Assembly: GCA_031835245.1 (NCBI GenBank)
Contig: JAVKOQ010000080.1
Coordinates: 1-64,000 of the forward strand
DNA length: 64,000 nucleotides
Direction of reading: 5' to 3'
Source: Balamuthia mandrillaris
Taxonomy: Eukaryota; Discosea; Longamoebia; Balamuthiidae
Shown piece after piece: positions 1 through 64,000 of this stretch. The notes under the pieces were generated by a model, which made no database searches, was not told the DNA's origin, and saw only the letters and a list, made by a program, of their open reading frames with translations. Numbering within the stretch: the stretch's first letter is position 1; every line of letters starts with the position of its first letter. Made by a program: the position numbers and the translations under genes.

Positions 1-94
1 GCTTTTATAAAGGAAGAATCGGAGGGTATGTGTTGCTAGCAGCAAGGAATGAATAAATGAATGAAAGATAGCAAAAGGAAATGTTAACTGAACT

Positions 95-340
95 TCAATG
101 CCATAGAAACCAATGCACTTTAGAAAAGGCATACTTGAATTGCCTGGTGAAAGCAGTATCTCCAGATAAGCCTTGTTTCTCAAAGAACTCTTCATCATAC
201 TCGCCACTGTTCACCTGATCTTGGACTTCCTCCAAGTGGGCTAAAGGAATCGCTTTTTCAGTATGATACAATTCCAGTTCTTCATGCATAGCTTTTGGGC
301 CAATGTGTTTCCACATTGTTATTGCTTTCTGTATTAGCAA
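95..340 (-). CDS. Short unassigned ORF, possibly a gene fragment
   Basis: An 81-codon open frame with a charged, helix-like composition (HEELELYHTEKAIPLAHLEE) reads leftward from an ATG at 340. I do not recognise it. It lies outside the LINE and beside a transposon-like fragment, so it may be a transposon remnant or the last exon of a gene. No flanking exon could be tied to it with confidence. Coding status is doubtful. Confidence 0.2.
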   Translation of the reverse strand: MLIQKAITMWKHIGPKAMHEELELYHTEKAIPLAHLEEVQDQVNSGEYDEEFFEKQGLSGDTAFTRQFKYAFSKVHWFLWH

Positions 341-439
341 ACCAGATTAGGAAAATGTGATCAATGTGCTCAGCTTCTAGTTCGTTTTAAACAATGCAAG
401 AGTGTAGAGGCATTGCAAGGCTTACAAAAGGAATGAAGT

Positions 440-1190
440 GATCATTTGCACTTTGTTTATGTACACAAAGAGAAGTATTACAAGCATCGTGCTAAAGCCA
501 AAGCCTCTCCTTTCAAATACATTTCCATCATTATGGATTATACAGAGGCCATTCCTCTTCCCCATCATCATACTCCCCCAAAAGGCTGGACCATCAAAAA
601 GTTTATTGGTGTCTCTTGTTTCGCACTGATAGATCATGGGCATCATCATCATTATCTGCGTTATCATTTTGATCAGTGGTCATGTGATGCCAATTTATTT
701 ATTTTACTTTCTCATGCAAACATTACAACAACCCATTTGAGCCCATCCCAACCAAACCTTCTACCTTCAAGCTGACAACTGCTATAAAGAAAACAAAAAC
801 AAGTCTTTATTGGCCTTTTTATGTTGGTTGGTGCATCTTAAGATGTTTTCCAAGATCAAACTTTGCTTTTATAAATTTGAGTAATGCTTTATGAAAGGTG
901 CATCTCAACTTTGCTTTTTGCTAGGTGGAAAAGCATTACTCAAATTTAATATTGAAACCTTAGAGCAATTCTTTACATTCATTAACTCTTCTTATTTAAC
1001 GGATGAAACTCGTCCAGAATTACATCCTTTGGAATGGGTCTGGGATTTCAAAGGTTGGTTGCATCCTTTCATGGTAACTCTTGAAGGTCATTCCCAACCT
1101 CTATTTTTCAAATTCAATTCGGGGTGCTCAATCAACTTTTTCCACTATTTTGCTTTCTTCCAAACTTTGCTTACAAGCATTGATTTATAA
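440..1190 (+). mobile_element. Fragment of a transposon-associated DUF7869-like protein
   Basis: Conceptual translation gives a block starting KYYKHRAKAKASPFKYISII, then DYTEAIPLPHH and IDHGHHHHYLRYHFDQW. After a frame change around 775 it continues with QADNCYKENKNKSLLAFL. The pattern of a metal-binding-like D, then a 'DNC..ENKN' block followed by a hydrophobic helix is what I know from the DUF7869 family, found in DNA-transposon-derived proteins of many protists and invertebrates. A third block at 891-1190 (ETRPELHPLEWVWDFKGWLH) may be its C-terminal part. Reading frames are broken between blocks, so this is a decayed copy. Family assignment is from motif memory only. Confidence 0.4.
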
Positions 1191-2366
1191 TTTACAACAC
1201 CCCTCATCCCCTTTGGATAGTAGTAGTAATAAGAAGTTTATTTGCTCTAAGAGCAACACCACACTATATAAAAAGTAAGCATTGTACATACATAGTGTAC
1301 TCTTACTTCTTATTCCCTCATCCTCAATGCCTTCCCAATTGTTATGTTAGTTCACAAGTGAAAGGTGTTGAATGAGCTTTCAGACTAACTTTGTATCATC
1401 TAGCTATCCTTTTCTTCCCCTTTTCCTCTCTTATCATTTCCTTACTTTTACATTACTTCCAAAGATTGATAAAATGCAAAAGAACTTCCATACTTCCAAC
1501 TTGCTCTTGCTGCCTATAATCTCCAGACTCGTTTACAACTCTGCTTACAATGCTCCATCTCTTGAGCTCTGTTGCATTTCTTTCCACTATAATTAGCTTT
1601 CTGACTTGTTCTTCATCTCCATTGTCCACATTCCAGATTCTAAAACGATCTTCCCAAAGATTTGGACATCTTAATAGGAAGTGTTCTGCTGTTTCTTCCT
1701 CAGCATTGCATGCAGGGCACATACTGTCCTCTTCAGACTGCTGAATGGCTCCCCACTTTTTTCCAATGGGCAGTCCACCACAGTGAATAGCATTCATCAA
1801 TCGTTCCTTCCTTGGGTTGGTAATCACTAAGCTCCATTGTTGTCCAACCAAACATCTTCCATTTGTCAGGAAGTTATGCCAAAGCCATGCTCTTGTTCCT
1901 CTTTCTCCTTTAACTGCATACTCTGCCTTGGCTACTCGAGTTAAGATCCTCATCCTCTTGGCTTTCTTTTCAATGTCACTCATCCCTTCACTTCCCTCAC
2001 CTTCTCTCTTCTCACCTTCCTCTTCCCTTGCTTGGCTTATCTCTTCCAGAAGCTCAAAGTGGCCATCTTGCCTCTCAGCATGGCGAATTACTGCTTGCCT
2101 TTCCAACTCACAGTAGGCCTTGATAGTCAACCAGCCCAATTCTGCTCTACAAACCCCTGCCACAGTCCTTCAATGGACTTGCAATACACTTCTTGCTGTC
2201 TCATTCCACACAGCTTCGATATTCTTCCACCATGATTTGGTGGAAAGCTCTGTCATGCAAAGTCCATATGACAAGGTAGACTTGACAATGGCCTCTGCAG
2301 CAATCTGGGCAGTACATGTACCCAGGCCTTGAGCAATGGCTCCCTGCTGTCTGAGGCTGTAGAGGG

Positions 2367-2635
2367 TGTTGAGAATTACTCTCAACATATTAGTTCCGTT
2401 GCCCCTTTCCTTTCCTTTCCTTTCTGTCGACATCTGCAACATGGACCAATCGCCTGTTGCCACATCGCTAGGCTTCTTCCTTTTATTCCGCTTGCTTCCT
2501 TCTCCCTTTCTTTTAGTTAGTTAGTTTTGTTTAGTTCACACCACACCTTTCTCTCCTGACACTCTTTGTTCCTTTGTTCCCTCTTGAATAATACGTTTTG
2601 GCCCCATCCGTTCGTGTTATTCGCCCTTTCTAACA
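2367..2635 (+). mobile_element. Solo LTR (269 bp) inside LINE copy A ORF2
   Basis: The segment begins TGTTGAGAATTACTCTCAACA and ends TTTCTAACA, giving TGTT/AACA termini. It is flanked by a 4-bp direct repeat, AGGG, at 2363-2366 and 2636-2639. Excising the LTR with one repeat joins the LINE frame precisely (AKQA to LYSLRQQG), and the LINE copy B sequence at 6560 reads straight across this point (AKQAFYSLRQQG). The orientation of the LTR cannot be decided from the termini alone. Confidence 0.85.
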
Positions 2636-3797
2636 AGGGCTTGCTTGGCCTTGGTGATCCTCTCCTTGGCATGGGTTGTCCACTCACCACTTTCTTCAAA
2701 CCACAGTCCCAGGTACTTGGCCTCCTTCACACGTTTCACAGCTTCCCCCTTTAGTCTCCACTCTTGGAAGCAAGCCTTCTTTCCTTGTACTAGCACCACT
2801 GATTTCTTTGCATTGAACTGAAGTCCCAGAGCATTCACTGCCTCCACTGCCACATTCAGTCTTCTTTGAAGCTCAAAAGGATCGCTGGCCACCACTGCCA
2901 AATCATCTGCAAACAACAAGCAAACATTCCTTGCTTTATCTCCTCTTTCCTTTTCCTCTGCCACTCGTAGCTTTCTTGCCACCACGTCAATATACACATT
3001 GAATAAGAAGGGAGACAAAACTCCTCCTTGCTTAACTCCTCTTTCTACCAGAAATTCCTCAGAGAGTTGCCCATTCATGCAAATGACACTTGTCATACCA
3101 CAGTACCACTCTGCAATGATGCCCACTGCTGCCTCTTCTGCTCCTCTTTTGCGCAATGTCCTTGCCAGTATGTCATGGTCAAGCATGTCATATGCCTTGC
3201 TGATATCCAACAGAGCAATATAAGTATGTTCTTTGCTTCTCTTCATCAGGCATTTCTTCAACCACCACACTTGATCCATGACTCCTCTTCCTTTTCTAAA
3301 TCCGCCCTGGCAATCACTTATCCACCCTTGCTCTCTTGCTTGCATGTTCAACTGCACCAAGATAGCTCCCTCAAACACCTTGGCTGCGTTGCATAAGAGG
3401 GTAATTCCTCTATAGTTTGCTGGGTTCTGGGGATCTCCTGCCTTATGCAATGGGATAACCACCCCCTGTTTCCACTCCTTGGGGAACACGCCTTGGTTCT
3501 CAACGGCCTTGATCAGTGTCCAAATTGCGTCTTGCACATGTTTACCTCCATACTTCATCATTTCCCCATCAATATTATCCACTCCAGGTGCTTTGCCCAC
3601 CCTCAATCTTTTCCTCCATGCAAGATTAAAGCTCTCCTTCTTAAGCCAGTTGCTGCCAGACCAAGACGGTCCTTCTGGACCTGCTTCCTCTCAATGCAAG
3701 CTCCCGATGGAAGAATCCTTCCTCCCCAGCTTTGCCCAATGTTCCTTGAAGGCTGCCATGCTACCATGGTGCTTAATAACAGCTTTGGGCTCTGCTC

Positions 3798-4150
3798 TGT
3801 TAGAACCTGAGCATAGAACCAAGACAGGAACCAAGAGAAAGACGGGAGCCAAACGTATTTAATGAGAGGAAGAAAACAAGTGTGTTTGTGAGTGTGTTGT
3901 TTCTTCGTTCATTCGTCTGTGTGTTCTTGGTTGTGGGAAAAGTATTTATAGTTGAGAAGGCAACCAAGGAAGGAAAGGGGCTCGGGGTTGGGGAGTGACT
4001 TCTTGGTTTCTTTGTTCTTAAGTTCTAGGCTCGGGAAAGTTCCAGGGAAGGCAGGAGAAAGATCTTCGGAATGGCTCGGTGTCAACATAAAAGATCGATG
4101 ATAGCTGACGTGAGATTGTCGACAGAAAAGAGAAAAGAAACGAAGAAAGA
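3798..4150. mobile_element. Truncated LTR of the Ty3/gypsy element, inside LINE copy A
   Basis: This segment, starting TGTTAGAACCTGAGCATAG, aligns along its length with the LTR at 8468-8854 (shared stretches include GGAAAGTTCCAGGGAAGGCA and GTGGGAAAAGTATTTATAGT). It lacks the terminal 40 or so bases that end in GCCAACA in the other copy. It replaces the LINE endonuclease region between about codon 80 of ORF2 and the region upstream of the reverse transcriptase. A deletion or recombination therefore accompanied the insertion. Confidence 0.75.
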
Positions 4151-4382
4151 AATGATGTTTCCCTGAAAGCCCTCTCGAATGAAGAACCCTGCGCCACCCC
4201 TTCCATAGCCACTCCTCCCTGGAGCAGCCCCTCCACCCATCCACCTATACCCCTCCAAGTGCGGGGCAACCATCCTCCTATGTTCGCATACTCCAACAAT
4301 GTCAAATTGCTTACTGTCCGCCCAATAGCTGACCAATTCCTCTTGTCCCCAGCCTCTAGAGTTGACAAATACTACTGAAGTC

Positions 4383-6035
4383 ATTGGGTCTCCTCCCCTT
4401 CCTCATCCACAATGTCAGACCAGTTGGCAGCACCGTGATGCTCCTCCTCGGCCAGCACAAAGCCAGAGAGTTCCAACGAGCTGTCCAAAGCCACTGTTCC
4501 AATATTTGTTGGTTGAATCCAACCTCAAGAATAAAAGAGTCGGTGACGAGACAAGAAGTGTATTCAAGAGAATAGAGGAAGGACAACGGGAGTGAATCTC
4601 CGACGTTGCTTCAAAGTACACCGAGAGAAAAGGGAAAAGGGAGAAGGGAAGGATGGAGGATACAAAAGAAAGGAGAGCTGAGGGTCCGGGACGGATCCAA
4701 CATGAGGAGTCTTGAGATAAGTGTTGGTGATTTTACCAACATATTCTCCTCCTTTTCCTTCCTCTTCTCCCTATTTCTTTGCTCTTTAGGCTTCCACAGC
4801 GGTTTGCCTTCATTCTTGGCTTCTTCGATTTGGGCTTTGCCCACCCACCAGCGAGTGAAAGCATACAGCCTGGTTCTTTCCGCAATAATGTCTTCAGCAG
4901 CCTGGGCCGTCTCTAGAGTAACTCCCCAATGCTGCATGCCATTCTTCTCTCCTACTTTCTGCACTTCGACATGCTTGAGCCCCAACTCGAAGATCCTCTT
5001 GCACACTTTTTCCTTCTTAAGGTCCTTACTGCTCACCACAATCAATCTACCCTCCACAGCCCCTACCTTGGAGTAGGGACTGGCAAAGCCATACTATGGT
5101 TTTACTGTAGACCAATAGTTTGGGTTGGTTACTGTATCCTTGGTCCATGTCCTCCTGTATATGTTGGAGTTATCCTGCCAACATATCTCTTGATTTTTTG
5201 CCATTTCTTCCTTCCAGTATTCCAAGCTTAGTGCGCTAGCTGTAGTTACTGTTGGAGGGAAATTCCTTTCTGCAGTAATCTGGTCACACCGCAGAGCAGA
5301 TCTGACCACCTCTGTGTATGACCGTTGATAATGGGCACCCAGAGCAGGATTGTCTTTGGTACCTTGTGCACTTCCTTTTTCCTCCATCATAAGATTATTA
5401 ATCTCCTGGTTGAGAGAATCAATCAGGTCCCTGAATCATACAATCACTGCGAGTGAAAGTACGCCTGCCTCGGAGAGCTTACCACACTCGCAAAAAACAC
5501 TGCTAATACAATTGAACAGCAGTGCCACTTGACTGTTGGTTCGCACCTTAGCGTCATCCACACTGACTGAGTCCGAATCAATCTTCCTCTCAGGCACAAC
5601 ACTGGTCCCTTCCTCTTGGAGGGGCGAATCCACTACCGAGTTACGCTGATCCTCTGCACCTCTGTCGTCCTCCTCCTTTTGGTTAGCCCTTTGGGAAGGG
5701 AGGAACTTGACTGTGGTAGTATTTAGGTGCCCATACTTTTCCACCGCCAGCTTAAACGCTTCCTCCAAAAACTGATTTAACTTGTCCCCTTTGACAAAAC
5801 ATTCAGGGATCTTTGCCTCTTTTTGCATGGCTTGCAAAGCAGGCTTCCACGAATGATTACCATTTAGGGTCCCCAGTCTAAGACGTTCCTTCATGGCCAG
5901 ATCCACCCATCGACACAGGACCTGTTCCCTCTCCTGACTATCAATCAATTCAGTGCTCTTGCGTGTCAGTGCCCTATTTTTCCGCATTTTTCTCCCCTGT
6001 GGCTTTTCTATAAGCCTGGACCAAGTCCAGAGCAC
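4383..6035 (-). pseudogene. LINE copy A ORF1 (gag-like), frameshifted
   Basis: Three minus-strand segments line up: 6035-5436 (basic N-terminal region), 5390-5094 and 5057-4746. They continue beyond the solo LTR from 4506 to the TGA that overlaps the ORF2 ATG. The central part (RLIVVSSKDLKKEKVCKRIF and AFTRWWVGKAQIEEA) has the alternating hydrophobic pattern of an RRM-like nucleic-acid-binding fold, but no clear zinc knuckle. At least two frame breaks disable it. Role as a nucleic-acid chaperone is inferred from position in LINE elements, not from sequence identity. Confidence 0.55.
4507..4741 (+). mobile_element. Solo LTR (235 bp) inside LINE copy A ORF1
   Basis: The LTR starts TGTTGGTTGAATCCAACC and ends GGTGATTTTACCAACA, with perfect TGTTGG/CCAACA inverted ends. 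It is flanked by the 4-bp repeat TATT at 4503-4506 and 4742-4745; the base before each also matches, so the duplication may be 5 bp. Removal restores the ORF1 frame. A related 3' fragment occurs at about 10040-10121, so this LTR family has more than one member in the window. Confidence 0.85.
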
Positions 6036-6339
6036 TGGTAATGTTGCATTCAGGCTCTTGAGTGTTGTAGTAGTTAGAAAAACCTTTTGACTTCAACTAT
6101 ACTCAAGCCTTGGTTAGTACCTTTGAAGTTTCTTTGACATTATCTTAGAGTGAATGAGTACCAGGTTGCCGACCTTAAACTCTTCCTTCAGCTCTTCATA
6201 TTACTTCTTCATCTTCTTTTTTTTGCATTGCAGGAAGCTTCATCAAATGTATCCTTTCTTGCTTTTATCAACACATTTCTTTTCTAAGTACTCTCTCATC
6301 CAGTACTCTTGGCTTGCAGTGCTCTTGATTTGAAGTTGA
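6036..6339. other. No gene recognised between LINE copies
   Basis: About 300 bases of mixed composition between the start of LINE copy A ORF1 and the 3' end of copy B. It may hold the 5' untranslated region of copy A. I found no coding frame, LTR end or RNA gene here. Confidence 0.4.
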
Positions 6340-8467
6340 AGTGTTTGTACAAACCCCTGCCACAGTCCTTTGACGAACTTGCAATACACATCTTGTTGTC
6401 TCATTTCACACAGCTTCAAATTTCTTCCTCCATGATTAGGAAACCTCTGTCATGCATAGTCTATATGACAAATTAGACTTGATAATAGCCTCTGCAGCAA
6501 TCTGGGCAGTGCGTGTACCAAGGCCTTGAGCAATGGCTCCCTGCTGTCTGAGGCTGTAAAAAGCTTGTTTGGCCTTGCTGATCCTCTCCTTTGCATGAGT
6601 TGTCCACTTACCAACCACAGTTCCAGGTACTTGGCCTTGTTCACATGTTTCACATTGAAAGCCAACCTTCTTTCCTTGTACTAGCACCACTGATTTCTTT
6701 GCATTGCACTGAAGTCCCAGAGCATTCACAGCCACATTCAATCTTCTTTGAAGCTCAAAAGAATCATTGGCCACCACTGTCAAATCATTTGCAAACAACA
6801 TGCAAACATTCCTTGCTTTATCTCCTCTTTCCTTCTTCTCTGTCATTTCTAGGGTTTATTGCTACCACATCAATATACACATTGAACAAGAAGGGAGATA
6901 CAACTCCTCCTTGCTTAACTCCTCTTTCTCCCAGAAATTCTTCAGAGACCAGGCCTGTTCCTGTGAATGACACTGGTAATACCACTCTACCACTTTGTAA
7001 TAATGCCCACTGCTGCCTCTTTTGCTCACGGTCAAGCATGTCATATGCCTTGTTGATATCCAACAGAGCAATATAAGTATGTTTTCATCAGGCATTTCTT
7101 CAACTGCCACACTTGATCCATAACTTCCCTTCCTTTTCTAAATCCTCCTTGGCAATCAGTTACCCACCCTTGCTCTCTTGCCTGTATGGTCAGCTGCACC
7201 AAGATAGCTCCCTCAAACACCTTGGCTGCATTGCACTCTATAGTTTAGCAAGGGGATCTCCTGCCTTATTCAAGGGGATTACCACCCCCTGTTTTCACTC
7301 TTTGGAAAAAACGCCTTGGTTCTCAATGGCCTTGATCAGCATCCAAGTTATGTCTTGCACATGTTTACCTCCATACTTCATCATTTTTTCATCAATATCA
7401 TCCACTATAGCAACTTTGCTTACCCTCCCTCAATCTTTTCCTCTCAATGGAAGAATCCTTCCTTCCCAGCTTTGCCCGATGTTCCTTGAAAGCTGACATG
7501 TTACTGTGGTGCTCCGTAATTGCTATAGGCTCTGCTCTATGCTGTTTCACTATCCTTCACATGTTGCCAATCCATTTCTGCATATCCTTGATGTTCTCTT
7601 GTCTTCTTCACTTCATTTATTCCCATTTGGCTCTTCATAACTTCACAAACCTTTTCCTGGCTTGCTCCAAAGATCTTCAACTATATACTATAGGAACTAT
7701 ATACCATACTGTCCCTCTTGCATTTTTCTCACCATGGCATTCCATTTCTCTCCTTTGAAGGAGTGCTTGCACCCACCTCTACCTTTTACTTGTGATCTTC
7801 CTCTGAGTAGGACTTCCACTTTCATCATTCCATCCAAACCTCATTGCAATTATCTGCTGAATCCTTCAACTTGACTACCATGCTTGCCACCCATTGCCTG
7901 CTACCTTGCTAGTCAACTAGAGGGACAGAGTTGCATCTTTGTGATTGGTATAATGTATCTCCCTCTAGGAGGTACTATGGACTTTAAGGTCGCCTTAGTT
8001 GCAATTAAGAAGAGAATCCTAAAGGAAGGAAGATCCCTGATTATTGAAGGAAACTGGAATGCCAAGGTTGAAAAGTAGATTCACCATTTGAAATGCTAAT
8101 GTTCACATGGAGAGCTGGAAAACAAAAGATCACTGTGGACTATGACTTTTTTCCTTTCTCTGATGTTACCCTTGAAGCCCTCTCAAAAGAAGAACCCTGT
8201 ACTACTCTTTCCATTGCCACTCTCCTCTAAAGCAGCCCCTCTATCCACCAATACTCCTTTAAGCAAGGGGCAACCATCTTCCTATGTTTGTATCCTTTGA
8301 TAATGTTAAATTGCTTACTGTCAGCCCAATGGCTGACCAATTTCTCTTGTCTCCAGTTCATTGAGTCTCCTTCCCTTTTTCATCCACAATGTCAGACCAG
8401 TTGACAGCACCATGATGCTTTTTCACAGCCAGTGTAATGCCAGGGAGGAAAAGTCTTGGCTGTGGTA
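6340..8467 (-). mobile_element. LINE copy B, degenerate, related to copy A
   Basis: The DNA resembles copy A through most of its length. In minus-strand order it holds the ORF1 end (near 8460-8362), an ORF1/ORF2 junction near 8360, the endonuclease start (8345-8158), a block in reverse orientation (about 7915-8150), a linker region (EKVCEVMKSQMGINEVKK, near 7650), the region before the reverse transcriptase, and the reverse transcriptase itself (7450-6436). The catalytic box reads LFANDLTVVAND instead of FADD, so the first catalytic aspartate is lost. Several frameshifts are present. The left end, near 6340, matches the copy A region around 2150 where reverse transcriptase passes into the C-terminal segment. 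Confidence 0.75.
7915..8150 (+). mobile_element. Inverted endonuclease block within LINE copy B
   Basis: On the plus strand this reads MYLPLGGTMDFKVALVAIKK, then SLIIEGNWNAKVE, then FTWRAGKQKITVDYDFF. These match the order of late motifs of the LINE endonuclease (a GDWNA-like motif, then TWR.G and the ID/VDY motif). Both flanks are LINE sequence on the minus strand, so the block is inverted relative to its host. A similar plus-strand block occurs at about 9890-10040. Either an internal inversion or insertion of a plus-strand fragment would explain it. Confidence 0.6.
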
Positions 8468-8854
8468 TGTTAAAACTTGAGCATAGAACCAAGAGAGGAA
8501 CAAAGAGAAAGACGGGAGCCAACTGTATTTAATGAGAAGAAGAGAACAAGTGTGTTTGTAAGTGTATTGTTGTTGCTTTGTTCCTGCCATTTGTTTTTGT
8601 TGTGGGAAAAGTATTTATAGTTGAGAAAATGACAACCAAGGAAGGAAAGAGGCTTGAGGAACTGACTTCCTGGTTTCTCTGTTCTTAAGTTCTAGGCTTA
8701 GGAAAGTTCCAGGGAAGGCAGGAGAAAGATCTTTGGAAGGGCTTGATGTTGACATAAAAGATTGATGACAGCTAACATGAAATTGTTGACAGAAAAGAGA
8801 AAAGAATGAAGAAAGAATTCAAGAAAGAGTTGGTTATGTTGGCAGTTGCCAACA
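8468..8854 (-). mobile_element. 3' LTR of a Ty3/gypsy element (387 bp)
   Basis: Read on the minus strand the LTR starts TGTTGGCAACTGCCAACA and ends AGTTTTAACA. It lies just downstream, on the same strand, of an integrase and chromodomain remnant. It is preceded by a purine-rich run AAAGAGGAAGTGA that fits a polypurine tract. No matching direct repeat was found at its outer edge (8463-8467), where it abuts LINE copy B. A truncated relative is at 3798-4150. Confidence 0.7.
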
Positions 8855-8879
8855 TCACTTCCTCTTTACGAAGAGGTGA

Positions 8880-9650
8880 TATACCTTCCTTACACATATG
8901 TTTCCAATAATGTCAATAGTGTGGTAATCATTGAAGTGACATGGAGGTTCCCAGGAGTCACCTCCAGGGCTGTAGCCTTTCCAGTGGACCAGATACTTAC
9001 AATTATGGGCAGAACCATGATGAAGTGAACCTCATAGCATTTTGAAGCAGGATCAGCAGAGTCCAAAGAAGAGGAAGGGAAAGAAAGTGGCTTGGGTGAA
9101 TAAACCTTCTTTAAGAGGGAAGGCAAAACCATTTCAGGAACAAGTTGACATGTGAAATCTTCTGGGTGGAAAGCACAGTGATGAGTACATTTGATGACTC
9201 AGAAAGGACCAAGGTACTTGGGATTAGTTTTAGCATTTGCACCAGAGTTTCAAAGCATTTCAGTGCCACCAGGAGCAAAGGAAATGAGAGGAGCTTTCTT
9301 ATTGAACAAGTCAGTAATCTTGTTGAAACCAAAATCGCAGATAAACTGGTATAGAACTTGAGCAGTGGCAAGAGTGCTTTTGTTGGAGACTTGAAGAAGA
9401 GTGAAGCAAGTAGCCATATTAACTAGCACCATTATGTAGGAAAAGCCATGTTCGTTAGAAGGAAGAGAACTGAAGAGGTTGATAGCAATGTAGTCAAATG
9501 GATAAGTAGTGGTAATGGTCTTCATGGGATGAAAGCCATGTTTAGCCACATTGAAACATCAGCAAGCATCACAAGAGTGCATGAAGAAGTAACAGTCAGA
9601 GCAGAAGAGAAGGCCAGATGTATCCTTCTTTTCAAATTCAATTGAAGATA
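8880..9650 (-). pseudogene. Ty3/gypsy pol remnant: integrase core end and chromodomain
   Basis: The minus-strand frame from 9549 reads PFDYIAINLFSSLPSNEHGF and YIMVLVNMATCFTLLQVSNK, the catalytic-core pattern of a retroviral-type integrase in Ty3/gypsy elements. Frameshifts follow. Near 8890-9015 a frame reads KYLVHWKGYSPGGDSWEPP, a clear chromodomain, which marks the chromovirus branch. The chromodomain is thought to guide insertion to particular chromatin. Reverse transcriptase and gag are absent; the element is 5'-truncated and dead. Confidence 0.75.
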
Positions 9651-9865
9651 AAGAAGTCACCTTCATGAGTTTCAGAATGAAACTTTTGAAGAAGTTCTTT
9701 TTGTTGCTCCATCACAGCCAACAGGTACTTTTTTACCACTAACTTAAATGCTTTCTCCAAAAACTGATTTATCTTGTCCCTTTGACAAAACACTTAGGCA
9801 TCCTTTCCCCTTTTTGCACCACTTGAGACTGGAAAGAGTGACAAACACCTAACTTCACTTAAGTA

Positions 9866-10390
9866 GAACTAGAGAGACAGAGTTGCATCTTTTAAATAAG
9901 TGTAGTGTATCTCCCTTTAGGAGGTACTGTGGACTTTAAGGTCGCCTTGGCTGTGATTGAAAAAAATCCTGGATGTGGTCAAGGAAGGAGGACCCCTGAT
10001 TATTGGAGGAGAATGGAATGCCAGGGTTGAAAGGGGCTGAACTCAAGAAAAGGAAGGATGTAGGATACAAATCCAACGTGAGGAGTCTAGAGATAAATGT
10101 TGGTGATTTTACTAACTCTTTTTCCCCTTCCCCTTGGTATACTCAAAAGCAATGACAAATTCCCCTCTAGTTGTTTTTCTTTCTTTCTGGAATACAATCC
10201 TTTTTGATAATTTGTCCCTTTTTTTTAAAGTTGGACTTGACCAAAAGGAATTACTCTCCTATGCAATGCAGCCAAGGAGTTTGAGGGAGCTATCATGGTG
10301 CAGTTGACCATACAAGCAAGAGAGCAAGGATTATTAAGTGATTGCCTGGGCGGATTTAGAAAGAAAGAGGAGTCATGGGCCTGATTAGTC
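9866..10390 (+). mobile_element. LINE fragment C with an LTR scrap
   Basis: Plus-strand pieces of the same LINE family: an endonuclease block at about 9890-10040 (VYLPLGGT-like, then frameshifted), a piece at about 10040-10121 matching the 3' end of the LTR at 4507-4741, and a reverse-transcriptase block at 10238-10385 (GITLLCNAAKEFEGAIMVQL). The last block closely matches copy A near 3400 but lies on the opposite strand. It stops at an in-frame TGA near 10390. Confidence 0.7.
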
Positions 10391-12060
10391 AACATTATTG
10401 CCATTACAGTGTATCATCGATGGAAGGGATGTTTGGCTAATTACCTCAAACATCACTTGAGCAAGTTTGCAAATACCTGTCCAAAGCAGTAGTTATCATT
10501 CACAAAGTTTCTGTTAATCTTCATATTCTTCAGCTGGCTGTTCTGTTGAATCAGTATGAGTTCATATTGTTCATTGGGGAAGAAAGCTGCACAGCTCAAC
10601 ACATCAACTAGTGACCACAACAGAAGGCCTGTTGAACTGCATGCTCAAGGACAGCAAAAGCCACTTAAAAGTCTTTCTATTAGTCTGTCCATCCTTTATA
10701 GTGTTGGTTTTTTCTGTACTGTGGCAAAAATGAGAAAATGGAGTTAAATTGTGGAAGAGTGGAAGAGCAGTTTCTTTGGTTCACTTCAATTTCTTCCTTC
10801 TCAAGATTTAGGTATGTTTATCAACACTAAGGAACCCTCAGTTTTGTAATATTTATGCCTCTTTTCTTTTTCTTTGGTGTAGTTGTTCATGTTTTATTAG
10901 AAGAAGTTGGAAAAGTGTGAAGGTGGAACAGTGGCTTTTCTGCTTTACTTACTGCCACTATAACAAAAAGACTCAAACCCAAGCATCAGCCAGTCAACTT
11001 GTGCGAGGAGCAACTTTTGTGCAGGACAGTTGTACATTTAACACATGTTAACTAGAGTCATGATATAATGTTTTGGTGTAATTGTGTTTCACACAACTTA
11101 ATAACAAAAAAACACCCATGAAGGAAGTGGCTTGATATAAAGAACTGATGACAGCACTAAACCAAGGTGTTGTTTGATAGGAACTAGAATCTTTTACTGT
11201 TAAAGTTTATCTTTCTAGATGGTTCTCTGCTTGCTATTGCATTATATCACAATGAAATTACTGTATAGGATAACTTTGCAGCCCTGTGCTACCTGAGAGG
11301 AATTATTTCAATGTGTCATGAATGCAAACTATTGCTTACTTTTGGCTTTATCAAATATGCAAGAAATAATTTTGTATGCAAAGGTAGTTAAGATAACCTC
11401 TCAAAGTCACTAAAAGAGGTCAGTTAAACAAGGAAGAAGAACATATGATAACTATTATGTATTATAGAAAATATAAATAAAGACAAAGAAGAAAATAATT
11501 AATTTACAAACCAAGTTTAAAAGCTGATTCAACACTCTATTAAACCATTCTTCCATAAGAGGTATTATATCTCTCCTTGTAAATATATCTCTTTCTTTTA
11601 TTCTATTAAAGGTCTTTTCCCTATGTCCATCAGGTTAGTATCTATTAAGTTGTTCTCCTATCAGCCTTATCAAAACTCTTATCCCTTGTGTATGACAAGG
11701 AAAGCTTAAGGCTAAGAAAGTAAAAAAAGTAAATATATATACCAAGTATACAATTCTTATGTATGATTAAGTGTTGCTCTTGAGCAAATGCAAATAACTA
11801 TGTTACTTTTATTTTATTTGTTTTCTAAAACAAACAAACAAAGAGAAGATATGTTATTATCCTGCTATGGGATGGACCTTAGGCATTTAAATCATGTTGT
11901 AAAGTATTTATAATCAACCAAGTAAACCATTAACACAATCGGATTATTTTATCATTAACTTCTCAACTAGGACCTCGGTTTCCTTAGTGGCATTGAGGGG
12001 TCATTGTGAATAAGCGTGAAAATTCAAAGAATGCAAAGCGCCCACAAGGAGCGAAAAGCA
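10391..12060. other. AT-rich region without recognisable genes
   Basis: About 1.7 kb with many short A and T runs and no ORF of note beyond a 63-codon frame at 10556-10747 that I do not recognise. No transposon ends, RNA genes or splice-linked exons could be supported. It separates the transposon-rich left end from the gene-dense remainder. The last part presumably carries the promoter of the gene starting at 12105. Confidence 0.5.
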
Positions 12061-12104
12061 TTTGAAAAATGCAAAGAATGCAAACAAGTTGCTCTCGGAA
12101 AGAG

Positions 12105-13194
12105 ATGTCCCATCAGCAACAGCTCTCTGCCCCCCACCACTCAGGAGGAGGAGAAGAGATAAGGCTGCAGATAGATGCCGGGGATCCGTTCCGATTCCTG
12201 ACTGTTACTTCGAGAAATGTAACTGTACGAAAGTTGAGAGATCAGGTGGAGAGCGACTTTGCAGAACTTTATGGGAATCCCAAGTATGGCAAGCAGTTTC
12301 AAGCCAGCTTGCAAGTCCTCCGCCTTCAAGATTCACTCCACAATGACATGCCGGACCACCTTTTAGCTGGGGAGGTGCTCAAAGACAACGACAAGGTGTT
12401 CGTTGTCATAAAGAACCTTCACCTTCCTCCCCCCAATCCCGAAATACCAGAGACAAACCAACGTGCGCACGAATGCCTCCTCTCTTCCTCCTTTCCCTCA
12501 CTCGTTCTGGACTGGGGCTGCCCCTGCTAACTCCCTTCCATGGATCGCTCTTTGCCTAAAGGAACCTACGTATCACTGCAGGCAAACAATTCCAACACAA
12601 CACCCCCTAAGTTTATGCTGCCAAGCCCAACAACTGCTTCCCCTGCCCAAGACTCCAAAAAACGCAGTACGTGCGAGTTCATAACGTTGTCTTTCTGTTT
12701 AAGCGCTATAGTCTCACACCAGCGAATGGTATGGCGGTGGTGATGCAGGTCTTTTGGATCCCGCTCTGCCTCCGCTGGTTTCCCCAATGAAGAAACGGGC
12801 CTCCTCTCTGGGATTGGAGAGCCATGCCTCTTCTTCCCCGCCTCGCTCTAACCCCTTCCATCCAATGCCGGCGATGATGAGTGGGAGCGTACCTGGTGCT
12901 GTCACCGCAAGGGAGCTCTCCAACAACGGCATAGGAGGAGACCACTTGTATCCTCAGCATCGTCACTGTCACTATACTTCCTACCCTCACTCCCAATCAC
13001 TGTCAACTGCCGCTGCAATCGCCAGCATCACTGCTTCTGCTCCTATTCTGCCACCTTCCCTCTCCACACTCGCAAACTATTCAGCTATTGCAGCCGTCAG
13101 CACCACCACATCTGCTATCTCCTCCGCCCCTGCCTCTGCCTCTATTCCCACCACGACGGGAGCTTTGACGGCAGCTCCCACCAATACCACTTGA
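12105..13194 (+). CDS. Unassigned protein with a ubiquitin-like/coilin-N-like domain
   Basis: Three exons fit: 12105-12462, 12562-12666 and 12749-13194, giving 302 residues in a continuous frame. Residues about 20-105 (DPFRFLTVTSRNVTVRKLRD ... SLHNDMPDHLLAGEVLKDND, KVFVVIKNL) show the strand-helix-strand order of a ubiquitin-like fold. The closing 'evLkDNDkvfV' resembles the N-terminal domain of coilin, but the coilin basic region and Tudor-like end are not evident. The rest is Ser/Thr/Ala/Pro-rich and probably disordered, with a basic PMKKR stretch that might be a nuclear signal. An ATG at 12069 would add 12 residues; I chose 12105 because the upstream residues look like leader sequence. Function is not established. 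Confidence 0.5.
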
Positions 13195-13868
13195 CGATAA
13201 TGATAGTTATAAGCCGCTTTCTTGCTGGCAGCCTGACCAGCGGAGCAGCCACACCTCAGCTGACTGTTTCCAGTGTTTTTTTTTTTTTTGTAGATTTTAA
13301 GTTATTTTGTACATTGCCATGAACCATACATAGATGTTGTATGACACTCTCTTCCTCAAGATCATGTCGTAGTAGTAGTGGTTGTTAGTTGCCCAGAAGA
13401 TGCTGTTGTTGCTTGCGACGGTTCTTGTGGTGGTTGTAGATTTTTCAACTGGAGGACGGCGGGCAGGGCTTGGTACTTCGTCAGCAATCCCCTGCATGCA
13501 ATCAGCAGTGAGAAGTTTGACCTTCAAAAACAATAACAACTATCAAGCCAACTTCTCTCTATAATATTTGCACCCTACACTGGGCAGTGGAATGAACAAC
13601 CAAACAAACAAACAAACAAACAAACAAACAAACAAACAAACAAACAAACAAACAAACAAACAAACAAACAAACAAACAAACAAACCAAACAAAAAAACAA
13701 ACAAACAAACAAACAAACAAACAAACAAACAAACAAACAAACAAACAAACAAACAAACAAACAAACAAACAAACAAACAAACAAACAAACAAACAAACAA
13801 ACAAACAAACAAACAAACAAACAAACAAACAAACAAACAAACAAACAAACAAACAAACAAACAGTAAG
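13195..13868. other. Convergent intergenic region with a tetranucleotide array
   Basis: This lies between the plus-strand gene ending at 13194 and the minus-strand MED9 gene ending at 13869. It holds both 3' untranslated regions and the CAAA array at 13599-13862. The MED9 stop codon lies only about 7 bases beyond the array. No coding exon is supported. Confidence 0.6.
13599..13862. repeat. (CAAA)n tetranucleotide microsatellite, about 265 bp
   Basis: About 65 near-perfect CAAA units, broken once around 13684-13699 (CAAACCAAACAAAAAAAC). Because four is not a multiple of three, all three frames stay open with a 12-base period, which produces long artefactual frames on both strands. It lies immediately 3' of MED9, so transcripts reading past the MED9 stop would carry a long GUUU repeat. 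Confidence 0.95.
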
Positions 13869-14304
13869 TCAGACAGGGAGCGAGCACGTTTTTCGTTGCA
13901 GAATGTTTTGGCAGTGCTGGTACTTTGTGCGCTGTTGCTGCTCCGTCAAGTCAGAACCGGGTAGCTCTTCCAACAACCGATAGCATCTTTGAAACTGCAG
14001 GTTTAGCTGGTTGGTCTGCATTCACAGTTCAGCTTATTCAGTCAGACGGCAGTGGAAAACATAGGTTCACAGGACAAAAGAAGGGAGTGCTTACGGTCTT
14101 TATCACGTCCGTCTCGTTTCCTTCCCCGATTGCTTTGAGCGTATCCAATAACCGTGGTAAAATAAGTTCAAACTCGGGGGTCATGGCCTCGAAGTCTTCG
14201 GTGTGCTGTTGTGCATGATAGTTGGGATGGGACTGTTCTGTCATTCTGTGTTCAGCAGCAGCAGGAGCTCCCCTCCCACGCCCAGCTTGCTTTGGTGCGC
14301 GCAT
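13869..14304 (-). CDS. MED9: Mediator complex subunit 9
   Basis: Two exons, 14095-14304 and 13869-13994, encode 111 residues; the 100-nt intron has GTAAGC and CTGCAG ends. The C-terminal half carries LLEELPGSDLTEQQQ, which matches the Med9/CSE2 signature (a helix ending in 'PG.dLs.eeQ' followed by a coiled coil). Before it comes LILPRLLDTLKAI, the hydrophobic helix expected for the family. Med9 sits in the middle module of Mediator, which links transcription factors to RNA polymerase II. Human MED9 is about 146 residues, so this copy is short but complete in its conserved part. The ATG is 278 bp from the COX5B ATG on the other strand. Med9 is poorly conserved, so detection in a protist by eye is notable; I am fairly confident. 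Confidence 0.7.
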
Positions 14305-14582
14305 TATTTCTCTTTGATCTTTGATCTATCGAGTTTTCATCAAATTTTCTTCAAGTCGCCGATTTTGCCTGGGGGTCAATCCTTTTTTTATTTATGGTGG
14401 GTGGTGGCTTGTTGTTGTTGCGCTAGGCACACCAAACTGCGCAACAAAAAAAAAGGGGGAAAGAAACACCACCCGCTCCCGCAGCTGCTCCAGTTAGTTC
14501 CACAGGTGCGTTTGTTCTTCTTCACCACCTACCGAGTGTAAAAACGGCAAATTTTTTACCGTCATCGTAAAAAAGTATCAGG
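14305..14582. promoter_or_regulatory. Divergent promoter region MED9/COX5B
   Basis: Only 278 bp lie between the two ATG codons on opposite strands, so the two genes must share this promoter space. No TATA box or named element could be assigned. A run of A (CAACAAAAAAAAAGGGGG, near 14445) and an AT-rich stretch just before the COX5B ATG are the only visible features. Confidence 0.5.
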
Positions 14583-15346
14583 ATGTTGAGACTGCCCGCA
14601 CAAAGGTTCGGCACAGCTGGTCTTGTTGTCGGCCGGAGCGCTTTTCGCTTCTCCTTGCGCAGTTCTAGGCTTTATGCCACTGGTGCTAGCTCTTCTACTC
14701 CCAGCACCCCAAATGCGCAAACTTCTCCCCAACAAGTTCCGAAAGAGGAGGAGCCTAGTATCAGAGATCGTGCGTCGACTTATCCTCTTTCTCTGCGTTT
14801 TCTCTCTGCTCCCCCTCTCATCTCTTTCCTTTTCTCTCCCGTCTCTCTCTCCTCCTCTCTGCGCTATTGCTATCTTGCCACAATGCTCACTATTTTTTTC
14901 TTTCAGTTTCTACCGCTGACAGCGACGAGCAATTTAACATAACGGCCTTTGAGGAAGCAGGCTTCGAGGAGGAGCTCGCTGGTCCAGATTTCCTCACAGG
15001 TCCTTTCGGTACTGCGGATAAACCCGTGGAAGTGGTTTCATGGTTCGACTCCAGAATTGTGGGATGCCTGGGTAAAACTTCACTCTGTTTGGTGTTAGTG
15101 GCTATGACTCCCTCGTTGACCACGATGTGATTGCGTTGTGCAGGTGGTCCGGGTGAGAAGGCTCACGACTTGTTGTGGCACGAAGTAAGGAAGACTCGAC
15201 CGACAGTATGCCTCGAGTGTGGTCAGTACTTTGCACTCAAAGAACATCCTTGGAAAAAGTATAGCCCGCCAGAGGAGCATCATGACGACGATGAGGACCT
15301 CGACGACTACCACGGAGACCACCAGCACGCAGAGCATAAGCATTGA
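14583..15346 (+). CDS. COX5B: Cytochrome c oxidase subunit 5B, mitochondrial
   Basis: Three exons (14583-14769, 14907-15071, 15144-15346) give 184 residues in frame. The N-terminus (MLRLPAQRFGTAGLVVGRSA) is Arg-rich and lacks acidic residues, as expected for a mitochondrial targeting peptide. The conserved domain has GPFGTADKPVEVVSWFDSRI, then VGCLGGPGEKAHDLLW and CLECGQYFAL. The zinc site appears to be Cys, His, Cys, Cys as in plant subunit 5b, rather than the Cys-x-Cys first pair of animals. The subunit is nuclear-encoded and sits on the matrix side of complex IV. The Asp/His-rich tail (HHDDDEDLDDYHGDHQHAEH) is an unusual extension that could bind metal; that part is inference. Confidence 0.92.
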
Positions 15347-15457
15347 ACAAAGCGTACGAGCTGCTATCATAAAAGTTGAGTTGTGGGGAAGTAGGGCACG
15401 CCCAGCGCCCATGTTTTTATTCTGTTTTATTTTTTTTCGTACACTTTCATTATTGCA

Positions 15458-18400
15458 CTATTTGCTGTGGCTCTCTGGAGGAGGTCCTCGACCGTTGTCT
15501 TTTATTGCCTCCGCCTCACTTGCTTCCCGAGCAGTACTGCTGGTGGTGCGTTGTTTTTTTGTTCGTTCTTGGTCTCGTCCGAAAGGATCTGCGTTCGTGC
15601 CCTCCTCTTCATGGCCATGATAGCGCTCATGACGGTGGTGATGGTGACGGGTTTCATCTCGATGGTCCCTCCTGCTGCTGCCACTGCCGCTGCGGCTGGT
15701 TTGTTCTCTGTCGCTTCTGCGGGAGTGGTGATCCCTGTCGCTGCTGCCGCGTTCTGTGCTGTCCCGGTCGCTCGTGCTCCTTCTTTCGTGAGAGGGTGAG
15801 GGAGGACGGCCCCTCCCCCGCTGCGGTTCTCGGTAGCGATCGTGGTGGTCTCTGTCTCTGTCGGTGCTGCTCCTACGGGGGTGGTGATCCCTGTCGCTGC
15901 TGCCGCGTTCTGTACTGTCCCGGTCGTGATGAAGATGATGCTCCTCCTGTTGTTCCCAGTGGCGGTCGCGATGGTCGTCGCCATCTTGGCCTCTTCTCTC
16001 GGGATAGTGAGCATGGGCAGGGGGTCTTTCTTCAAAGCGCCGTTTTCTGCTACCGTGGGATGGCGGCGGTGTTGGTGAGGTTGATGTTCGTTGGGGGTGC
16101 AGAGGTTGGGGTTGGAATTGGGTTTGGGGCTGGGGATGCGCGGGAGGGGGACTTGGAGAGAAAAAGGAAGAGGCAGTTCTCTGAAAGAATGCAGCAGCGG
16201 CCTCTGCATTTTTGGCTTGGTTGCTGTTGTTAGTCGAACCGATGGTGGTGGAGGTTATCGGTGGGGGGTTGTTTTGGAGTGGGTGAGGGTTGCTCATATC
16301 GGAAGGAGCGAAAACAGCAGAAGAAGAATTTTTTACATGGCCCCAAACTGGTATGCTGGCGCCTACAGCAGAGAAGGAGGAGGGGGGATGATGAGAGTTT
16401 CTGTCATACATTTCCTTGCCTCTAACATCACGAGGAAGGTGACCACCGCCTCTTCCTCCACCAGCCCCTTGGTGACGATGACGCATCTGTTCCGTGCGTT
16501 GCTGATGCTGAAGAAACACACTGAGAGAGACTATTGTTTCGCCGGTATTTCGGTCAAAGTCATCCTTGGTGCCCACAGGGTTGTTGCCTCTGGCCCAACC
16601 CACTTTGATGGCCTTTCCTCCTAGAAACAGGCCGCGTTGCTCTGCCGCCTCTTTAGCGTTTTCAGCCGAGATACGCGACTCGAATGTTAAAAAAGCTGTA
16701 TTCTGGTCCGCCAACAGCTTCACAATACGGATCTTGCCAAAAGAACCAAATAGATGCGACAAATCTTCCTCGGTGGTACCCGGTGGAAGATGCCCTAAAA
16801 AACAAGTGGTGCTTTGCACTTTCGCCAGGTCTGGCCTTCCAGCCACCACGTTCTCCTCTTTCAGAACAAACTCGCCACCACTCCTGTTGGGGTTGAGGTT
16901 GCCTTGTTCGGCGTTAAATGGCTGGTACTGTTGTGGTGGTTGCTGCTGAGAATAGGGATGGACAGGCAATTGGGATGGCTGCGTTGGTGTATGACGGTGG
17001 GTCATTTCTAGGGAAGCCTTGGGCATAGCGTGGAATTGTTCATGTGATGAGGATGTGCCACTTGAAGGAACTGCCAGAGAAGAACTGATAGAAGGAGTTG
17101 GTATCGCAGAGTTGTTGTTGCCTTGGTCTTCTTGTTGAGTCAGTCGCATCTCCTGTTCCAACCGAAGCTTTTTTTGCTCAGCTATACGAGTCTCGTCATC
17201 CTCATCCTCGCCATAGTCAAATTGGGGTACCATAAAGCTCGAACCAAGGGTCGAATGCGAAGTAGCCACATTTGGTCCCATTTGAGCAGCGACTGCTGTG
17301 GCAGCGAGGAAAGAATTAACATCCAGTGGCGGTTGTGGGTGATGGTAGCTAGTGTTGGTTGGTTGTGGGAAGAAAATTGGTTGTGCTGATGGTTGGTAGT
17401 TTTGTCCAGAAACGAATCCAGCAGTGTCAGCAGTTGTATGTAGGGGTCCTTGGCCATTGGTGACTAAGCCTGTTGGAAAAGGTGAGGAGGAGAAGGGGGC
17501 AGAGGAAGAGGACATTGAAGATGAAGAAGAAGCAGTAGTAGAGGAAGAAGGTATAACATCAGCGGTGGCAAGTCGCGGATCTCGTCGGATGGGTTGGGAT
17601 GGTTGTTGATTAAAGAGTAATGATGGGATTTCGTTTTGCGGTTGATTGGGCGTGAACGAAGTCGGCTGATGGCTAAAAGGTAAGACTGTTGGTGTGGAGG
17701 GTGTTGCGGTGGTGCTGCTGGCAGTCGCGACAGAAGTGGCAGTAGGGTCTTGTTTATGCTTTTCTTTTGGGCTGGCAGCTTTCGCAGGAGGAGAGGGGCT
17801 GTCTGAGCGTTGCTGCTGCGGTTCTTCGAGTTCTGATTAAAAAAGACGGTTACAACCCTCTCTCTGGCCAGGGAGGAGCGCAGTTGGTTGAAAAGGGAGA
17901 ACAAACCTTGGTCCAAGAGCTCGGGGGCTTGACCGGTCTTCTCCAAAGATAGCTCTTTGAGGGCGCGTAGAGTAGACTCAGGGAATATATGGTTCTTTGC
18001 CCACAGAGAGATCACACGCACGACCTTTGGCTGTATTCAACGGCAACATTTGGCGAGATAGGCGTTGTTTGGCAAAAAAGAGTAAATGTAAGCACAATAC
18101 CAACATAAGGGGTGGCAAGAAAGAGCGAGAACGAACCTTGTCCTCTTCCACACACTGGAAAAAGGGAGCAAAAGAGCGAGGAAAGTGCTGGGGTCGGTGT
18201 ATTTGTATGGTGAGTTTGGAGGGAAGAGGGGTAGAAAAAACGGGGGAAATAATACATACCCGAGCGAAACGAGGAATATAAACATCCTTGTCCCCCAATT
18301 TGGAACGAGAGTAGCGGCAGATGGCATCAACGATGTAGAGAGAGGACAATCTATACTCTGGCCTGCACTGCAACACAAACTTTTCCACTGCGGACACCAC

Positions 18401-18529
18401 TTGTTTGTGGTGCTTGCGATACTGTACCGCCTCCTTGGCGATGGCATTGATACGCGAGGCAGAGATGGGGGGCTTACGGAACGTCAGCTCCACCAGCTTC
18501 TGCCGAAACTGTTGCTCTTCCTCCCACAT
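15458..18529 (-). CDS. CID-RRM RNA-binding protein of the SCAF4/8-Nrd1-Seb1 type
   Basis: Four exons (18260-18529, 18137-18187, 17907-18024, 15458-17832) encode 937 residues. Residues 1-145 form a CTD-interacting domain: helices with LVELTFRKPPISASRINAIA, a KVVSAVEKFV-type core (HHKQVVSAVEKFV), LSSLYIVDAICRYSRSKLG and VISLWAKNHIFPESTL. An RRM follows with RNP2 TTCFLGHLPPGTTEEDL and RNP1-like NTAFLTFESR. The C-terminus is rich in RD, RS and SRDRD repeats. The layout equals animal SCAF4/8 and yeast Nrd1/Seb1, which bind the phosphorylated tail of RNA polymerase II and control transcript termination and polyadenylation. Long Ser/Gln/Pro-rich linkers surround the RRM. It is nuclear by inference. 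Its ATG lies 320 bp from the UBE2S ATG. Which of the named homologues is closest cannot be told without alignment. Confidence 0.85.
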
Positions 18530-18849
18530 CCCCCTTTCTGCCTTTTCTCTCTTTGTTCTCTTTTTTTGGGGGGGTTGCCATGGTGACTCGAACCCAGGTC
18601 ATGAGCAGCACAGGCTGTGCAGGCCCCCATCGCCCGCATTCAAACAACGAAAACGAAAAAAGAGCGGGAAAAAAGACCGTTATTCTGTGTTGGCCCACCC
18701 CTCCCGCCCCTCCTCCTCCTCCTGTTGGCTCCCTTGTTTTGGGGTTTTTTTTTGTTTTGGCCATCGCTTCTCATAAAATAAGCAGACCGCTCATCATCAC
18801 CATCATCAGCAACAACAACAATAAGCAAAGAGCATATACTTGGCGAAAA
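18530..18849. promoter_or_regulatory. Divergent promoter region SCAF-like gene/UBE2S
   Basis: A 320-bp space between two ATG codons on opposite strands. It includes a run of T and G near 18560 and a run of T near 18745. A B-box-like GGTTCGAGTC on the minus strand near 18586 does not fold as a tRNA. No defined promoter element is recognised. Confidence 0.45.
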
Positions 18850-19814
18850 ATGGTTTGGCCTTATTTTTCCCATTCCATGCATGCTCTTCAAACGCTGAAG
18901 GACTAACCACCACGTTCTTTTTAATGCTTTGTGGGCAGTCTTCAGAAAACCTGGCTCCTAGCGTGCTACGTAAAATAGCCACCGAGTTTCGTAAGCTGGT
19001 GACAGCCCCGCCAGAGGGCATCAAGTTGATTCCTAACGAATCCGACATTACAGACGTACAGGCCACCATCGAAGGACCAGGTGTGTATCTCCCCCTCCCC
19101 GTCCCAGTCTGCTTCGACGGCCCATTACCTACCGTTCCTTTACAACCTTTTGTCTGATTGTATGAGCTTTTTTCCATCACGGCTCTCCGTCGCTACCACC
19201 ACCTGGTTTCCAATAACCCTGTGTTCAAGCTGGCACACCCTACGAAGGCGGCTTTTTCAGGGTGCGGCTGAGTCTAGGACCTGAGTTTCCTCAAGTGCCC
19301 CCAAAGGGCTACTTCATGACCAAAATATTCCACCCCAACGTATCCAACAGCGGAGAAATTTGTGTCAATACCCTGAAGCGGGACTGGAAGGAGGACCTCG
19401 GCATTGGCCACATTCTCTTGGTACATATCCAACTCCCCATTCGTTCTCCTTTTCAATCACTCACCTCTCTCCGTGAAGATCGTCAAATGTTTGCTTATTA
19501 CCCCCAACCCCGAGTCTTCTCTGAATGAAGAGGCCGGTCGCTTGTTGCTGGAGGACTATGAGGCCTATGCCAAACATGCTCGCCTTATGACCAGCATACA
19601 TGCCAAACCAAAGAAGACCGCCGTTGCAGCCACAGAGGATGCTGCTGGTTGCTCTTCTTCTGATGCCTCTGCTTCCTCTACCTCTTCCGCTGCTGCCAAG
19701 AAACGACCGGCCAACAGAGCCACCTCCTCTGCCTCCTCCTCTGCTGCTGCAGCCTCCAAAAAGAAGGAAGACAAATCGGAGAAAAACAAGAAACGAAGCC
19801 TAAAGCGATTGTAA
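18850..19814 (+). CDS. UBE2S: Ubiquitin-conjugating enzyme E2 S (K11-chain specific, APC/C partner)
   Basis: Exons 18850-18852 (only the ATG), 18939-19080, 19230-19420 and 19479-19814 give 223 residues; human UBE2S has 222. The E2 core shows [20 protein letters not shown] with the catalytic Cys and the HPN motif upstream, then [16 protein letters not shown]. The Lys-rich tail ends RSLKRL, matching the LRRL-type end by which UBE2S docks on the anaphase-promoting complex. The enzyme extends Lys11-linked ubiquitin chains on APC/C substrates during exit from mitosis. The start was chosen because the ATG directly before a GT donor splices to SSENLAP, which lines up with the family N-terminus. Nothing is missing from the catalytic domain. 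Confidence 0.92.
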
Positions 19815-20353
19815 ATGTGTGGATTGTACTAACGACGTCTCCTCTGTGCCATGCCATGTGATGCTCATCCAACCCGAGTGGGTTAGGTTGGTGTCTGGTG
19901 TCCTCCACTCCACGGTGGGGATGGAAAGGATTTTTTGTTGGACAGGAATAAAGGAGGGAAGGTTAGGGCTAAAAGGATTAGGGTCATCTAACTGCCCTCC
20001 CCCCCCCGTTATTTATTCCCTTATTTAGAGCCCAAAACCAAAAAGAACGGCGGCGGCGGCGGCGGCAAGAACAGAGAGGGAAAAGCGCAACAACGAAAAC
20101 CCAACGTACTTGGGCCGCCCTGCATTTTTTTTTTTTGGCGGCGTGCGTTCGTTGCCGGTTTGTTGGTATTGGCGTGCGTTTGTGTGGGTGTAACAACCGT
20201 GGTTGAAAGCAACGCTCATTTCGCTGTGTTTTTTTTTTGTCTTTCTTCCACCCCTTTTTTCCTCCCCCCCCCCCTCCGCAGAGTTGGAGAGACAAATACG
20301 ACAGGCAGAGAGGAGACGACCGTTGTTACGTTGTTAGCGGAAGAAAGACACCC
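19815..20353. other. Intergenic region UBE2S to PTEN
   Basis: About 540 bp between two plus-strand genes. It holds the UBE2S 3' end and the PTEN promoter and leader. Visible features are a C8 run near 19998, a GGC repeat (CGGCGGCGGCGGCGGCAAG, near 20049), and T and C runs near 20230-20270. The TTAGGG-like words near 19965 are isolated. No gene is supported. Confidence 0.5.
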
Positions 20354-21782
20354 ATGTTGCAAAAAGCCAAGCACAAGGTTTCCAAAAGTAAGAGGCGGTT
20401 CATTCAAGATGGCTTTGACTTGGACCTTAGTTGTACGTACTTTTTTTCCCGTGCGAAACGAGGCTCGTTCACTTGGGGCTCAACCTCTCTATCTTTCTTT
20501 TCTCCTTCGCAGACATAAACGAAAACATAATGGCGATGGGTTTTCCCTCAGAGGGATCTGAGTCCATCTACCGTAACCCGATGACCGAAGTCCAAAGACT
20601 TTTGGAAACCAAGCACAAGGACTGTTACCGTGTTTGTATCGGTCAATATGAAGAAGCTCTCTACATTTATTGACAATCCCATTTCTCTTCAGGTTTATAA
20701 TCTTTGCTCGGAACGGTCCTACGACCACAAAAAGTTTCATGGGCGAGTGGCACGTTTTCCGTTTGATGACCACAATTGTCCCAATTTTGAAGACATTTGG
20801 AGATTTTGTGAGGACGTGCAGGACTGGATCTCACAGGACCCCAAAAACCTTGCTGTCATTCATTGCAAGGCAGGAAAGGTACTTTACTCTTGCTCCCTAT
20901 TCTCTTCCTTGTCATATACTTTTCTTGTCGCTCTCGTTTCTCTCTCCTCTTCTTCGCTGTGTTGTGTTGTCCTCATAGATTTCTGTTCTCTCTCTCTCTC
21001 TCTCTCTCTCTTTTCCTCTGGTGCTGTTAAGATTTATCTAACTATGTATGTTTTCTACCTGCGACACAAGGGAAGAACTGGCTTGATGATTTGTTGTTGG
21101 CTCATATTTAATAAAGACTGGGAAAGGGCAGAAGATGCAATGAAGTTCTATGCCGCCGCTCGAACGTACAATCAAAAGGTATCGTGACTATTCTCGTTAT
21201 GTTTTATACTACTCGCTTACTCAATCCTCTGCTGTACTACAAAGGGAGTGACCATTCCTAGTCAAATCCGTTACATTCACTATTTTGAGAAGCGCTGTAA
21301 AGACGGAGAACCCATCATCGAACCGGTATTCCTCTCTCGTGTAGTGTTGCACGGTTTGCCAAAGAACGTTCTCCCCGAAATTAAGTTCACCATTACTCTG
21401 TTTAAAGGATTGCGCCACACCCAACTTTTCGCCTACAAGGTTTGTTTTTTTGTTTGTATTTTTCTCGCTGCATGTGCCTAACTCTTCTGCTCCACAGCGA
21501 AAGCTGAAAGAACTACTACAAGAGAACAAAGAAAGGCAGAAACATGAGGACATAGAGCTGCAAGCTTCTGAATATTATGAAGATGACCCACCAGAAAAAC
21601 TTATACTGGACTGCAATGATACCCCACTCTGTGGTGATGTTAAGTTTGAATTTGTACGTATATCTATTTATTTCACTTTGATTTAATTTGGTTGCTAACT
21701 CACCCCTTTCTTTTATCTCTTGCATTTTTCGTTCATTCTGTTCTCCCCCTCCCTCCCTCCCTCCCTCTCGCGCGCGCTCTCT

Positions 21783-21819
<37 letters not shown>

Positions 21820-22107
21820 TCACAGGAAAAAATGATGCACTTTTGGATCAACACAGGCTTCATAGAAGGCAACAAGGTGGTACTCTCCCAACCCGAAATA
21901 GACAAAGCCCACAAAGACAAAAAGAACAAAGTGTACCCTCGTGGCTTTAAAGTAGTTCTCTACTTCAAAACGCAGCAGGAATTTTTGGGTCAGCAAGGTC
22001 TTGTAGGCCTTTCAGATAGCGATGACCTTCTTTTGCCTTTAAATGGCACCTCCAGTCTCTCTTTAAAGCGAACTGTAGAACTGTACCCTTCTCTCAAGAA
22101 CTTGTAG
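20354..22107 (+). CDS. PTEN: PTEN phosphatidylinositol-3,4,5-trisphosphate 3-phosphatase
   Basis: Seven exons (20354-20432, 20513-20631, 20693-20878, 21071-21178, 21245-21439, 21498-21653, 21826-22107) encode 374 residues. The N-terminal basic segment KSKRRFIQDGFDLDLSYI matches the lipid-binding and catalytic start of PTEN. The signature loop reads HCKAGKGRTG, with both lysines that favour PIP3 over phosphoprotein. A TI-loop-like GVTIPSQIRYI and a C2 domain follow (CGDVKFEF, then KVVLYFK near the end). PTEN removes the 3-phosphate from PIP3 at the plasma membrane and sets cell polarity and movement in amoebae. The long regulatory tail and PDZ ligand of animal PTEN are missing; the protein ends shortly after the C2 domain. 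One intron splits the signature loop after HCKAGK. Confidence 0.96.
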
Positions 22108-22517
22108 TAACATCAACATTTCTCTCCCACACACTCTTTCTCTGCTTGTTTTTTATTCTTGCTCGTTTTGTTTCTTTTTCTCTTATGTGTTTTGTTTGGT
22201 CTTCATTCATTTCTTCTTTTTCTTCTTCTTGTTAGGGTTTAAGACAAAGAATCATCCGTAACAACAAAAAAAAAAGGGTTTATGTAAGAGCATTTTACAA
22301 AGGCAAACAAAAGAGTAGGGTCAAACAAAGGACCAGCGACCACAACAGCATCAACCGTCACAATCGCCTTGGTTATGCGCAAAGAAAGGGCGACTCTTGT
22401 GAGGCCGAGCTGCGGGTTGTGGCGGTTGACATAAGTGGTAGAGAAGGAAGGGTCCGCTGCAACAGGAGTAGAGTTTCAGCTCTGCGGGAAGAAGTCAGAA
22501 TGGTGTTTATCAACTCA
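22108..22517. other. Convergent 3' region between PTEN and the phosphatase gene
   Basis: About 410 bp holding the 3' untranslated regions of two convergent genes. It is T- and TTC-rich on the left, with A-rich polyadenylation-like sequence near 22260. No gene is seen. Confidence 0.5.
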
Positions 22518-23529
22518 CTACACGCCATCACAAAGAACAGCAATTCTTGCCTGTGCACTGTCATTGTTCTGCTCATGGCCACCTGCCGAAGAAGAGGAAG
22601 TTTCTCCCGACCTCGCTGAATCTGGCAAAGAATGTGTTGCAGTTGTTGATGATGTGGGTGTTGGTGCTGTTGAGGGGGATGATGAGGTTGATACAGAAGA
22701 TAGTGATGATTTCTTTGTTGCAGGAGAGGAAATTTCAGCTGGCGGAAGGTGAAACGATGAAGGTGTTGTTTGCGAAAAAGAAGAAAACGCTGGCGAAGAG
22801 GAAGAGGAGCCAGGAGAGGAGGGGCTAGCACTCCGCAATGCGGCGAGCCTTTTTTCCTCGGCGTACAAGGCTTTTCTAAAGTGCTCGTGGCGGATACCAG
22901 GGGGCTTAGAAGCTGCAAAAGCGCGCAAAGCGGCATCAGCGGTCCAACCTAGATTTCTCATGAGGTAGTTACATATCATGTAGCCAGTTCTGTTGTAGCC
23001 ATACTGACAATGTACAGCTACGTAGTTATTTGGGTTGTTACTGAGATAGGAAGAGACAAGGTTGATGAACTCATCCACTGACTCAAGAGGAGGAATCACC
23101 TTGGCCACTGCACGTAGCTTTACATAGGTAAGCTCGATCGTTGGTGGCACGGTGTATTTCACCTCACTGTTTGATAAGTCTACTATTAACCCTATTATAT
23201 GAGGAGAAAGAGAGCGAGAAAAAGAACGAGAGGGAGGGAGCGGGAAAGAGAGAGAGCAAGGGAGAGAAGGTTCAGAAACCAACATTCAAAAAGCGGTTAG
23301 AAGGTGGCGAATGTTGGGGCAAGGTTAAGAGGAGGAGGAAGATGTTACCTATCACTATTCCATATTTTTCTTTGTACATATTTACAAGTCTCTCTGGTCC
23401 CATCCTGTGCTCAGGAGGTACCTCGTTATTAAATTGAGGGCCTAGCGGCGTTTTGATGGGAATAATTTTGCAGCCAGCAATCGGTTTGCCTATCCGGTAA
23501 CGAATCCATTTGTCAATGTGCCATGCCAT
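22518..23529 (-). CDS. RNA 5'-triphosphatase-type dual-specificity phosphatase
   Basis: Two exons, 23349-23529 and 22518-23191, give 284 residues. The N-terminus MAWHIDKWIRYRIGKPIAGC followed by IIPIKTPLG and GLIVDLSNS, with the active-site loop HCQYGYNRTGYMICNYL and AFAASKPPGIRHEHF, matches the cysteine-type RNA triphosphatase group (the first domain of animal and plant capping enzymes, and DUSP11/PIR1). Such enzymes remove phosphates from RNA 5' ends. No guanylyltransferase domain follows; the last 90 residues are Ser/Pro-rich. It is therefore either a stand-alone cap triphosphatase or a DUSP11-like RNA phosphatase. The two cannot be separated here. The intron carries a GA-rich tract on the plus strand, that is CT-rich in the sense strand. 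Confidence 0.8.
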
Positions 23530-24373
23530 GTTATTGCTCTGCTACAAAGACGAAAAAAAAGGTTTCATCAGGCAAACAGCAACCCAACACAAAGAGGAAC
23601 GAGAAAAAGGACAAGGACCAAGATAAGGACTACTAAGAATAGAGAAGAGGAGAGAGCGAAGCCGAAAGAGGAAGACAAGAGATGACAAACGAGGAAGAGG
23701 GATGAAGTTGACAGGAAAGGAATGGGGAAACGTACTTGTGTTAAAAAGGGGATGAATGCAAAGAAAAGCTTTTTGTGAGGTAGGTTCGATTGCTTTGATA
23801 AATAGGCAAAATTTTTACCAACAAAAATCAAGGTAGAGGCAAGACAACAAAGGGATGCGTGATTGGTGGGAGATGGGTTTTGGTAGTTTGTATTTTTGTA
23901 CAGTAAGAACAAAAAAAGGGTTCTGGCTTACAACAACAACAACAACAACGAATAAAGTAAGGTGGAGAGAGGCCGCCGTTAGGGATGGTCACTCCTTTTT
24001 TTTTCCCACGAAACGCGCTCTTCTGTGTTCTGTCCTCTCTGTTTTTTTTTTGTGTTGTGTGCTGTTTGCTGCAGAGAAGAGTTAAACACAGAAGAGTTGG
24101 GGGAGGGGCAGAGAACGCCCCCTCAGGCCAACAAATTTTCTTTCAGGTGTCGACAAAATATTCCCCCACGAGGCGGTAGCTCTCCCCTTTTTGGGCCATC
24201 TTTTCCTTCATTCTTTCTTTCAGTTTTTTGCTTTTCGCTTCCATCTTCTTGTTCTTCTTGCTCTTACGAGGGTGGACGTTTTCAGCTACAGTGTATACTA
24301 GTATGCTATAGTCGTTACAAAGATGGTCTGGAGTTTGGTTCAGTTCAGAATGGTTGACCCCCCAGGAAGAACA
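23530..24373. other. Intergenic region between two minus-strand genes
   Basis: About 840 bp between the phosphatase start and the end of the SIMPL-domain gene. It contains an ACA repeat (CAACAACAACAACAACAACG near 23931) and T runs near 24000 and 24040. ORFs here are low-complexity and were not accepted. It presumably contains the promoter of the phosphatase gene. Confidence 0.45.
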
Positions 24374-25069
24374 TCAGAAAGCAGGAGGGGAGGCCTGATA
24401 GCTTAGCGCCATGGTAACGGTGACACGGACAGGGGAGTAGGTCTGGGAGACCGGCGTTTTGGTGGCCGTATGGCTGTAGTAGTACGGAGAAGAAGAGGAG
24501 GACTGTGGGGTGCCCTGCTGATGCACGGAGATGTTGCTGGACAGCAATTTGCCCACTTTTATGCCCATCATTTCGCCTTGTGCTTCTGCCTCCTCTCTAG
24601 CCTTGCGGTATAGCCCTTTCATCAATGATTCTGTACAGATCTGCTTCTTGTCCACATTGCACCGGTAGGTGGCCATTGGTGTGCCTGACCAGTTCCATTC
24701 CATTCATTTGGTTTGGTGAATGTACATTAGAAAGTGCTTCAAGAAAACGAAGGAAGGGAAAAATAGGTTACCAGATCCAATATAGCTATACGAATTGGAA
24801 GAGGCAACGGCAAGTGGAATGTATCCGTGCTCATGCAAATAATCAACTACAGCAGCCACCCTTTTAAGCGCTTGCACTACATCCTCTTCTGCATCGTGTT
24901 CCAGAGAATAAACAGGAGAAGTTCTTTTGCGGCTGTTTTGCTTGTTGTCCTTCTCATCTCTTATCGTCGTTATGTGGCTAATTTTGCCAGCTGGTCGTTT
25001 GCATGTGCGTAAAAGCTCTTCTTCTTCCTCGTCACGCAACAATGGTATTATCACTTGGAATTCCTTTAT

Positions 25070-25103
<34 letters not shown>

Positions 25104-26243
25104 TCAAATAAAGCATTAGATCACACAAAAAAAAAAAAAAAACCAGGTCAAAAAAAAGTCTCCTCTAGAGCACTTGCCTCTGCCACCTGAAAGGCGGGGC
25201 TCTGTGAACCTGTAGATGGATAGAAAGGACCGTCTCGTTGCTTGGGAGACATTACCACACCTTTCCGTCTCACTCTGGGTCGGCGCACTAAGTGGCCTTC
25301 GATGAGTGTTTCAATATCCTTGTCAATGAGCTTGTAGGCCTTAGTCTTCTTGACTTTGTTGAGGTTTCTGGAAAGGAATTGCAAGCAATACTCCGTCAAT
25401 GGCTGTGAATGCTGAGTTATGGCGGATAGTAGTTCTACCACGTTGTCTATAGTAACGCTTTTTTTGATGCTCTCAGCGCATAACTGTTTGTGTTGGTATT
25501 TTGTTGGTACGCTCAGCAAAGAACAGAAAACCAATAGACAACAAAAAGCCAACATCAACACAAAACAAAGAGCAGAGCAGAACATAAAACGAAATGAAGA
25601 CCTGTTGCAAGGAGAGCAAGGTGGTGGGGAGAGGATCTGAGGGAATGTCTATTGTTGAGTTGCCCTCTTCTTGCTCATCTTTCTCTTTAGCAGGCGCCAG
25701 GCTGCTGTTGCTCAGGCTAGCGCTTGGCAATGTAACACGCAATGGTGTCGTCGTGGTGGAGTTAAGATAGCTTGGAGTGTTGGTGGTGCTAGTTGTTGTG
25801 GTAAAGGGGTTGAAAATTGGGGTAAGACTAGCAGTAGCAGTGGTCAGAGTAGTAGGAGTGGTCATAGTGGAAGTAGGCCTGAAGTTACGCGGTAAATAGG
25901 ACGAAGGAGCAGAAGAAGAGGAGGAGAAGGAAGAGGAAGTAGACGAGGAAGAGTAATTCGATGAAAGCCCATAACCATAAGAATAAGGAACGGGGTTAGT
26001 AGTAGGCCTGCTGTTTGTGCTGCCACTGGTAGGGGCGTTGTTGTTAAAGCTGCTGCCAGCCTCAGCATTGCGCGTTTCCTGAGCAAGAACAACGGCGTTT
26101 AGATCTATGTTCTCCACCAGCTCCAGAAACTTTGTGGAGTCGGCATGCAGCTCCTGCAACAACTGTCCCAACTGCTGTTCTCCGGTATGTTGTAGCTTGT
26201 ATGAAACCACCGCTTCCACAGGCCTGTTTGTTGGCGTTACGTT

Positions 26244-26327
<84 letters not shown>

Positions 26328-26572
26328 ACATCATTTACAAAACAGAGAAAAGACCAGCAAAGTAAAGAAGAGGTTGTGCTCTCGTACCACACTTTAACTG
26401 TTTCTGAGACAGTCACAGCGATCTTAAACTCTTCTGATTAACAATGCAGAAAGACGATCAATAACAGTTCTTTTTTTTAAAAAAAACCACGGTAAGCCAA
26501 AGAAGTACCTCCTCCTGCATCCGAAGTCAATGATTTGGTGTCCAAACAGACTTGTCCCGCGTTAAGCCACAT
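24374..26572 (-). CDS. SIMPL (DUF541)-domain protein with a Ser/Thr-rich insertion
   Basis: Six exons (26509-26572, 26388-26433, 25602-26223, 25187-25483, 24772-25063, 24374-24684) give 543 residues in frame. The start EEFKIAVTVSETVKVWPVEA followed by VVSYKLQHTGEQQLGQLLQE matches the first strands and helix of the SIMPL fold. The end has SLMKGLYRKAREEAEAQGEM, MGIKVGKLLSSNIS and a final strand VRVTVTMALSYQ, typical of SIMPL C-termini. Between these halves lies a Ser/Thr-rich insertion (about residues 95-235) and a helical segment. Bacterial SIMPL proteins are periplasmic and of unclear function; animal SIMPL (IRAK1BP1) acts in NF-kB signalling. No signal peptide is seen here. The family call rests on the two ends and is moderate; molecular function is unknown. 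Confidence 0.55.
26250..26324. repeat. (GA)n dinucleotide tract, intron 2 of the SIMPL-domain gene
   Basis: A 75-bp GA repeat. On the sense (minus) strand it is a CT tract ending about 25 bases before the acceptor of exon 3 at 26223, so it forms a very long polypyrimidine tract. Confidence 0.9.
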
Positions 26573-26854
26573 GTTGTTGTTATAAAACCACTGCTACAAA
26601 AAGACCACTGTGCAGTGAAAGCAAAGCACAGCAAAGCACGACGGAAATAGAGGGAAGAAAAAGGGAAGGGGGTCCGGTCTGTTTTCCGTAACAAGAAGAG
26701 AAGGAAGAAGAGGTTCTCTTTCTTTTCTTTTCTTTTTTTTAAAAAAAGGTGTTCTTCTCTCTCTCTCTCAAGGGCAAAAACAAAAAAAAGTTCAGTTAAA
26801 ATAGTGGCACAAACTTGTTTGCAGGTTTGTGGATGGTTCGATGAGCAGCAACGA

Positions 26855-28368
26855 TCATTTTTCAGTGGAGAGCAGGGTTTGCCTGGCGACGGCAGTGATG
26901 GTGGTGGTGGTGGTGGTGGTTGTGGTACTCGCAGCGGAAGAGGAGGAGGTGGTGGAAGAGGCAGCAGCGGCCACAGCCAAAACGTTCTGGGAGCTGAGAT
27001 GTCTCTGAATGTGTCGGTCCACGCGTTGTGTTTCCTTCAACCTCTCCGACACAAGCGCGGTGATGTGATAGCGGATGTTCTGGTATTTGTTGAGCACACT
27101 CGTAAAGTCCTCCCTTCGCAAGGAGAGGACCACGCTACGCTTGTTCGCGATGGCGGAGGCCGTCCTTGGTAGCCCTGTTATCAGCGACATTTCTCCAAAG
27201 CTTTCGCCCTCACTCAACCTCATGAACTCCACTGAAGGCGCATTTTCCACCCCTAGAAAGCAGAAATGAGCATGTGCAGAAGACAAGAGGGGGGAAAAAA
27301 GCGCACACACCAGGATCTGTTTTCTCTAGTCTGACGGAACCTTCTTTGATTATGTACAATGAGCTGTCGTCGACATCGCCCTGTTGGAAGATGGTCTGGC
27401 CTTCTTCGTAGACTCTCTCATCGTCGATAATTGCAGCGATGGACTCCAGCTGATCTGGTTTTAGCTTGCTGAACAAGAAAGACTTGGAGAGGCAGTTACG
27501 AAGGAACGGTCTATATTTGTGAATTCTGCTGAGATCCAAGTCGATGGGCACCGGTTGCTTGTAAGCCACTTCAGTATCGGCCATTATGTCCCTAAATCTA
27601 AAGAATGGAAAAAGATCTTTTGTCAACAACCTTTGCTGCCCGAAGCAAGAGAGGTAGAAGCAGACGCTGTGAGCCTTACTCTTTCGCCGCTAGCGTCAGT
27701 AGTTTGCAATCGGTTGCAGCACGGACAGTGGCGGTGCGGTTGCCGTCGGCGATCATCAGTGCTGTTTCACCAAATGTATCACCTCTGCCTAATGACAGAA
27801 TCATCTTTTGCTGAGGTGAGCCATATTCGTTGTAGACATTGACCTTTCCTTGCTCAATAAGGAAGAAAGTATCGCTTTCTTCCCCAGCCTTTACTATCAC
27901 TTCACCGGCTTTTATTGCTTCTTGGGTGCAAGCCGAAAACATCCTTGACATCCTATTAGGGCTTATATTTCTGAAAAATGATGCTATTGTGAGCTTGAAA
28001 AACCACATACTTCAGAGAGGAAGACAGGGGAAGAAGTAAAAAGAAGAATAACAAAGAAGCGGCCAAAACCTAAAATACCAAATGTCACAAAACATTTTAA
28101 AGAGGCGGGTGGCCTTGGCGTAACCGCGATGATACTTGGATATAGGAAGGATCACCGTATTTTCAGTTCCACACTTAGGGATCTTCAGGTGAGTCACTTT
28201 TACGTTCACGCATTTATCCTTGGATACCTCACGACCAACACTGTAGATAAATGGGATTAAAGAGTGAGATAGAAGGGCAAAAGAGAGAGAGAGAGAGAGA
28301 GAGAGAGTGTGGGTGGGTGGGTGGGTGGGTGGGTGGTATATATCAAGAGAGAGGGAGGGAGAGGGAGG

Positions 28369-28409
<41 letters not shown>

Positions 28410-30984
28410 AGGTGGAGAAAAATACCTTTCTGGAATACCTGAGCAATGAACAACCCACATCTTCTTTTTGGTCGCGGTAGGCAAATCGTTCAGGTCCGAA
28501 ATACTGGTGTGAATGGGAGGACAACCGCTTTCGTGGATGATCATATCGGCATCAAATAAGAACTGGCGAAGGCTGATCTCCCGTTGGTAGTTGATAATAC
28601 CGTCAGCAACCAACTGGGCGTAAACGCGAGGTCCATAATAGGTGTCAGCGCTGTAACTGATGGATTTGTCGTGGAAGCGAAGCTTGAAGCGGACGGTAGG
28701 AATGGTGTGGAAGCTATAATCAAACTCGAAGTTGGCTCCAAGAATGTTGTAGACCTCTCCTATTTTCACCTGCCGAAAGATATAATAATCCTGCACGTCC
28801 ACCAAGTTAGTTATGGCATTGAGCTTTCTCTTGTAGCTCTCGTTCACAGTTTTAGTGGTATACAATTCGATTTTCCTGCCTGTGTTAAGCACAAGTAAAG
28901 ATGAGGTAATGTAAAAGAGAAACAGGCAACTGCGAGAAATAACGCACCACCAAGAATGATTCTAATGAGGCCTGAGTCATGGTCGCTGTGGCAATGCGTG
29001 AGAATGACCTTGCTGACGAATCGGTGATTGATGCCGTTCTCCTCCAAAAATTTTGGTGTCTCCACAGGAGGATCCACCAATACTCCATATCCGTTTATCC
29101 AAATGATAAAGCCAGTTGTTTTGCCTGACGCATTTGTGAGCGGGGAGAAAAAACTACAAAATAACGCGTAGGAAAGGAGAAGACAATACCAGCAGGATCA
29201 AAGCCATGGCTCGTGCCTATGAATGTAACACCGAGAACAGGCGGTTCGAATATTGGCTTTTCGACCTTCATCTCCAACCCGGTCGTTTCACTTGGCAGAC
29301 ATTTGTTCTCTTCTTCCATGGTTTCCTTCTGTTTCTCGCGCATATTGACCGGCTCTTCCCGGCTCTCACTGAAACTTGAAGCATCGTTGCGCTGAACATA
29401 AGTTTCCAGTATTCCACATAATTTGTTGTCCTCATAAATGCAGAGCAGGTCGTTGACATGCACAATCCTAAGCTTAACTACCTTTGAAACACCTAGGATT
29501 GGATAGCAATGATGCAAGAATGAGAATGTGGATAATAGCGACAAGCAGGCATGAGCTAAAAAGACAGGCAAGCACACCATTGTGCTCGTACTGGTGGGCT
29601 ATGTCTACAACGCCATGTTCATCGTATGGGGAAAAATCAGCAAAGTGCGTGACGGGAGGAGTATTGCCATGCTTGTCCTTGTAAGCAAGATAGCCTCGCT
29701 CTGCCAAGAAGTCCACCGCGTACCCCGCTTCTTTCCTGCAATCAGCAATGTCTTCATCCATGTAAAGATGCTCTGGCTTTGGCCCAAAGACTGACTCTTG
29801 AAAGGAAATCCTCACTCTTTCGAGCTGGTCCTCAGTGCCTATCATCCTAACCTTGAACTTGGGATCGATGAATGCCTTCTTTATGAAAAAATTGAAATAG
29901 ATGGGAAACTCGACGTCGCCATAGTTCACCCCATCTTCGAAGAGGCGTGGAGGTAGCACATAGATTTGTGGTACACTGGCTCCCTTTTAGTTCTTTAGTA
30001 AGAAGAAAATACAGAAAAATGGAGGCAACAATAGCAGCAGCAACGAGAGGAGAGAGAGAGAGAGAGAGAGAGAGAACGAGCAAAAACGAAACAATAAAAG
30101 AAACGGTGATAAAGTGAAGACAAGGAGCAACAAAAACCTTACGCATGGAGACTTTGATAGTTTCAGGAGGAATGCCTATCTGTATAGGACCAAACGAGCC
30201 ATGGTAGACAAACGTGTCCCCTTCCATAAGCTGCACAGTGTCGGGGCTGTAATAGGGGGTCGGCTCTCCCCATCGTCCTCCTATGTAAGTGGCTGGCGAA
30301 GAATTGGAAGAAGAATAGGAGGAAAGATATCGCAGCACAGCGGCCAGAGCATTTGGGTTGCTAAAACGCACGCCAAAGAACAGCAGGTTGGTCATCTGTA
30401 TGCTCTTGTGGATGGTGGCGTAGAGGTGCTTCGTGGTGGTGCGCGTGGCCTGGATTGCCTCCACCTCCGAAAAGGCCACGATCAGCTCGTGACAAACCCT
30501 CACCGGCGCAGAGTGTTGGTGGGGCGTTGCGGAGGGTGAAAAGAAAGCCACGTCCGCAAATGGGGCCAAGTGTTGGGCCACCTCCGCTGCTGTTTCTTGG
30601 TTGGACACGGCAAGAGGGGCTTTGGACACCACAGCAAAGCTGCCGAGCATCATTTGCGCAAAGAGAAGCCGCGCATCCTCATCCGGGCCTGTCCCCCGTT
30701 CCAAGGTCAGGTCAGGGATGGAGGACAAAAGGTTGGTGCAGCCGCCCTCCTCCTGCAACAAAGTGCACAGCTCCTTCCATTGCCTTTGAAGCACGTCATT
30801 GAGAGGCTCCTCACCAAACCCAGCCGTTGGTTTGTCGAGCTCTTCCCACTGCAGCAACAGAGGTAAGGTTTTTTTTTTTGCAAGAGGGATAAGCCAAGAA
30901 GAAGAATCACAACAAACAACGTCAAGACAAAGACCCCACCAAAGCAAAGCTGGACAGGGAATTATTCTCATGGAGGGCAGCCAT
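26855..30984 (-). CDS. cGMP-type phosphodiesterase with metallo-beta-lactamase and two cNMP-binding domains (GbpA/GbpB-like)
   Basis: Ten exons (30940-30984, 30138-30848, 29578-29983, 29190-29492, 28948-29124, 28426-28879, 28094-28240, 27680-27970, 27311-27597, 26855-27252) give 1072 residues. An N-terminal region of about 250 residues is unassigned. The metallo-beta-lactamase fold has GVTFIGTSHGFDPAGKTTG, the metal motif THCHSDHDSG and later ADTYYGP and DADMIIHESGC. Two cyclic-nucleotide-binding domains follow with phosphate-binding loops GDTFGETALMIADGNRTATV and GESFGEMSLITGLPRTASA. This architecture is that of Dictyostelium GbpA (a cGMP-stimulated cGMP phosphodiesterase) and GbpB. Both loops have R-T-A rather than R-A-A, and a Thr at this place favours cGMP in other families. 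It should hydrolyse cyclic nucleotides in the cytosol under allosteric control. The exact substrate is inferred. Confidence 0.85.
28276..28402. repeat. GA and GTGG simple repeats in intron 6 of the phosphodiesterase gene
   Basis: Two (GA)n tracts flank a block of GTGG units (GGGTGGGTGGGTGGGTGG) in the intron 28241-28425. On the sense strand these are CT and CCAC tracts. They fill most of the intron. Confidence 0.85.
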
Positions 30985-31336
30985 TACTACTACTTCTTCT
31001 GCTACTGGCAGCAGCAGGTAAGGGGGGGGAACAGAAGAAGAACAATAGCCAGCAGCAGAACTGTTCCCACGGCGGCGGCAGCAGGCTATTTGCTTGTTGT
31101 TAGACGGAGAAGCAAAAGGCAGATTCCGTGACGACCCGAAAAGCGGACTGGCTGTCGACCAAAAAAAATCAGAAATAAAACAAAAGAAAAAAAAGCAAAC
31201 GGCTAGCTCGCCCCCCCCCCCCCGCTCGCTAGGTTAGGGTGTTGAAGAGTACGCACTGCAACAAAGCAAGAGACGGAGGCTCCTTCCTCGGCTGCACCGC
31301 TTATCATCAGGCCTACCACGCCAGCCCTTCACTACC
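30985..31336. promoter_or_regulatory. Divergent promoter region phosphodiesterase/acidic-protein gene
   Basis: A 352-bp space between two ATG codons on opposite strands. It has a C14 run near 31211, an A-rich stretch (31163-31195) and a GGCGGCGGCAGCAGG segment near 31070. No specific factor site is recognised. Confidence 0.45.
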
Positions 31337-32257
31337 ATGTTGAAACGAAAGCGAGAGGGAGAGGAGGAAGGAGAGGACATCAGCAAGCGAGTAGCCACTA
31401 TGGGTATGACACTCGCTCCATTGTTGTTGCTGTTGTTTGCTGTGTTCGCTACTTACTGTGGTATTTTTTTTTTCAAACGAAAAACGAAACAAAACAACAG
31501 GGGGAGAGGAGGAACAAGTTGAATATGAGGAGGTGAGTGAAGGAGAGGAGGTAGAAGAAGAAGAAGAAGAAGAAGAAGGAGAAGGTGAGGAGGAGGAAGC
31601 GGAGGAAGAGGAAGAAGGGGAGGAGGAGGAGGGAGAAGAAGGGGAAGAGGAAGAGGAAGGAGGAGAAGCTCAAGAAGAAGGAGGTGAGGAAGAAGAGGAA
31701 GGCGAGGAAGAAGAGGAAGAAGAAAGTAGAGGAACAGATGAAAATCAAGATGGCTCCGACGTTGTGGACCTCACTCTTTCTTCTGGCTCAGAAGATGACA
31801 GCGAGTCGAACGAAGAGGATGAGTCAGAGTCCGAGGGGGAGAGCGGAGCAGCGTCAAAGGGCAAGCGCCTGCCTGGTGTAGCAGTACGAGAGGAAGAAGA
31901 GGAGGAAGAGGAAGACGACTCGGACCGCTCAAGTGAGGAGGAAGAGGAAGAAGAAGGGGAAGAGGAGGAGGAGGAAGAGGAAACGGGCTATGACGAAACA
32001 GAAATCAAACGAATGACCAACGCTTTGATGAAGCGGCTAGAGGGATTGGAAAAGGAACAATTGGTGCAACTTTTTGAGGAATTGGTGCGCATGCCACTTC
32101 TTTGTTTCGGATGGCTTCCTCACTTTGTTTTTCATTCTGTTACTTACCACTTGCTGTTTTTACCTCCACATCTCAGTTGAGAGGCGACAAACGGAAAGCA
32201 GAGCTAATCGTGCACCTCTTTACGCTTATGGACGAAAAGTTTTCTTCTCGCAGTTGA
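31337..32257 (+). CDS. Glutamate-rich acidic protein, unassigned
   Basis: Three exons (31337-31403, 31501-32084, 32177-32257) encode 243 residues. It begins MLKRKREGEEEGEDISKR, a possible nuclear signal, then carries long Glu/Gly runs with a DVVDLTLSSGSEDDSES segment. That segment holds a V-D-L-T-L match to the SUMO-interacting pattern beside acidic serines, which are potential CK2 sites. The last 60 residues (MTNALMKRLEGLEKEQLVQL, LIVHLFTLMDEKF) look like amphipathic helices and may be the folded part. I do not recognise the family; a chromatin or histone-binding role is only a guess from composition. Confidence 0.6.
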
Positions 32258-32608
<351 letters not shown>

Positions 32609-33775
32609 ATGAACGAGCTCATGAACTGGTCAAAACCTGCTCCTCCTTCAGTCTCTAGCCAACAAAAAGAAGGGAAGAAAGAAATGAGCCAAGCGGCTGT
32701 GGAGGCGGCGGCGAGTCTGCTGCGTGAAGCTGACCTCCCCCAACCCGCCCCTGCTGGAGAGGGCGCTGGGCAGAAGAAGGACGAAGAATCTCCTGTAAAT
32801 ATCGAGCAAGACCAAGGAGAAAAGAACGCGACAAAGAAGAAAAGAAACCGACGGAAGAAGAAAACCAAAGCCAACAAGAGCAGCAACGCCAACGCTAATG
32901 CTCCCCCTGCTACTCAAAACAAGTTGGCTTCTTTTCTTCTCTCTCTCTCTCTCTCTCTCTTGTGGTTAATCTCACTATCCTCCTTTGCTCTCTCTCTCCT
33001 CCAAAGAGATGAACAGTTGTCGCGGGACACACCAGGCATTCGTTACGACTTTTACAAAAACGAGGACCAGATGCCGGAGATCATGGCCCTCTTCGAGAAA
33101 GACCTGTCCGAACCCTACTCCATATTCACCTATCGCTACTTCATCGGCATATGGCCAAAGCTTTGCGTGCTGGTACTGCTGCAGTCTATTATTCTCGACT
33201 ACTTCTCTCATGTGCTGAACTTTTTTTTGGGGGGGCGTTTGCATCAAACAAAAGGCTCATGACGCAGAGACAGACAAGATAGTGGGCTCCATTGTTTGTA
33301 AGTTGGATAGTCACAGGGGCGTCTACAGAGGCTACATTGCAATGTTGGCTGTCGACCATAACTACCGCAAACGTGGCATTGGTACATTGCTCCTCTCATT
33401 CTCGCTCTTATCTCCTTTCTCTCCCTTCTTAGCCATCACTCCTAACGCATGACTTGGTACTGCAGGGTCAGTATTGGTAATGAGAGCCATCGACGAAATG
33501 AAAAAGGATGAGTGCGAGGAAGTGGTGCTGGAAACAGAGGTCACAAACAAAGGCTCTCTGGCGTTGTACGAAAAGTTGGGCTTCATCAAAGACAAGCGTT
33601 TATGTCGTTATTACCTCAACGGCGTGGATGCCTTCAGGTTAGTCCTATCTAATGCCTTCTTTCCATATAATATGTTTCTGGAACGTGGCATTTCACATAC
33701 TCATTCTCGTTTTTTACTTCGTAATCTTCTATCGCTCTCTCTCTCCTCTCTCTCTCTCTCTCTCCTCTCTCTCTC

Positions 33776-33806
<31 letters not shown>

Positions 33807-33954
33807 TTCTCTTTCTCTCCCTGTCCTCTCTTTCCCTTTCTCTCTTTGGTGCAGGCTCAAAATATTCCTAAACCCATTCCCAGAGACACCCATTCCTGCC
33901 GCTGGATTACCACCGCACGCTGCCAACGAGAGTACAGCGGATGTCCCCAGCTAG
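32609..33954 (+). CDS. NAA30: N-alpha-acetyltransferase 30, NatC catalytic subunit
   Basis: Five exons (32609-32922, 33007-33172, 33255-33381, 33466-33637, 33855-33954) give 292 residues. After a disordered, Lys-rich N-terminus (about 100 residues, [15 protein letters not shown]) comes the GNAT fold: [20 protein letters not shown], then [18 protein letters not shown], whose RxxGxG loop binds acetyl-CoA. It goes on with [20 protein letters not shown] and [18 protein letters not shown]. These are near-diagnostic for Mak3/NAA30. NatC acetylates N-termini starting Met followed by a hydrophobic residue, on ribosomes. The long N-terminal extension is also found in animal NAA30. Partner subunits are not in this window. 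Confidence 0.95.
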
Positions 33955-34088
33955 CCCTCTTTCCTCTCTCTCTCTCTCTCTCCCTCTCTCTCCCTCTCTC
34001 TCCAAACATAGAAGCACAGAGAAAGACAAACTTTGTTTTTTTTATTTGGCACCACAAAACAAAAAAAGAGAAGAAAGAGAACAAAGAG

Positions 34089-35723
34089 ATGGAGGAGGGA
34101 GCGCGGCGGCCAAGACGACTGCTTCCAGTGGTGGTGTGGTGGGCAGTACTCATCCTGTGCATGGCGGTAGGGCTACCAAGGCTGTACAACTGGTGGGAGT
34201 CCACTTCCATTCGCGCAGATGAGAGCATCACGCTCTTCCCTACTCTCTCCACCATAGCAACGGCAGCGGCAGCAGCACCAAAGGGAACTGTTGCCACTGC
34301 TAACCAACGACTGTCCCTGAACCTCCACATACACGGCTCCGTCTTTGAGGAGGAGAAAGAAAGCAAGACAAGAGGCTTTGTGGCCGATCTTATGCTCTCT
34401 CTGGTGGAGGCCGTGGTGGGACGGCCCTCAAACACGACCACGATCCCTGAGACCTCCTTGGCGTCTCTCTTTCGAGAGAGGGTGTGGCACTTTTTGGTGG
34501 ACAACGAAAGCGGGAAGAGGGTCACTGTGAGGTTGCGTTGGGCCAATGGCACTACCACGGCTCATCCTTTGACGGCAGTGTCGAGGAGCAACGGGCACTT
34601 TGAGGAGTGGCTCCGCTTTGAGGAGGACGACGCAAATCAAAGCATGTTGACCGACCTCCTCCGCTTTGAGTACGTTTTTCATTTTTTTTTTGCTTTTTTC
34701 TGATCCTCTCTCTGAAGGGAGGAAGGTGGATGGAAGGTGCGTTACAGTGTGGAGGCTGACGACGGCAGAGTCTTTGAGGGTCGCTCTCATGTGTTGGAGG
34801 CTAATGGCATCAGTGTCATTACCGACATCGATGATACTTGCCGTATTACAGGTAAGCGAGACTCGGGTATCTTTTCCGTCTTTCCTCCATTGTTCTGTGA
34901 GTGACTTTCAACGGCGATTGTTATGAATAGGGGTGTTGAATGGGAGCAGAATGCTGAGCAGCACTTTTCTTCTTCCGTTTGAGGAGGTGAGAGGCATTGC
35001 CCGAATGTTTCAGCAGTGGAAGGATGGGTTGATGGTTTCCACCAACCCTCCCTACTCGCTGTCATTCCGTCCGGAAGAACAACCCCAACGCCAAAAAGAA
35101 GCAGAGGAGGAGAAGAAGCCATTCTCCTTTAAGGAGACGAAACAAGAAAGCAGAGATGTGGCCTTTCATTATCTTTCTGGAAGTCCCTACCAATTCTTTC
35201 GGCCACTTCATGACTTTTTGAAGGAGGAAGGCTTTCCGGAGGGCAGCTGGCACCTTAACGAAATGGATCGCGACTGGACTTCGTTTTTCCGTTTCTTCTC
35301 TGCTCCCATACAGCACAAGTTGCACCACATTGATGCCATCATGCACAGTTACCCTCTTCGACGTTATATATTAGTGGGTGATGATGGCCAATCGGACCCA
35401 GAAAGTAACTTTACCCTCCTTGCTCTTTTTCTTCTTCTTTCTTTTTTCCTTTGTTCTTCATCAGCTTATGACAACAACACTTTGCTTTGGATGCAGTTTA
35501 TGCGGAGGTGGCGGGCCGTTATCCAGAGCAAGTGGTTCATGTGTTCATTCACCACGTAAACCAAAGCAGCGCAGATGCCGTCACCTCCACTTCCCTTTCG
35601 GAGGATGCCGTCCAACGATGTGTAGCCACCTTCAGTGCAGCAGGCGTTCCTTCTCACAAATGGACGTTGTTCCCATCCACCGACATTCCTACCCTCACCG
35701 ACCGTTTGCTTTCCTCAGTGTGA
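34089..35723 (+). CDS. App1-like phosphatidate phosphatase, membrane-anchored
   Basis: Four exons (34089-34669, 34718-34851, 34931-35404, 35497-35723) encode 471 residues. One N-terminal membrane segment ([20 protein letters not shown], residues about 11-30) follows basic residues, so it is probably a signal anchor with the catalytic part on the far side. The DUF2183 domain has [19 protein letters not shown], where DxDDT is the HAD-type catalytic motif, then [26 protein letters not shown] and [20 protein letters not shown]. In yeast App1 this domain turns phosphatidate into diacylglycerol and acts at endocytic actin sites. Unlike App1, which is soluble, this copy carries an anchor. Substrate is inferred from the family. 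Confidence 0.82.
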
Positions 35724-36014
35724 TTATATTAATTTTCCTTTCTCTGTAAAAAAAACGTTTCGTTATGCTTTTGTTGTGCTTGCTCTGAGCTTAGTGCTAA
35801 CCTCCTTCTGGTTGGAACGCACTGGCGAGAGGCAGCAGCATAAGCCAGCCTTTGGCTCCTCCTCCCTGCAGCTACCTTGTGGGGCACGGCGAGAAGAAAA
35901 AGTGACGATTATTTTCCCTTTTATGATCATTTGTGACGTCATTCGAACAGAGAAGAGAAAGAAAGGGGAACGGGAGAGCACACACACCGCTACAGGAAGC
36001 GCACTTGCTTGCCT

Positions 36015-36701
36015 ATGGCTGCCAACTTCTGGGCTTCATCGCAATTGTATGCTGCTCTTTATTTGTGATTGCTTGATATTTCTGTTCGTTGAATATGTAC
36101 AATTTTTTCTATTTTTTAAAAAAACAAAGCCGCAACTGGCAACTAGATGATGACAAAGTCAGCAAATGCAATCCTAGAGACAGAGAGTATTTAACCGCTG
36201 AGGAGATAACCAAAGCTCGCATTTACTACAGCGATGGTACTTTGTTCCTCCTTTACACTTCATTGTTCATTCGTTCTTTTTTTTAACATCTTCATAAACT
36301 CTTCTCTCTCTCTTCTCTCAGTCTTGCAGCTGTTGGGAAAGAAGATCGCGTTGCGACAACGGGTCATAGCTTCTGCCACTATATTCTTTCGAAGGTTTTA
36401 CATATTGTACGTACAGGGCTGCTGCCATTTCTTTTTTTTTTTTCGTGTAATTGTTCCTACCCATAGTTGGTTTCTTACATGAGGGAGTTTCATGCTTTAC
36501 AGTAATAGTTTTTCAGAGTTTGATCCTCGATTAATCGCTCCTACCTGTCTCTACCTGGCCTGTAAGGTCGAAGAGTGCATCACCCATGCCCGTATTTTTG
36601 AGAAAGCCATGCACAGCATTGGTTCGGTTTTACATGTTTTCACTATTCTTATCAGGTCACACTAACGCCCAACTTTGCTTTCCTCGTCACTTCTCGCTTT
36701 C

Positions 36702-36749
<48 letters not shown>

Positions 36750-37387
36750 TCCCTCTCCCTCTCTCTCCCTCCCTCTCTTCTCTAAAAGATCGTAATTGGC
36801 CATACCGAATGGATGACGTGTTGGAGGCCGAGTATTACATCATAGAGGAAATGGATTTTTACATGGTGCTGTATCACCCTTATCGGCCGCTCACCATGTT
36901 CCTGGCTGACTGTGGCGAGTCAGACCTTTTAGAACCCGCCTGGTATATTGTCAACGATGTATACCGCACGGACCTCGCTCTGATGCATCCACCGCATATT
37001 ATTGCTCTAGCAACCATCCTGATGGCTGCCACCGCTCAGAACCGGACAGCAGCGCTACGGCCTTGGTTTGCTGGGTTGAACGTGGACATGGAGGAAGTGT
37101 GGCGGGTCATTAATACTATCCTCCAACTCTATACCGTGTGGTACGAGATGAGGGACGACGAGGTAAAAGCCATTTTGGATAAGATTGTTCGGAAGTGGAA
37201 CCTCCTCCATCAAGCATCTTCTTCCGGGTCTTCTTCCTCACCTAATTCTTCTGCTTCCACCAATCCTCCCATGCCTTCTGCAGCTGCCGGTGGCGGTCTG
37301 AGTGGTACTTCACACCACCCTCAACCGGTTCATGTGGAGCACATTGTGGCTTCGCAGCACGCTCCACACCCAGGCCAGCAGGGGTGA
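36015..37387 (+). CDS. CCNC: Cyclin C, partner of CDK8 in the Mediator kinase module
   Basis: Five exons (36015-36046, 36130-36236, 36322-36406, 36503-36621, 36789-37387) give 313 residues. The start MAANFWASSQFRNWQLDD and the cyclin box (ALRQRVIASATIFFRRFYI, LIAPTCLYLACKVEE), then NWPYRMDDVLEAEYYIIEEM, YHPYRPLTMFLAD and IVNDVYRTDLALMHPPHII are characteristic of cyclin C/Srb11. The second cyclin fold ends near residue 245. A Ser/Pro/Gly- and His-rich tail follows. Cyclin C with CDK8 phosphorylates Mediator-linked factors and represses or primes RNA polymerase II genes. A (CT)n tract lies in the last intron just before its acceptor. The first coding exon is only 32 nt. Confidence 0.95.
36707..36746 (+). 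repeat. (CT)n tract in cyclin C intron 4
   Basis: A 40-bp CT run followed by CCCTCT units, ending about 40 bases before the exon 5 acceptor at 36788. Sense-strand polypyrimidine. Confidence 0.9.
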
Positions 37388-37654
37388 TATGTTTTGCCAC
37401 GCAAGTCTCTTTGTGCTCCCTTTGGGCCAGTAAAACCGTTTGCGTTTGTAAAGATAAAGTTATTTGTGTTGCTAAACAATCTTAGGGTACTAGGGTTAGG
37501 GTTGTTGGAAGGCTTTTCTCTTCTTTGGAATCCTCCAACAAACAAATAGTTTCCAGGAATTTTTTCGGGTAACAAAAAAAAAAAAGCCATAGAAGCAGCA
37601 CTGATCTTCATCACCCACAACCGAACGGACTCGCCACAAGCCAAGCCACCAGTG

Positions 37655-38148
37655 ATGGCGGGCATACCTTTCGTGTTCGATCTGTCAGCGTTCTCGGGTG
37701 GTAGCGCCCAGCAGCAACAGGTGCAACAACAGGAGGCTTCTTCTTCCTCCAGCCAACAACCGGAGCGTGACCTGCCCGAGACCGCCGCACCACCGAACAC
37801 CGCGATCTCAACCGCTGCAGTCCTCAATGAAATGGTGCCGTCGGCCTCGCGAGCCTTCACGCTGCCTCCTCTGCTGTCCCCCGAAGCCTACTATACACAA
37901 AGCTTGAACGAGGCGAGGAAGCAGGCCGTTGCTGCGGCTCGCCTAAAAGGAGTTGAGGAAGCAGCAGCGCCTACTGCTCTTAAGCATAAGCTACGACAAA
38001 ACCGCACTCTGCTTCACTACGCCGTGGAGACCTCCTCCTTGCAGGACGTTAAAGCCGCGCTCGAAGAAGACCCCACTCTCCTCGAATTTTCTTTTGTTGG
38101 GGTAAGTCCCCAACACTCTTGTGTTTCCTAAAGAACTGTGCTGATTCT

Positions 38149-38187
<39 letters not shown>

Positions 38188-41100
38188 GCTTATGCGAAGC
38201 GAGGAACACCACTACATGTGGCCGCACGCCTGCCAGACCATCACATTTTGGAGTATTTGCTGACGAACGAGCTAAACCCAGTGAAGGCGTGGCAGTTAAC
38301 CAACCTGGACGCCCTTCACGGCAAAAGCCCACTAATCATCGCTGCTGGTGGTGGTAACCTTGCCTCTGTCCGATTGTTGCTCAATAAGTTCAGTTCTTCT
38401 CCTCCTTTTACATTGCATTAACGCTTGAACGTGACGCTGACGGTAACAAACCAACAAAAGAGCAGAAGAACTGGGCTGTTTAATTCTTGTGCTGGGTCAG
38501 TTTGACAACAATGGATTTGGCCCGCTGCAAGCTGCTGTATGTTCCAGCAACGTGGAATGTGTGAAGGCTCTCCTTGAGCGAGGTTCGCTTCTCCTCCTTT
38601 TATTCTCGCCAGCTCCCTTCTTTTTTTAAAAAAATAATTCGTATCCTCTTGCTGACCCACAACACTAATTGCGATATGAAAAAACCAACACAGGTGCTGC
38701 TACTGCTCAACGGTTCGGCGGGGAAGAGACGGATGATACGCCGCTACATTTGGCAGCCTTTTTTGGCTATGAAGACATTGTACAGTTGTTGGTCAGTGAT
38801 AAGCAGCTGCGCACGTCTTGGGCATCCAGCGTTGGCGAGACGCCGCTACACAAAGCTGCCAGTAGAGGTCATACTGAAATCGCGCGCATTCTCCTTCAGA
38901 ACGACGCGGAAATCAACGCCAAGGACGCCATGGGTTGCACTCCCTTGCATCGGGCCTGCTCCTTTGGTCATATCGATATGGCAGGACTTCTGTTGGAACA
39001 AGGAGCAGATGTAAACAGCAGGAATAACGTGGGAATTACCCCTTTCTTCAAGGCTCGAGAAGGTACTTGCGCTCGTCTTTTGTGTGTACGTGTGTGTTTT
39101 TTTTTTGCTTCGTTTAACTTTGAGAGCATTTCCTTCCTTTTGTTGGTATGCTTGGACTACAGACCTTAAAATTCGTTGGAAGCGACGGCATACACGCGGA
39201 GACGCACCTTGTCGTCGCAGCGGACACACGGCGACCAAGGTTGGCACAAAGCTATATGTATTTGGTGGCTACGATGGCAAAACCTATTGTAATGACCTCC
39301 ACGTCTTCGATACTGACTCCTCGGTTTGGTACCGTCCCGAATGTAAAGGGGATGCTCCGGCACCTCGTACCATGCATTCTGCTGTGTTGCATGATCATCA
39401 CATCTTTTTCTTTGGCGGATGTGACAACACCAGCCACTTCAGTGATCTCTTCCTCCTAGACACCGGTTTGCTCTCCCCTCTCCCTCCCTCTTCATTTTTA
39501 TTTACTTTCTTTGTCATTGCCTTTATTTGTTCTAGTTACTTTCACTTGGGCAAAACCAAAGGTCCATGGCTCCCAACCATCTAAACGAAGTGGACATAGC
39601 GCCACCCGTTTTGGTCACCAGATCTTTTTCATTGGTGGTTATGAATCTAGCTCCTATTTCGATGATATTTACATTTTAAATTGTGGTAGGCTTACTCACT
39701 ATCCACTCTTTTTATTTTTATTTTTTTGATATTCACCTTCTATTTATTTACCAAAAAGAAACCTTGACTTGGAGTAAGGCAAGCATTACTGGAGACCAGT
39801 TCCCAGCCAGAGCATGGCATTCAGCCACACAAGTGCGATCCAAACTATACGTGTTTGGAGGTTGCGGGGAACACATGCTCAATCAGCTTTATGTGCTTGA
39901 TCCTGGGCCAACGGTCCACTGTACTTTACTACAGGTAGACCCTCTTTTCCTTCTAGAGTCCTAAAAGCTCTACCTCCCGGTCTTAATATTCGCGTTTCTT
40001 TTATAACAAAAATTTTCCAGACTAGAGGAGATGAGGTATCTCCTTGCAGTGGCCATGCGGCAACGCTAGTTGGGTCTCAATTGTACTATGTGGCAGGAGG
40101 AATGTTTGATTCCTTTATTGATAACATTCGCATTTTGGACGTGGACACATCCACGTGGCGGTGTCAAGAGGTTTGGCATCTTGGTGCTTACGTTGGTTGT
40201 CTTTACTTTGCTCATTTGAAATTGCTATTCCTTTAATTTTAGGGCCAACGTAACCTTGGCAAGCAAATGCAAAGAGATTCTCTCTGTTCTCCTTCATTGA
40301 ACTTGATAGGAACAAAGCTGTTTTGTTGTTTTGAAGGAAAAAATAAGGAACCTGAGCTTTGTGTAAATACTTTTGAAACAGGTATTATGTGCGGTTTTGT
40401 TTTGTTTTGTTTTGTTTTTTTTTTTTGCACCAGTTATGTGTTTAGAATCATTTGCCTGACGCCTTGCTATTTTAAATTTCAGGAAAACGCAACTCGCTCC
40501 AATCTGATTTGCGAAGTGCATTACTGAGCGGAGAGTTCACCGATTTGACCCTTTGCTTTCCCAACGAAGAGAATAAACAGATACAGTGCCACAAGGTCAT
40601 GCTTGCTGCGCGATCTGCTCGATTTAGACAGCTTTTAGAGAAATACTTAGGGGGTTCCTCTGGGGACTCCTCTTCTACTCTATTAGAAATAACCGACATG
40701 AAATATGATGTTGCTGTCGACTTGGTAGAAATTTGTTATAGTGACATGTTGGCCCAATGTCCACCCCACGCCACCGAACTGTTTCGTACTGTAAAAGACT
40801 ACATTTCTACCGCCTTCAGGCCCGCCCTTTCCTCTCTTATGCAAAACACCAAAGTACTGTTCCTCCCCCTTTTCTCTGCCTTAGCGTTGAAAGAAGCAGT
40901 GGTTTTCTCTAACTCTGAACACACCTATAATAGGTGGCATCGAACTTAGGACATGACTTGAAAGAAGGAGCATTAGGCTCAAGTCAATTCAGCGATGTGG
41001 AGTTCGTAGTGGAGGGTGTGATTGTACCAGGGCACAAGGTCATCATTGCCGCGCGTTGCCCTCACTTCCAAGCCATGTTCATGGGAGGCATGAAGGAAAG

Positions 41101-41584
41101 CAGAGAAAAACAGATAGAGGTGCCTTCCATTCCACATTCAATCTTCATGCTCGTGATGGAATTTCTCTACACGGATGCTGTGGAATGTCTTCCCGCTCTG
41201 TCTCCGAACGACACCATTGAGCTGCTCTCCGTAGCCAATCTCTACACATTGGACTACTTGAAGCAACTATGCGAGGAACGCTTGTTGGCATTCATCAACG
41301 CGGAGAACGTGTGGCTGCTGTTCCAGGCCGCTCTGCTCTATCATGCCGAAAAGCTTCGTTCTGTTTGTTGGAAGTACCTCGAAGCCAACCCTCAGCTCAT
41401 TCACGACCTGCTGGCTTTTGCTGAATCCTCTGCCAGCAACAATGACGGCATGACGTTGGAGGAAACAGAGGAGGAGGAAGACACACCTTCAAATATCCAA
41501 AAGCTCAGCGACGACGTTTGGCAGGAGTTAGTGCAGGTCTGCACCCAGTGGAAGCGAAGTTTACACCACCAAACCAAAGAGTAA
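37655..41584 (+). CDS. Ankyrin-Kelch-BTB-BTB adaptor protein
   Basis: A multi-exon gene reading from MAGIPFVFDL at 37655 to the stop at 41584, roughly 1,100 residues. Domains in order: a Gln/Ser-rich start; about six ankyrin repeats (TPLHVAARLPDHHILEYLL, GETPLHKAASRGHTEIARIL, GCTPLHRACSFGHIDMAGLL); four Kelch-type repeats (RRSGHTATKVGTKLYVFGGY, SGHSATRFGHQIFFIGGYES, ARAWHSATQVRSKLYVFGGC, CSGHAATLVGSQLYYVAGG); BTB 1 (FTDLTLCFPNEENKQIQCHK); and BTB 2 (FSDVEFVVEGVIVPGHKVII) with a BACK-like helical end and acidic patch. BTB-Kelch proteins are usually CUL3 substrate receptors, while Kelch-BTB-BTB order recalls LZTR1. The ankyrin array in front is not part of either. Exon joins were checked only at the first three introns (38102-38199, 38399-38460) and before BTB 2. 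Confidence 0.8.
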
Positions 41585-41631
41585 ACTTTGCAACTTTGCT
41601 TCCGTCATCCCTAACGTCTGCTTTTGCACTG

Positions 41632-41674
<43 letters not shown>

Positions 41675-42054
41675 GGATGTACTCGCATAACGGCACGTGG
41701 GGGGGGGGGGCAGTCCTGCGGCGGAAATTTGCCAAAAACCAAGGAAAGTGAGAAGGGGTGGTACTACCGGCGGGGGATACCATTGGTACGCGTGTCCCTT
41801 CCTCCCTGGCAATACTTATTCACAGAAAAAAAGAAACCCTCCTCCCCCCCTCCCTTCCAAAATAAAACCACCACATTGGTGGTGGTGGGGCATTACAATG
41901 GGAGTAACCACCAACAACCAAGCCTTCTTCCAGTGGCAAGGACTGCAACACAAACCAACTTGTGGTAACCAACCCAACCCGCACCCCCAAAAGCCCCAAA
42001 AGTAATTTGTAGCCAAAGTCCGTTAGGGCAAAGCATTGGTAAGACACTAGCAGC
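41585..42054. other. Intergenic region with a CT tract
   Basis: About 470 bp between two plus-strand genes, with a (CT)n run at about 41635-41673, a G10 run at 41701-41710 and a GGTGG-rich part near 41880. It must contain the promoter or leader of the STAND gene. The CT run is on the sense strand and could belong to a 5'-untranslated intron. Confidence 0.45.
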
Positions 42055-45000
42055 ATGGATTGGCTGGCAGGGATCTTTCAGCCACACCCGTTCATGGCGG
42101 GCCTCCTTCCGGCCGAACAACAGCCACGGCAGGGTCACACCGGGAGGGAAGGTGCCTTAGGGAGGTACCTCGGCCCCAACTCCAACGACCGCAAACGAGA
42201 AAGAAAGGAGAGACGCGCTACGTCGGCCCTTTCTTCAGTGGGTTGGAGCAGAAGACAAAGAAGACACAAAAGAGCGCTGCTGGAGAAAGAGAAGGTGAAG
42301 GAGGAAGAAGGAGAAGAAGAGTTAGGCGAAGGAGAGGAATGGTCGGAGAACGAGGGTGGCTCCTCGCCAGTAGTGCGACAGACGACGACAGAAGAGCCGT
42401 TGTTGGCTTCTTCTCACGTTCAGCTGAGCAACAGCGGGGACAGAAACAAAGAGGTTGTAGCTGCTGTGGAAGCGTCTCCCTCATACTTTGATGGGCTGCT
42501 TCACGATCGCCCGAGCTTTGATTTCGGAGTAGCAGCAGACACAACGACTCCACAGAGCAGCTCCTCGTCCTCCTCCACTTCGCCAGAACAAAGGCTGTTG
42601 GACGCCATCAACAAAGGTTTAAACTTAATACTGCTTCATTTTGCTCTTTTATTTGTTCTCCTCTCATTTTTCGTGTTGGGGAATGGAACAGAGAAAGTTA
42701 GCGACGTAAGACGACTATTGAAACACGGCACGAAAACAGGACTTGACCTCAATGCCATCAAAGTGCAGAGAAAGAAAGAGGGACAACCGGCAGCGACTGC
42801 TAACGGCAGGCGAAAAGGGCATCAACAGCGCGTAAAGAACGAGTTTCCATGGGAGGGATGGAGGCCTCTCCATGTGGCTGCGTGGCGAGGACGTTGCGAG
42901 ATTATCCAAGCCTTGCTTGACGCTGGTGCTGAGGTCAACTGTCGCAACGATGCTCAACAGGTGCAGCCCCTTTGTTTTTTTTTCTCCTTTCGATCTTCAC
43001 TTCGAAGGAGCGAAATAGGAACATGCTAACCGTTCATAACGGTTCTGATGTATACGTAGACGGCACTGCATATCGCAGCCTTGAGGGGTCATGTTGATGC
43101 TGCTCGTTTGTTGTTGTGTCATGGCGCTCTGGTCGACGCACCTAATCCTCGTCGCTTTAACCAGACGCCGTTGCAAATTGCTTCACTCAAAGGGTTCTCT
43201 TCTTCTCTCCTCATTTTTTCACGGAGCAGAAATATTAACAGTTATATGCAGCCATGCTCGAGTGATAGAGTTGTTGCTATCACACGAAGCAAACATCAAT
43301 GCACAGAACGGCAACCCAACAGGTCCACGAAGTCCCCTTCAATTGGCCACAAGAAACGGGCACTTGGACGCCATTCAAACGTTAATATATCATGATGCAG
43401 ATTTAAACACGGTGGAAAACGGCTACACGATTATGACAACCGCTGCTCTGCATTACAACGCGTTAGTGGTGGATTACTTGTGTCCCATTGTATACAACCG
43501 AGACGTTGCTGCGCAGGTCAAGAAGAACGAGTTGGATGTGGCCACGCAAACGTGCAATGCTGAGTTGTTGACGAAGCTCCTTCAGAATGGATGCTTGAAT
43601 CGGATGGCCCACAGCAGTGAGGCTGCAGACCCCGCTACCTACTTGAAAGCAGCCATTGTTCGCGGTCATCTCGATGTTGTTCGCACGTTGCTACCGTTCT
43701 GTCCTTCTGGGTCTCTTGACAACCAACAGGGGTGAGTATATATCCACTTCTTCTGGTTCTTCTTTTCTTTCCATGTCGCCGCTATGATTAAGTGAGAACA
43801 CGAATCTAGTGCTGTAATCCGTCTTGCAGCTGCCCAAGATAACGCCGACATCGTAGAGACTTTGTTGCGAACAGGTGTATCACCAAATGTGGATGCTAGC
43901 GTAGAAAGCCCGCTATCCATCGCTACCAGGAAAGGTTTTGCAAGCGCTGTTTATTGTCTGTTGGAGCATGGCGCTGATGCCAATCGCTATGAGCAGCGAG
44001 ATGGTAACTCTGCTATCCACATTGCTGGTACGCACAGTTAACTTTACTCGTTTAATTCCTCTTTTTGTTTGTTTTGCCACACACATACTGATGTACATCC
44101 GCTAAATATAGCGGAGGGAGGGCACTTGGAAATCGTTCGTATGTTGGCCAACAAAACAACCAACTTGAACAAAGCAAATAGCTTTGGGCAGGCACCCCTC
44201 CACATGGCTGCAAACGCAGGGCACCAAGTGGTGCTAAGTATCCTACTGGAAGCGGGAGCAGACGTGAACCTTCGCAATCGCAAACGTTACGGTCAAACCG
44301 CTCTTCACTTTGCTGCGGCAAAAGGTCATCTCTCCTGCGTGGAAACCTTGATTCAAGCAGGAGCGGATGTGAACGCTAAGAAAACCAACCGAGTAGGTCC
44401 ACAAACGGCACTCGAAATGGCGCGAAGCAAAGGCCATAAAGATGTGGAGGACGCACTCCGTAGAATGGGGGCGGAGGAAGGCCGCTCTCATCAAAATGCC
44501 CACGATCACATTACCACCTCCGTGCAGTTGCTGACATTTGATGATGAAGTCCCAGAACAATTCTCTTACGTCTCAACGAGCAGCTATAGCACTTTTGGCA
44601 TGGATTCCAAGCTAGCAACGGAGACACAAGCTCGATCTCCTCCTGTAACGGCCTCTTCGACAACTGCTACTGCTTCCTATTACTGTGGCCCGTGGAAAAC
44701 AGTTCGCCTCTTTTTGTCTTCTACTTTCGCCGACATGCACTCCGAAAGGGATCATCTGGTAAAGCACGTTATTCCCAAGCTGCGAGAGAAATGTGCACAG
44801 CGGAAACTGCACTTGGTGGACGTGGATCTTCGTTGGGGAGTAACTGAGGAGGAATCCAAGAGCGGCAAGGTGTTGGCCTTATGTCTTAGCGAGATCTCCA
44901 ACTGCGAGATCTTTTGTGGCTTGTTGGGAGAGCGCTATGGCTGGGTGCCCTCTTGGGATGACGTTCCTATCGATGTGAAACTGTCGTATGCCTGGCAGAG

Positions 45001-48000
45001 AGATGCCTCCGTCACGGAGATGGAGATACAACACGGTGCTTTGAGGAGAGTCAACGACCCGAACTGTTGTGCTTTGTTCTATTTGCGGGACTCATCCAGA
45101 TTTGTCAAGCGCTTGCCCGCTCAGGTTTGCATTTTTATAAAAATTTCTTCTTATGTAGTAATCGATTTTTGTAACTCACCACTTGGTCACCATAGTGGAA
45201 GAAAGTATTCCAAGAAGAGGACCAAGAAAAGTTGACCAAACAGCAGCAACTGAGAGAAATGGTAAAGAGCACACGGTATCCTTGCTTTGATTATAGTCCT
45301 GGATTAGACGAGTGCCAACTTGGCCAAGTCCCCAAGCTCATTGATTTGGAAGCCTTTGGAGAACGCTTCTTTGCAGACGTGTGGGCCATTATCGACCAAA
45401 AGTATCCCTACAATCCGCTCCCACCTGATCCGATGCAACTCGAAAGGTAGCACCTTTCCCCTCTCGCCCTCGCTTTGCATTTGTGCTGCTGTTTGACAAG
45501 TTCTGTTATCTGCTGCTTATCTAGAGCACTGCATGAAGAGTTCAAGGAGACACGTAATAGGAACTTTGTAGGTCGTTCAGCTGTTGTTGAAGAAATCATG
45601 GACTATATTCGTGGGGCTAACAACAAACCTCTGGTTGTCCAAGGCGAGCCTGGCAGCGGCAAAAGTGCTATCATGGGCCATATTGCTGATAAGTATGTTT
45701 ATCTTTCTCTATTTCGCTCTGAGTAGCATTCGCATAACAAAAAGCACTATCATAGATGCGCTCGTGAGATTGATATGTTTGTAATAACCCACTTTGTGGG
45801 TGGCACACCTTCTTCAACTTCCGTTCGTCAAACGCTGCTGCGCTTTTGCCACGAGATTAAAACCCACTTTGGCTTTTGGTAGGACTACATCTTCTCTCTC
45901 TCTCTCTCTCTCTCTCTTCTGCACTACCGACCAAATAATGATATTTTTCAACAACAAGGACTGAAATAAATAGCGATAGCTTTGAGGACCTCAAGCGCAG
46001 CTTTGCTGATATCCTGGAAGAAACCGCAAGGGACCGAAGAAAAGTGCTCATCGTCATGGATGCTCTTAATCAATTGGATCACTCTGATCGTTCTCATGAC
46101 ATGGACTGGTTGCCTCGTGTACTGCCTGAAGGCGTTAAAATGGTGATGTCATGTTTGCAAGGAGATTGTCTGAACGTCCTTCTTCAGAGGAACGTTCCTA
46201 TAGCACATGTTGGCGCTCTTACACCAGAAGACAGGTATTGTGCTCTCTCTCTCTCTCCCCCTCGTATCATTCTGACCTGTTGCTGCGCTTCAAGTCAAGA
46301 GATCGTCATACAAACACTGAACGAATATCAGAAAAAGTTGCAAGCAGACCAAATGGAGAGCTTGATGCGTAAAAAAGATTCCTGCAATCCCTTATACCTA
46401 GTTGTCGCTTGTGAAGAGTTGCGTGTCTTTGGCAGCTTTGAGAAAGTGAAAAGCAAGATTCAAAGTATGGCCGAGACTGTACCTGCTCTATTTGATCAAG
46501 TGCTTGTTCGCTTGGAAGAAGAACATGGAAAGGTTTGTCTGTGTAGCTTTTCTTTTTGCTCTTCAAACGTGCTAACACTGTACATCACAGACATTGGTTA
46601 GAGATGCTCTTGCTCTATTGGCAAGCTCACGACATGGGCTGTTGGAAATCGAAATGCTGGATTTATTGGGTGTAAACAGCTCCATATGGAGTAGTCTCTA
46701 TCTGAGTGAGTTTCTTCATTGCCTGCCAATGATTGCACTTTACATGTTCTCCGTTTTCTGACAATCGCATACACATTTGTTACATTGACTAGGTCTGAAG
46801 CTGTTCCTGAGGCCAATTGGAAAGTCTGGAGAAGGTGTACTTGACTTCTTCCATCGACAATTAGCCAAAGCAGGTAACGTATAACTTGATATTTTTTTAT
46901 CTGACATTGTCTTTTTTTACAAACTTACTCTCCAAATAAATATACAGTCCACAGAAATTATCTGAGTGTAGAGGAGGATGCACGGAACTATCATGAACGA
47001 CTTGCAAACTACTTCATGGCAAAGTCCACTCCTTTGGGCCAGCAAGAACCAGAATGGCAACCAGATCGGAATCCTCGTGCTATTTTGGAGTTACCCTATC
47101 ACCTCACCCTTGCCGCCAAATGGTACCATTCTTTCCATTGAGAGCTCAACAGTATTGATTCCATTCTGTTCCAATTGCTCATCCGAACTCTTCAAAGGGA
47201 TCAACTTGGAGCATCATTAGCCAATCTCAAGTTTATGGAGGCCAAGTGTTTGCTTGGTGGCAGCTATGGACTGGTGGAAGACTATTTACGAGTACAGCGA
47301 CATAAGGGAGATGGAACCTGTCCCGCTGCGTTCTTCCGCTCACGAGAGATAGAAAAATGCGGAGAGTTTGTGTTACGCAACATCCATGTGTTGTCCTCTC
47401 ATTCTAAATTAGTCTTGCAGCAACTCGTTAATTTCCACGATGAGGAGTTTTCTGCTGTTCTTTACAAGGAAGCAACGGAGATCTTACAGATGGAGAACAG
47501 GCCTTACGTACTGTGGACCAACAAGCCAAAAGAACTAGCAGATTTATCAAAGCTTTCCTTTGTAGCTCAATCTGAAGTCAACTGTGTAAGCTTCTCGCCT
47601 GACGGACAGAAACTATTAACAGCGTATAAGGTACGCCATTTCTTTCTTTCGTTTCGGTGGCTCTTGTTTTCGTTCTTCTCTCCTGCTAACGTGATGATTG
47701 AAACAGGATGGAAGTCTTCGGGTATGGAATATTCAAACAGGACAAGAGCTAAATTTTATGCGAGCTCATGAAGCCCGTGTTACGGCCTGCCAATATTCGC
47801 CTTGTGGCAAATACTTTGTGTCTTCCTCCGGCGACGGAACTGTGAAGAGTTGGGATGCACAATCCTGCCAACTACTGACCAAGATCGTACACCATGATAG
47901 CAAAGAGGTTGGTCATTTCTGCCTCTATTTCTCTGTTGTTCTCGTCTTCTAAATATTTCATTTTTGATTCTTCTTCAAACAGGTATTATGTTGCAGCTTC

Positions 48001-50671
48001 ACAAGAGATGGCAAATATTTGGCCTCCGGCGGAGAAGACGGAGAGCTCAAACTGTGGCATGCCTCTGCATTGGCAAGCGGAAGTCACCTCAGCAGCTCAT
48101 CTCCTTATAGGGTATTAAGAGGGCATACGGCGGCCGTCAGCGGCTGCAACTTTAGTCCATGTGGCAGGTTTCTTGTCACAACATCCTACGACAAGACGGC
48201 CGTTGTTTGGGACATTTCTGGTTCCACAAGCCGGCAATACTCCGTGCTTATTGGCCACACAAAGATTGTGAATGTACATAGTTTGCTTTGCTCTTTTTGT
48301 GCCTCTCTTGCTTTCATTATTTGTACTAACTACCAAACAAGGCATGTTCCTTTTCCATGGATGGAGAGCTGATAGCAACGGCTGGCCAAGATAAGACTGT
48401 CAAAATATGGGATAAGAGTGGTACTCTGCAAACCACCTTAGCCGTTCACTCTGACAACGTTTTTAGTTGCCAGTTTAGCAACAAAGATCGCATACTACTA
48501 ACGGGATCATGGGACAAGACCATTATCGCTTGGGACGTTCGCACACCGCGAAGCCCTCGCCTGCTCGCTACGATTGGTGGACACGGACACTTTGTGAACA
48601 GTGTGGCCTTTTCTTCGTCTAACGAATGGATTGCTTCCGGTTTGATTCTTATTATTGTCTCTTCTGCTATCTTTTTCTGATTGCGTTCATCTTTAATAGG
48701 ATCGGTTGATATGTCAGCCAAACTATTTGATGCGAGCAGCTTGCTTCATGCTCGCTTCTCGTCTGTAGGCACGCCAGCAACGCTCAGCAACGATGAGCAG
48801 AAAAAGAAGCACAAGAAGATGATACGAGCGCTTCACTTCTGCTCTGCAAAGGACATACTCGCAACTGGCAGCTGGGATAAGACGGTCAAGATTTGGACTA
48901 AAGACGGCAGACTACTCAGCACCATTTCAGGTCACGCTAAAAGAGTCAACGCCTGTCGATTCTCTCCTGATGGCAGCAAACTGGCCAGCGGTTCCATGGA
49001 CTCTACGTTGAAGGTGTGGGACACAGACACCGGAGATGAACTTATCACTTTGAATGGACATTCTCTGAACGTTTTTTGCTGCGCCTTTTCACATAACGGC
49101 CAATACTTGGTTTCTGGTTCTGCAGGTGTGTCCCATTCTTCTATGAATTTCTCATTGTTTTTAACCCCTACGTTAAGATAAGACTCTCCGGTTGTGGGAC
49201 GTGGAGTCTGGCGACACGTTGGGAATACTCTCTGGCCATCAAGACTGGGTTACTGCTGTGGCGTTTGCTCCATTTAGTCGTCGCATCGTCTCTGGTAGCA
49301 AGGATGGCACTCTCAGGATATGGAACAGCGTGACGGGTGAAGGCCTCGAAACCATCCAAGCTCATACCTCCACTATCTTGGATGTCAAGTTCTCTTCTGA
49401 TGGAAGATATATTGTCTCGGTTGCAGAAGATAAGACCATTCGTGTATGGGATGGCTTCACCTATGAAGAGAAGCAAACTCTTAGAGGTATGCTATTGATT
49501 CCTTTCTTCTTTTGCGTGCTCTCTTATCTTATCTGATGATGTCACGTACAGGCCATTCTCACGAGGTTACTGCCGTTGCGTTCATGCCCTCCGCTGAGGA
49601 CGGGACTTGTTCAGAGTTTATTGCATCGGCATCTTCTGATAAGTCTGTTAGATTGTGGCACATTCCAACTGGGGTATGTCTGCACTTAAAAGCAAACAGG
49701 TTTTAGGGTAAGAATGCAGCATCTAACATCATGGCATTTGTACAACTTTATTGATAGGAGGAAAGATGGTGCTTCTTTGGTTCAAGCGCCGTGATGTCAT
49801 TGGATGTGATAAATAACACAACCTTAGCAGCAGGAGACAGTCTTGGCAATATGTACATTCTTCGACTATATGGCCCGATGCTGGAAGGTAATTTAAATAA
49901 CTGTTGACGTTTATTCTTATGCACTAATTGTTTCTTTTCGCCTTATTCAGAAGTGGGAGACGGCTCAATTCATTGCCTTGATTTACGAGTGGGCCATGTG
50001 CTTCAAGTCAGAAAACATGAGAATGCAGATACTCTCTATGTATCGCAAGTTGACCTCGGTGAGAGCAAACCCAGACAGGTAGTGAGCGGTCTCGTCAAGC
50101 ACCTGTCTATCCACCAACTTCAAGGCGAGAAGGTTGTAGTACTTTGTAACGTCAAACCCAGTCGTTTGAAAGGTTCGTGCAACACTTCCTGTTGTTCTCG
50201 TTCTTCTTGTCTTCGGCTCTTCCTGTTTTGTTTGTTTGTTAGTAAGTTTGTATTTTTCTTCCAATTATCGGTTCTAACTGTTCTATTGCATGTTAGGCAT
50301 TGAATCGCAAGCGATGATAGTAGGCGTTTCAGCAAATGATCCTTCAGCTAGACCTGCCGTGGAGCTTCTTCTTCCCCCACAAGGTAAATTATCCTCTTAC
50401 CGCCATTCAGTGCTCCGTGGTTTTTTCTTTTAAACTTTATACTGATGTAATGATAGACGCACCCGTTGGCGATCGTCTTTTCTTTGGCCCTAATCCACCA
50501 CCGCAAAGGCCGCTTGAAACCATCGACTTTAAGGACGTGATGGCCGCTTTTGGAGAGGAGCTGCGAACAGACGCTCGTGGCCAAGCGCATTACCGTGACC
50601 AGCCCTTGCTCTCGTCCAGCACGGGAGCCGGCTGCTTCGCCCCCTCCATTCGTTTCGGCCACGTGGCGTGA
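42055..50671 (+). CDS. Giant STAND protein: ankyrin, DUF4062, NACHT, 14 WD40 repeats, EMAP-II-like tRNA-binding domain
   Basis: A gene of about 20 exons, roughly 2,200 residues. A charged start is followed by about ten ankyrin repeats (GWRPLHVAAWRGRCEIIQAL ... QTALHFAAAKGHLSCVETLI). A DUF4062 domain (VRLFLSSTFADMHSERDHLV, VDVDLRWGVTEEE) leads to a NACHT NTPase with P-loop VVQGEPGSGKSAIMG and Walker B KVLIVMDALNQLD. Fourteen WD40 repeats (47560-49880) make two seven-blade propellers. This order is shared with TEP1 and NWD-type STAND proteins, which act as signal-triggered assembly switches. The last exons add a complete EMAP-II/tRNA-binding OB domain. The joins 49673 to 49758 and 49887 to 49951 keep the frame, and the last domain has no ATG of its own, so it is a fusion. 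A role in sensing and signalling, possibly in defence, is inference; no effector domain of known toxicity is seen. Confidence 0.85.
49951..50671 (+). other. EMAP-II-like tRNA-binding domain at the end of the STAND protein
   Basis: Three exons (49951-50172, 50297-50383, 50457-50671) encode about 175 residues: LDLRVGHVLQVRKHENADTL, VSQVDLGESKPRQVVSGL, VVVLCNVKPSRLKGIESQAM and PVGDRLFFGPNPPP. This matches the OB fold plus EMAP-II extension of AIMP1, the end of animal tyrosyl-tRNA synthetase, and Arc1p. In these the domain binds tRNA near its elbow. The KPSRLKGIESQAM segment, which in the family contacts RNA and carries the conserved Lys/Arg and Ser, is present. It is normally attached to aminoacyl-tRNA synthetases, not to STAND proteins. 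Confidence 0.88.
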
Positions 50672-50894
50672 GGTTTTTCTCAGCAAGCAGAGGAGGACTC
50701 CACCGCGATGGCAGTTATCTCGTCGACAAAAATTCGACAAATGTCGACACAAAGAAAGCTATTGACTGAAGGAACCAACCTCATAGGCATTGTTAGGATC
50801 CTATTAGAAACAATAAAGAGTAACAGTACTTTTGTTGCGGGAGCAGGCAGAGGGGAGCGAGAAGGGAGAGCCCCCCAGAAAATAAAAACAACAA

Positions 50895-53800
50895 ATGAGT
50901 AGCGGCGGGACCCCCACCGCCGTTAGGGTCGGAACGCGAGTTACCATCGATGGGAAGCCACAGTTGGGAAGGGGCACCGTTCGTTTCGTTGGCCCTGTGC
51001 AATTCTCATCCAAGGAAAATTGGGTAGGCATCGAATTGGATGCTCCTTGTACGTTCCTCCTCTTCCTTCCCTTTTTTCCCCTCCTCTTCTTCCCTCTGGT
51101 CTCGTGAGCACTTTTCTTGTGAGACTATTCCGTTTGAAATCACTGCTACTTTGATGACGCAGTCTATCTCATTTTATTTGACTACTCATTTTGAAAACAA
51201 AAAAAAAAACAGTGGGCAAGAACAATGGGCGAGTGAAAGGAGTGACTTACTTCACTTGTGAGGCGGATCGTGGAGTGTTCGTGCCGATGGACAGGCTGAT
51301 ACCTCTCGCCGCCAGCACCGCTCGCTCAGGTGCTACTTCCACCACTTCCTCTCGTCCGACCTCCCGACCTACCTCCCGTCCTACCTCCCGTCCTACCTCT
51401 CGTCCGACCTCTAGACCCACTTCCTCTGCCCCTTCTCCTACGGCTTCTCCCCCTGGCTCCCCTCCTTCTGAAAGAAGGTCTTCTTCTATTGCTAGTTCCA
51501 CAACAGGAAGCAAACCAACAAGAAGCACCTCGACTAAGCAGCTGCCGAGCTACATGCAAGGAACTGCCGCCTCTAAGACTCGTGCACCAAGGAGCACATC
51601 TCCTTCTAGCCGAAGGGAAACCCTTGGAGGGGGCAACACTCTACGCTCTCCCCCCGATGGTCTGTTCACAAAGCCTGTTGTCTCTTCCTATCTGCTTCTA
51701 ACCTTGCTGTATATGGCGATTAAATAGATGCAAGCAGCAGGAGGGCGAGACTTTCAGTAGGTGGTGCCGCTTTGTCAAGCGAAGAAATAGAGAAAAGAGA
51801 ACTAAAGGAGAAGTTGAAGATTCAACATCTCAAAGATAAGAAAGAGGAGGAACGGTTGAAAGCTCGTAAAATGTTAGAAGCCAAAGCCCAAGCCTTGAAG
51901 GAGGCACGGACTCAAGCTACAACCGCTGGCGAATCACAAGAAGGAGAAAAGGACGAGGTCGATGTAGATGAAAGAGATGACGAAGAAGTACCAGACGATG
52001 GAAACGAAGATGAAGAACAAGAAGGAATGCCAGAAAAAGAAATCGAAGGTGATCTGGAATTGGAGGAAGAAAAAGATCAGGGAGGAGAAGATCAGGAGGT
52101 TGCAGAGGAAACCGACGAAATTGAGGAAACAGAGGAAGCACCCAATGACATAGAAGTAGAAGCAATGCCTGACGATGATGGCCTCGAAAACGCAGACGAA
52201 GAGAATGAAAAGGACGGGGAGGCTTCACCAGGTGTAGCCTCATCTCCAAGTGATGAGGAGCAGATAAAGTTGCGGCAAGCACAAAGAGAGAGGCAGAGAA
52301 GAGCGCAAGCCGAGAAGGATAGCGAAAAAAGACGGCAAACCATCACCGGCTCAGCCATTGCTGGAAGCAGGCCTCGCACAACTTCGCGTGGCAGTAGCGA
52401 CTTGGAGAAAAGACGTGTTAGCACGAGCAAACTCGAGCGCATTACCCCTTCTCCCTCATCCTCCACGTTGACTGAACAACAAAAGGAGAAGTTGAGAGAG
52501 AGGAAGTTGTTGGCGGAAAAGCAAAAGAGAGCACGAACAAGCTCTACCTCAGCGACCACATCATCGACGACAGCAGCGCCCCAACGACAACGAAGAGAAC
52601 GCTCTACCAGTGAGAAAGAAGGCCGCGATGCTTTGAAACAGAAAATCATGGAGAAGAAAGCCAAAGAGCAAGAAGCAAGCAAAGAGAAGGATCGCATTCT
52701 GCTCTCTGAGTCTACAGCTGAGAAGAAACCAGCAATGACTTCCCCTTCTCCCTCCTCTTCTGCGAACGAAGCGTCCAGTGCTGAGCTATCCTCAGCATCA
52801 CCTCCAGTACCAAAAGCTCCACTCACACGCGAGAGTTTGGCTGAAGTAGATCCCACCATCTTGCAAACCATCAAGGAATTAAGCGAGTGGAAGAAAAACG
52901 CACAAGAGACCATTAAGGATCTTCAGAAGAACCTTGGAGACAAACAAGCAGAAGTAGAAAATTTGAAAAAGGAAATGGAACAAAAGGAAAAAGAAAACGA
53001 GAAGGAACTGAAGAAGGTGGAAAAAGCTCATATAAGAGAAAAAGAAAAGCTAGAGCGCCAACTGGCGGAGGATAAGGAGGACCTGGAAGAGGAGGTGGCA
53101 ACCTTAAGCGACACTCTTGAAATGGTCACATTGGATAAAGAGCTAGCAGAGGAAAAAGCGGAACAAATGGAAAAGGAGTTGGAACAACTGAAACTGAAGC
53201 TTTCTATCGAAGGAGGAGCCGAGAATAGTGATAAACACACTCCTTCACAAAGTGAGGGGCAAGATGGTGAACAAGCTGCCTCTAGGTAAGACACTAAAGA
53301 AATCCCCAACACACAAACAACTCGAACTGAGCCTGGTACCCTATAATCATAATTTTTTTTATTTATTTTAAACACAGAGTCAACGATGAACAGTACCTTC
53401 AACTCGAACTACAAAACAAAAGGCTAACGGAAGCATTGATGAAATTGAAAGATCTGAGCGTTTACGAAAGCAAGCAAAACGAAAAGACTATCAAGGACCT
53501 CCAGAGAGAGAATGAGACCATTCCAGTTTTGGATGATAAGATAGCCAAGCTGAAAGAAGACTTGAAGGAAAAGAACGATCTTGTAGAGGAGTTAAAGGAA
53601 AAGCTTGACCTCGCCGAAGAAGCGAACGAAATGATAGAGGAACTGACTGAAAAGAATTTTGCTCTTGAAGAGGTGAGAAATCACAATGAGAGTGAGACTT
53701 TGTCTGACTTTTTTTTTTGGGTCTGCAGAATATTGCTGAATTACAGGCCACAATAGAGGACTTGGAGGCACTACAACAAGTAAGCGAGGAGCTTGAAGAA

Positions 53801-56493
53801 AATCAGGCTCAAGTAGAGAAGAAGTTGCGAAGTGTTATCCGTTTGTGCTTCCTCTCTTCATTTTGGTTTAATAACCTTCTAACGGTTAAACTATAGACAC
53901 AAAGGATGTGCAACTTCTTTCTAGCGTAGACAAGATAAAGGCTCTGCAAGCAGAAATGGAGGACAAAGACAAGACAATTCAGCAATTCCGAGAAAAGGTA
54001 AATGCCTTGCAAGAGGCTATCAAGCAATACGCACAAAGCCAAGAGGAAATGTCTAGCGAGGCCGAGCAACTATCATCCCAGTCAAAGGCTCTTTTGGATC
54101 AAAACCTCCAATTGAAGGTTTGTTTGTATGACTAATAGAAGAAGCTGGATGATGCTAACCATCAACAATTTAACAGACCAAAGCCGTAAAGGTGAAGACA
54201 ATGGAGTTGGAACAAAAGCTCAACGTTCTCGAAGTAGAACAAGCCAAGAAGCACTTGGCGTTGATGGTGTCCTTCCTACCAGAAAATATCTTTGCTCAGG
54301 ACAAGGACTCCATTCAACTGCAGCTGCTTTGCGACCGCATGTTGAGCAAAGCCACTCTGCTGGCCAATTTTTTGGAGTCAGAGTACAAGTTAGAGCAACT
54401 TTCCTTCAACCTCATTCACTCTGTGGACATTCAAAGTCTCCTCAGTTCCTCCACATTGCACCGTGTGCCTAACGAGGAGTTGCTATTGGCTTGGCATGTT
54501 CATAGGCAGGCTAGGAACTTGATGTACGATGTCGAAAACTTCATCGGTGTGTTAGCATCGCCTGAAAAGTGCAAGGTGGAGGCCTACTTGCGGGTGGGCA
54601 AGGTCTTCCGTGAGTTTATGCCCTTTGAAAGAAAGATGGATGGGCTATTGGAGATAATCAAGCAAGAGGGTAATCTCAACAGTTCCTCCCTTGACTATGA
54701 GTCCTTTGAGGTCTGCTTTCAACCTATTCGAGCTTTCTTCACCCTCTATTTATTTTAATCTTGCAATTTGTTGCAGGCTTTTCGTGAAAGATTAAGAAGA
54801 ACGACTGCAGTCTACTTCCTTCGAAATGCTTCACCTCCTGTACAAGACGAGTCATCAGAGCAACCTCATGAAGAAATCTCTGCAACCATTACTCCACATG
54901 AGAACTCATCAGCGGGAGTGGGAACAGATAGCAGAGAAGTCGAAGCATTCCTGGCCCCTCTAACGTGGAAAACTCTCAACCACAACGTGGAGGAGATTAT
55001 CTACGCATTAAACGTAATCCTTTTGGAGGACCGCAAAGTGAAGTATTGGGGCAAGGAATTAGACGGCAGCGAAAGTGAAACAGAGCCTAAGACTGTGGAA
55101 AAGACCATAGCCCTGAGTACCATGCGCGACTCGTTGGAAGTGGCCAGGAAACTCTGCCGTTTCCTCCAGCAAGAAAAGATCTCTCTGCCAGCACACTATA
55201 CCAACACTCTTCTTCGCAAACTGTTCCAATGCCAGAGCTACACTGATGATGTGCGCTCACTGCTTGGTAAGCTCGTTGCACGTCTGAAGCAACAGCAAGA
55301 AGAACGACTTGTCAACAGTGCAACTCTTCCTGATGCTACCGAGCTTCAAAAGGAAGTCGCGGATGCTTTGGCGGCTTTGCTGAAAGAACGGGTAGCCCAC
55401 CAACAAGAAGAGAGAGCGGAAGAGGGAGACAAGATAAAAGAAGTTAACTTGAACAATGAATCTCTAAACGAGACAGAGACACCCGAGCAAGAAACAGAGA
55501 ATATCAACAGTGAAGAAGGGGAGCAACAGAAAGAAGTTGGAGAAGCTTGGGAATGGGTTTCTAAGAAACTGGTAGAGGCCAATGCCTTACTAGCTGACGT
55601 GGCTGGCAAGGTTATCAACAGCCACCAGTTTAATGTGAGTGGCGGTGCTGCAAACGTTGCTCTCAACGTCAATGTGAGTGCTCTGGCTACATTGGTTGGA
55701 TCCTCTTCTTCCTCCGAGACAATAACTACCTTAACAACAGAATCTTCTCCTGTCGCAAACGCCAACGAAAGGTTGCCTGCGTGGCAGCAAAGGGCAGAGG
55801 AAATCAAGGCGCAGCTGGCAGAGGCAGCAAGCCTCAAGGAAGAACTACAGAAGACGAAAGAAAAAGTCCTGGAGGGATTACGTACTGTACGCTTACAAGA
55901 GCAAGAGATAAAGGAGCACCTCAGCAGATCCAAAGTATTTGAAATCAAGATGGAAGCCTTGCAGAAGAAGGTTCTCTTTTCTTTTCCCATGAATTTTGCT
56001 CCTCTCTTACATAAGCGCTTTAGGAAAGTGAGCTGGTCCAAGAACTTGAACTTAAGAATGCCAAATATCTTTCTTCAGAAAAGGTAACGTTTACACTACC
56101 CTCCTTTCTTTTATTTGTATGCTAATGAGAATATACGCAGATGTACGAAGAAGCCTTGGAAAGTCTTCAAGCCGATAATGAAAAGTTGGAGAATAACTGT
56201 CGTAACCTGAAAGAGGAAATCAAGAAGCTTGGTACGCTAGCTTTCCCCCTCCCTCTCCTCGCCCTCTTTTGGCTAATCACTTTCGAATCACAGAGGAGCT
56301 CAAGCAAACAATAGAGGAAAAGAAGGCGGAGATGCCAGCCTTGGAGCTGGTAAGCGAAGAGATCCGTGCCCTGAAAGGTGCTCTTCATGTCTTGCGTCGA
56401 CAGAACAGCCGCCTGCGAGCTATCGATGCACAAAAGAAGTTGCAATACATCCTTCCTTCCTCCCACCTCCCTGAAAAACTCAGAACAGGTTAA

Positions 56494-56536
<43 letters not shown>

Positions 56537-57213
56537 CAAATACTCAAACCCTTAAAAAAACAGGCGATAGTCATAAAATAACAAACAAAGTGCTGCGAGA
56601 AGTAAAACGCTGCAACCACGAAATAAGCCAAGCCGTGGAGAATCTGTTGCGCACCAAAGCCACCACCAAGGTTGTCGACCTTAATGATGCTCATCTGGCA
56701 AGGCTGCAACAATCCTCCATACAACGAGAAGGAGAAGAATCATCTGCCTCTTCCTTTTCGTTGAGAAAGAAGAGACATCCAGTTTTGCACAGGAAGAAGA
56801 AAGACAGAAACGCAGTAGCGAGCGCAGTGGACCAATGGATCATTCAGCAGACGGAGCAAACGCGGGTTTGCAACCACTATGAGACCGTGCGCCAAAAGAC
56901 GAGAGCATTGATAGCCAAGGTTCATCCGTTGGGTGCCATTGCGGCTGACTTTACCGAGTTTCCATCGGTGGATGCCACTAAGAGTGTGCAGAGCATGAGC
57001 AAGCAGCCTCTTACCTTGGTTGGCAGACTACACTTTCCTCTTCAACAAAAGGAGAGAGAACGAGGAGAGGATGGAGAAGGCAACGGCGACAGCGGGAAAG
57101 AAATGAAAGCGTTGTTGGAGGAGCTGCGGAGACCTGCTGCTGCTGCGGAGGGTAGGACTCCCGTCGTGTTCAACCCGGATGCTCTCGCCAAGTTGCACTC
57201 CTTGCTGTTGTGA
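50895..57213 (+). CDS. DCTN1: Dynactin subunit 1 (p150-Glued)
   Basis: Twelve exons (50895-51048, 51213-51659, 51728-53285, 53378-53672, 53729-53831, 53897-54117, 54177-54710, 54777-55970, 56024-56083, 56141-56231, 56294-56488, 56564-57213) encode 1833 residues, longer than the 1278 of human DCTN1. A CAP-Gly domain (GTRVTIDGKPQLGRGTVRFV, GKNNGRVKGVTYF) binds microtubule and EB ends. A basic Ser/Thr/Pro region with six PTSR units follows, then an acidic coiled coil, and a second coiled coil with RLTEALMKLKDLSVYESKQN resembling the dynein-intermediate-chain-binding region. The part AKKHLALMVSFLPENIF starts the dynactin intercoiled domain. It is the shoulder-sidearm of dynactin, which activates cytoplasmic dynein. 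The acidic coil between CAP-Gly and dynactin coiled coils is expanded. Assignment is strong because domain order and both conserved blocks agree. Confidence 0.93.
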
Positions 57214-57380
57214 TAGTGTTGTTCTTTTTATAACCCTTTTCTTCCTGTTTGTGTCTTCTTTTGCACACACAAGAAAAAAATACTTATAATGATAATAACT
57301 TTACAACAGCAATAATAACCATCACCAAATCCTCCTCCTCCTCCCCACACGCACCGCTTTAGCATTTAAACTTTAGCCAT

Positions 57381-58208
57381 TCAGGAGGAGGAGGAGTTGT
57401 GCCGAAGAGGATGATAAAGGCCGTTGACAAAAGCAGGATAGCCTTGTCCATACTTTGTCATCCATACGCTTACAGCCGCGCCATCACCATCACCTCCATC
57501 ATCTTTACTACCTTTTGCTTCTTCATCACCAGCCGGTGCTTCGTCCTCAGAGGTGTTAACAAGCGTTTGCTTTTGATGAGGTGGCAAAAGAGCCTTCGCA
57601 GGAGAGAAGGAAGGCAGGCCCAATTCTTCCACAGCCGCCACGATGGCATCGGGAAACTGGAATTCCTCCAGCGCCACGCTGGTGTAGACTGCTCCTTCCA
57701 GTTGCTCTACCTCCACCAATGTACACTCTCCGCTTACCATCACCTTTCTTCCTTCTCCTTCTTCGCCTCCTTTCTTCCCTTTCTTTTCAACACGTAGTTT
57801 AACGGGAACGTAGAAAGTCCAACGACTCTTTTTCAGAGGCAGTTTGCCGACCACGACGACCCCAACACCCTCCCCTATCTCCTCCATTTGTTTCTTGCTC
57901 GCCTTGTGGCTGCCGCACCGCAGATGAGATTTTTCCCACCTCTCTATCCCATCGGTGGTTCTTCGTTGTTTGCAACGTTTGACTTCAAGGCTGGAGGAGG
58001 AGAAGGAAAAGAACGAGGAGGAGCCACCGCGGGATTTGATGCCGAGGTCGTCCGATTGAGAGGCAAAGTAAACGTCTGTACGTTGTTCGACGGCTCCTGG
58101 AAGATCTTTGGAGAAGAAGGACGAGCGTGGCCGCCCTTTGCCTTCCAGCAGCGCGGCAAAGTCTTTGGTGACATCCCCCTCATAAAATATCCTCCACTCC
58201 CATCCCAT
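57381..58208 (-). CDS. Unassigned protein with WEWRIFY and LEVKR motifs, CYTH-like pattern
   Basis: A single-exon frame of 275 residues from the ATG at 58208. It begins MGWEWRIFYEGDVTKDF and has RTDVYFASQSDDLGIKSRGG, SLEVKRCKQRRTTDGIERWE and SRWTFYVPVKLRVEKK. Alternating charged and hydrophobic strands with 'R.D.Y...GiK.R' and 'LEVK' recall the strand pattern of CYTH/triphosphate-tunnel proteins, but the ExExK start is not present in that form (EWRIFYEG). The end is acidic then Gly-rich, closing in serines. I do not assign a function. An upstream in-frame stretch lacks a better start. It diverges from RAD9 with 178 bp between the ATG codons. Confidence 0.6.
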   Translation of the reverse strand: MGWEWRIFYEGDVTKDFAALLEGKGRPRSSFFSKDLPGAVEQRTDVYFASQSDDLGIKSRGGSSSFFSFSSSSLEVKRCKQRRTTDGIERWEKSHLRCGSHKASKKQMEEIGEGVGVVVVGKLPLKKSRWTFYVPVKLRVEKKGKKGGEEGEGRKVMVSGECTLVEVEQLEGAVYTSVALEEFQFPDAIVAAVEELGLPSFSPAKALLPPHQKQTLVNTSEDEAPAGDEEAKGSKDDGGDGDGAAVSVWMTKYGQGYPAFVNGLYHPLRHNSSSS

Positions 58209-58386
58209 CTCCTCTTGCTTCGAATGGTTTTTTTCTTTTGTGGGAAAGAGAGCACAAAAGATTTCCTGGAAAAAAGTTCTCTGGAAAATTTCTTTGAAAT
58301 CGAATTTGTACCAGGAAAATATTTCGAAAAAAAGAACACAAAAGAGAGAAGAATACGTAGCGGAAAGAAAGAGCCGGATTACCTGC
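58209..58386. promoter_or_regulatory. Compact divergent promoter, unassigned gene/RAD9
   Basis: Only 178 bp separate the two ATG codons. The region is AT-rich with repeated GGAAAA words (TCCTGGAAAAAAGTTCTCTG, CTGGAAAATTTC, CAGGAAAATATTTCG). These near-repeats on one strand could be factor sites; no known site is claimed. Confidence 0.5.
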
Positions 58387-59693
58387 ATGGAGTGCGTTAT
58401 TCCCAAACGAAGCGTGAGGATTTTTTCCAAAGTGATACAATGTCTCGCCAAAGTGGGTGACGACCTCTTTCTGGAGGCCAGCGATCAAAAGGTACCACCC
58501 CCCGCAAACTCAAAAAACATAAGATGACTGACCCAACGAGGTTTTTTTGGAGCTCAGTTGGTATTTCGAACGTTGAATCAAGCTCGTTCTGCCTTTGTTG
58601 CTGTCACTTTCACCATGAACTTCTTCGAGTCGTTCTCGCTGAGTGCTGACATGCTCACTCGCTGCAAAATTCAACTCAAGGTAAGCACCTTTTTTTTTGA
58701 TTTCGCTGTATTAGATTTGTTGTTTGGGGTAACCCGATATTTTTTTGTGTGAAGCCATGTCTCGCTGTGTTTAGGTCTACTTCAACGGTTGAAAAGTGTA
58801 CCATGCGCCTTGATGAAGCCGAGTCGAAGTTGATAGTGCACCTGCTTTGCAAATTGGGTAATGCTACTTGGCTCTATTCATTTTTTTTTTCGACACCCAA
58901 ACCACTTTCTTTCTTATCTTTTCTTTCTTGTTGTTTCTTTCTTTTCTTGTTCATTTTCTTTCTTTCTTTCTTTCTTTCTTTCTTTTTTCTTTCTGTTTAT
59001 GTTCTTTCTTATCTTCCTTTGCTGATTAAAATGTTGCATAGGCATAAAGAAAACATTCAAGCTGGCTTTCGAGGAGAGCGAAACCATTCAAGCTGTGTAT
59101 TCCAAAGAGAACTGTCCCAACAAAATCGTGTCGAGGCCTCGCCTGCTGCTCGACGTGGTAGGCAACTTCCACAGCAACCTTGACGAGATCTCTTTCATCG
59201 TCTACGAAAAGCACCTCGTCGTGAAGAGCTATGTCGGCCAAGAGAAACGAAGTACGTTCCGCCCATGGTTCTTGGCTTTATCAATATTGCTTTGCTAACT
59301 CCTTCAATGAAAATAAACGCGAAGGCGGTGTAAACAAACCATTGCACACGGAACTCACTGTAGATAGCAGAGAATTCGAGGAGTACATGGTCACTGGAGA
59401 CATTGGCGAGATTACATTTTGCCTTAAGGAACTGAAGGTACTTCGCAATGCCTACACTATTTGTCTGCTTGGTACGGATACCTGAATCACTCTTCTTTTC
59501 TTTAGGCTTTGTTGAGCTTTTGTGAGGTTGCCGGTCAGCAAATAGCATTGTGGTTTGAAAAGGGTGGAAGGCCAATACTGTTCACAGTGAACGTGTTCAA
59601 TTGCTTTGAGGTGGACTTTGTTTTAGCCACTCTGTTGGAGCCGGTTACTTCTGGTTCTCAATCCTCCTCCGCCTCTGAATCATCCCAATCACA

Positions 59694-59774
<81 letters not shown>

Positions 59775-60433
59775 CTCTCTCCTCTTCGCCTTGTTTTCGC
59801 TGACTTCAATTTGTTCTCTGTTTGTCCAACTTCGTTCCTCGCTCCTTCAGCTGGTTCCCAACGACCACCACCTGTACGCATGATATTTCTTAATTTCCTT
59901 CTTACTCTTGCTCATTCGTACCATTGCTATTTTTCTAGTCTTACTCCACATCAGGCACGCAATCAACACCTCCCTCATCCTCTGAGTCCGTAAGTTCCTA
60001 TCCACCATCAGTCGCAGGGGGAGCGGCAGTACCCGGCACGCCTCCTTCCTCCATCCACAACAGCAGCGGCAGCAGCCAACCTCACAGCAGCTATTCTCAC
60101 CATCACCGCCACCACCATCACCACGAATCGTCTATACATCCCTCTTCTTCGCAAGAGCTTCTTGCTGGCGGTGGGGCTGCCGCTATTCCAGATAGTACCA
60201 TTACATCCAGTATGGTTGATGCTGCTGTTGGGCTTCATAGCAGCCCTTCTGTCGTTGGAAAAAAAGGAGTACTCCATGGTAGCAGAGGAGGAAAGATGGA
60301 AGTGGTGGACACAAAGATTGGAATCAAGCTGATGGATGAAGAGGAGGAAGAAGAGGAAGGCAGTGATGAAGATAGTTCGGTGGAAGGAACCCCTCCTTCC
60401 TCACCTCCTCCTTCCAGGAGAGGGCGTGCTTAA
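58387..60433 (+). CDS. RAD9: RAD9, subunit of the 9-1-1 DNA-damage checkpoint clamp
   Basis: Eight exons (58387-58491, 58558-58680, 58755-58857, 59042-59251, 59325-59437, 59506-59695, 59851-59873, 59939-60433) give 453 residues. The start MECVIPKRSVRIFSKVIQCL and LVFRTLNQARSAFVAVTF, the block CLAVFRSTSTVEKCTMRL and the later FCLKELKALLSFCEVAGQQI match the PCNA-like fold of Rad9. FVLATLL closes the clamp part. A Ser/His-rich tail ends with acidic residues and EGTPPSSPPPSRRGRA. The Rad9 tail is usually phosphorylated and recruits TopBP1-type activators of ATR; the serines here could serve that role. Intron 6 carries a 74-bp CT tract and exon 7 is a 23-nt microexon. Confidence 0.9.
59699..59772 (+). 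repeat. (CT)n tract in RAD9 intron 6
   Basis: A nearly perfect 74-bp CT run directly after the GTACTCTCT donor at 59696. It is on the sense strand and sits at the 5' side of the intron, about 80 bases before the acceptor. Confidence 0.95.
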
Positions 60434-60624
60434 AACGTATAACAGCACATCAGTTAAACTGTAGATAGAGAGAGCAAGTGACGGCAAGGAGGAAGAAAGC
60501 AAGAAAAGCGAATAAATTAAATAAAGCAAACTTTTAAAACGAATATCCACAACGAAACAAGGAAACCAAAGGAAGAAGAAGAAAAAAAAGCAGCAAAAAA
60601 AAAAAGCAAGTTCACTCTCTTTCT

Positions 60625-61080
60625 CTACTTGACAAGATCGACTACACGAGCCTCCTTTTTCACCACACAATCTCCACCATGCTTTCGGATCTCCGCCTGA
60701 ATGGCCTCAATCGCCTTGTTCAAGGTGCCAATACCCCGCTCGTGGTCGGTGTCCGCCGTCACCAAGCTGTAGTCAGGGGAGCACACCAAATGCACCTTGA
60801 TGGGGCTGGCCTCCGTGCCGCACTGCTGCCCGGACTTGAGGGCTGGGATGATGGCGTCGATGCCAGCGTAGCCATAGCATGTCACGCTGACCTCGGCCTG
60901 GATCTTGACGGGCTGTGAGCCCATGCGGTGCTCTATCGTCTTGAGAAGGGATTGTTTGAGCTCTTCCTCCAAGTTGAGTTCATCAAAGACCGTTGGATCT
61001 CTGTTAGCAGTGAGAGGGTTAGTTGGAGACATAGAGACAGAGAGAAAGAGAGGGGAGGAGCGACGGAGGAGGAGGAGGAG

Positions 61081-61114
<34 letters not shown>

Positions 61115-61714
61115 GTGAGGAAAGAAAGGAGAAAACAAGGAAGAGAAGACACACGTGAGGGATTTCTTGAAAGCATCAAAGGCATGCTCGTGCAATCGAT
61201 ACAAAGGCCAAGCGATACACTTGTTGAGCTCCAACAAGTCCTTGTGATGGGTCTCAGCCAGTTGAGCCATGATGCTGTGGACAGTCTTGGACTTGTTAAA
61301 TCGTCTGACGGCCTCCTCCACCTCGTTTTCCAAAAGGTTCTTCTTGGTGAGGTCAATGTAGCCCTTGTCCTTGTCCACGGTGAGCACCTGCATGACCTCC
61401 TGCTTGCCCACACGAATGTGGTTCTTGATGGAGCGGATGCGCCTGGCAGAGAGCTCCTTCAGGAGGATGATGCCCTCCTTGTTGCCGTACTCCAGGAGCA
61501 CCACCGTGGCTCCCACTTGCTTGTCCAGAGAGACAACGAGGACCATCACCAGCTCGTCCACTGAGGGATACTCCGCCTCGTACATGCGGCACTCGTTTCG
61601 AAGCTTGGCCACAGCGCTCACTTCGCCATCTTGATCAGCCTGCGTGGTGGTTGTTGGGGTTGTTACTCCGTTTTCAGCAATCACTGCCTGAGAGGGATCT
61701 CCGTTCGATTCCAT
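60625..61714 (-). CDS. EIF2S1: Translation initiation factor 2 subunit alpha
   Basis: Two exons, 61155-61714 and 60625-61000, encode 311 residues. After about 38 Thr-rich residues come the S1-type OB fold (CRMYEAEYPSVDELVMVLVV, VVLLEYGNKEGIILLKELSA) and helical domain (KGYIDLTKKNLLENEVEEAV), then the C-terminal domain (VKIQAEVSVTCYGYAGIDAI). eIF2 delivers initiator Met-tRNA to the 40S ribosome. The regulated serine lies in LLKELSARRIRSI (Ser89 here); the residue after it is Ala where animals have Arg. Kinase control is therefore plausible but with an altered context. The acidic tail found in animals is missing; the protein ends KEARVVDLVK. The intron is GA-rich on the plus strand, CT-rich in sense. 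Confidence 0.95.
61075..61110. repeat. (GA)n tract in the eIF2alpha intron
   Basis: A GGA then GA run of about 36 bp inside the intron 61001-61154. It is a CT tract on the sense (minus) strand. Confidence 0.85.
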
Positions 61715-61972
61715 TGTGTCTGTGTTTTTTTTTTGTGTGGGCGTGTGTGGGGAGGGGTTGAACGAACACTCGGGGGTGGGTAGCTCGCGTGTTTGGAAAT
61801 ATTTTTTTTTTTCGGGAAGGGAAAGTGTGAGAAAGTTTGAGGCACTCCCTTCTTTTTTTGTGCTTCTCTCTCTCCCTATTTTTCTTTCTTCTCTTCCCTC
61901 TTTTCCTTCTTTTCTTCTCTTCTCCTATTTTTGTTGCTCTGAAAAGAGTTCACGGAATTATGTGAGAATGGA
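61715..61972. promoter_or_regulatory. Upstream region of eIF2alpha
   Basis: About 260 bp with T runs (T9 at 61725 and T12 near 61803) and a TTTCTTCTCT-rich stretch (61860-61930) in plus orientation. It precedes eIF2alpha on the minus strand and the uncertain ORF on the plus strand. Confidence 0.4.
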
Positions 61973-62490
61973 ATGTTCGGAATGCTTGGAATGTGATCAT
62001 AGGAGGACAAGATTTGCCGCAGACCGAAGAACAATTTGCGCAGGAAATGCCCCCTATAATCAGGAAGCTCTGGGCGTTTATGCGCATTGGGGAGGGAGGG
62101 TGCGTCAAAACTCATTTCCCTTTGAAGAATGCCCCTCACCGGAAATGCAAGGAATACCTGCCGAGAAGCTCAGGGGAAGAATTGACGTGAAGGAGCTTCT
62201 CTCCTACAAACCGGGTTCGTTTTTGCTCCTTATGGTACCTGGCTTAATGATGCTCATGATTGTTATACACAAAAAACAAAAAAAAGAGGAATGTGACACA
62301 GTAATAGTGGAAGAGCGTGGATTGAAGAAGTACAAGATTGAGGGCCTTTTCACTTGGGACTTTATGCGGGACATACGAAGCCTCGGACCTCTCCAAGTTA
62401 CGCAGGCATGGCTTCGTGAAGGATATTGACACCATGGAGAGGGCGGTGGCCTTCTTTGATGGGTTGTGCATCAACAAAGTCATTCCTTAG
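61973..62490 (+). CDS. Unassigned ORF pair, possible small gene or pseudogene
   Basis: Open frames overlap here: one at 61993-62190 (MIIGGQDLPQTEEQFAQEMP), another reaching 62429 (RIDVKELLSYKPG, then EERGLKKYKIEGLFTWDFMR), and a third ending LSKLRRHGFVKDIDTMERAV, AFFDGLCINKVIP at 62490. A possible intron (about 62216-62288, GT to AG) would link the first parts, but the final frame change near 62380 has no clear intron. Either a small exon structure was missed or the gene is broken. I do not recognise the product. Confidence 0.3.
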
Positions 62491-62590
62491 TGCCCTTCCT
62501 CCTAAAAGAATGAGTAGACAACATCAGCACCCTCAACAAAAAAGAGAGGAAATAAAGGTAGGTTGTTTACCTTGCTCTTAAACAAATGTG

Positions 62591-64000
62591 TTACTGTAGG
62601 ATGCACCGAATGGAAGATTCAGCAGCGTTGTTGTTAGACAGGTAAAATTGTTGAGAAGAAGGTCGTCTTCGTCGTCGCTGTCGCGGCTGTTGTGCTTGGC
62701 CTCCATTCGACGCCAACGTCGGAGATGTCGTTGTAGAAGAGGCGAGGCGTTGGCGCGGTGTTGTTGGAGCAGATGCTGGCAAAGCCGAAGTCGAAGAAGC
62801 AGACGATGAAGCTGAAGAAGATGGAGAAGCATAAAGAATGTTGTTGGAAGAAGGAGATGGGGCAGCAACAACAGGTCGTTGTGGAGTGTGCGTTTGGCTG
62901 ATGAGCCTTCTCCTGGTTCTGGTGCTGCTTGCTGCTGTGAAGAAACGAAGCCAAGTCGAGTCTGAGGAAGCAGTGTAAGGCAAAGAGGGGCGGTCAGTCT
63001 TTCTGGAGGCGGACACGAGCGAACGTTGTGGCGTGGATGGTGAAGAGGAGGTCCCTCGTGGCGTTGTTGGGTTGGTTTTGGAGAGAGAAAGGCCTAATGC
63101 TTGGTGGAGGCTGGTATCTCTTCTTATAGAAAGCTGCACCAAATCGAACAACCGAATAACTCCTCTGTATTTTTTTTGTTAGTTGCATTAAATGTAAAAG
63201 AAAGAAACATAAAGAAGTTAAACTAACCTGTTGCTGAGAGCGCTACAAGCAGCAATACCTGGATAGCCTTGCACGCGAGAGGCCCGCAAGAGGTCCAGCT
63301 TGGTATAGGCCAAGATGCGTTGTTTGTTGGGGAAGCTCCTCTCTAGAATGGTCTTCCATCGATTCTCTGCAAAGTGACTGCCATCCAATGGTTGAACCGA
63401 GATTCTAGGCGCATCCTCCAAGGATTGACAAATCACAAACACGTCCACTTTCCTCTTTTCTTGCAGTTCACAAAGCATTTGTTGGATGCGTTCATCTTCT
63501 TCCTCTTTCTCAATCACTGTCGTTTGTTTATCATCGTCATCATCAATTTCTTTCTCTTTCTCTTTTCCTTTTTCTTCTTTTTCTTCGCTTTCTTCACGTT
63601 TGGTTTGTTGCTGGAAACGAGTTGGCGGAGAGGGATACTGAAAGACGCTGAGGCTGAATAAAACGGGCTGACCAAAGTAAGAATTGACGGAGACCATGCA
63701 AGCGCTTAGCTCTTCCCCGCGCTTCCAACCGGTGCCACTCATCATGCTGCTGAATGCTGTGATAAGGCTTTTCTTGCCGGAGCCCGCATCTCCCACTATT
63801 ACACAGGATACGTTCTTCCAACGTAGAGTCCGTTCCAAGTAAAGCTTTGCCCAGTCCCTCGCTTTAACAAAAAATAAAAGAAAGAGGAGTAAGAAAAGAC
63901 AAAAAGCAAAGACAAAATGTTTGACACCAGAAGATAGAAGAGGAAAGAGAAACAAAGAACGTACAATGAGATTCTGATTGGTCCAGAACATCGGGCCACC
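62591..64000 (-). CDS. Rho-like small GTPase with degenerate G3 and long tail, 5' end outside window
   Basis: Exons 63952-64000 (partial), 63228-63861 and 62591-63164. The P-loop reads VIVGDAGSGKKSLITAF, the specificity loop YTKLDLL (compare TKxD in Rho proteins) and the G5 region ACSALSNRGVIRLFDLVQLS. The segment where Rho proteins carry DTAGQE reads FSLSVFQYPSPP, so the G3 motif and its catalytic Gln are missing, and an acidic Lys/Glu insertion follows. After the GTPase fold about 170 Ser/Thr/Pro-rich residues end RQRRRRRPSSQQ and RCILQ, a CaaX-type lipidation box. It is probably membrane-attached and may not hydrolyse GTP in the normal way. The first residues, including the true start, lie beyond position 64000. 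Confidence 0.65.

Follow-up and report, generated by a model that had tools for sequence, protein, structure and literature searches.

The gene and its domain order

The window, by which we mean the whole 64,000-nt stretch of Balamuthia mandrillaris DNA analyzed here, has no N anywhere and carries on its forward strand a gene of 25 predicted coding exons. All introns of the gene model are GT..AG introns of 52–124 nt, and the coding sequence runs from the ATG at 42055 to the TGA at 50671 in one frame with no internal stop. The translation agrees letter for letter, over all 2278 residues, with the NCBI Balamuthia mandrillaris protein P0001. In the public record, the gene goes by the name telomerase protein component 1. 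ORF translations together with domain and Pfam searches bear out the parts and the order that the first-pass annotation had read from the sequence: a basic N-terminus, ankyrin repeats, DUF4062, NACHT, two WD40 propellers, and a complete EMAPII-type OB domain.

42055..50671, + strand: whole gene, 25 predicted coding exons, 2278 aa, equal to NCBI protein P0001
42139..42273, + strand: strongly basic N-terminal stretch, residues 29-73 (net +11, pI 12)
42865..44488, + strand: ankyrin repeats, residues about 246-680, in several exons (domain search)
47535..48773, + strand: first WD40 propeller, residues about 1481-1800 (boundary by our judgement)
48774..49865, + strand: second WD40 propeller, residues about 1801-2097 (boundary by our judgement)
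49888..49950, + strand: phase 1 intron of 63 nt separating the final propeller exon from the first of the OB exons

The Pfam search covered residues 1–239, 747–1474, and 2054–2278, and the remainder was assigned to ankyrin and WD40 repeats by the domain search (best 25 of 68 families). No Pfam family matched residues 1–239. The basic stretch, defined as the most basic 45-residue window starting in the first 200 residues, has similar counterparts in all three other full-length homologues (P0002, P0004, and P0011; four of four with this protein included). The WD40 region gave 13 separate matching stretches, a pattern that we read as consistent with 14 blades of which the last is degenerate.

At the junction of interest, the exon 49758–49887 ends in phase 1 and is spliced to 49951 without a frame break, as first claimed, and the intervening intron contains an in-frame stop; an in-frame TGA at 47139–47141 likewise falls within a model intron (47123–47197). 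The accompanying claim that the OB part has no ATG of its own did not hold: M2074, M2093, and M2102 lie in frame shortly upstream, so that the sequence alone leaves room for an internal start.

Homologues and phylogeny

The database check for NACHT/WD40 and EMAPII in one chain, suggested in the first-pass annotation, found four further proteins that carry the OB domain on the same core (P0002, P0004, P0007, and P0011), and together with the identity of the model to P0001 this upholds a single in-frame fusion. P0002 is a complete ORF of a EukProt transcriptome, with 46% identity over 2127 alignment columns (residues 164–2272). P0004, P0007, and P0011, each listed as a single protein encoded on a single contig, came from a NACHT-directed search in which the best 120 of 523 matches were considered; with P0002, the fusion relatives number at least four. 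An OB-directed protein search from P0002 returned P0002 alone and was evidently insensitive, because it missed even P0001.

Identity to P0002, P0004, P0007, and P0011 was 48, 49, 44, and 35% in the OB core, 54, 54, 51, and 37% in the second propeller, and 43, 39, 37, and 31% in the first; the OB core is conserved nearly as well as the adjoining second propeller. The C-terminal extension shares just 12–20% identity among the homologues. Homologues of different origin share the parts and their order, so this looks like a real, conserved protein family.

In the tree, the ankyrin-bearing proteins formed a clade (support 100/99) apart from the TEP1-type rows, including the TEP1 of B. mandrillaris. 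Two ankyrin-type relatives show no OB domain, P0021 stopping after the last blade and P0012 inside the propellers, so that some members of the clade may do without the domain. A clade made up of the five OB proteins by themselves was rejected (AU p 0.018). We prefer one gain of the OB domain, followed by loss or non-detection in P0012 and P0021, to two gains, noting that long branches are involved. Among prokaryotes, a two-pattern scan yielded five loci related to the core, in which the OB profile found no match at E values up to 10 in frames longer than 60 aa. One tblastn segment of locus L026 extends to residue 2164, within the OB region; as no OB profile match accompanies it, we attribute it to an out-of-register alignment of WD40 repeats. 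Viral contigs gave 50 pattern stretches, with no relative among them by tblastn.

A DUF4062–NACHT core resembling that of TEP1

The central part of the protein contains the following features.

44684..45444, + strand: DUF4062 (TIR-like NADase domain), residues about 746-975, Pfam match 753-849 (1.4e-12)
45023..45025, + strand: E859, equivalent of human TEP1 catalytic E1008 (alignment)
45625..46319, + strand: NACHT NTPase, residues about 1010-1173 (Pfam NACHT, 28.4 bits; cut-off 26.7)
45643-45669, + strand: Walker A GEPGSGKSA, within NACHT
46044-46079, + strand: Walker B VLIVMDALNQLD, within NACHT
46455..46704, + strand: NWD1-like winged helix, residues about 1219-1282 (HTH_NWD1, 33.1 bits; cut-off 27)

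Walker A and Walker B motifs, a winged helix, and a C-terminal repeat sensor (WD40) are all present, which places the protein among the STAND/NACHT NTPases. A 2026 preprint (PMC13174449) reports that DUF4062 acts as a TIR-like NADase, both in human TEP1 and in bacterial defence, and NAD+ cleavage is therefore the likely output predicted for this protein. The link between DUF4062 and NADase activity, which the first-pass annotation did not contain, is the main clue in the present analysis. The catalytic Glu is identical in all 108 aligned rows, a count that includes this protein, and R829 corresponds to TEP1 R976 in the alignment. The equivalent of TEP1 R908, whose change to Ala reduced activity (PMC13174449), is A761 here, Ala in P0002, Thr in P0004, and Arg in P0011. 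These correspondences use a numbering offset of 893, which places TEP1 R908, R954, and R976 on Arg in the solved chain 11gz and, counted on the alignments, E1008 on the Glu aligned with E859. The NADase activity of TEP1 and of bacterial DUF4062 proteins is reported to increase with concentration or assembly; human NWD1, NWD2, and NPHP3 also carry DUF4062, yet NADase activity was not seen with them (PMC13174449).

The EMAPII-type OB domain

49983..50476, + strand: EMAPII/tRNA_bind OB core, residues 2116-2214 (exons 49951-50172, 50297-50383, 50457-50671)
50154..50316, + strand: putative tRNA 3'-end pocket, split by an intron (roles from excerpts of PMC11286949 and PMC12021450)
50154-50156, + strand: K2173, putative pocket residue (alignment)
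50169-50171, + strand: K2178, putative pocket residue (alignment)
50305-50307, + strand: S2182, putative pocket residue (alignment)
50314-50316, + strand: M2185, putative pocket residue (alignment)
50480..50668, + strand: EMAPII-type C-terminal extension, residues 2216-2278, weakly conserved (alignment)

The OB domain is intact, as had been noticed from the letters, and matches the whole Pfam model (tRNA_bind, PF01588; 97.4 bits, 5.2e-28, model positions 1–96 of 96). Its closest PDB match is human AIMP1/EMAPII (2.6e-28), with 46 of 97 aligned core residues identical. When K2173, K2178, S2182, and M2185 were set against K269, R274, S278, and M281 of Arc1p, three were identical and Lys replaced Arg at one, a replacement also found at this position in the TyrRS-type tail of B. 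mandrillaris. By this alignment, the domain keeps most of the residues known to hold the tRNA 3' CA end. Among the homologues, P0011 has Pro for the first Lys and P0002 has His at the Arg position. The OB core is barely basic (12 K+R versus 11 D+E), and the OB domains of Arc1p and AIMP1 are described, in excerpts of PMC11286949, as insufficient for strong tRNA binding; the basic N-terminal stretch found here recalls the second, basic RNA contact that the same source describes for Arc1p. The link between the last blade and the OB domain is short in P0001 (about 16 residues), P0002, P0004, and P0011 and longer in P0007; the links differ in sequence, and inspection by eye of all five proteins revealed no common processing site.

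Proposed mechanism and alternative readings

The first-pass annotation had suggested that tRNA gates the NACHT switch, and this is plausible, the residues that would contact the tRNA 3' end being largely kept. From the sequence and by analogy, we tentatively favor, as a good possibility, a TEP1-like STAND NADase switch in which the C-terminal EMAPII OB domain senses RNA 3' ends and gates NACHT. At rest, the propellers would fold back onto NACHT, as in APAF-1. The OB domain, tightly joined to the last blade, would sense tRNA, or some other RNA whose free 3' end resembles CCA; the signal could be the presence, loss, or change of such RNA, with bound tRNA meaning either off or on. A change in the signal would free NACHT for ATP binding and oligomerization, and oligomerization would align the DUF4062 domains for NAD+ cleavage, with a stress, self-destruct, or anti-pathogen response as the outcome. 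A more specific version, which we consider rather unlikely, is a protist guard of tRNA integrity, in which the OB domain holds the 3' CA end and removal of the CCA or cutting of the tRNA by invading viruses, bacteria, or stress nucleases leads to assembly and NAD+ destruction.

The alternative that survives best, somewhat unlikely though to be taken seriously, is that the OB domain serves as an address tag that tethers the NADase switch to the tRNA pool, to ribosomes, or to a multi-synthetase complex, while another ligand acts as the trigger. On other proteins, EMAPII-type OB domains have been described as modules for the recruitment, gatekeeping, and trafficking of tRNA (excerpts of PMC11286949 and PMC4394549), and the propellers and ankyrins would be free to sense that other ligand. 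The near-propeller conservation of the OB core indicates a working part and does not discriminate a tag from a sensor.

A role as a second TEP1-like NADase of the vault, with EMAPII in place of TROVE as the holder of a small vault-type RNA, is improbable. The core is TEP1-like, TEP1 is reported as an NADase within the vault (PMC13174449), and the B. mandrillaris genome also has a TROVE-bearing TEP1 and vault-repeat (MVP) loci (TROVE matches in C72, C663, C219, and C27, and none in C79), but the protein lies outside the TEP1 clade. A search for vault RNA found no match in the B. mandrillaris genome and was uninformative, because it also matched none of 14 control genomes.

Slightly more doubtful still is an enzymatic role, in which the STAND switch would be coupled to an OB domain that deacylates tRNA, as T. 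brucei MCP1 and yeast Arc1p do. In excerpts of PMC12021450, MCP1 requires K326, R331, and S335, for which this protein has K, K, and S; however, the MCP1 changes described there were to Ala and not Lys for Arg, and P0002 with His at the Arg position and P0011 without the first Lys also speak against it. Release of the OB domain as a signal, in the manner of EMAPII from AIMP1, had been offered in the first-pass annotation and would suit a member of the same domain family, but the mostly short links, unlike in sequence and with no common cleavage linker, make it very improbable. That prediction misjoined two adjacent genes, a WD40 protein and a small EMAPII protein, is scarcely credible: the in-frame Met codons upstream of the OB part would suit it, but the spacer is 63 nt, the window has no N, and the separate-gene artefact was rejected because four further proteins share the fusion, among them the transcript-derived P0002.

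The proposed guard of tRNA integrity would be a STAND receptor under the control of tRNA ends, its RNA-binding module swapped relative to the TROVE of the vault NADase TEP1. If the switch is indeed gated by tRNA ends, the state of the translation machinery would be linked to NAD+-based cell death in a protist. One amoeba pairs a TEP1 NADase-type core with an RNA-binding module in two ways, TROVE in the true TEP1 and the EMAPII OB domain in this protein, and the two pairings open the role of RNA in TEP1-like NADases, and the purpose of the vault, to a clean swap experiment. The name telomerase protein component 1 conceals both the OB domain and the placement outside the TEP1 clade.

Comparison with known systems

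The first-pass annotation knew of no described protein with this domain order, and our literature search agrees within its term combinations: no paper was found that combined NACHT, EMAP, and WD40 with "tRNA-binding domain", or tRNA_bind with NACHT. A term search of the main text of the B. mandrillaris trophozoite transcriptome paper gave no match for NACHT or telomerase (PMC8569187). An ankyrin–DUF4062–NACHT layout is possible elsewhere, because all three terms occur together in PMC8242945 and PMC10934728.

With TEP1, the protein shares the DUF4062–NACHT–helical–two-propeller core, the catalytic Glu, and the presence of an RNA-binding module on that core. For P0002 and P0021, the model of the C-terminal TEP1 propeller was also found to match the final blade. 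It differs in having ankyrins, in the C-terminal EMAPII OB domain as its RNA-binding module, and in its separate clade; the N-terminal TROVE/vWA of a strict TEP1 was not found by Pfam in residues 1–239. NWD1, NWD2, and NPHP3 share the DUF4062–NACHT core, with WD40 in some (PMC13174449), and HTH_NWD1 was matched here, whereas their described layouts are without an EMAPII OB domain (PMC13174449). Swarozyc and other bacterial DUF4062 defence proteins also combine a DUF4062 NAD+-cleaving output with an auxiliary sensor, which in KpSwz is an HTH/winged domain (PMC13174449).

AIMP1/EMAPII, Arc1p, and the C-terminal EMAPII domain of TyrRS share the OB core and the pattern of the 3'-end pocket, and the match extends into the EMAPII-type C-terminal extension of AIMP1. 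Those proteins are synthetases or synthetase cofactors, whereas here the EMAPII domain sits on a STAND protein. The GST-like or helical synthetase-docking N-terminus of the AIMP1/Arc1p cofactors was not found by Pfam in residues 1–239, which are followed by the ankyrins.

SAMD9 provides an earlier example of a STAND-like protein with an OB fold at its C-terminus. According to excerpts of PMC5445408, SAMD9/SAMD9L likewise have N-terminal enzyme-type domains, a STAND-like NTPase, repeats, and a C-terminal OB domain with predicted RNA binding. The parts differ, SAMD9 having AlbA, SIR2-like, TPRs, and a cold-shock-like OB, none of which Pfam matched here in residues 1–239, 747–1474, and 2054–2278, whereas this protein has DUF4062, NACHT, WD40, and an EMAPII-type OB domain.

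Gene model and domain architecture

The gene predicted at 42055–50671 on the forward strand has 25 exons, separated by GT..AG introns of 52–124 nt, and encodes 2278 amino acids with no internal stop. The predicted protein is identical to P0001, an NCBI entry for Balamuthia mandrillaris that bears the name Telomerase protein component 1; this amoeba is able to infect people. The assembly comprises 775 contigs (64,792,369 bases), and three strains have been annotated by gene prediction and RNA-seq reads (PMC10471605). A Pfam search with the full-length protein returned ankyrin repeats and WD40 repeats, the latter as 13 separate stretches, among the best 25 of 68 families; when the protein was searched in pieces, DUF4062 (1.4e-12), NACHT (28.4 bits against a cut-off of 26.7), and an NWD1-like winged helix were matched, as was tRNA_bind over its full length (positions 1–96 of 96, 5.2e-28; hereafter OB). 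The NACHT contains GEPGSGKSA as its Walker A motif and VLIVMDALNQLD as its Walker B motif. The Pfam matches and motif sequences agree with the first-pass annotation, which listed ankyrin, DUF4062, NACHT with P-loop and Walker B, WD40, and an intact EMAP-II domain. Residues 1–239 matched zero Pfam families. Within them, residues 29–73 have a net charge of +11, the most basic 45-residue window among starts in the first 200 residues; windows starting past residue 260 reach at most +8. Similar basic stretches occur in the homologues P0002, P0004, and P0011.

Genes flanking the subject gene (names by reading)
About 39900–41584, same strand, upstream: Kelch/BTB-type gene
50895 onward, same strand, downstream: CAP-Gly-type gene, with RPTS repeats near 51360

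Conservation of the fusion

When protein length was kept close to that of the subject protein, an OB-directed search found P0001, P0002, and a ValRS, and a search of the same kind started from P0002 retrieved P0002 alone. A NACHT-directed search gave 523 proteins at E ≤ 1e-30, and 120 of these were covered here. Five EMAPII domains (those of P0001, P0002, and the ValRS, with two more from the B. mandrillaris genome) were combined into an OB profile, which matched six of 121 proteins, namely the ValRS and the STAND proteins P0001, P0002, P0004, P0007, and P0011. NACHT/WD40 and EMAP-II co-occur in one chain in at least five STAND proteins, P0001 included. P0002 is listed as a complete ORF of a Trinity transcript, with 46% identity over 2127 columns (residues 164–2272), and the listed proteins P0004 (contig of 6,696 bp), P0007 (12,212 bp, lacking the N-terminus), and P0011 (6,495 bp) each continue from the DUF4062-NACHT-propeller core into the OB. 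The in-frame fusion claimed earlier is thus borne out by a single frame through all exons and by four more proteins carrying the OB on the same core. The spacer between the last blade and the OB is short in P0001, P0002, P0004, and P0011 and longer in P0007. P0003, a putative Paratrimastix pyriformis valine-tRNA ligase, also has an EMAPII-type domain at its C-terminal end (residues about 1143–1310).

Identity of P0001 to P0002/P0004/P0007/P0011
OB core: 48/49/44/35%
Second propeller: 54/54/51/37%
First propeller: 43/39/37/31%
C-terminal extension: 20/19/12/16%

The last blade of P0002 and of P0021, another homologue, fits the model of the C-terminal TEP1 propeller; the OB thus seems to be an addition to a TEP1-like protein, placed after what would otherwise be its natural end.

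A core match was present in 121 proteins, counting the B. mandrillaris TEP1 of contig C72, and removing 13 with short or stretched matches left 108 rows; a quick tree used 72 of these and a careful tree 26 hand-picked rows. In both, the five OB proteins grouped with P0012 and P0021 (support of 100/99 in the careful tree), and this ankyrin-bearing clade was separate from the TEP1-type rows, among them the B. mandrillaris TEP1. An exclusive group of the five OB proteins without P0012 and P0021 was rejected (AU p 0.018, careful tree). P0012 and P0021 bear ankyrin repeats and have no visible OB; since P0012 stops within the propellers and P0021 directly past the last blade, their OB was either lost or is located in an unseen exon.

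Related loci in the B. mandrillaris genome

A PF01588 search of the assembly matched four places, the subject gene and three contigs, and DUF4062 was found in the subject gene and on five contigs.

Matches on other contigs
C29, PF01588: AIMP1/Arc1p-like gene (named by reading the translation)
C150, PF01588: TyrRS-type tail (named by reading the translation)
C3, PF01588: bacterial PheRS beta (named by reading)
C72 and C663: DUF4062 with TROVE
C52, C9, C596: DUF4062 (TPR-like repeats on C52 and C9 by reading)
C107, C497, C206: additionally touched by the NACHT search with the subject protein
C46, C20, C543, C129: vault-repeat (major vault protein)

Within the reach of these searches, the subject gene is the one OB-NACHT fusion of the assembly. 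The TROVE-bearing TEP1 of C72 lies in one long open frame (2496–9899 of the fetched stretch L019; 2745 aa, 2468 of them inside the stretch), in contrast to the many exons of the subject gene. The near-equal scores of C72 and C663 in the DUF4062 and TROVE searches suggest unmerged copies. Vault-repeat matches on four contigs make it likely that vault particles exist in B. mandrillaris. A stretch (L022) of the 569,775-bp contig C3 has 28% GC and, within this eukaryotic assembly, encodes a RarA-like ATPase as well as the bacterial PheRS beta; it looks like a low-GC bacterial (mollicute-like by reading) symbiont or contaminant.

Predicted NADase and tRNA-end pocket

According to a 2026 preprint, DUF4062 is an NADase of TIR-like type, with activity in human TEP1 and bacterial Swarozyc; among human NWD1, NWD2, NPHP3, and TEP1 as compared there, TEP1 alone was active, and its activity required E1008 and was lowered by R908A and R976A (PMC13174449). 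Searched against PDB sequences with a limit of E ≤ 0.001, the core matched TEP1 chain 11gz (2e-40) and nothing else. With an offset of 893, R908, R954, and R976 all land on Arg in this chain, and E1008 corresponds to its residue 115 (in SVTEMEV, the second Glu), which by counting on the alignment pairs with E859. This Glu is identical in 108/108 rows and the R976 position is conserved in 107; at the R908 position, 85 rows have Arg, but P0001 and P0002 have Ala. By alignment, therefore, the NADase glutamate is present in the subject protein and one supporting arginine is absent.

The best PDB match of the OB core was human AIMP1/EMAPII (2.6e-28; 46/97 aligned residues identical). Deacylation of Ala-tRNA by T. 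brucei MCP1 needs each of K326, R331, and S335, equivalent to Arc1p K269, R274, and S278 (PMC12021450). In Arc1p, these three and M281 belong to the pocket for the tRNA 3′ end, and M281A by itself is reported to cause no defect (PMC11286949, PMC12021450).

Pocket residues, read by the spacing K-x4-R-x3-S-x2-M
P0001: K2173, K2178, S2182, M2185
P0002: K/H/S/M
P0004 and P0007: K/R/S/M
P0011: P/R/S/M

Lys at the Arg position also occurs in the B. mandrillaris TyrRS-type tail and in the ValRS. Caspase-7 cleavage of p43/AIMP1 reportedly abolishes its tRNA binding (PMC4394549). Robust binding by Arc1p and AIMP1 requires a second region (PMC11286949); in the subject protein, the basic stretch near the N-terminus is a candidate for such a contact.

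Possible mechanism and comparison with known systems

The C-terminal end of the subject protein is probably a tRNA-end reader. By analogy with APAF-1 and with the TEP1 switch mechanism, itself a speculation of its authors (PMC13174449), a signal at this end would release the NACHT for oligomerisation, which would gather the DUF4062 domains and lead to NAD+ cleavage. Here tRNA might keep the switch closed, might open it, or might merely position the protein. Release of the OB as a cytokine-like signal, also proposed in the first-pass annotation, gains no support from the linker.

In our literature search, NACHT, EMAP, WD40, and "tRNA-binding domain" never occurred together in one paper, nor did tRNA_bind with NACHT; two papers do contain DUF4062, NACHT, and ankyrin together. 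The main text of the DUF4062 preprint, as far as available, mentions none of tRNA, ankyrin, OB-fold, or protist (PMC13174449). Since a C-terminal OB on a STAND-like protein is already known from SAMD9 (PMC5445408, PMC12331169), we file as new only the joining of a NADase-type TEP1-like core to an EMAPII domain substituting TROVE. The SAMD9 OB is reported to be most like cold-shock proteins (PMC5445408, PMC12331169), whereas that of the subject protein is of the EMAPII type; and where the RNA module of TEP1 is TROVE, the subject protein has an EMAPII domain in its place.
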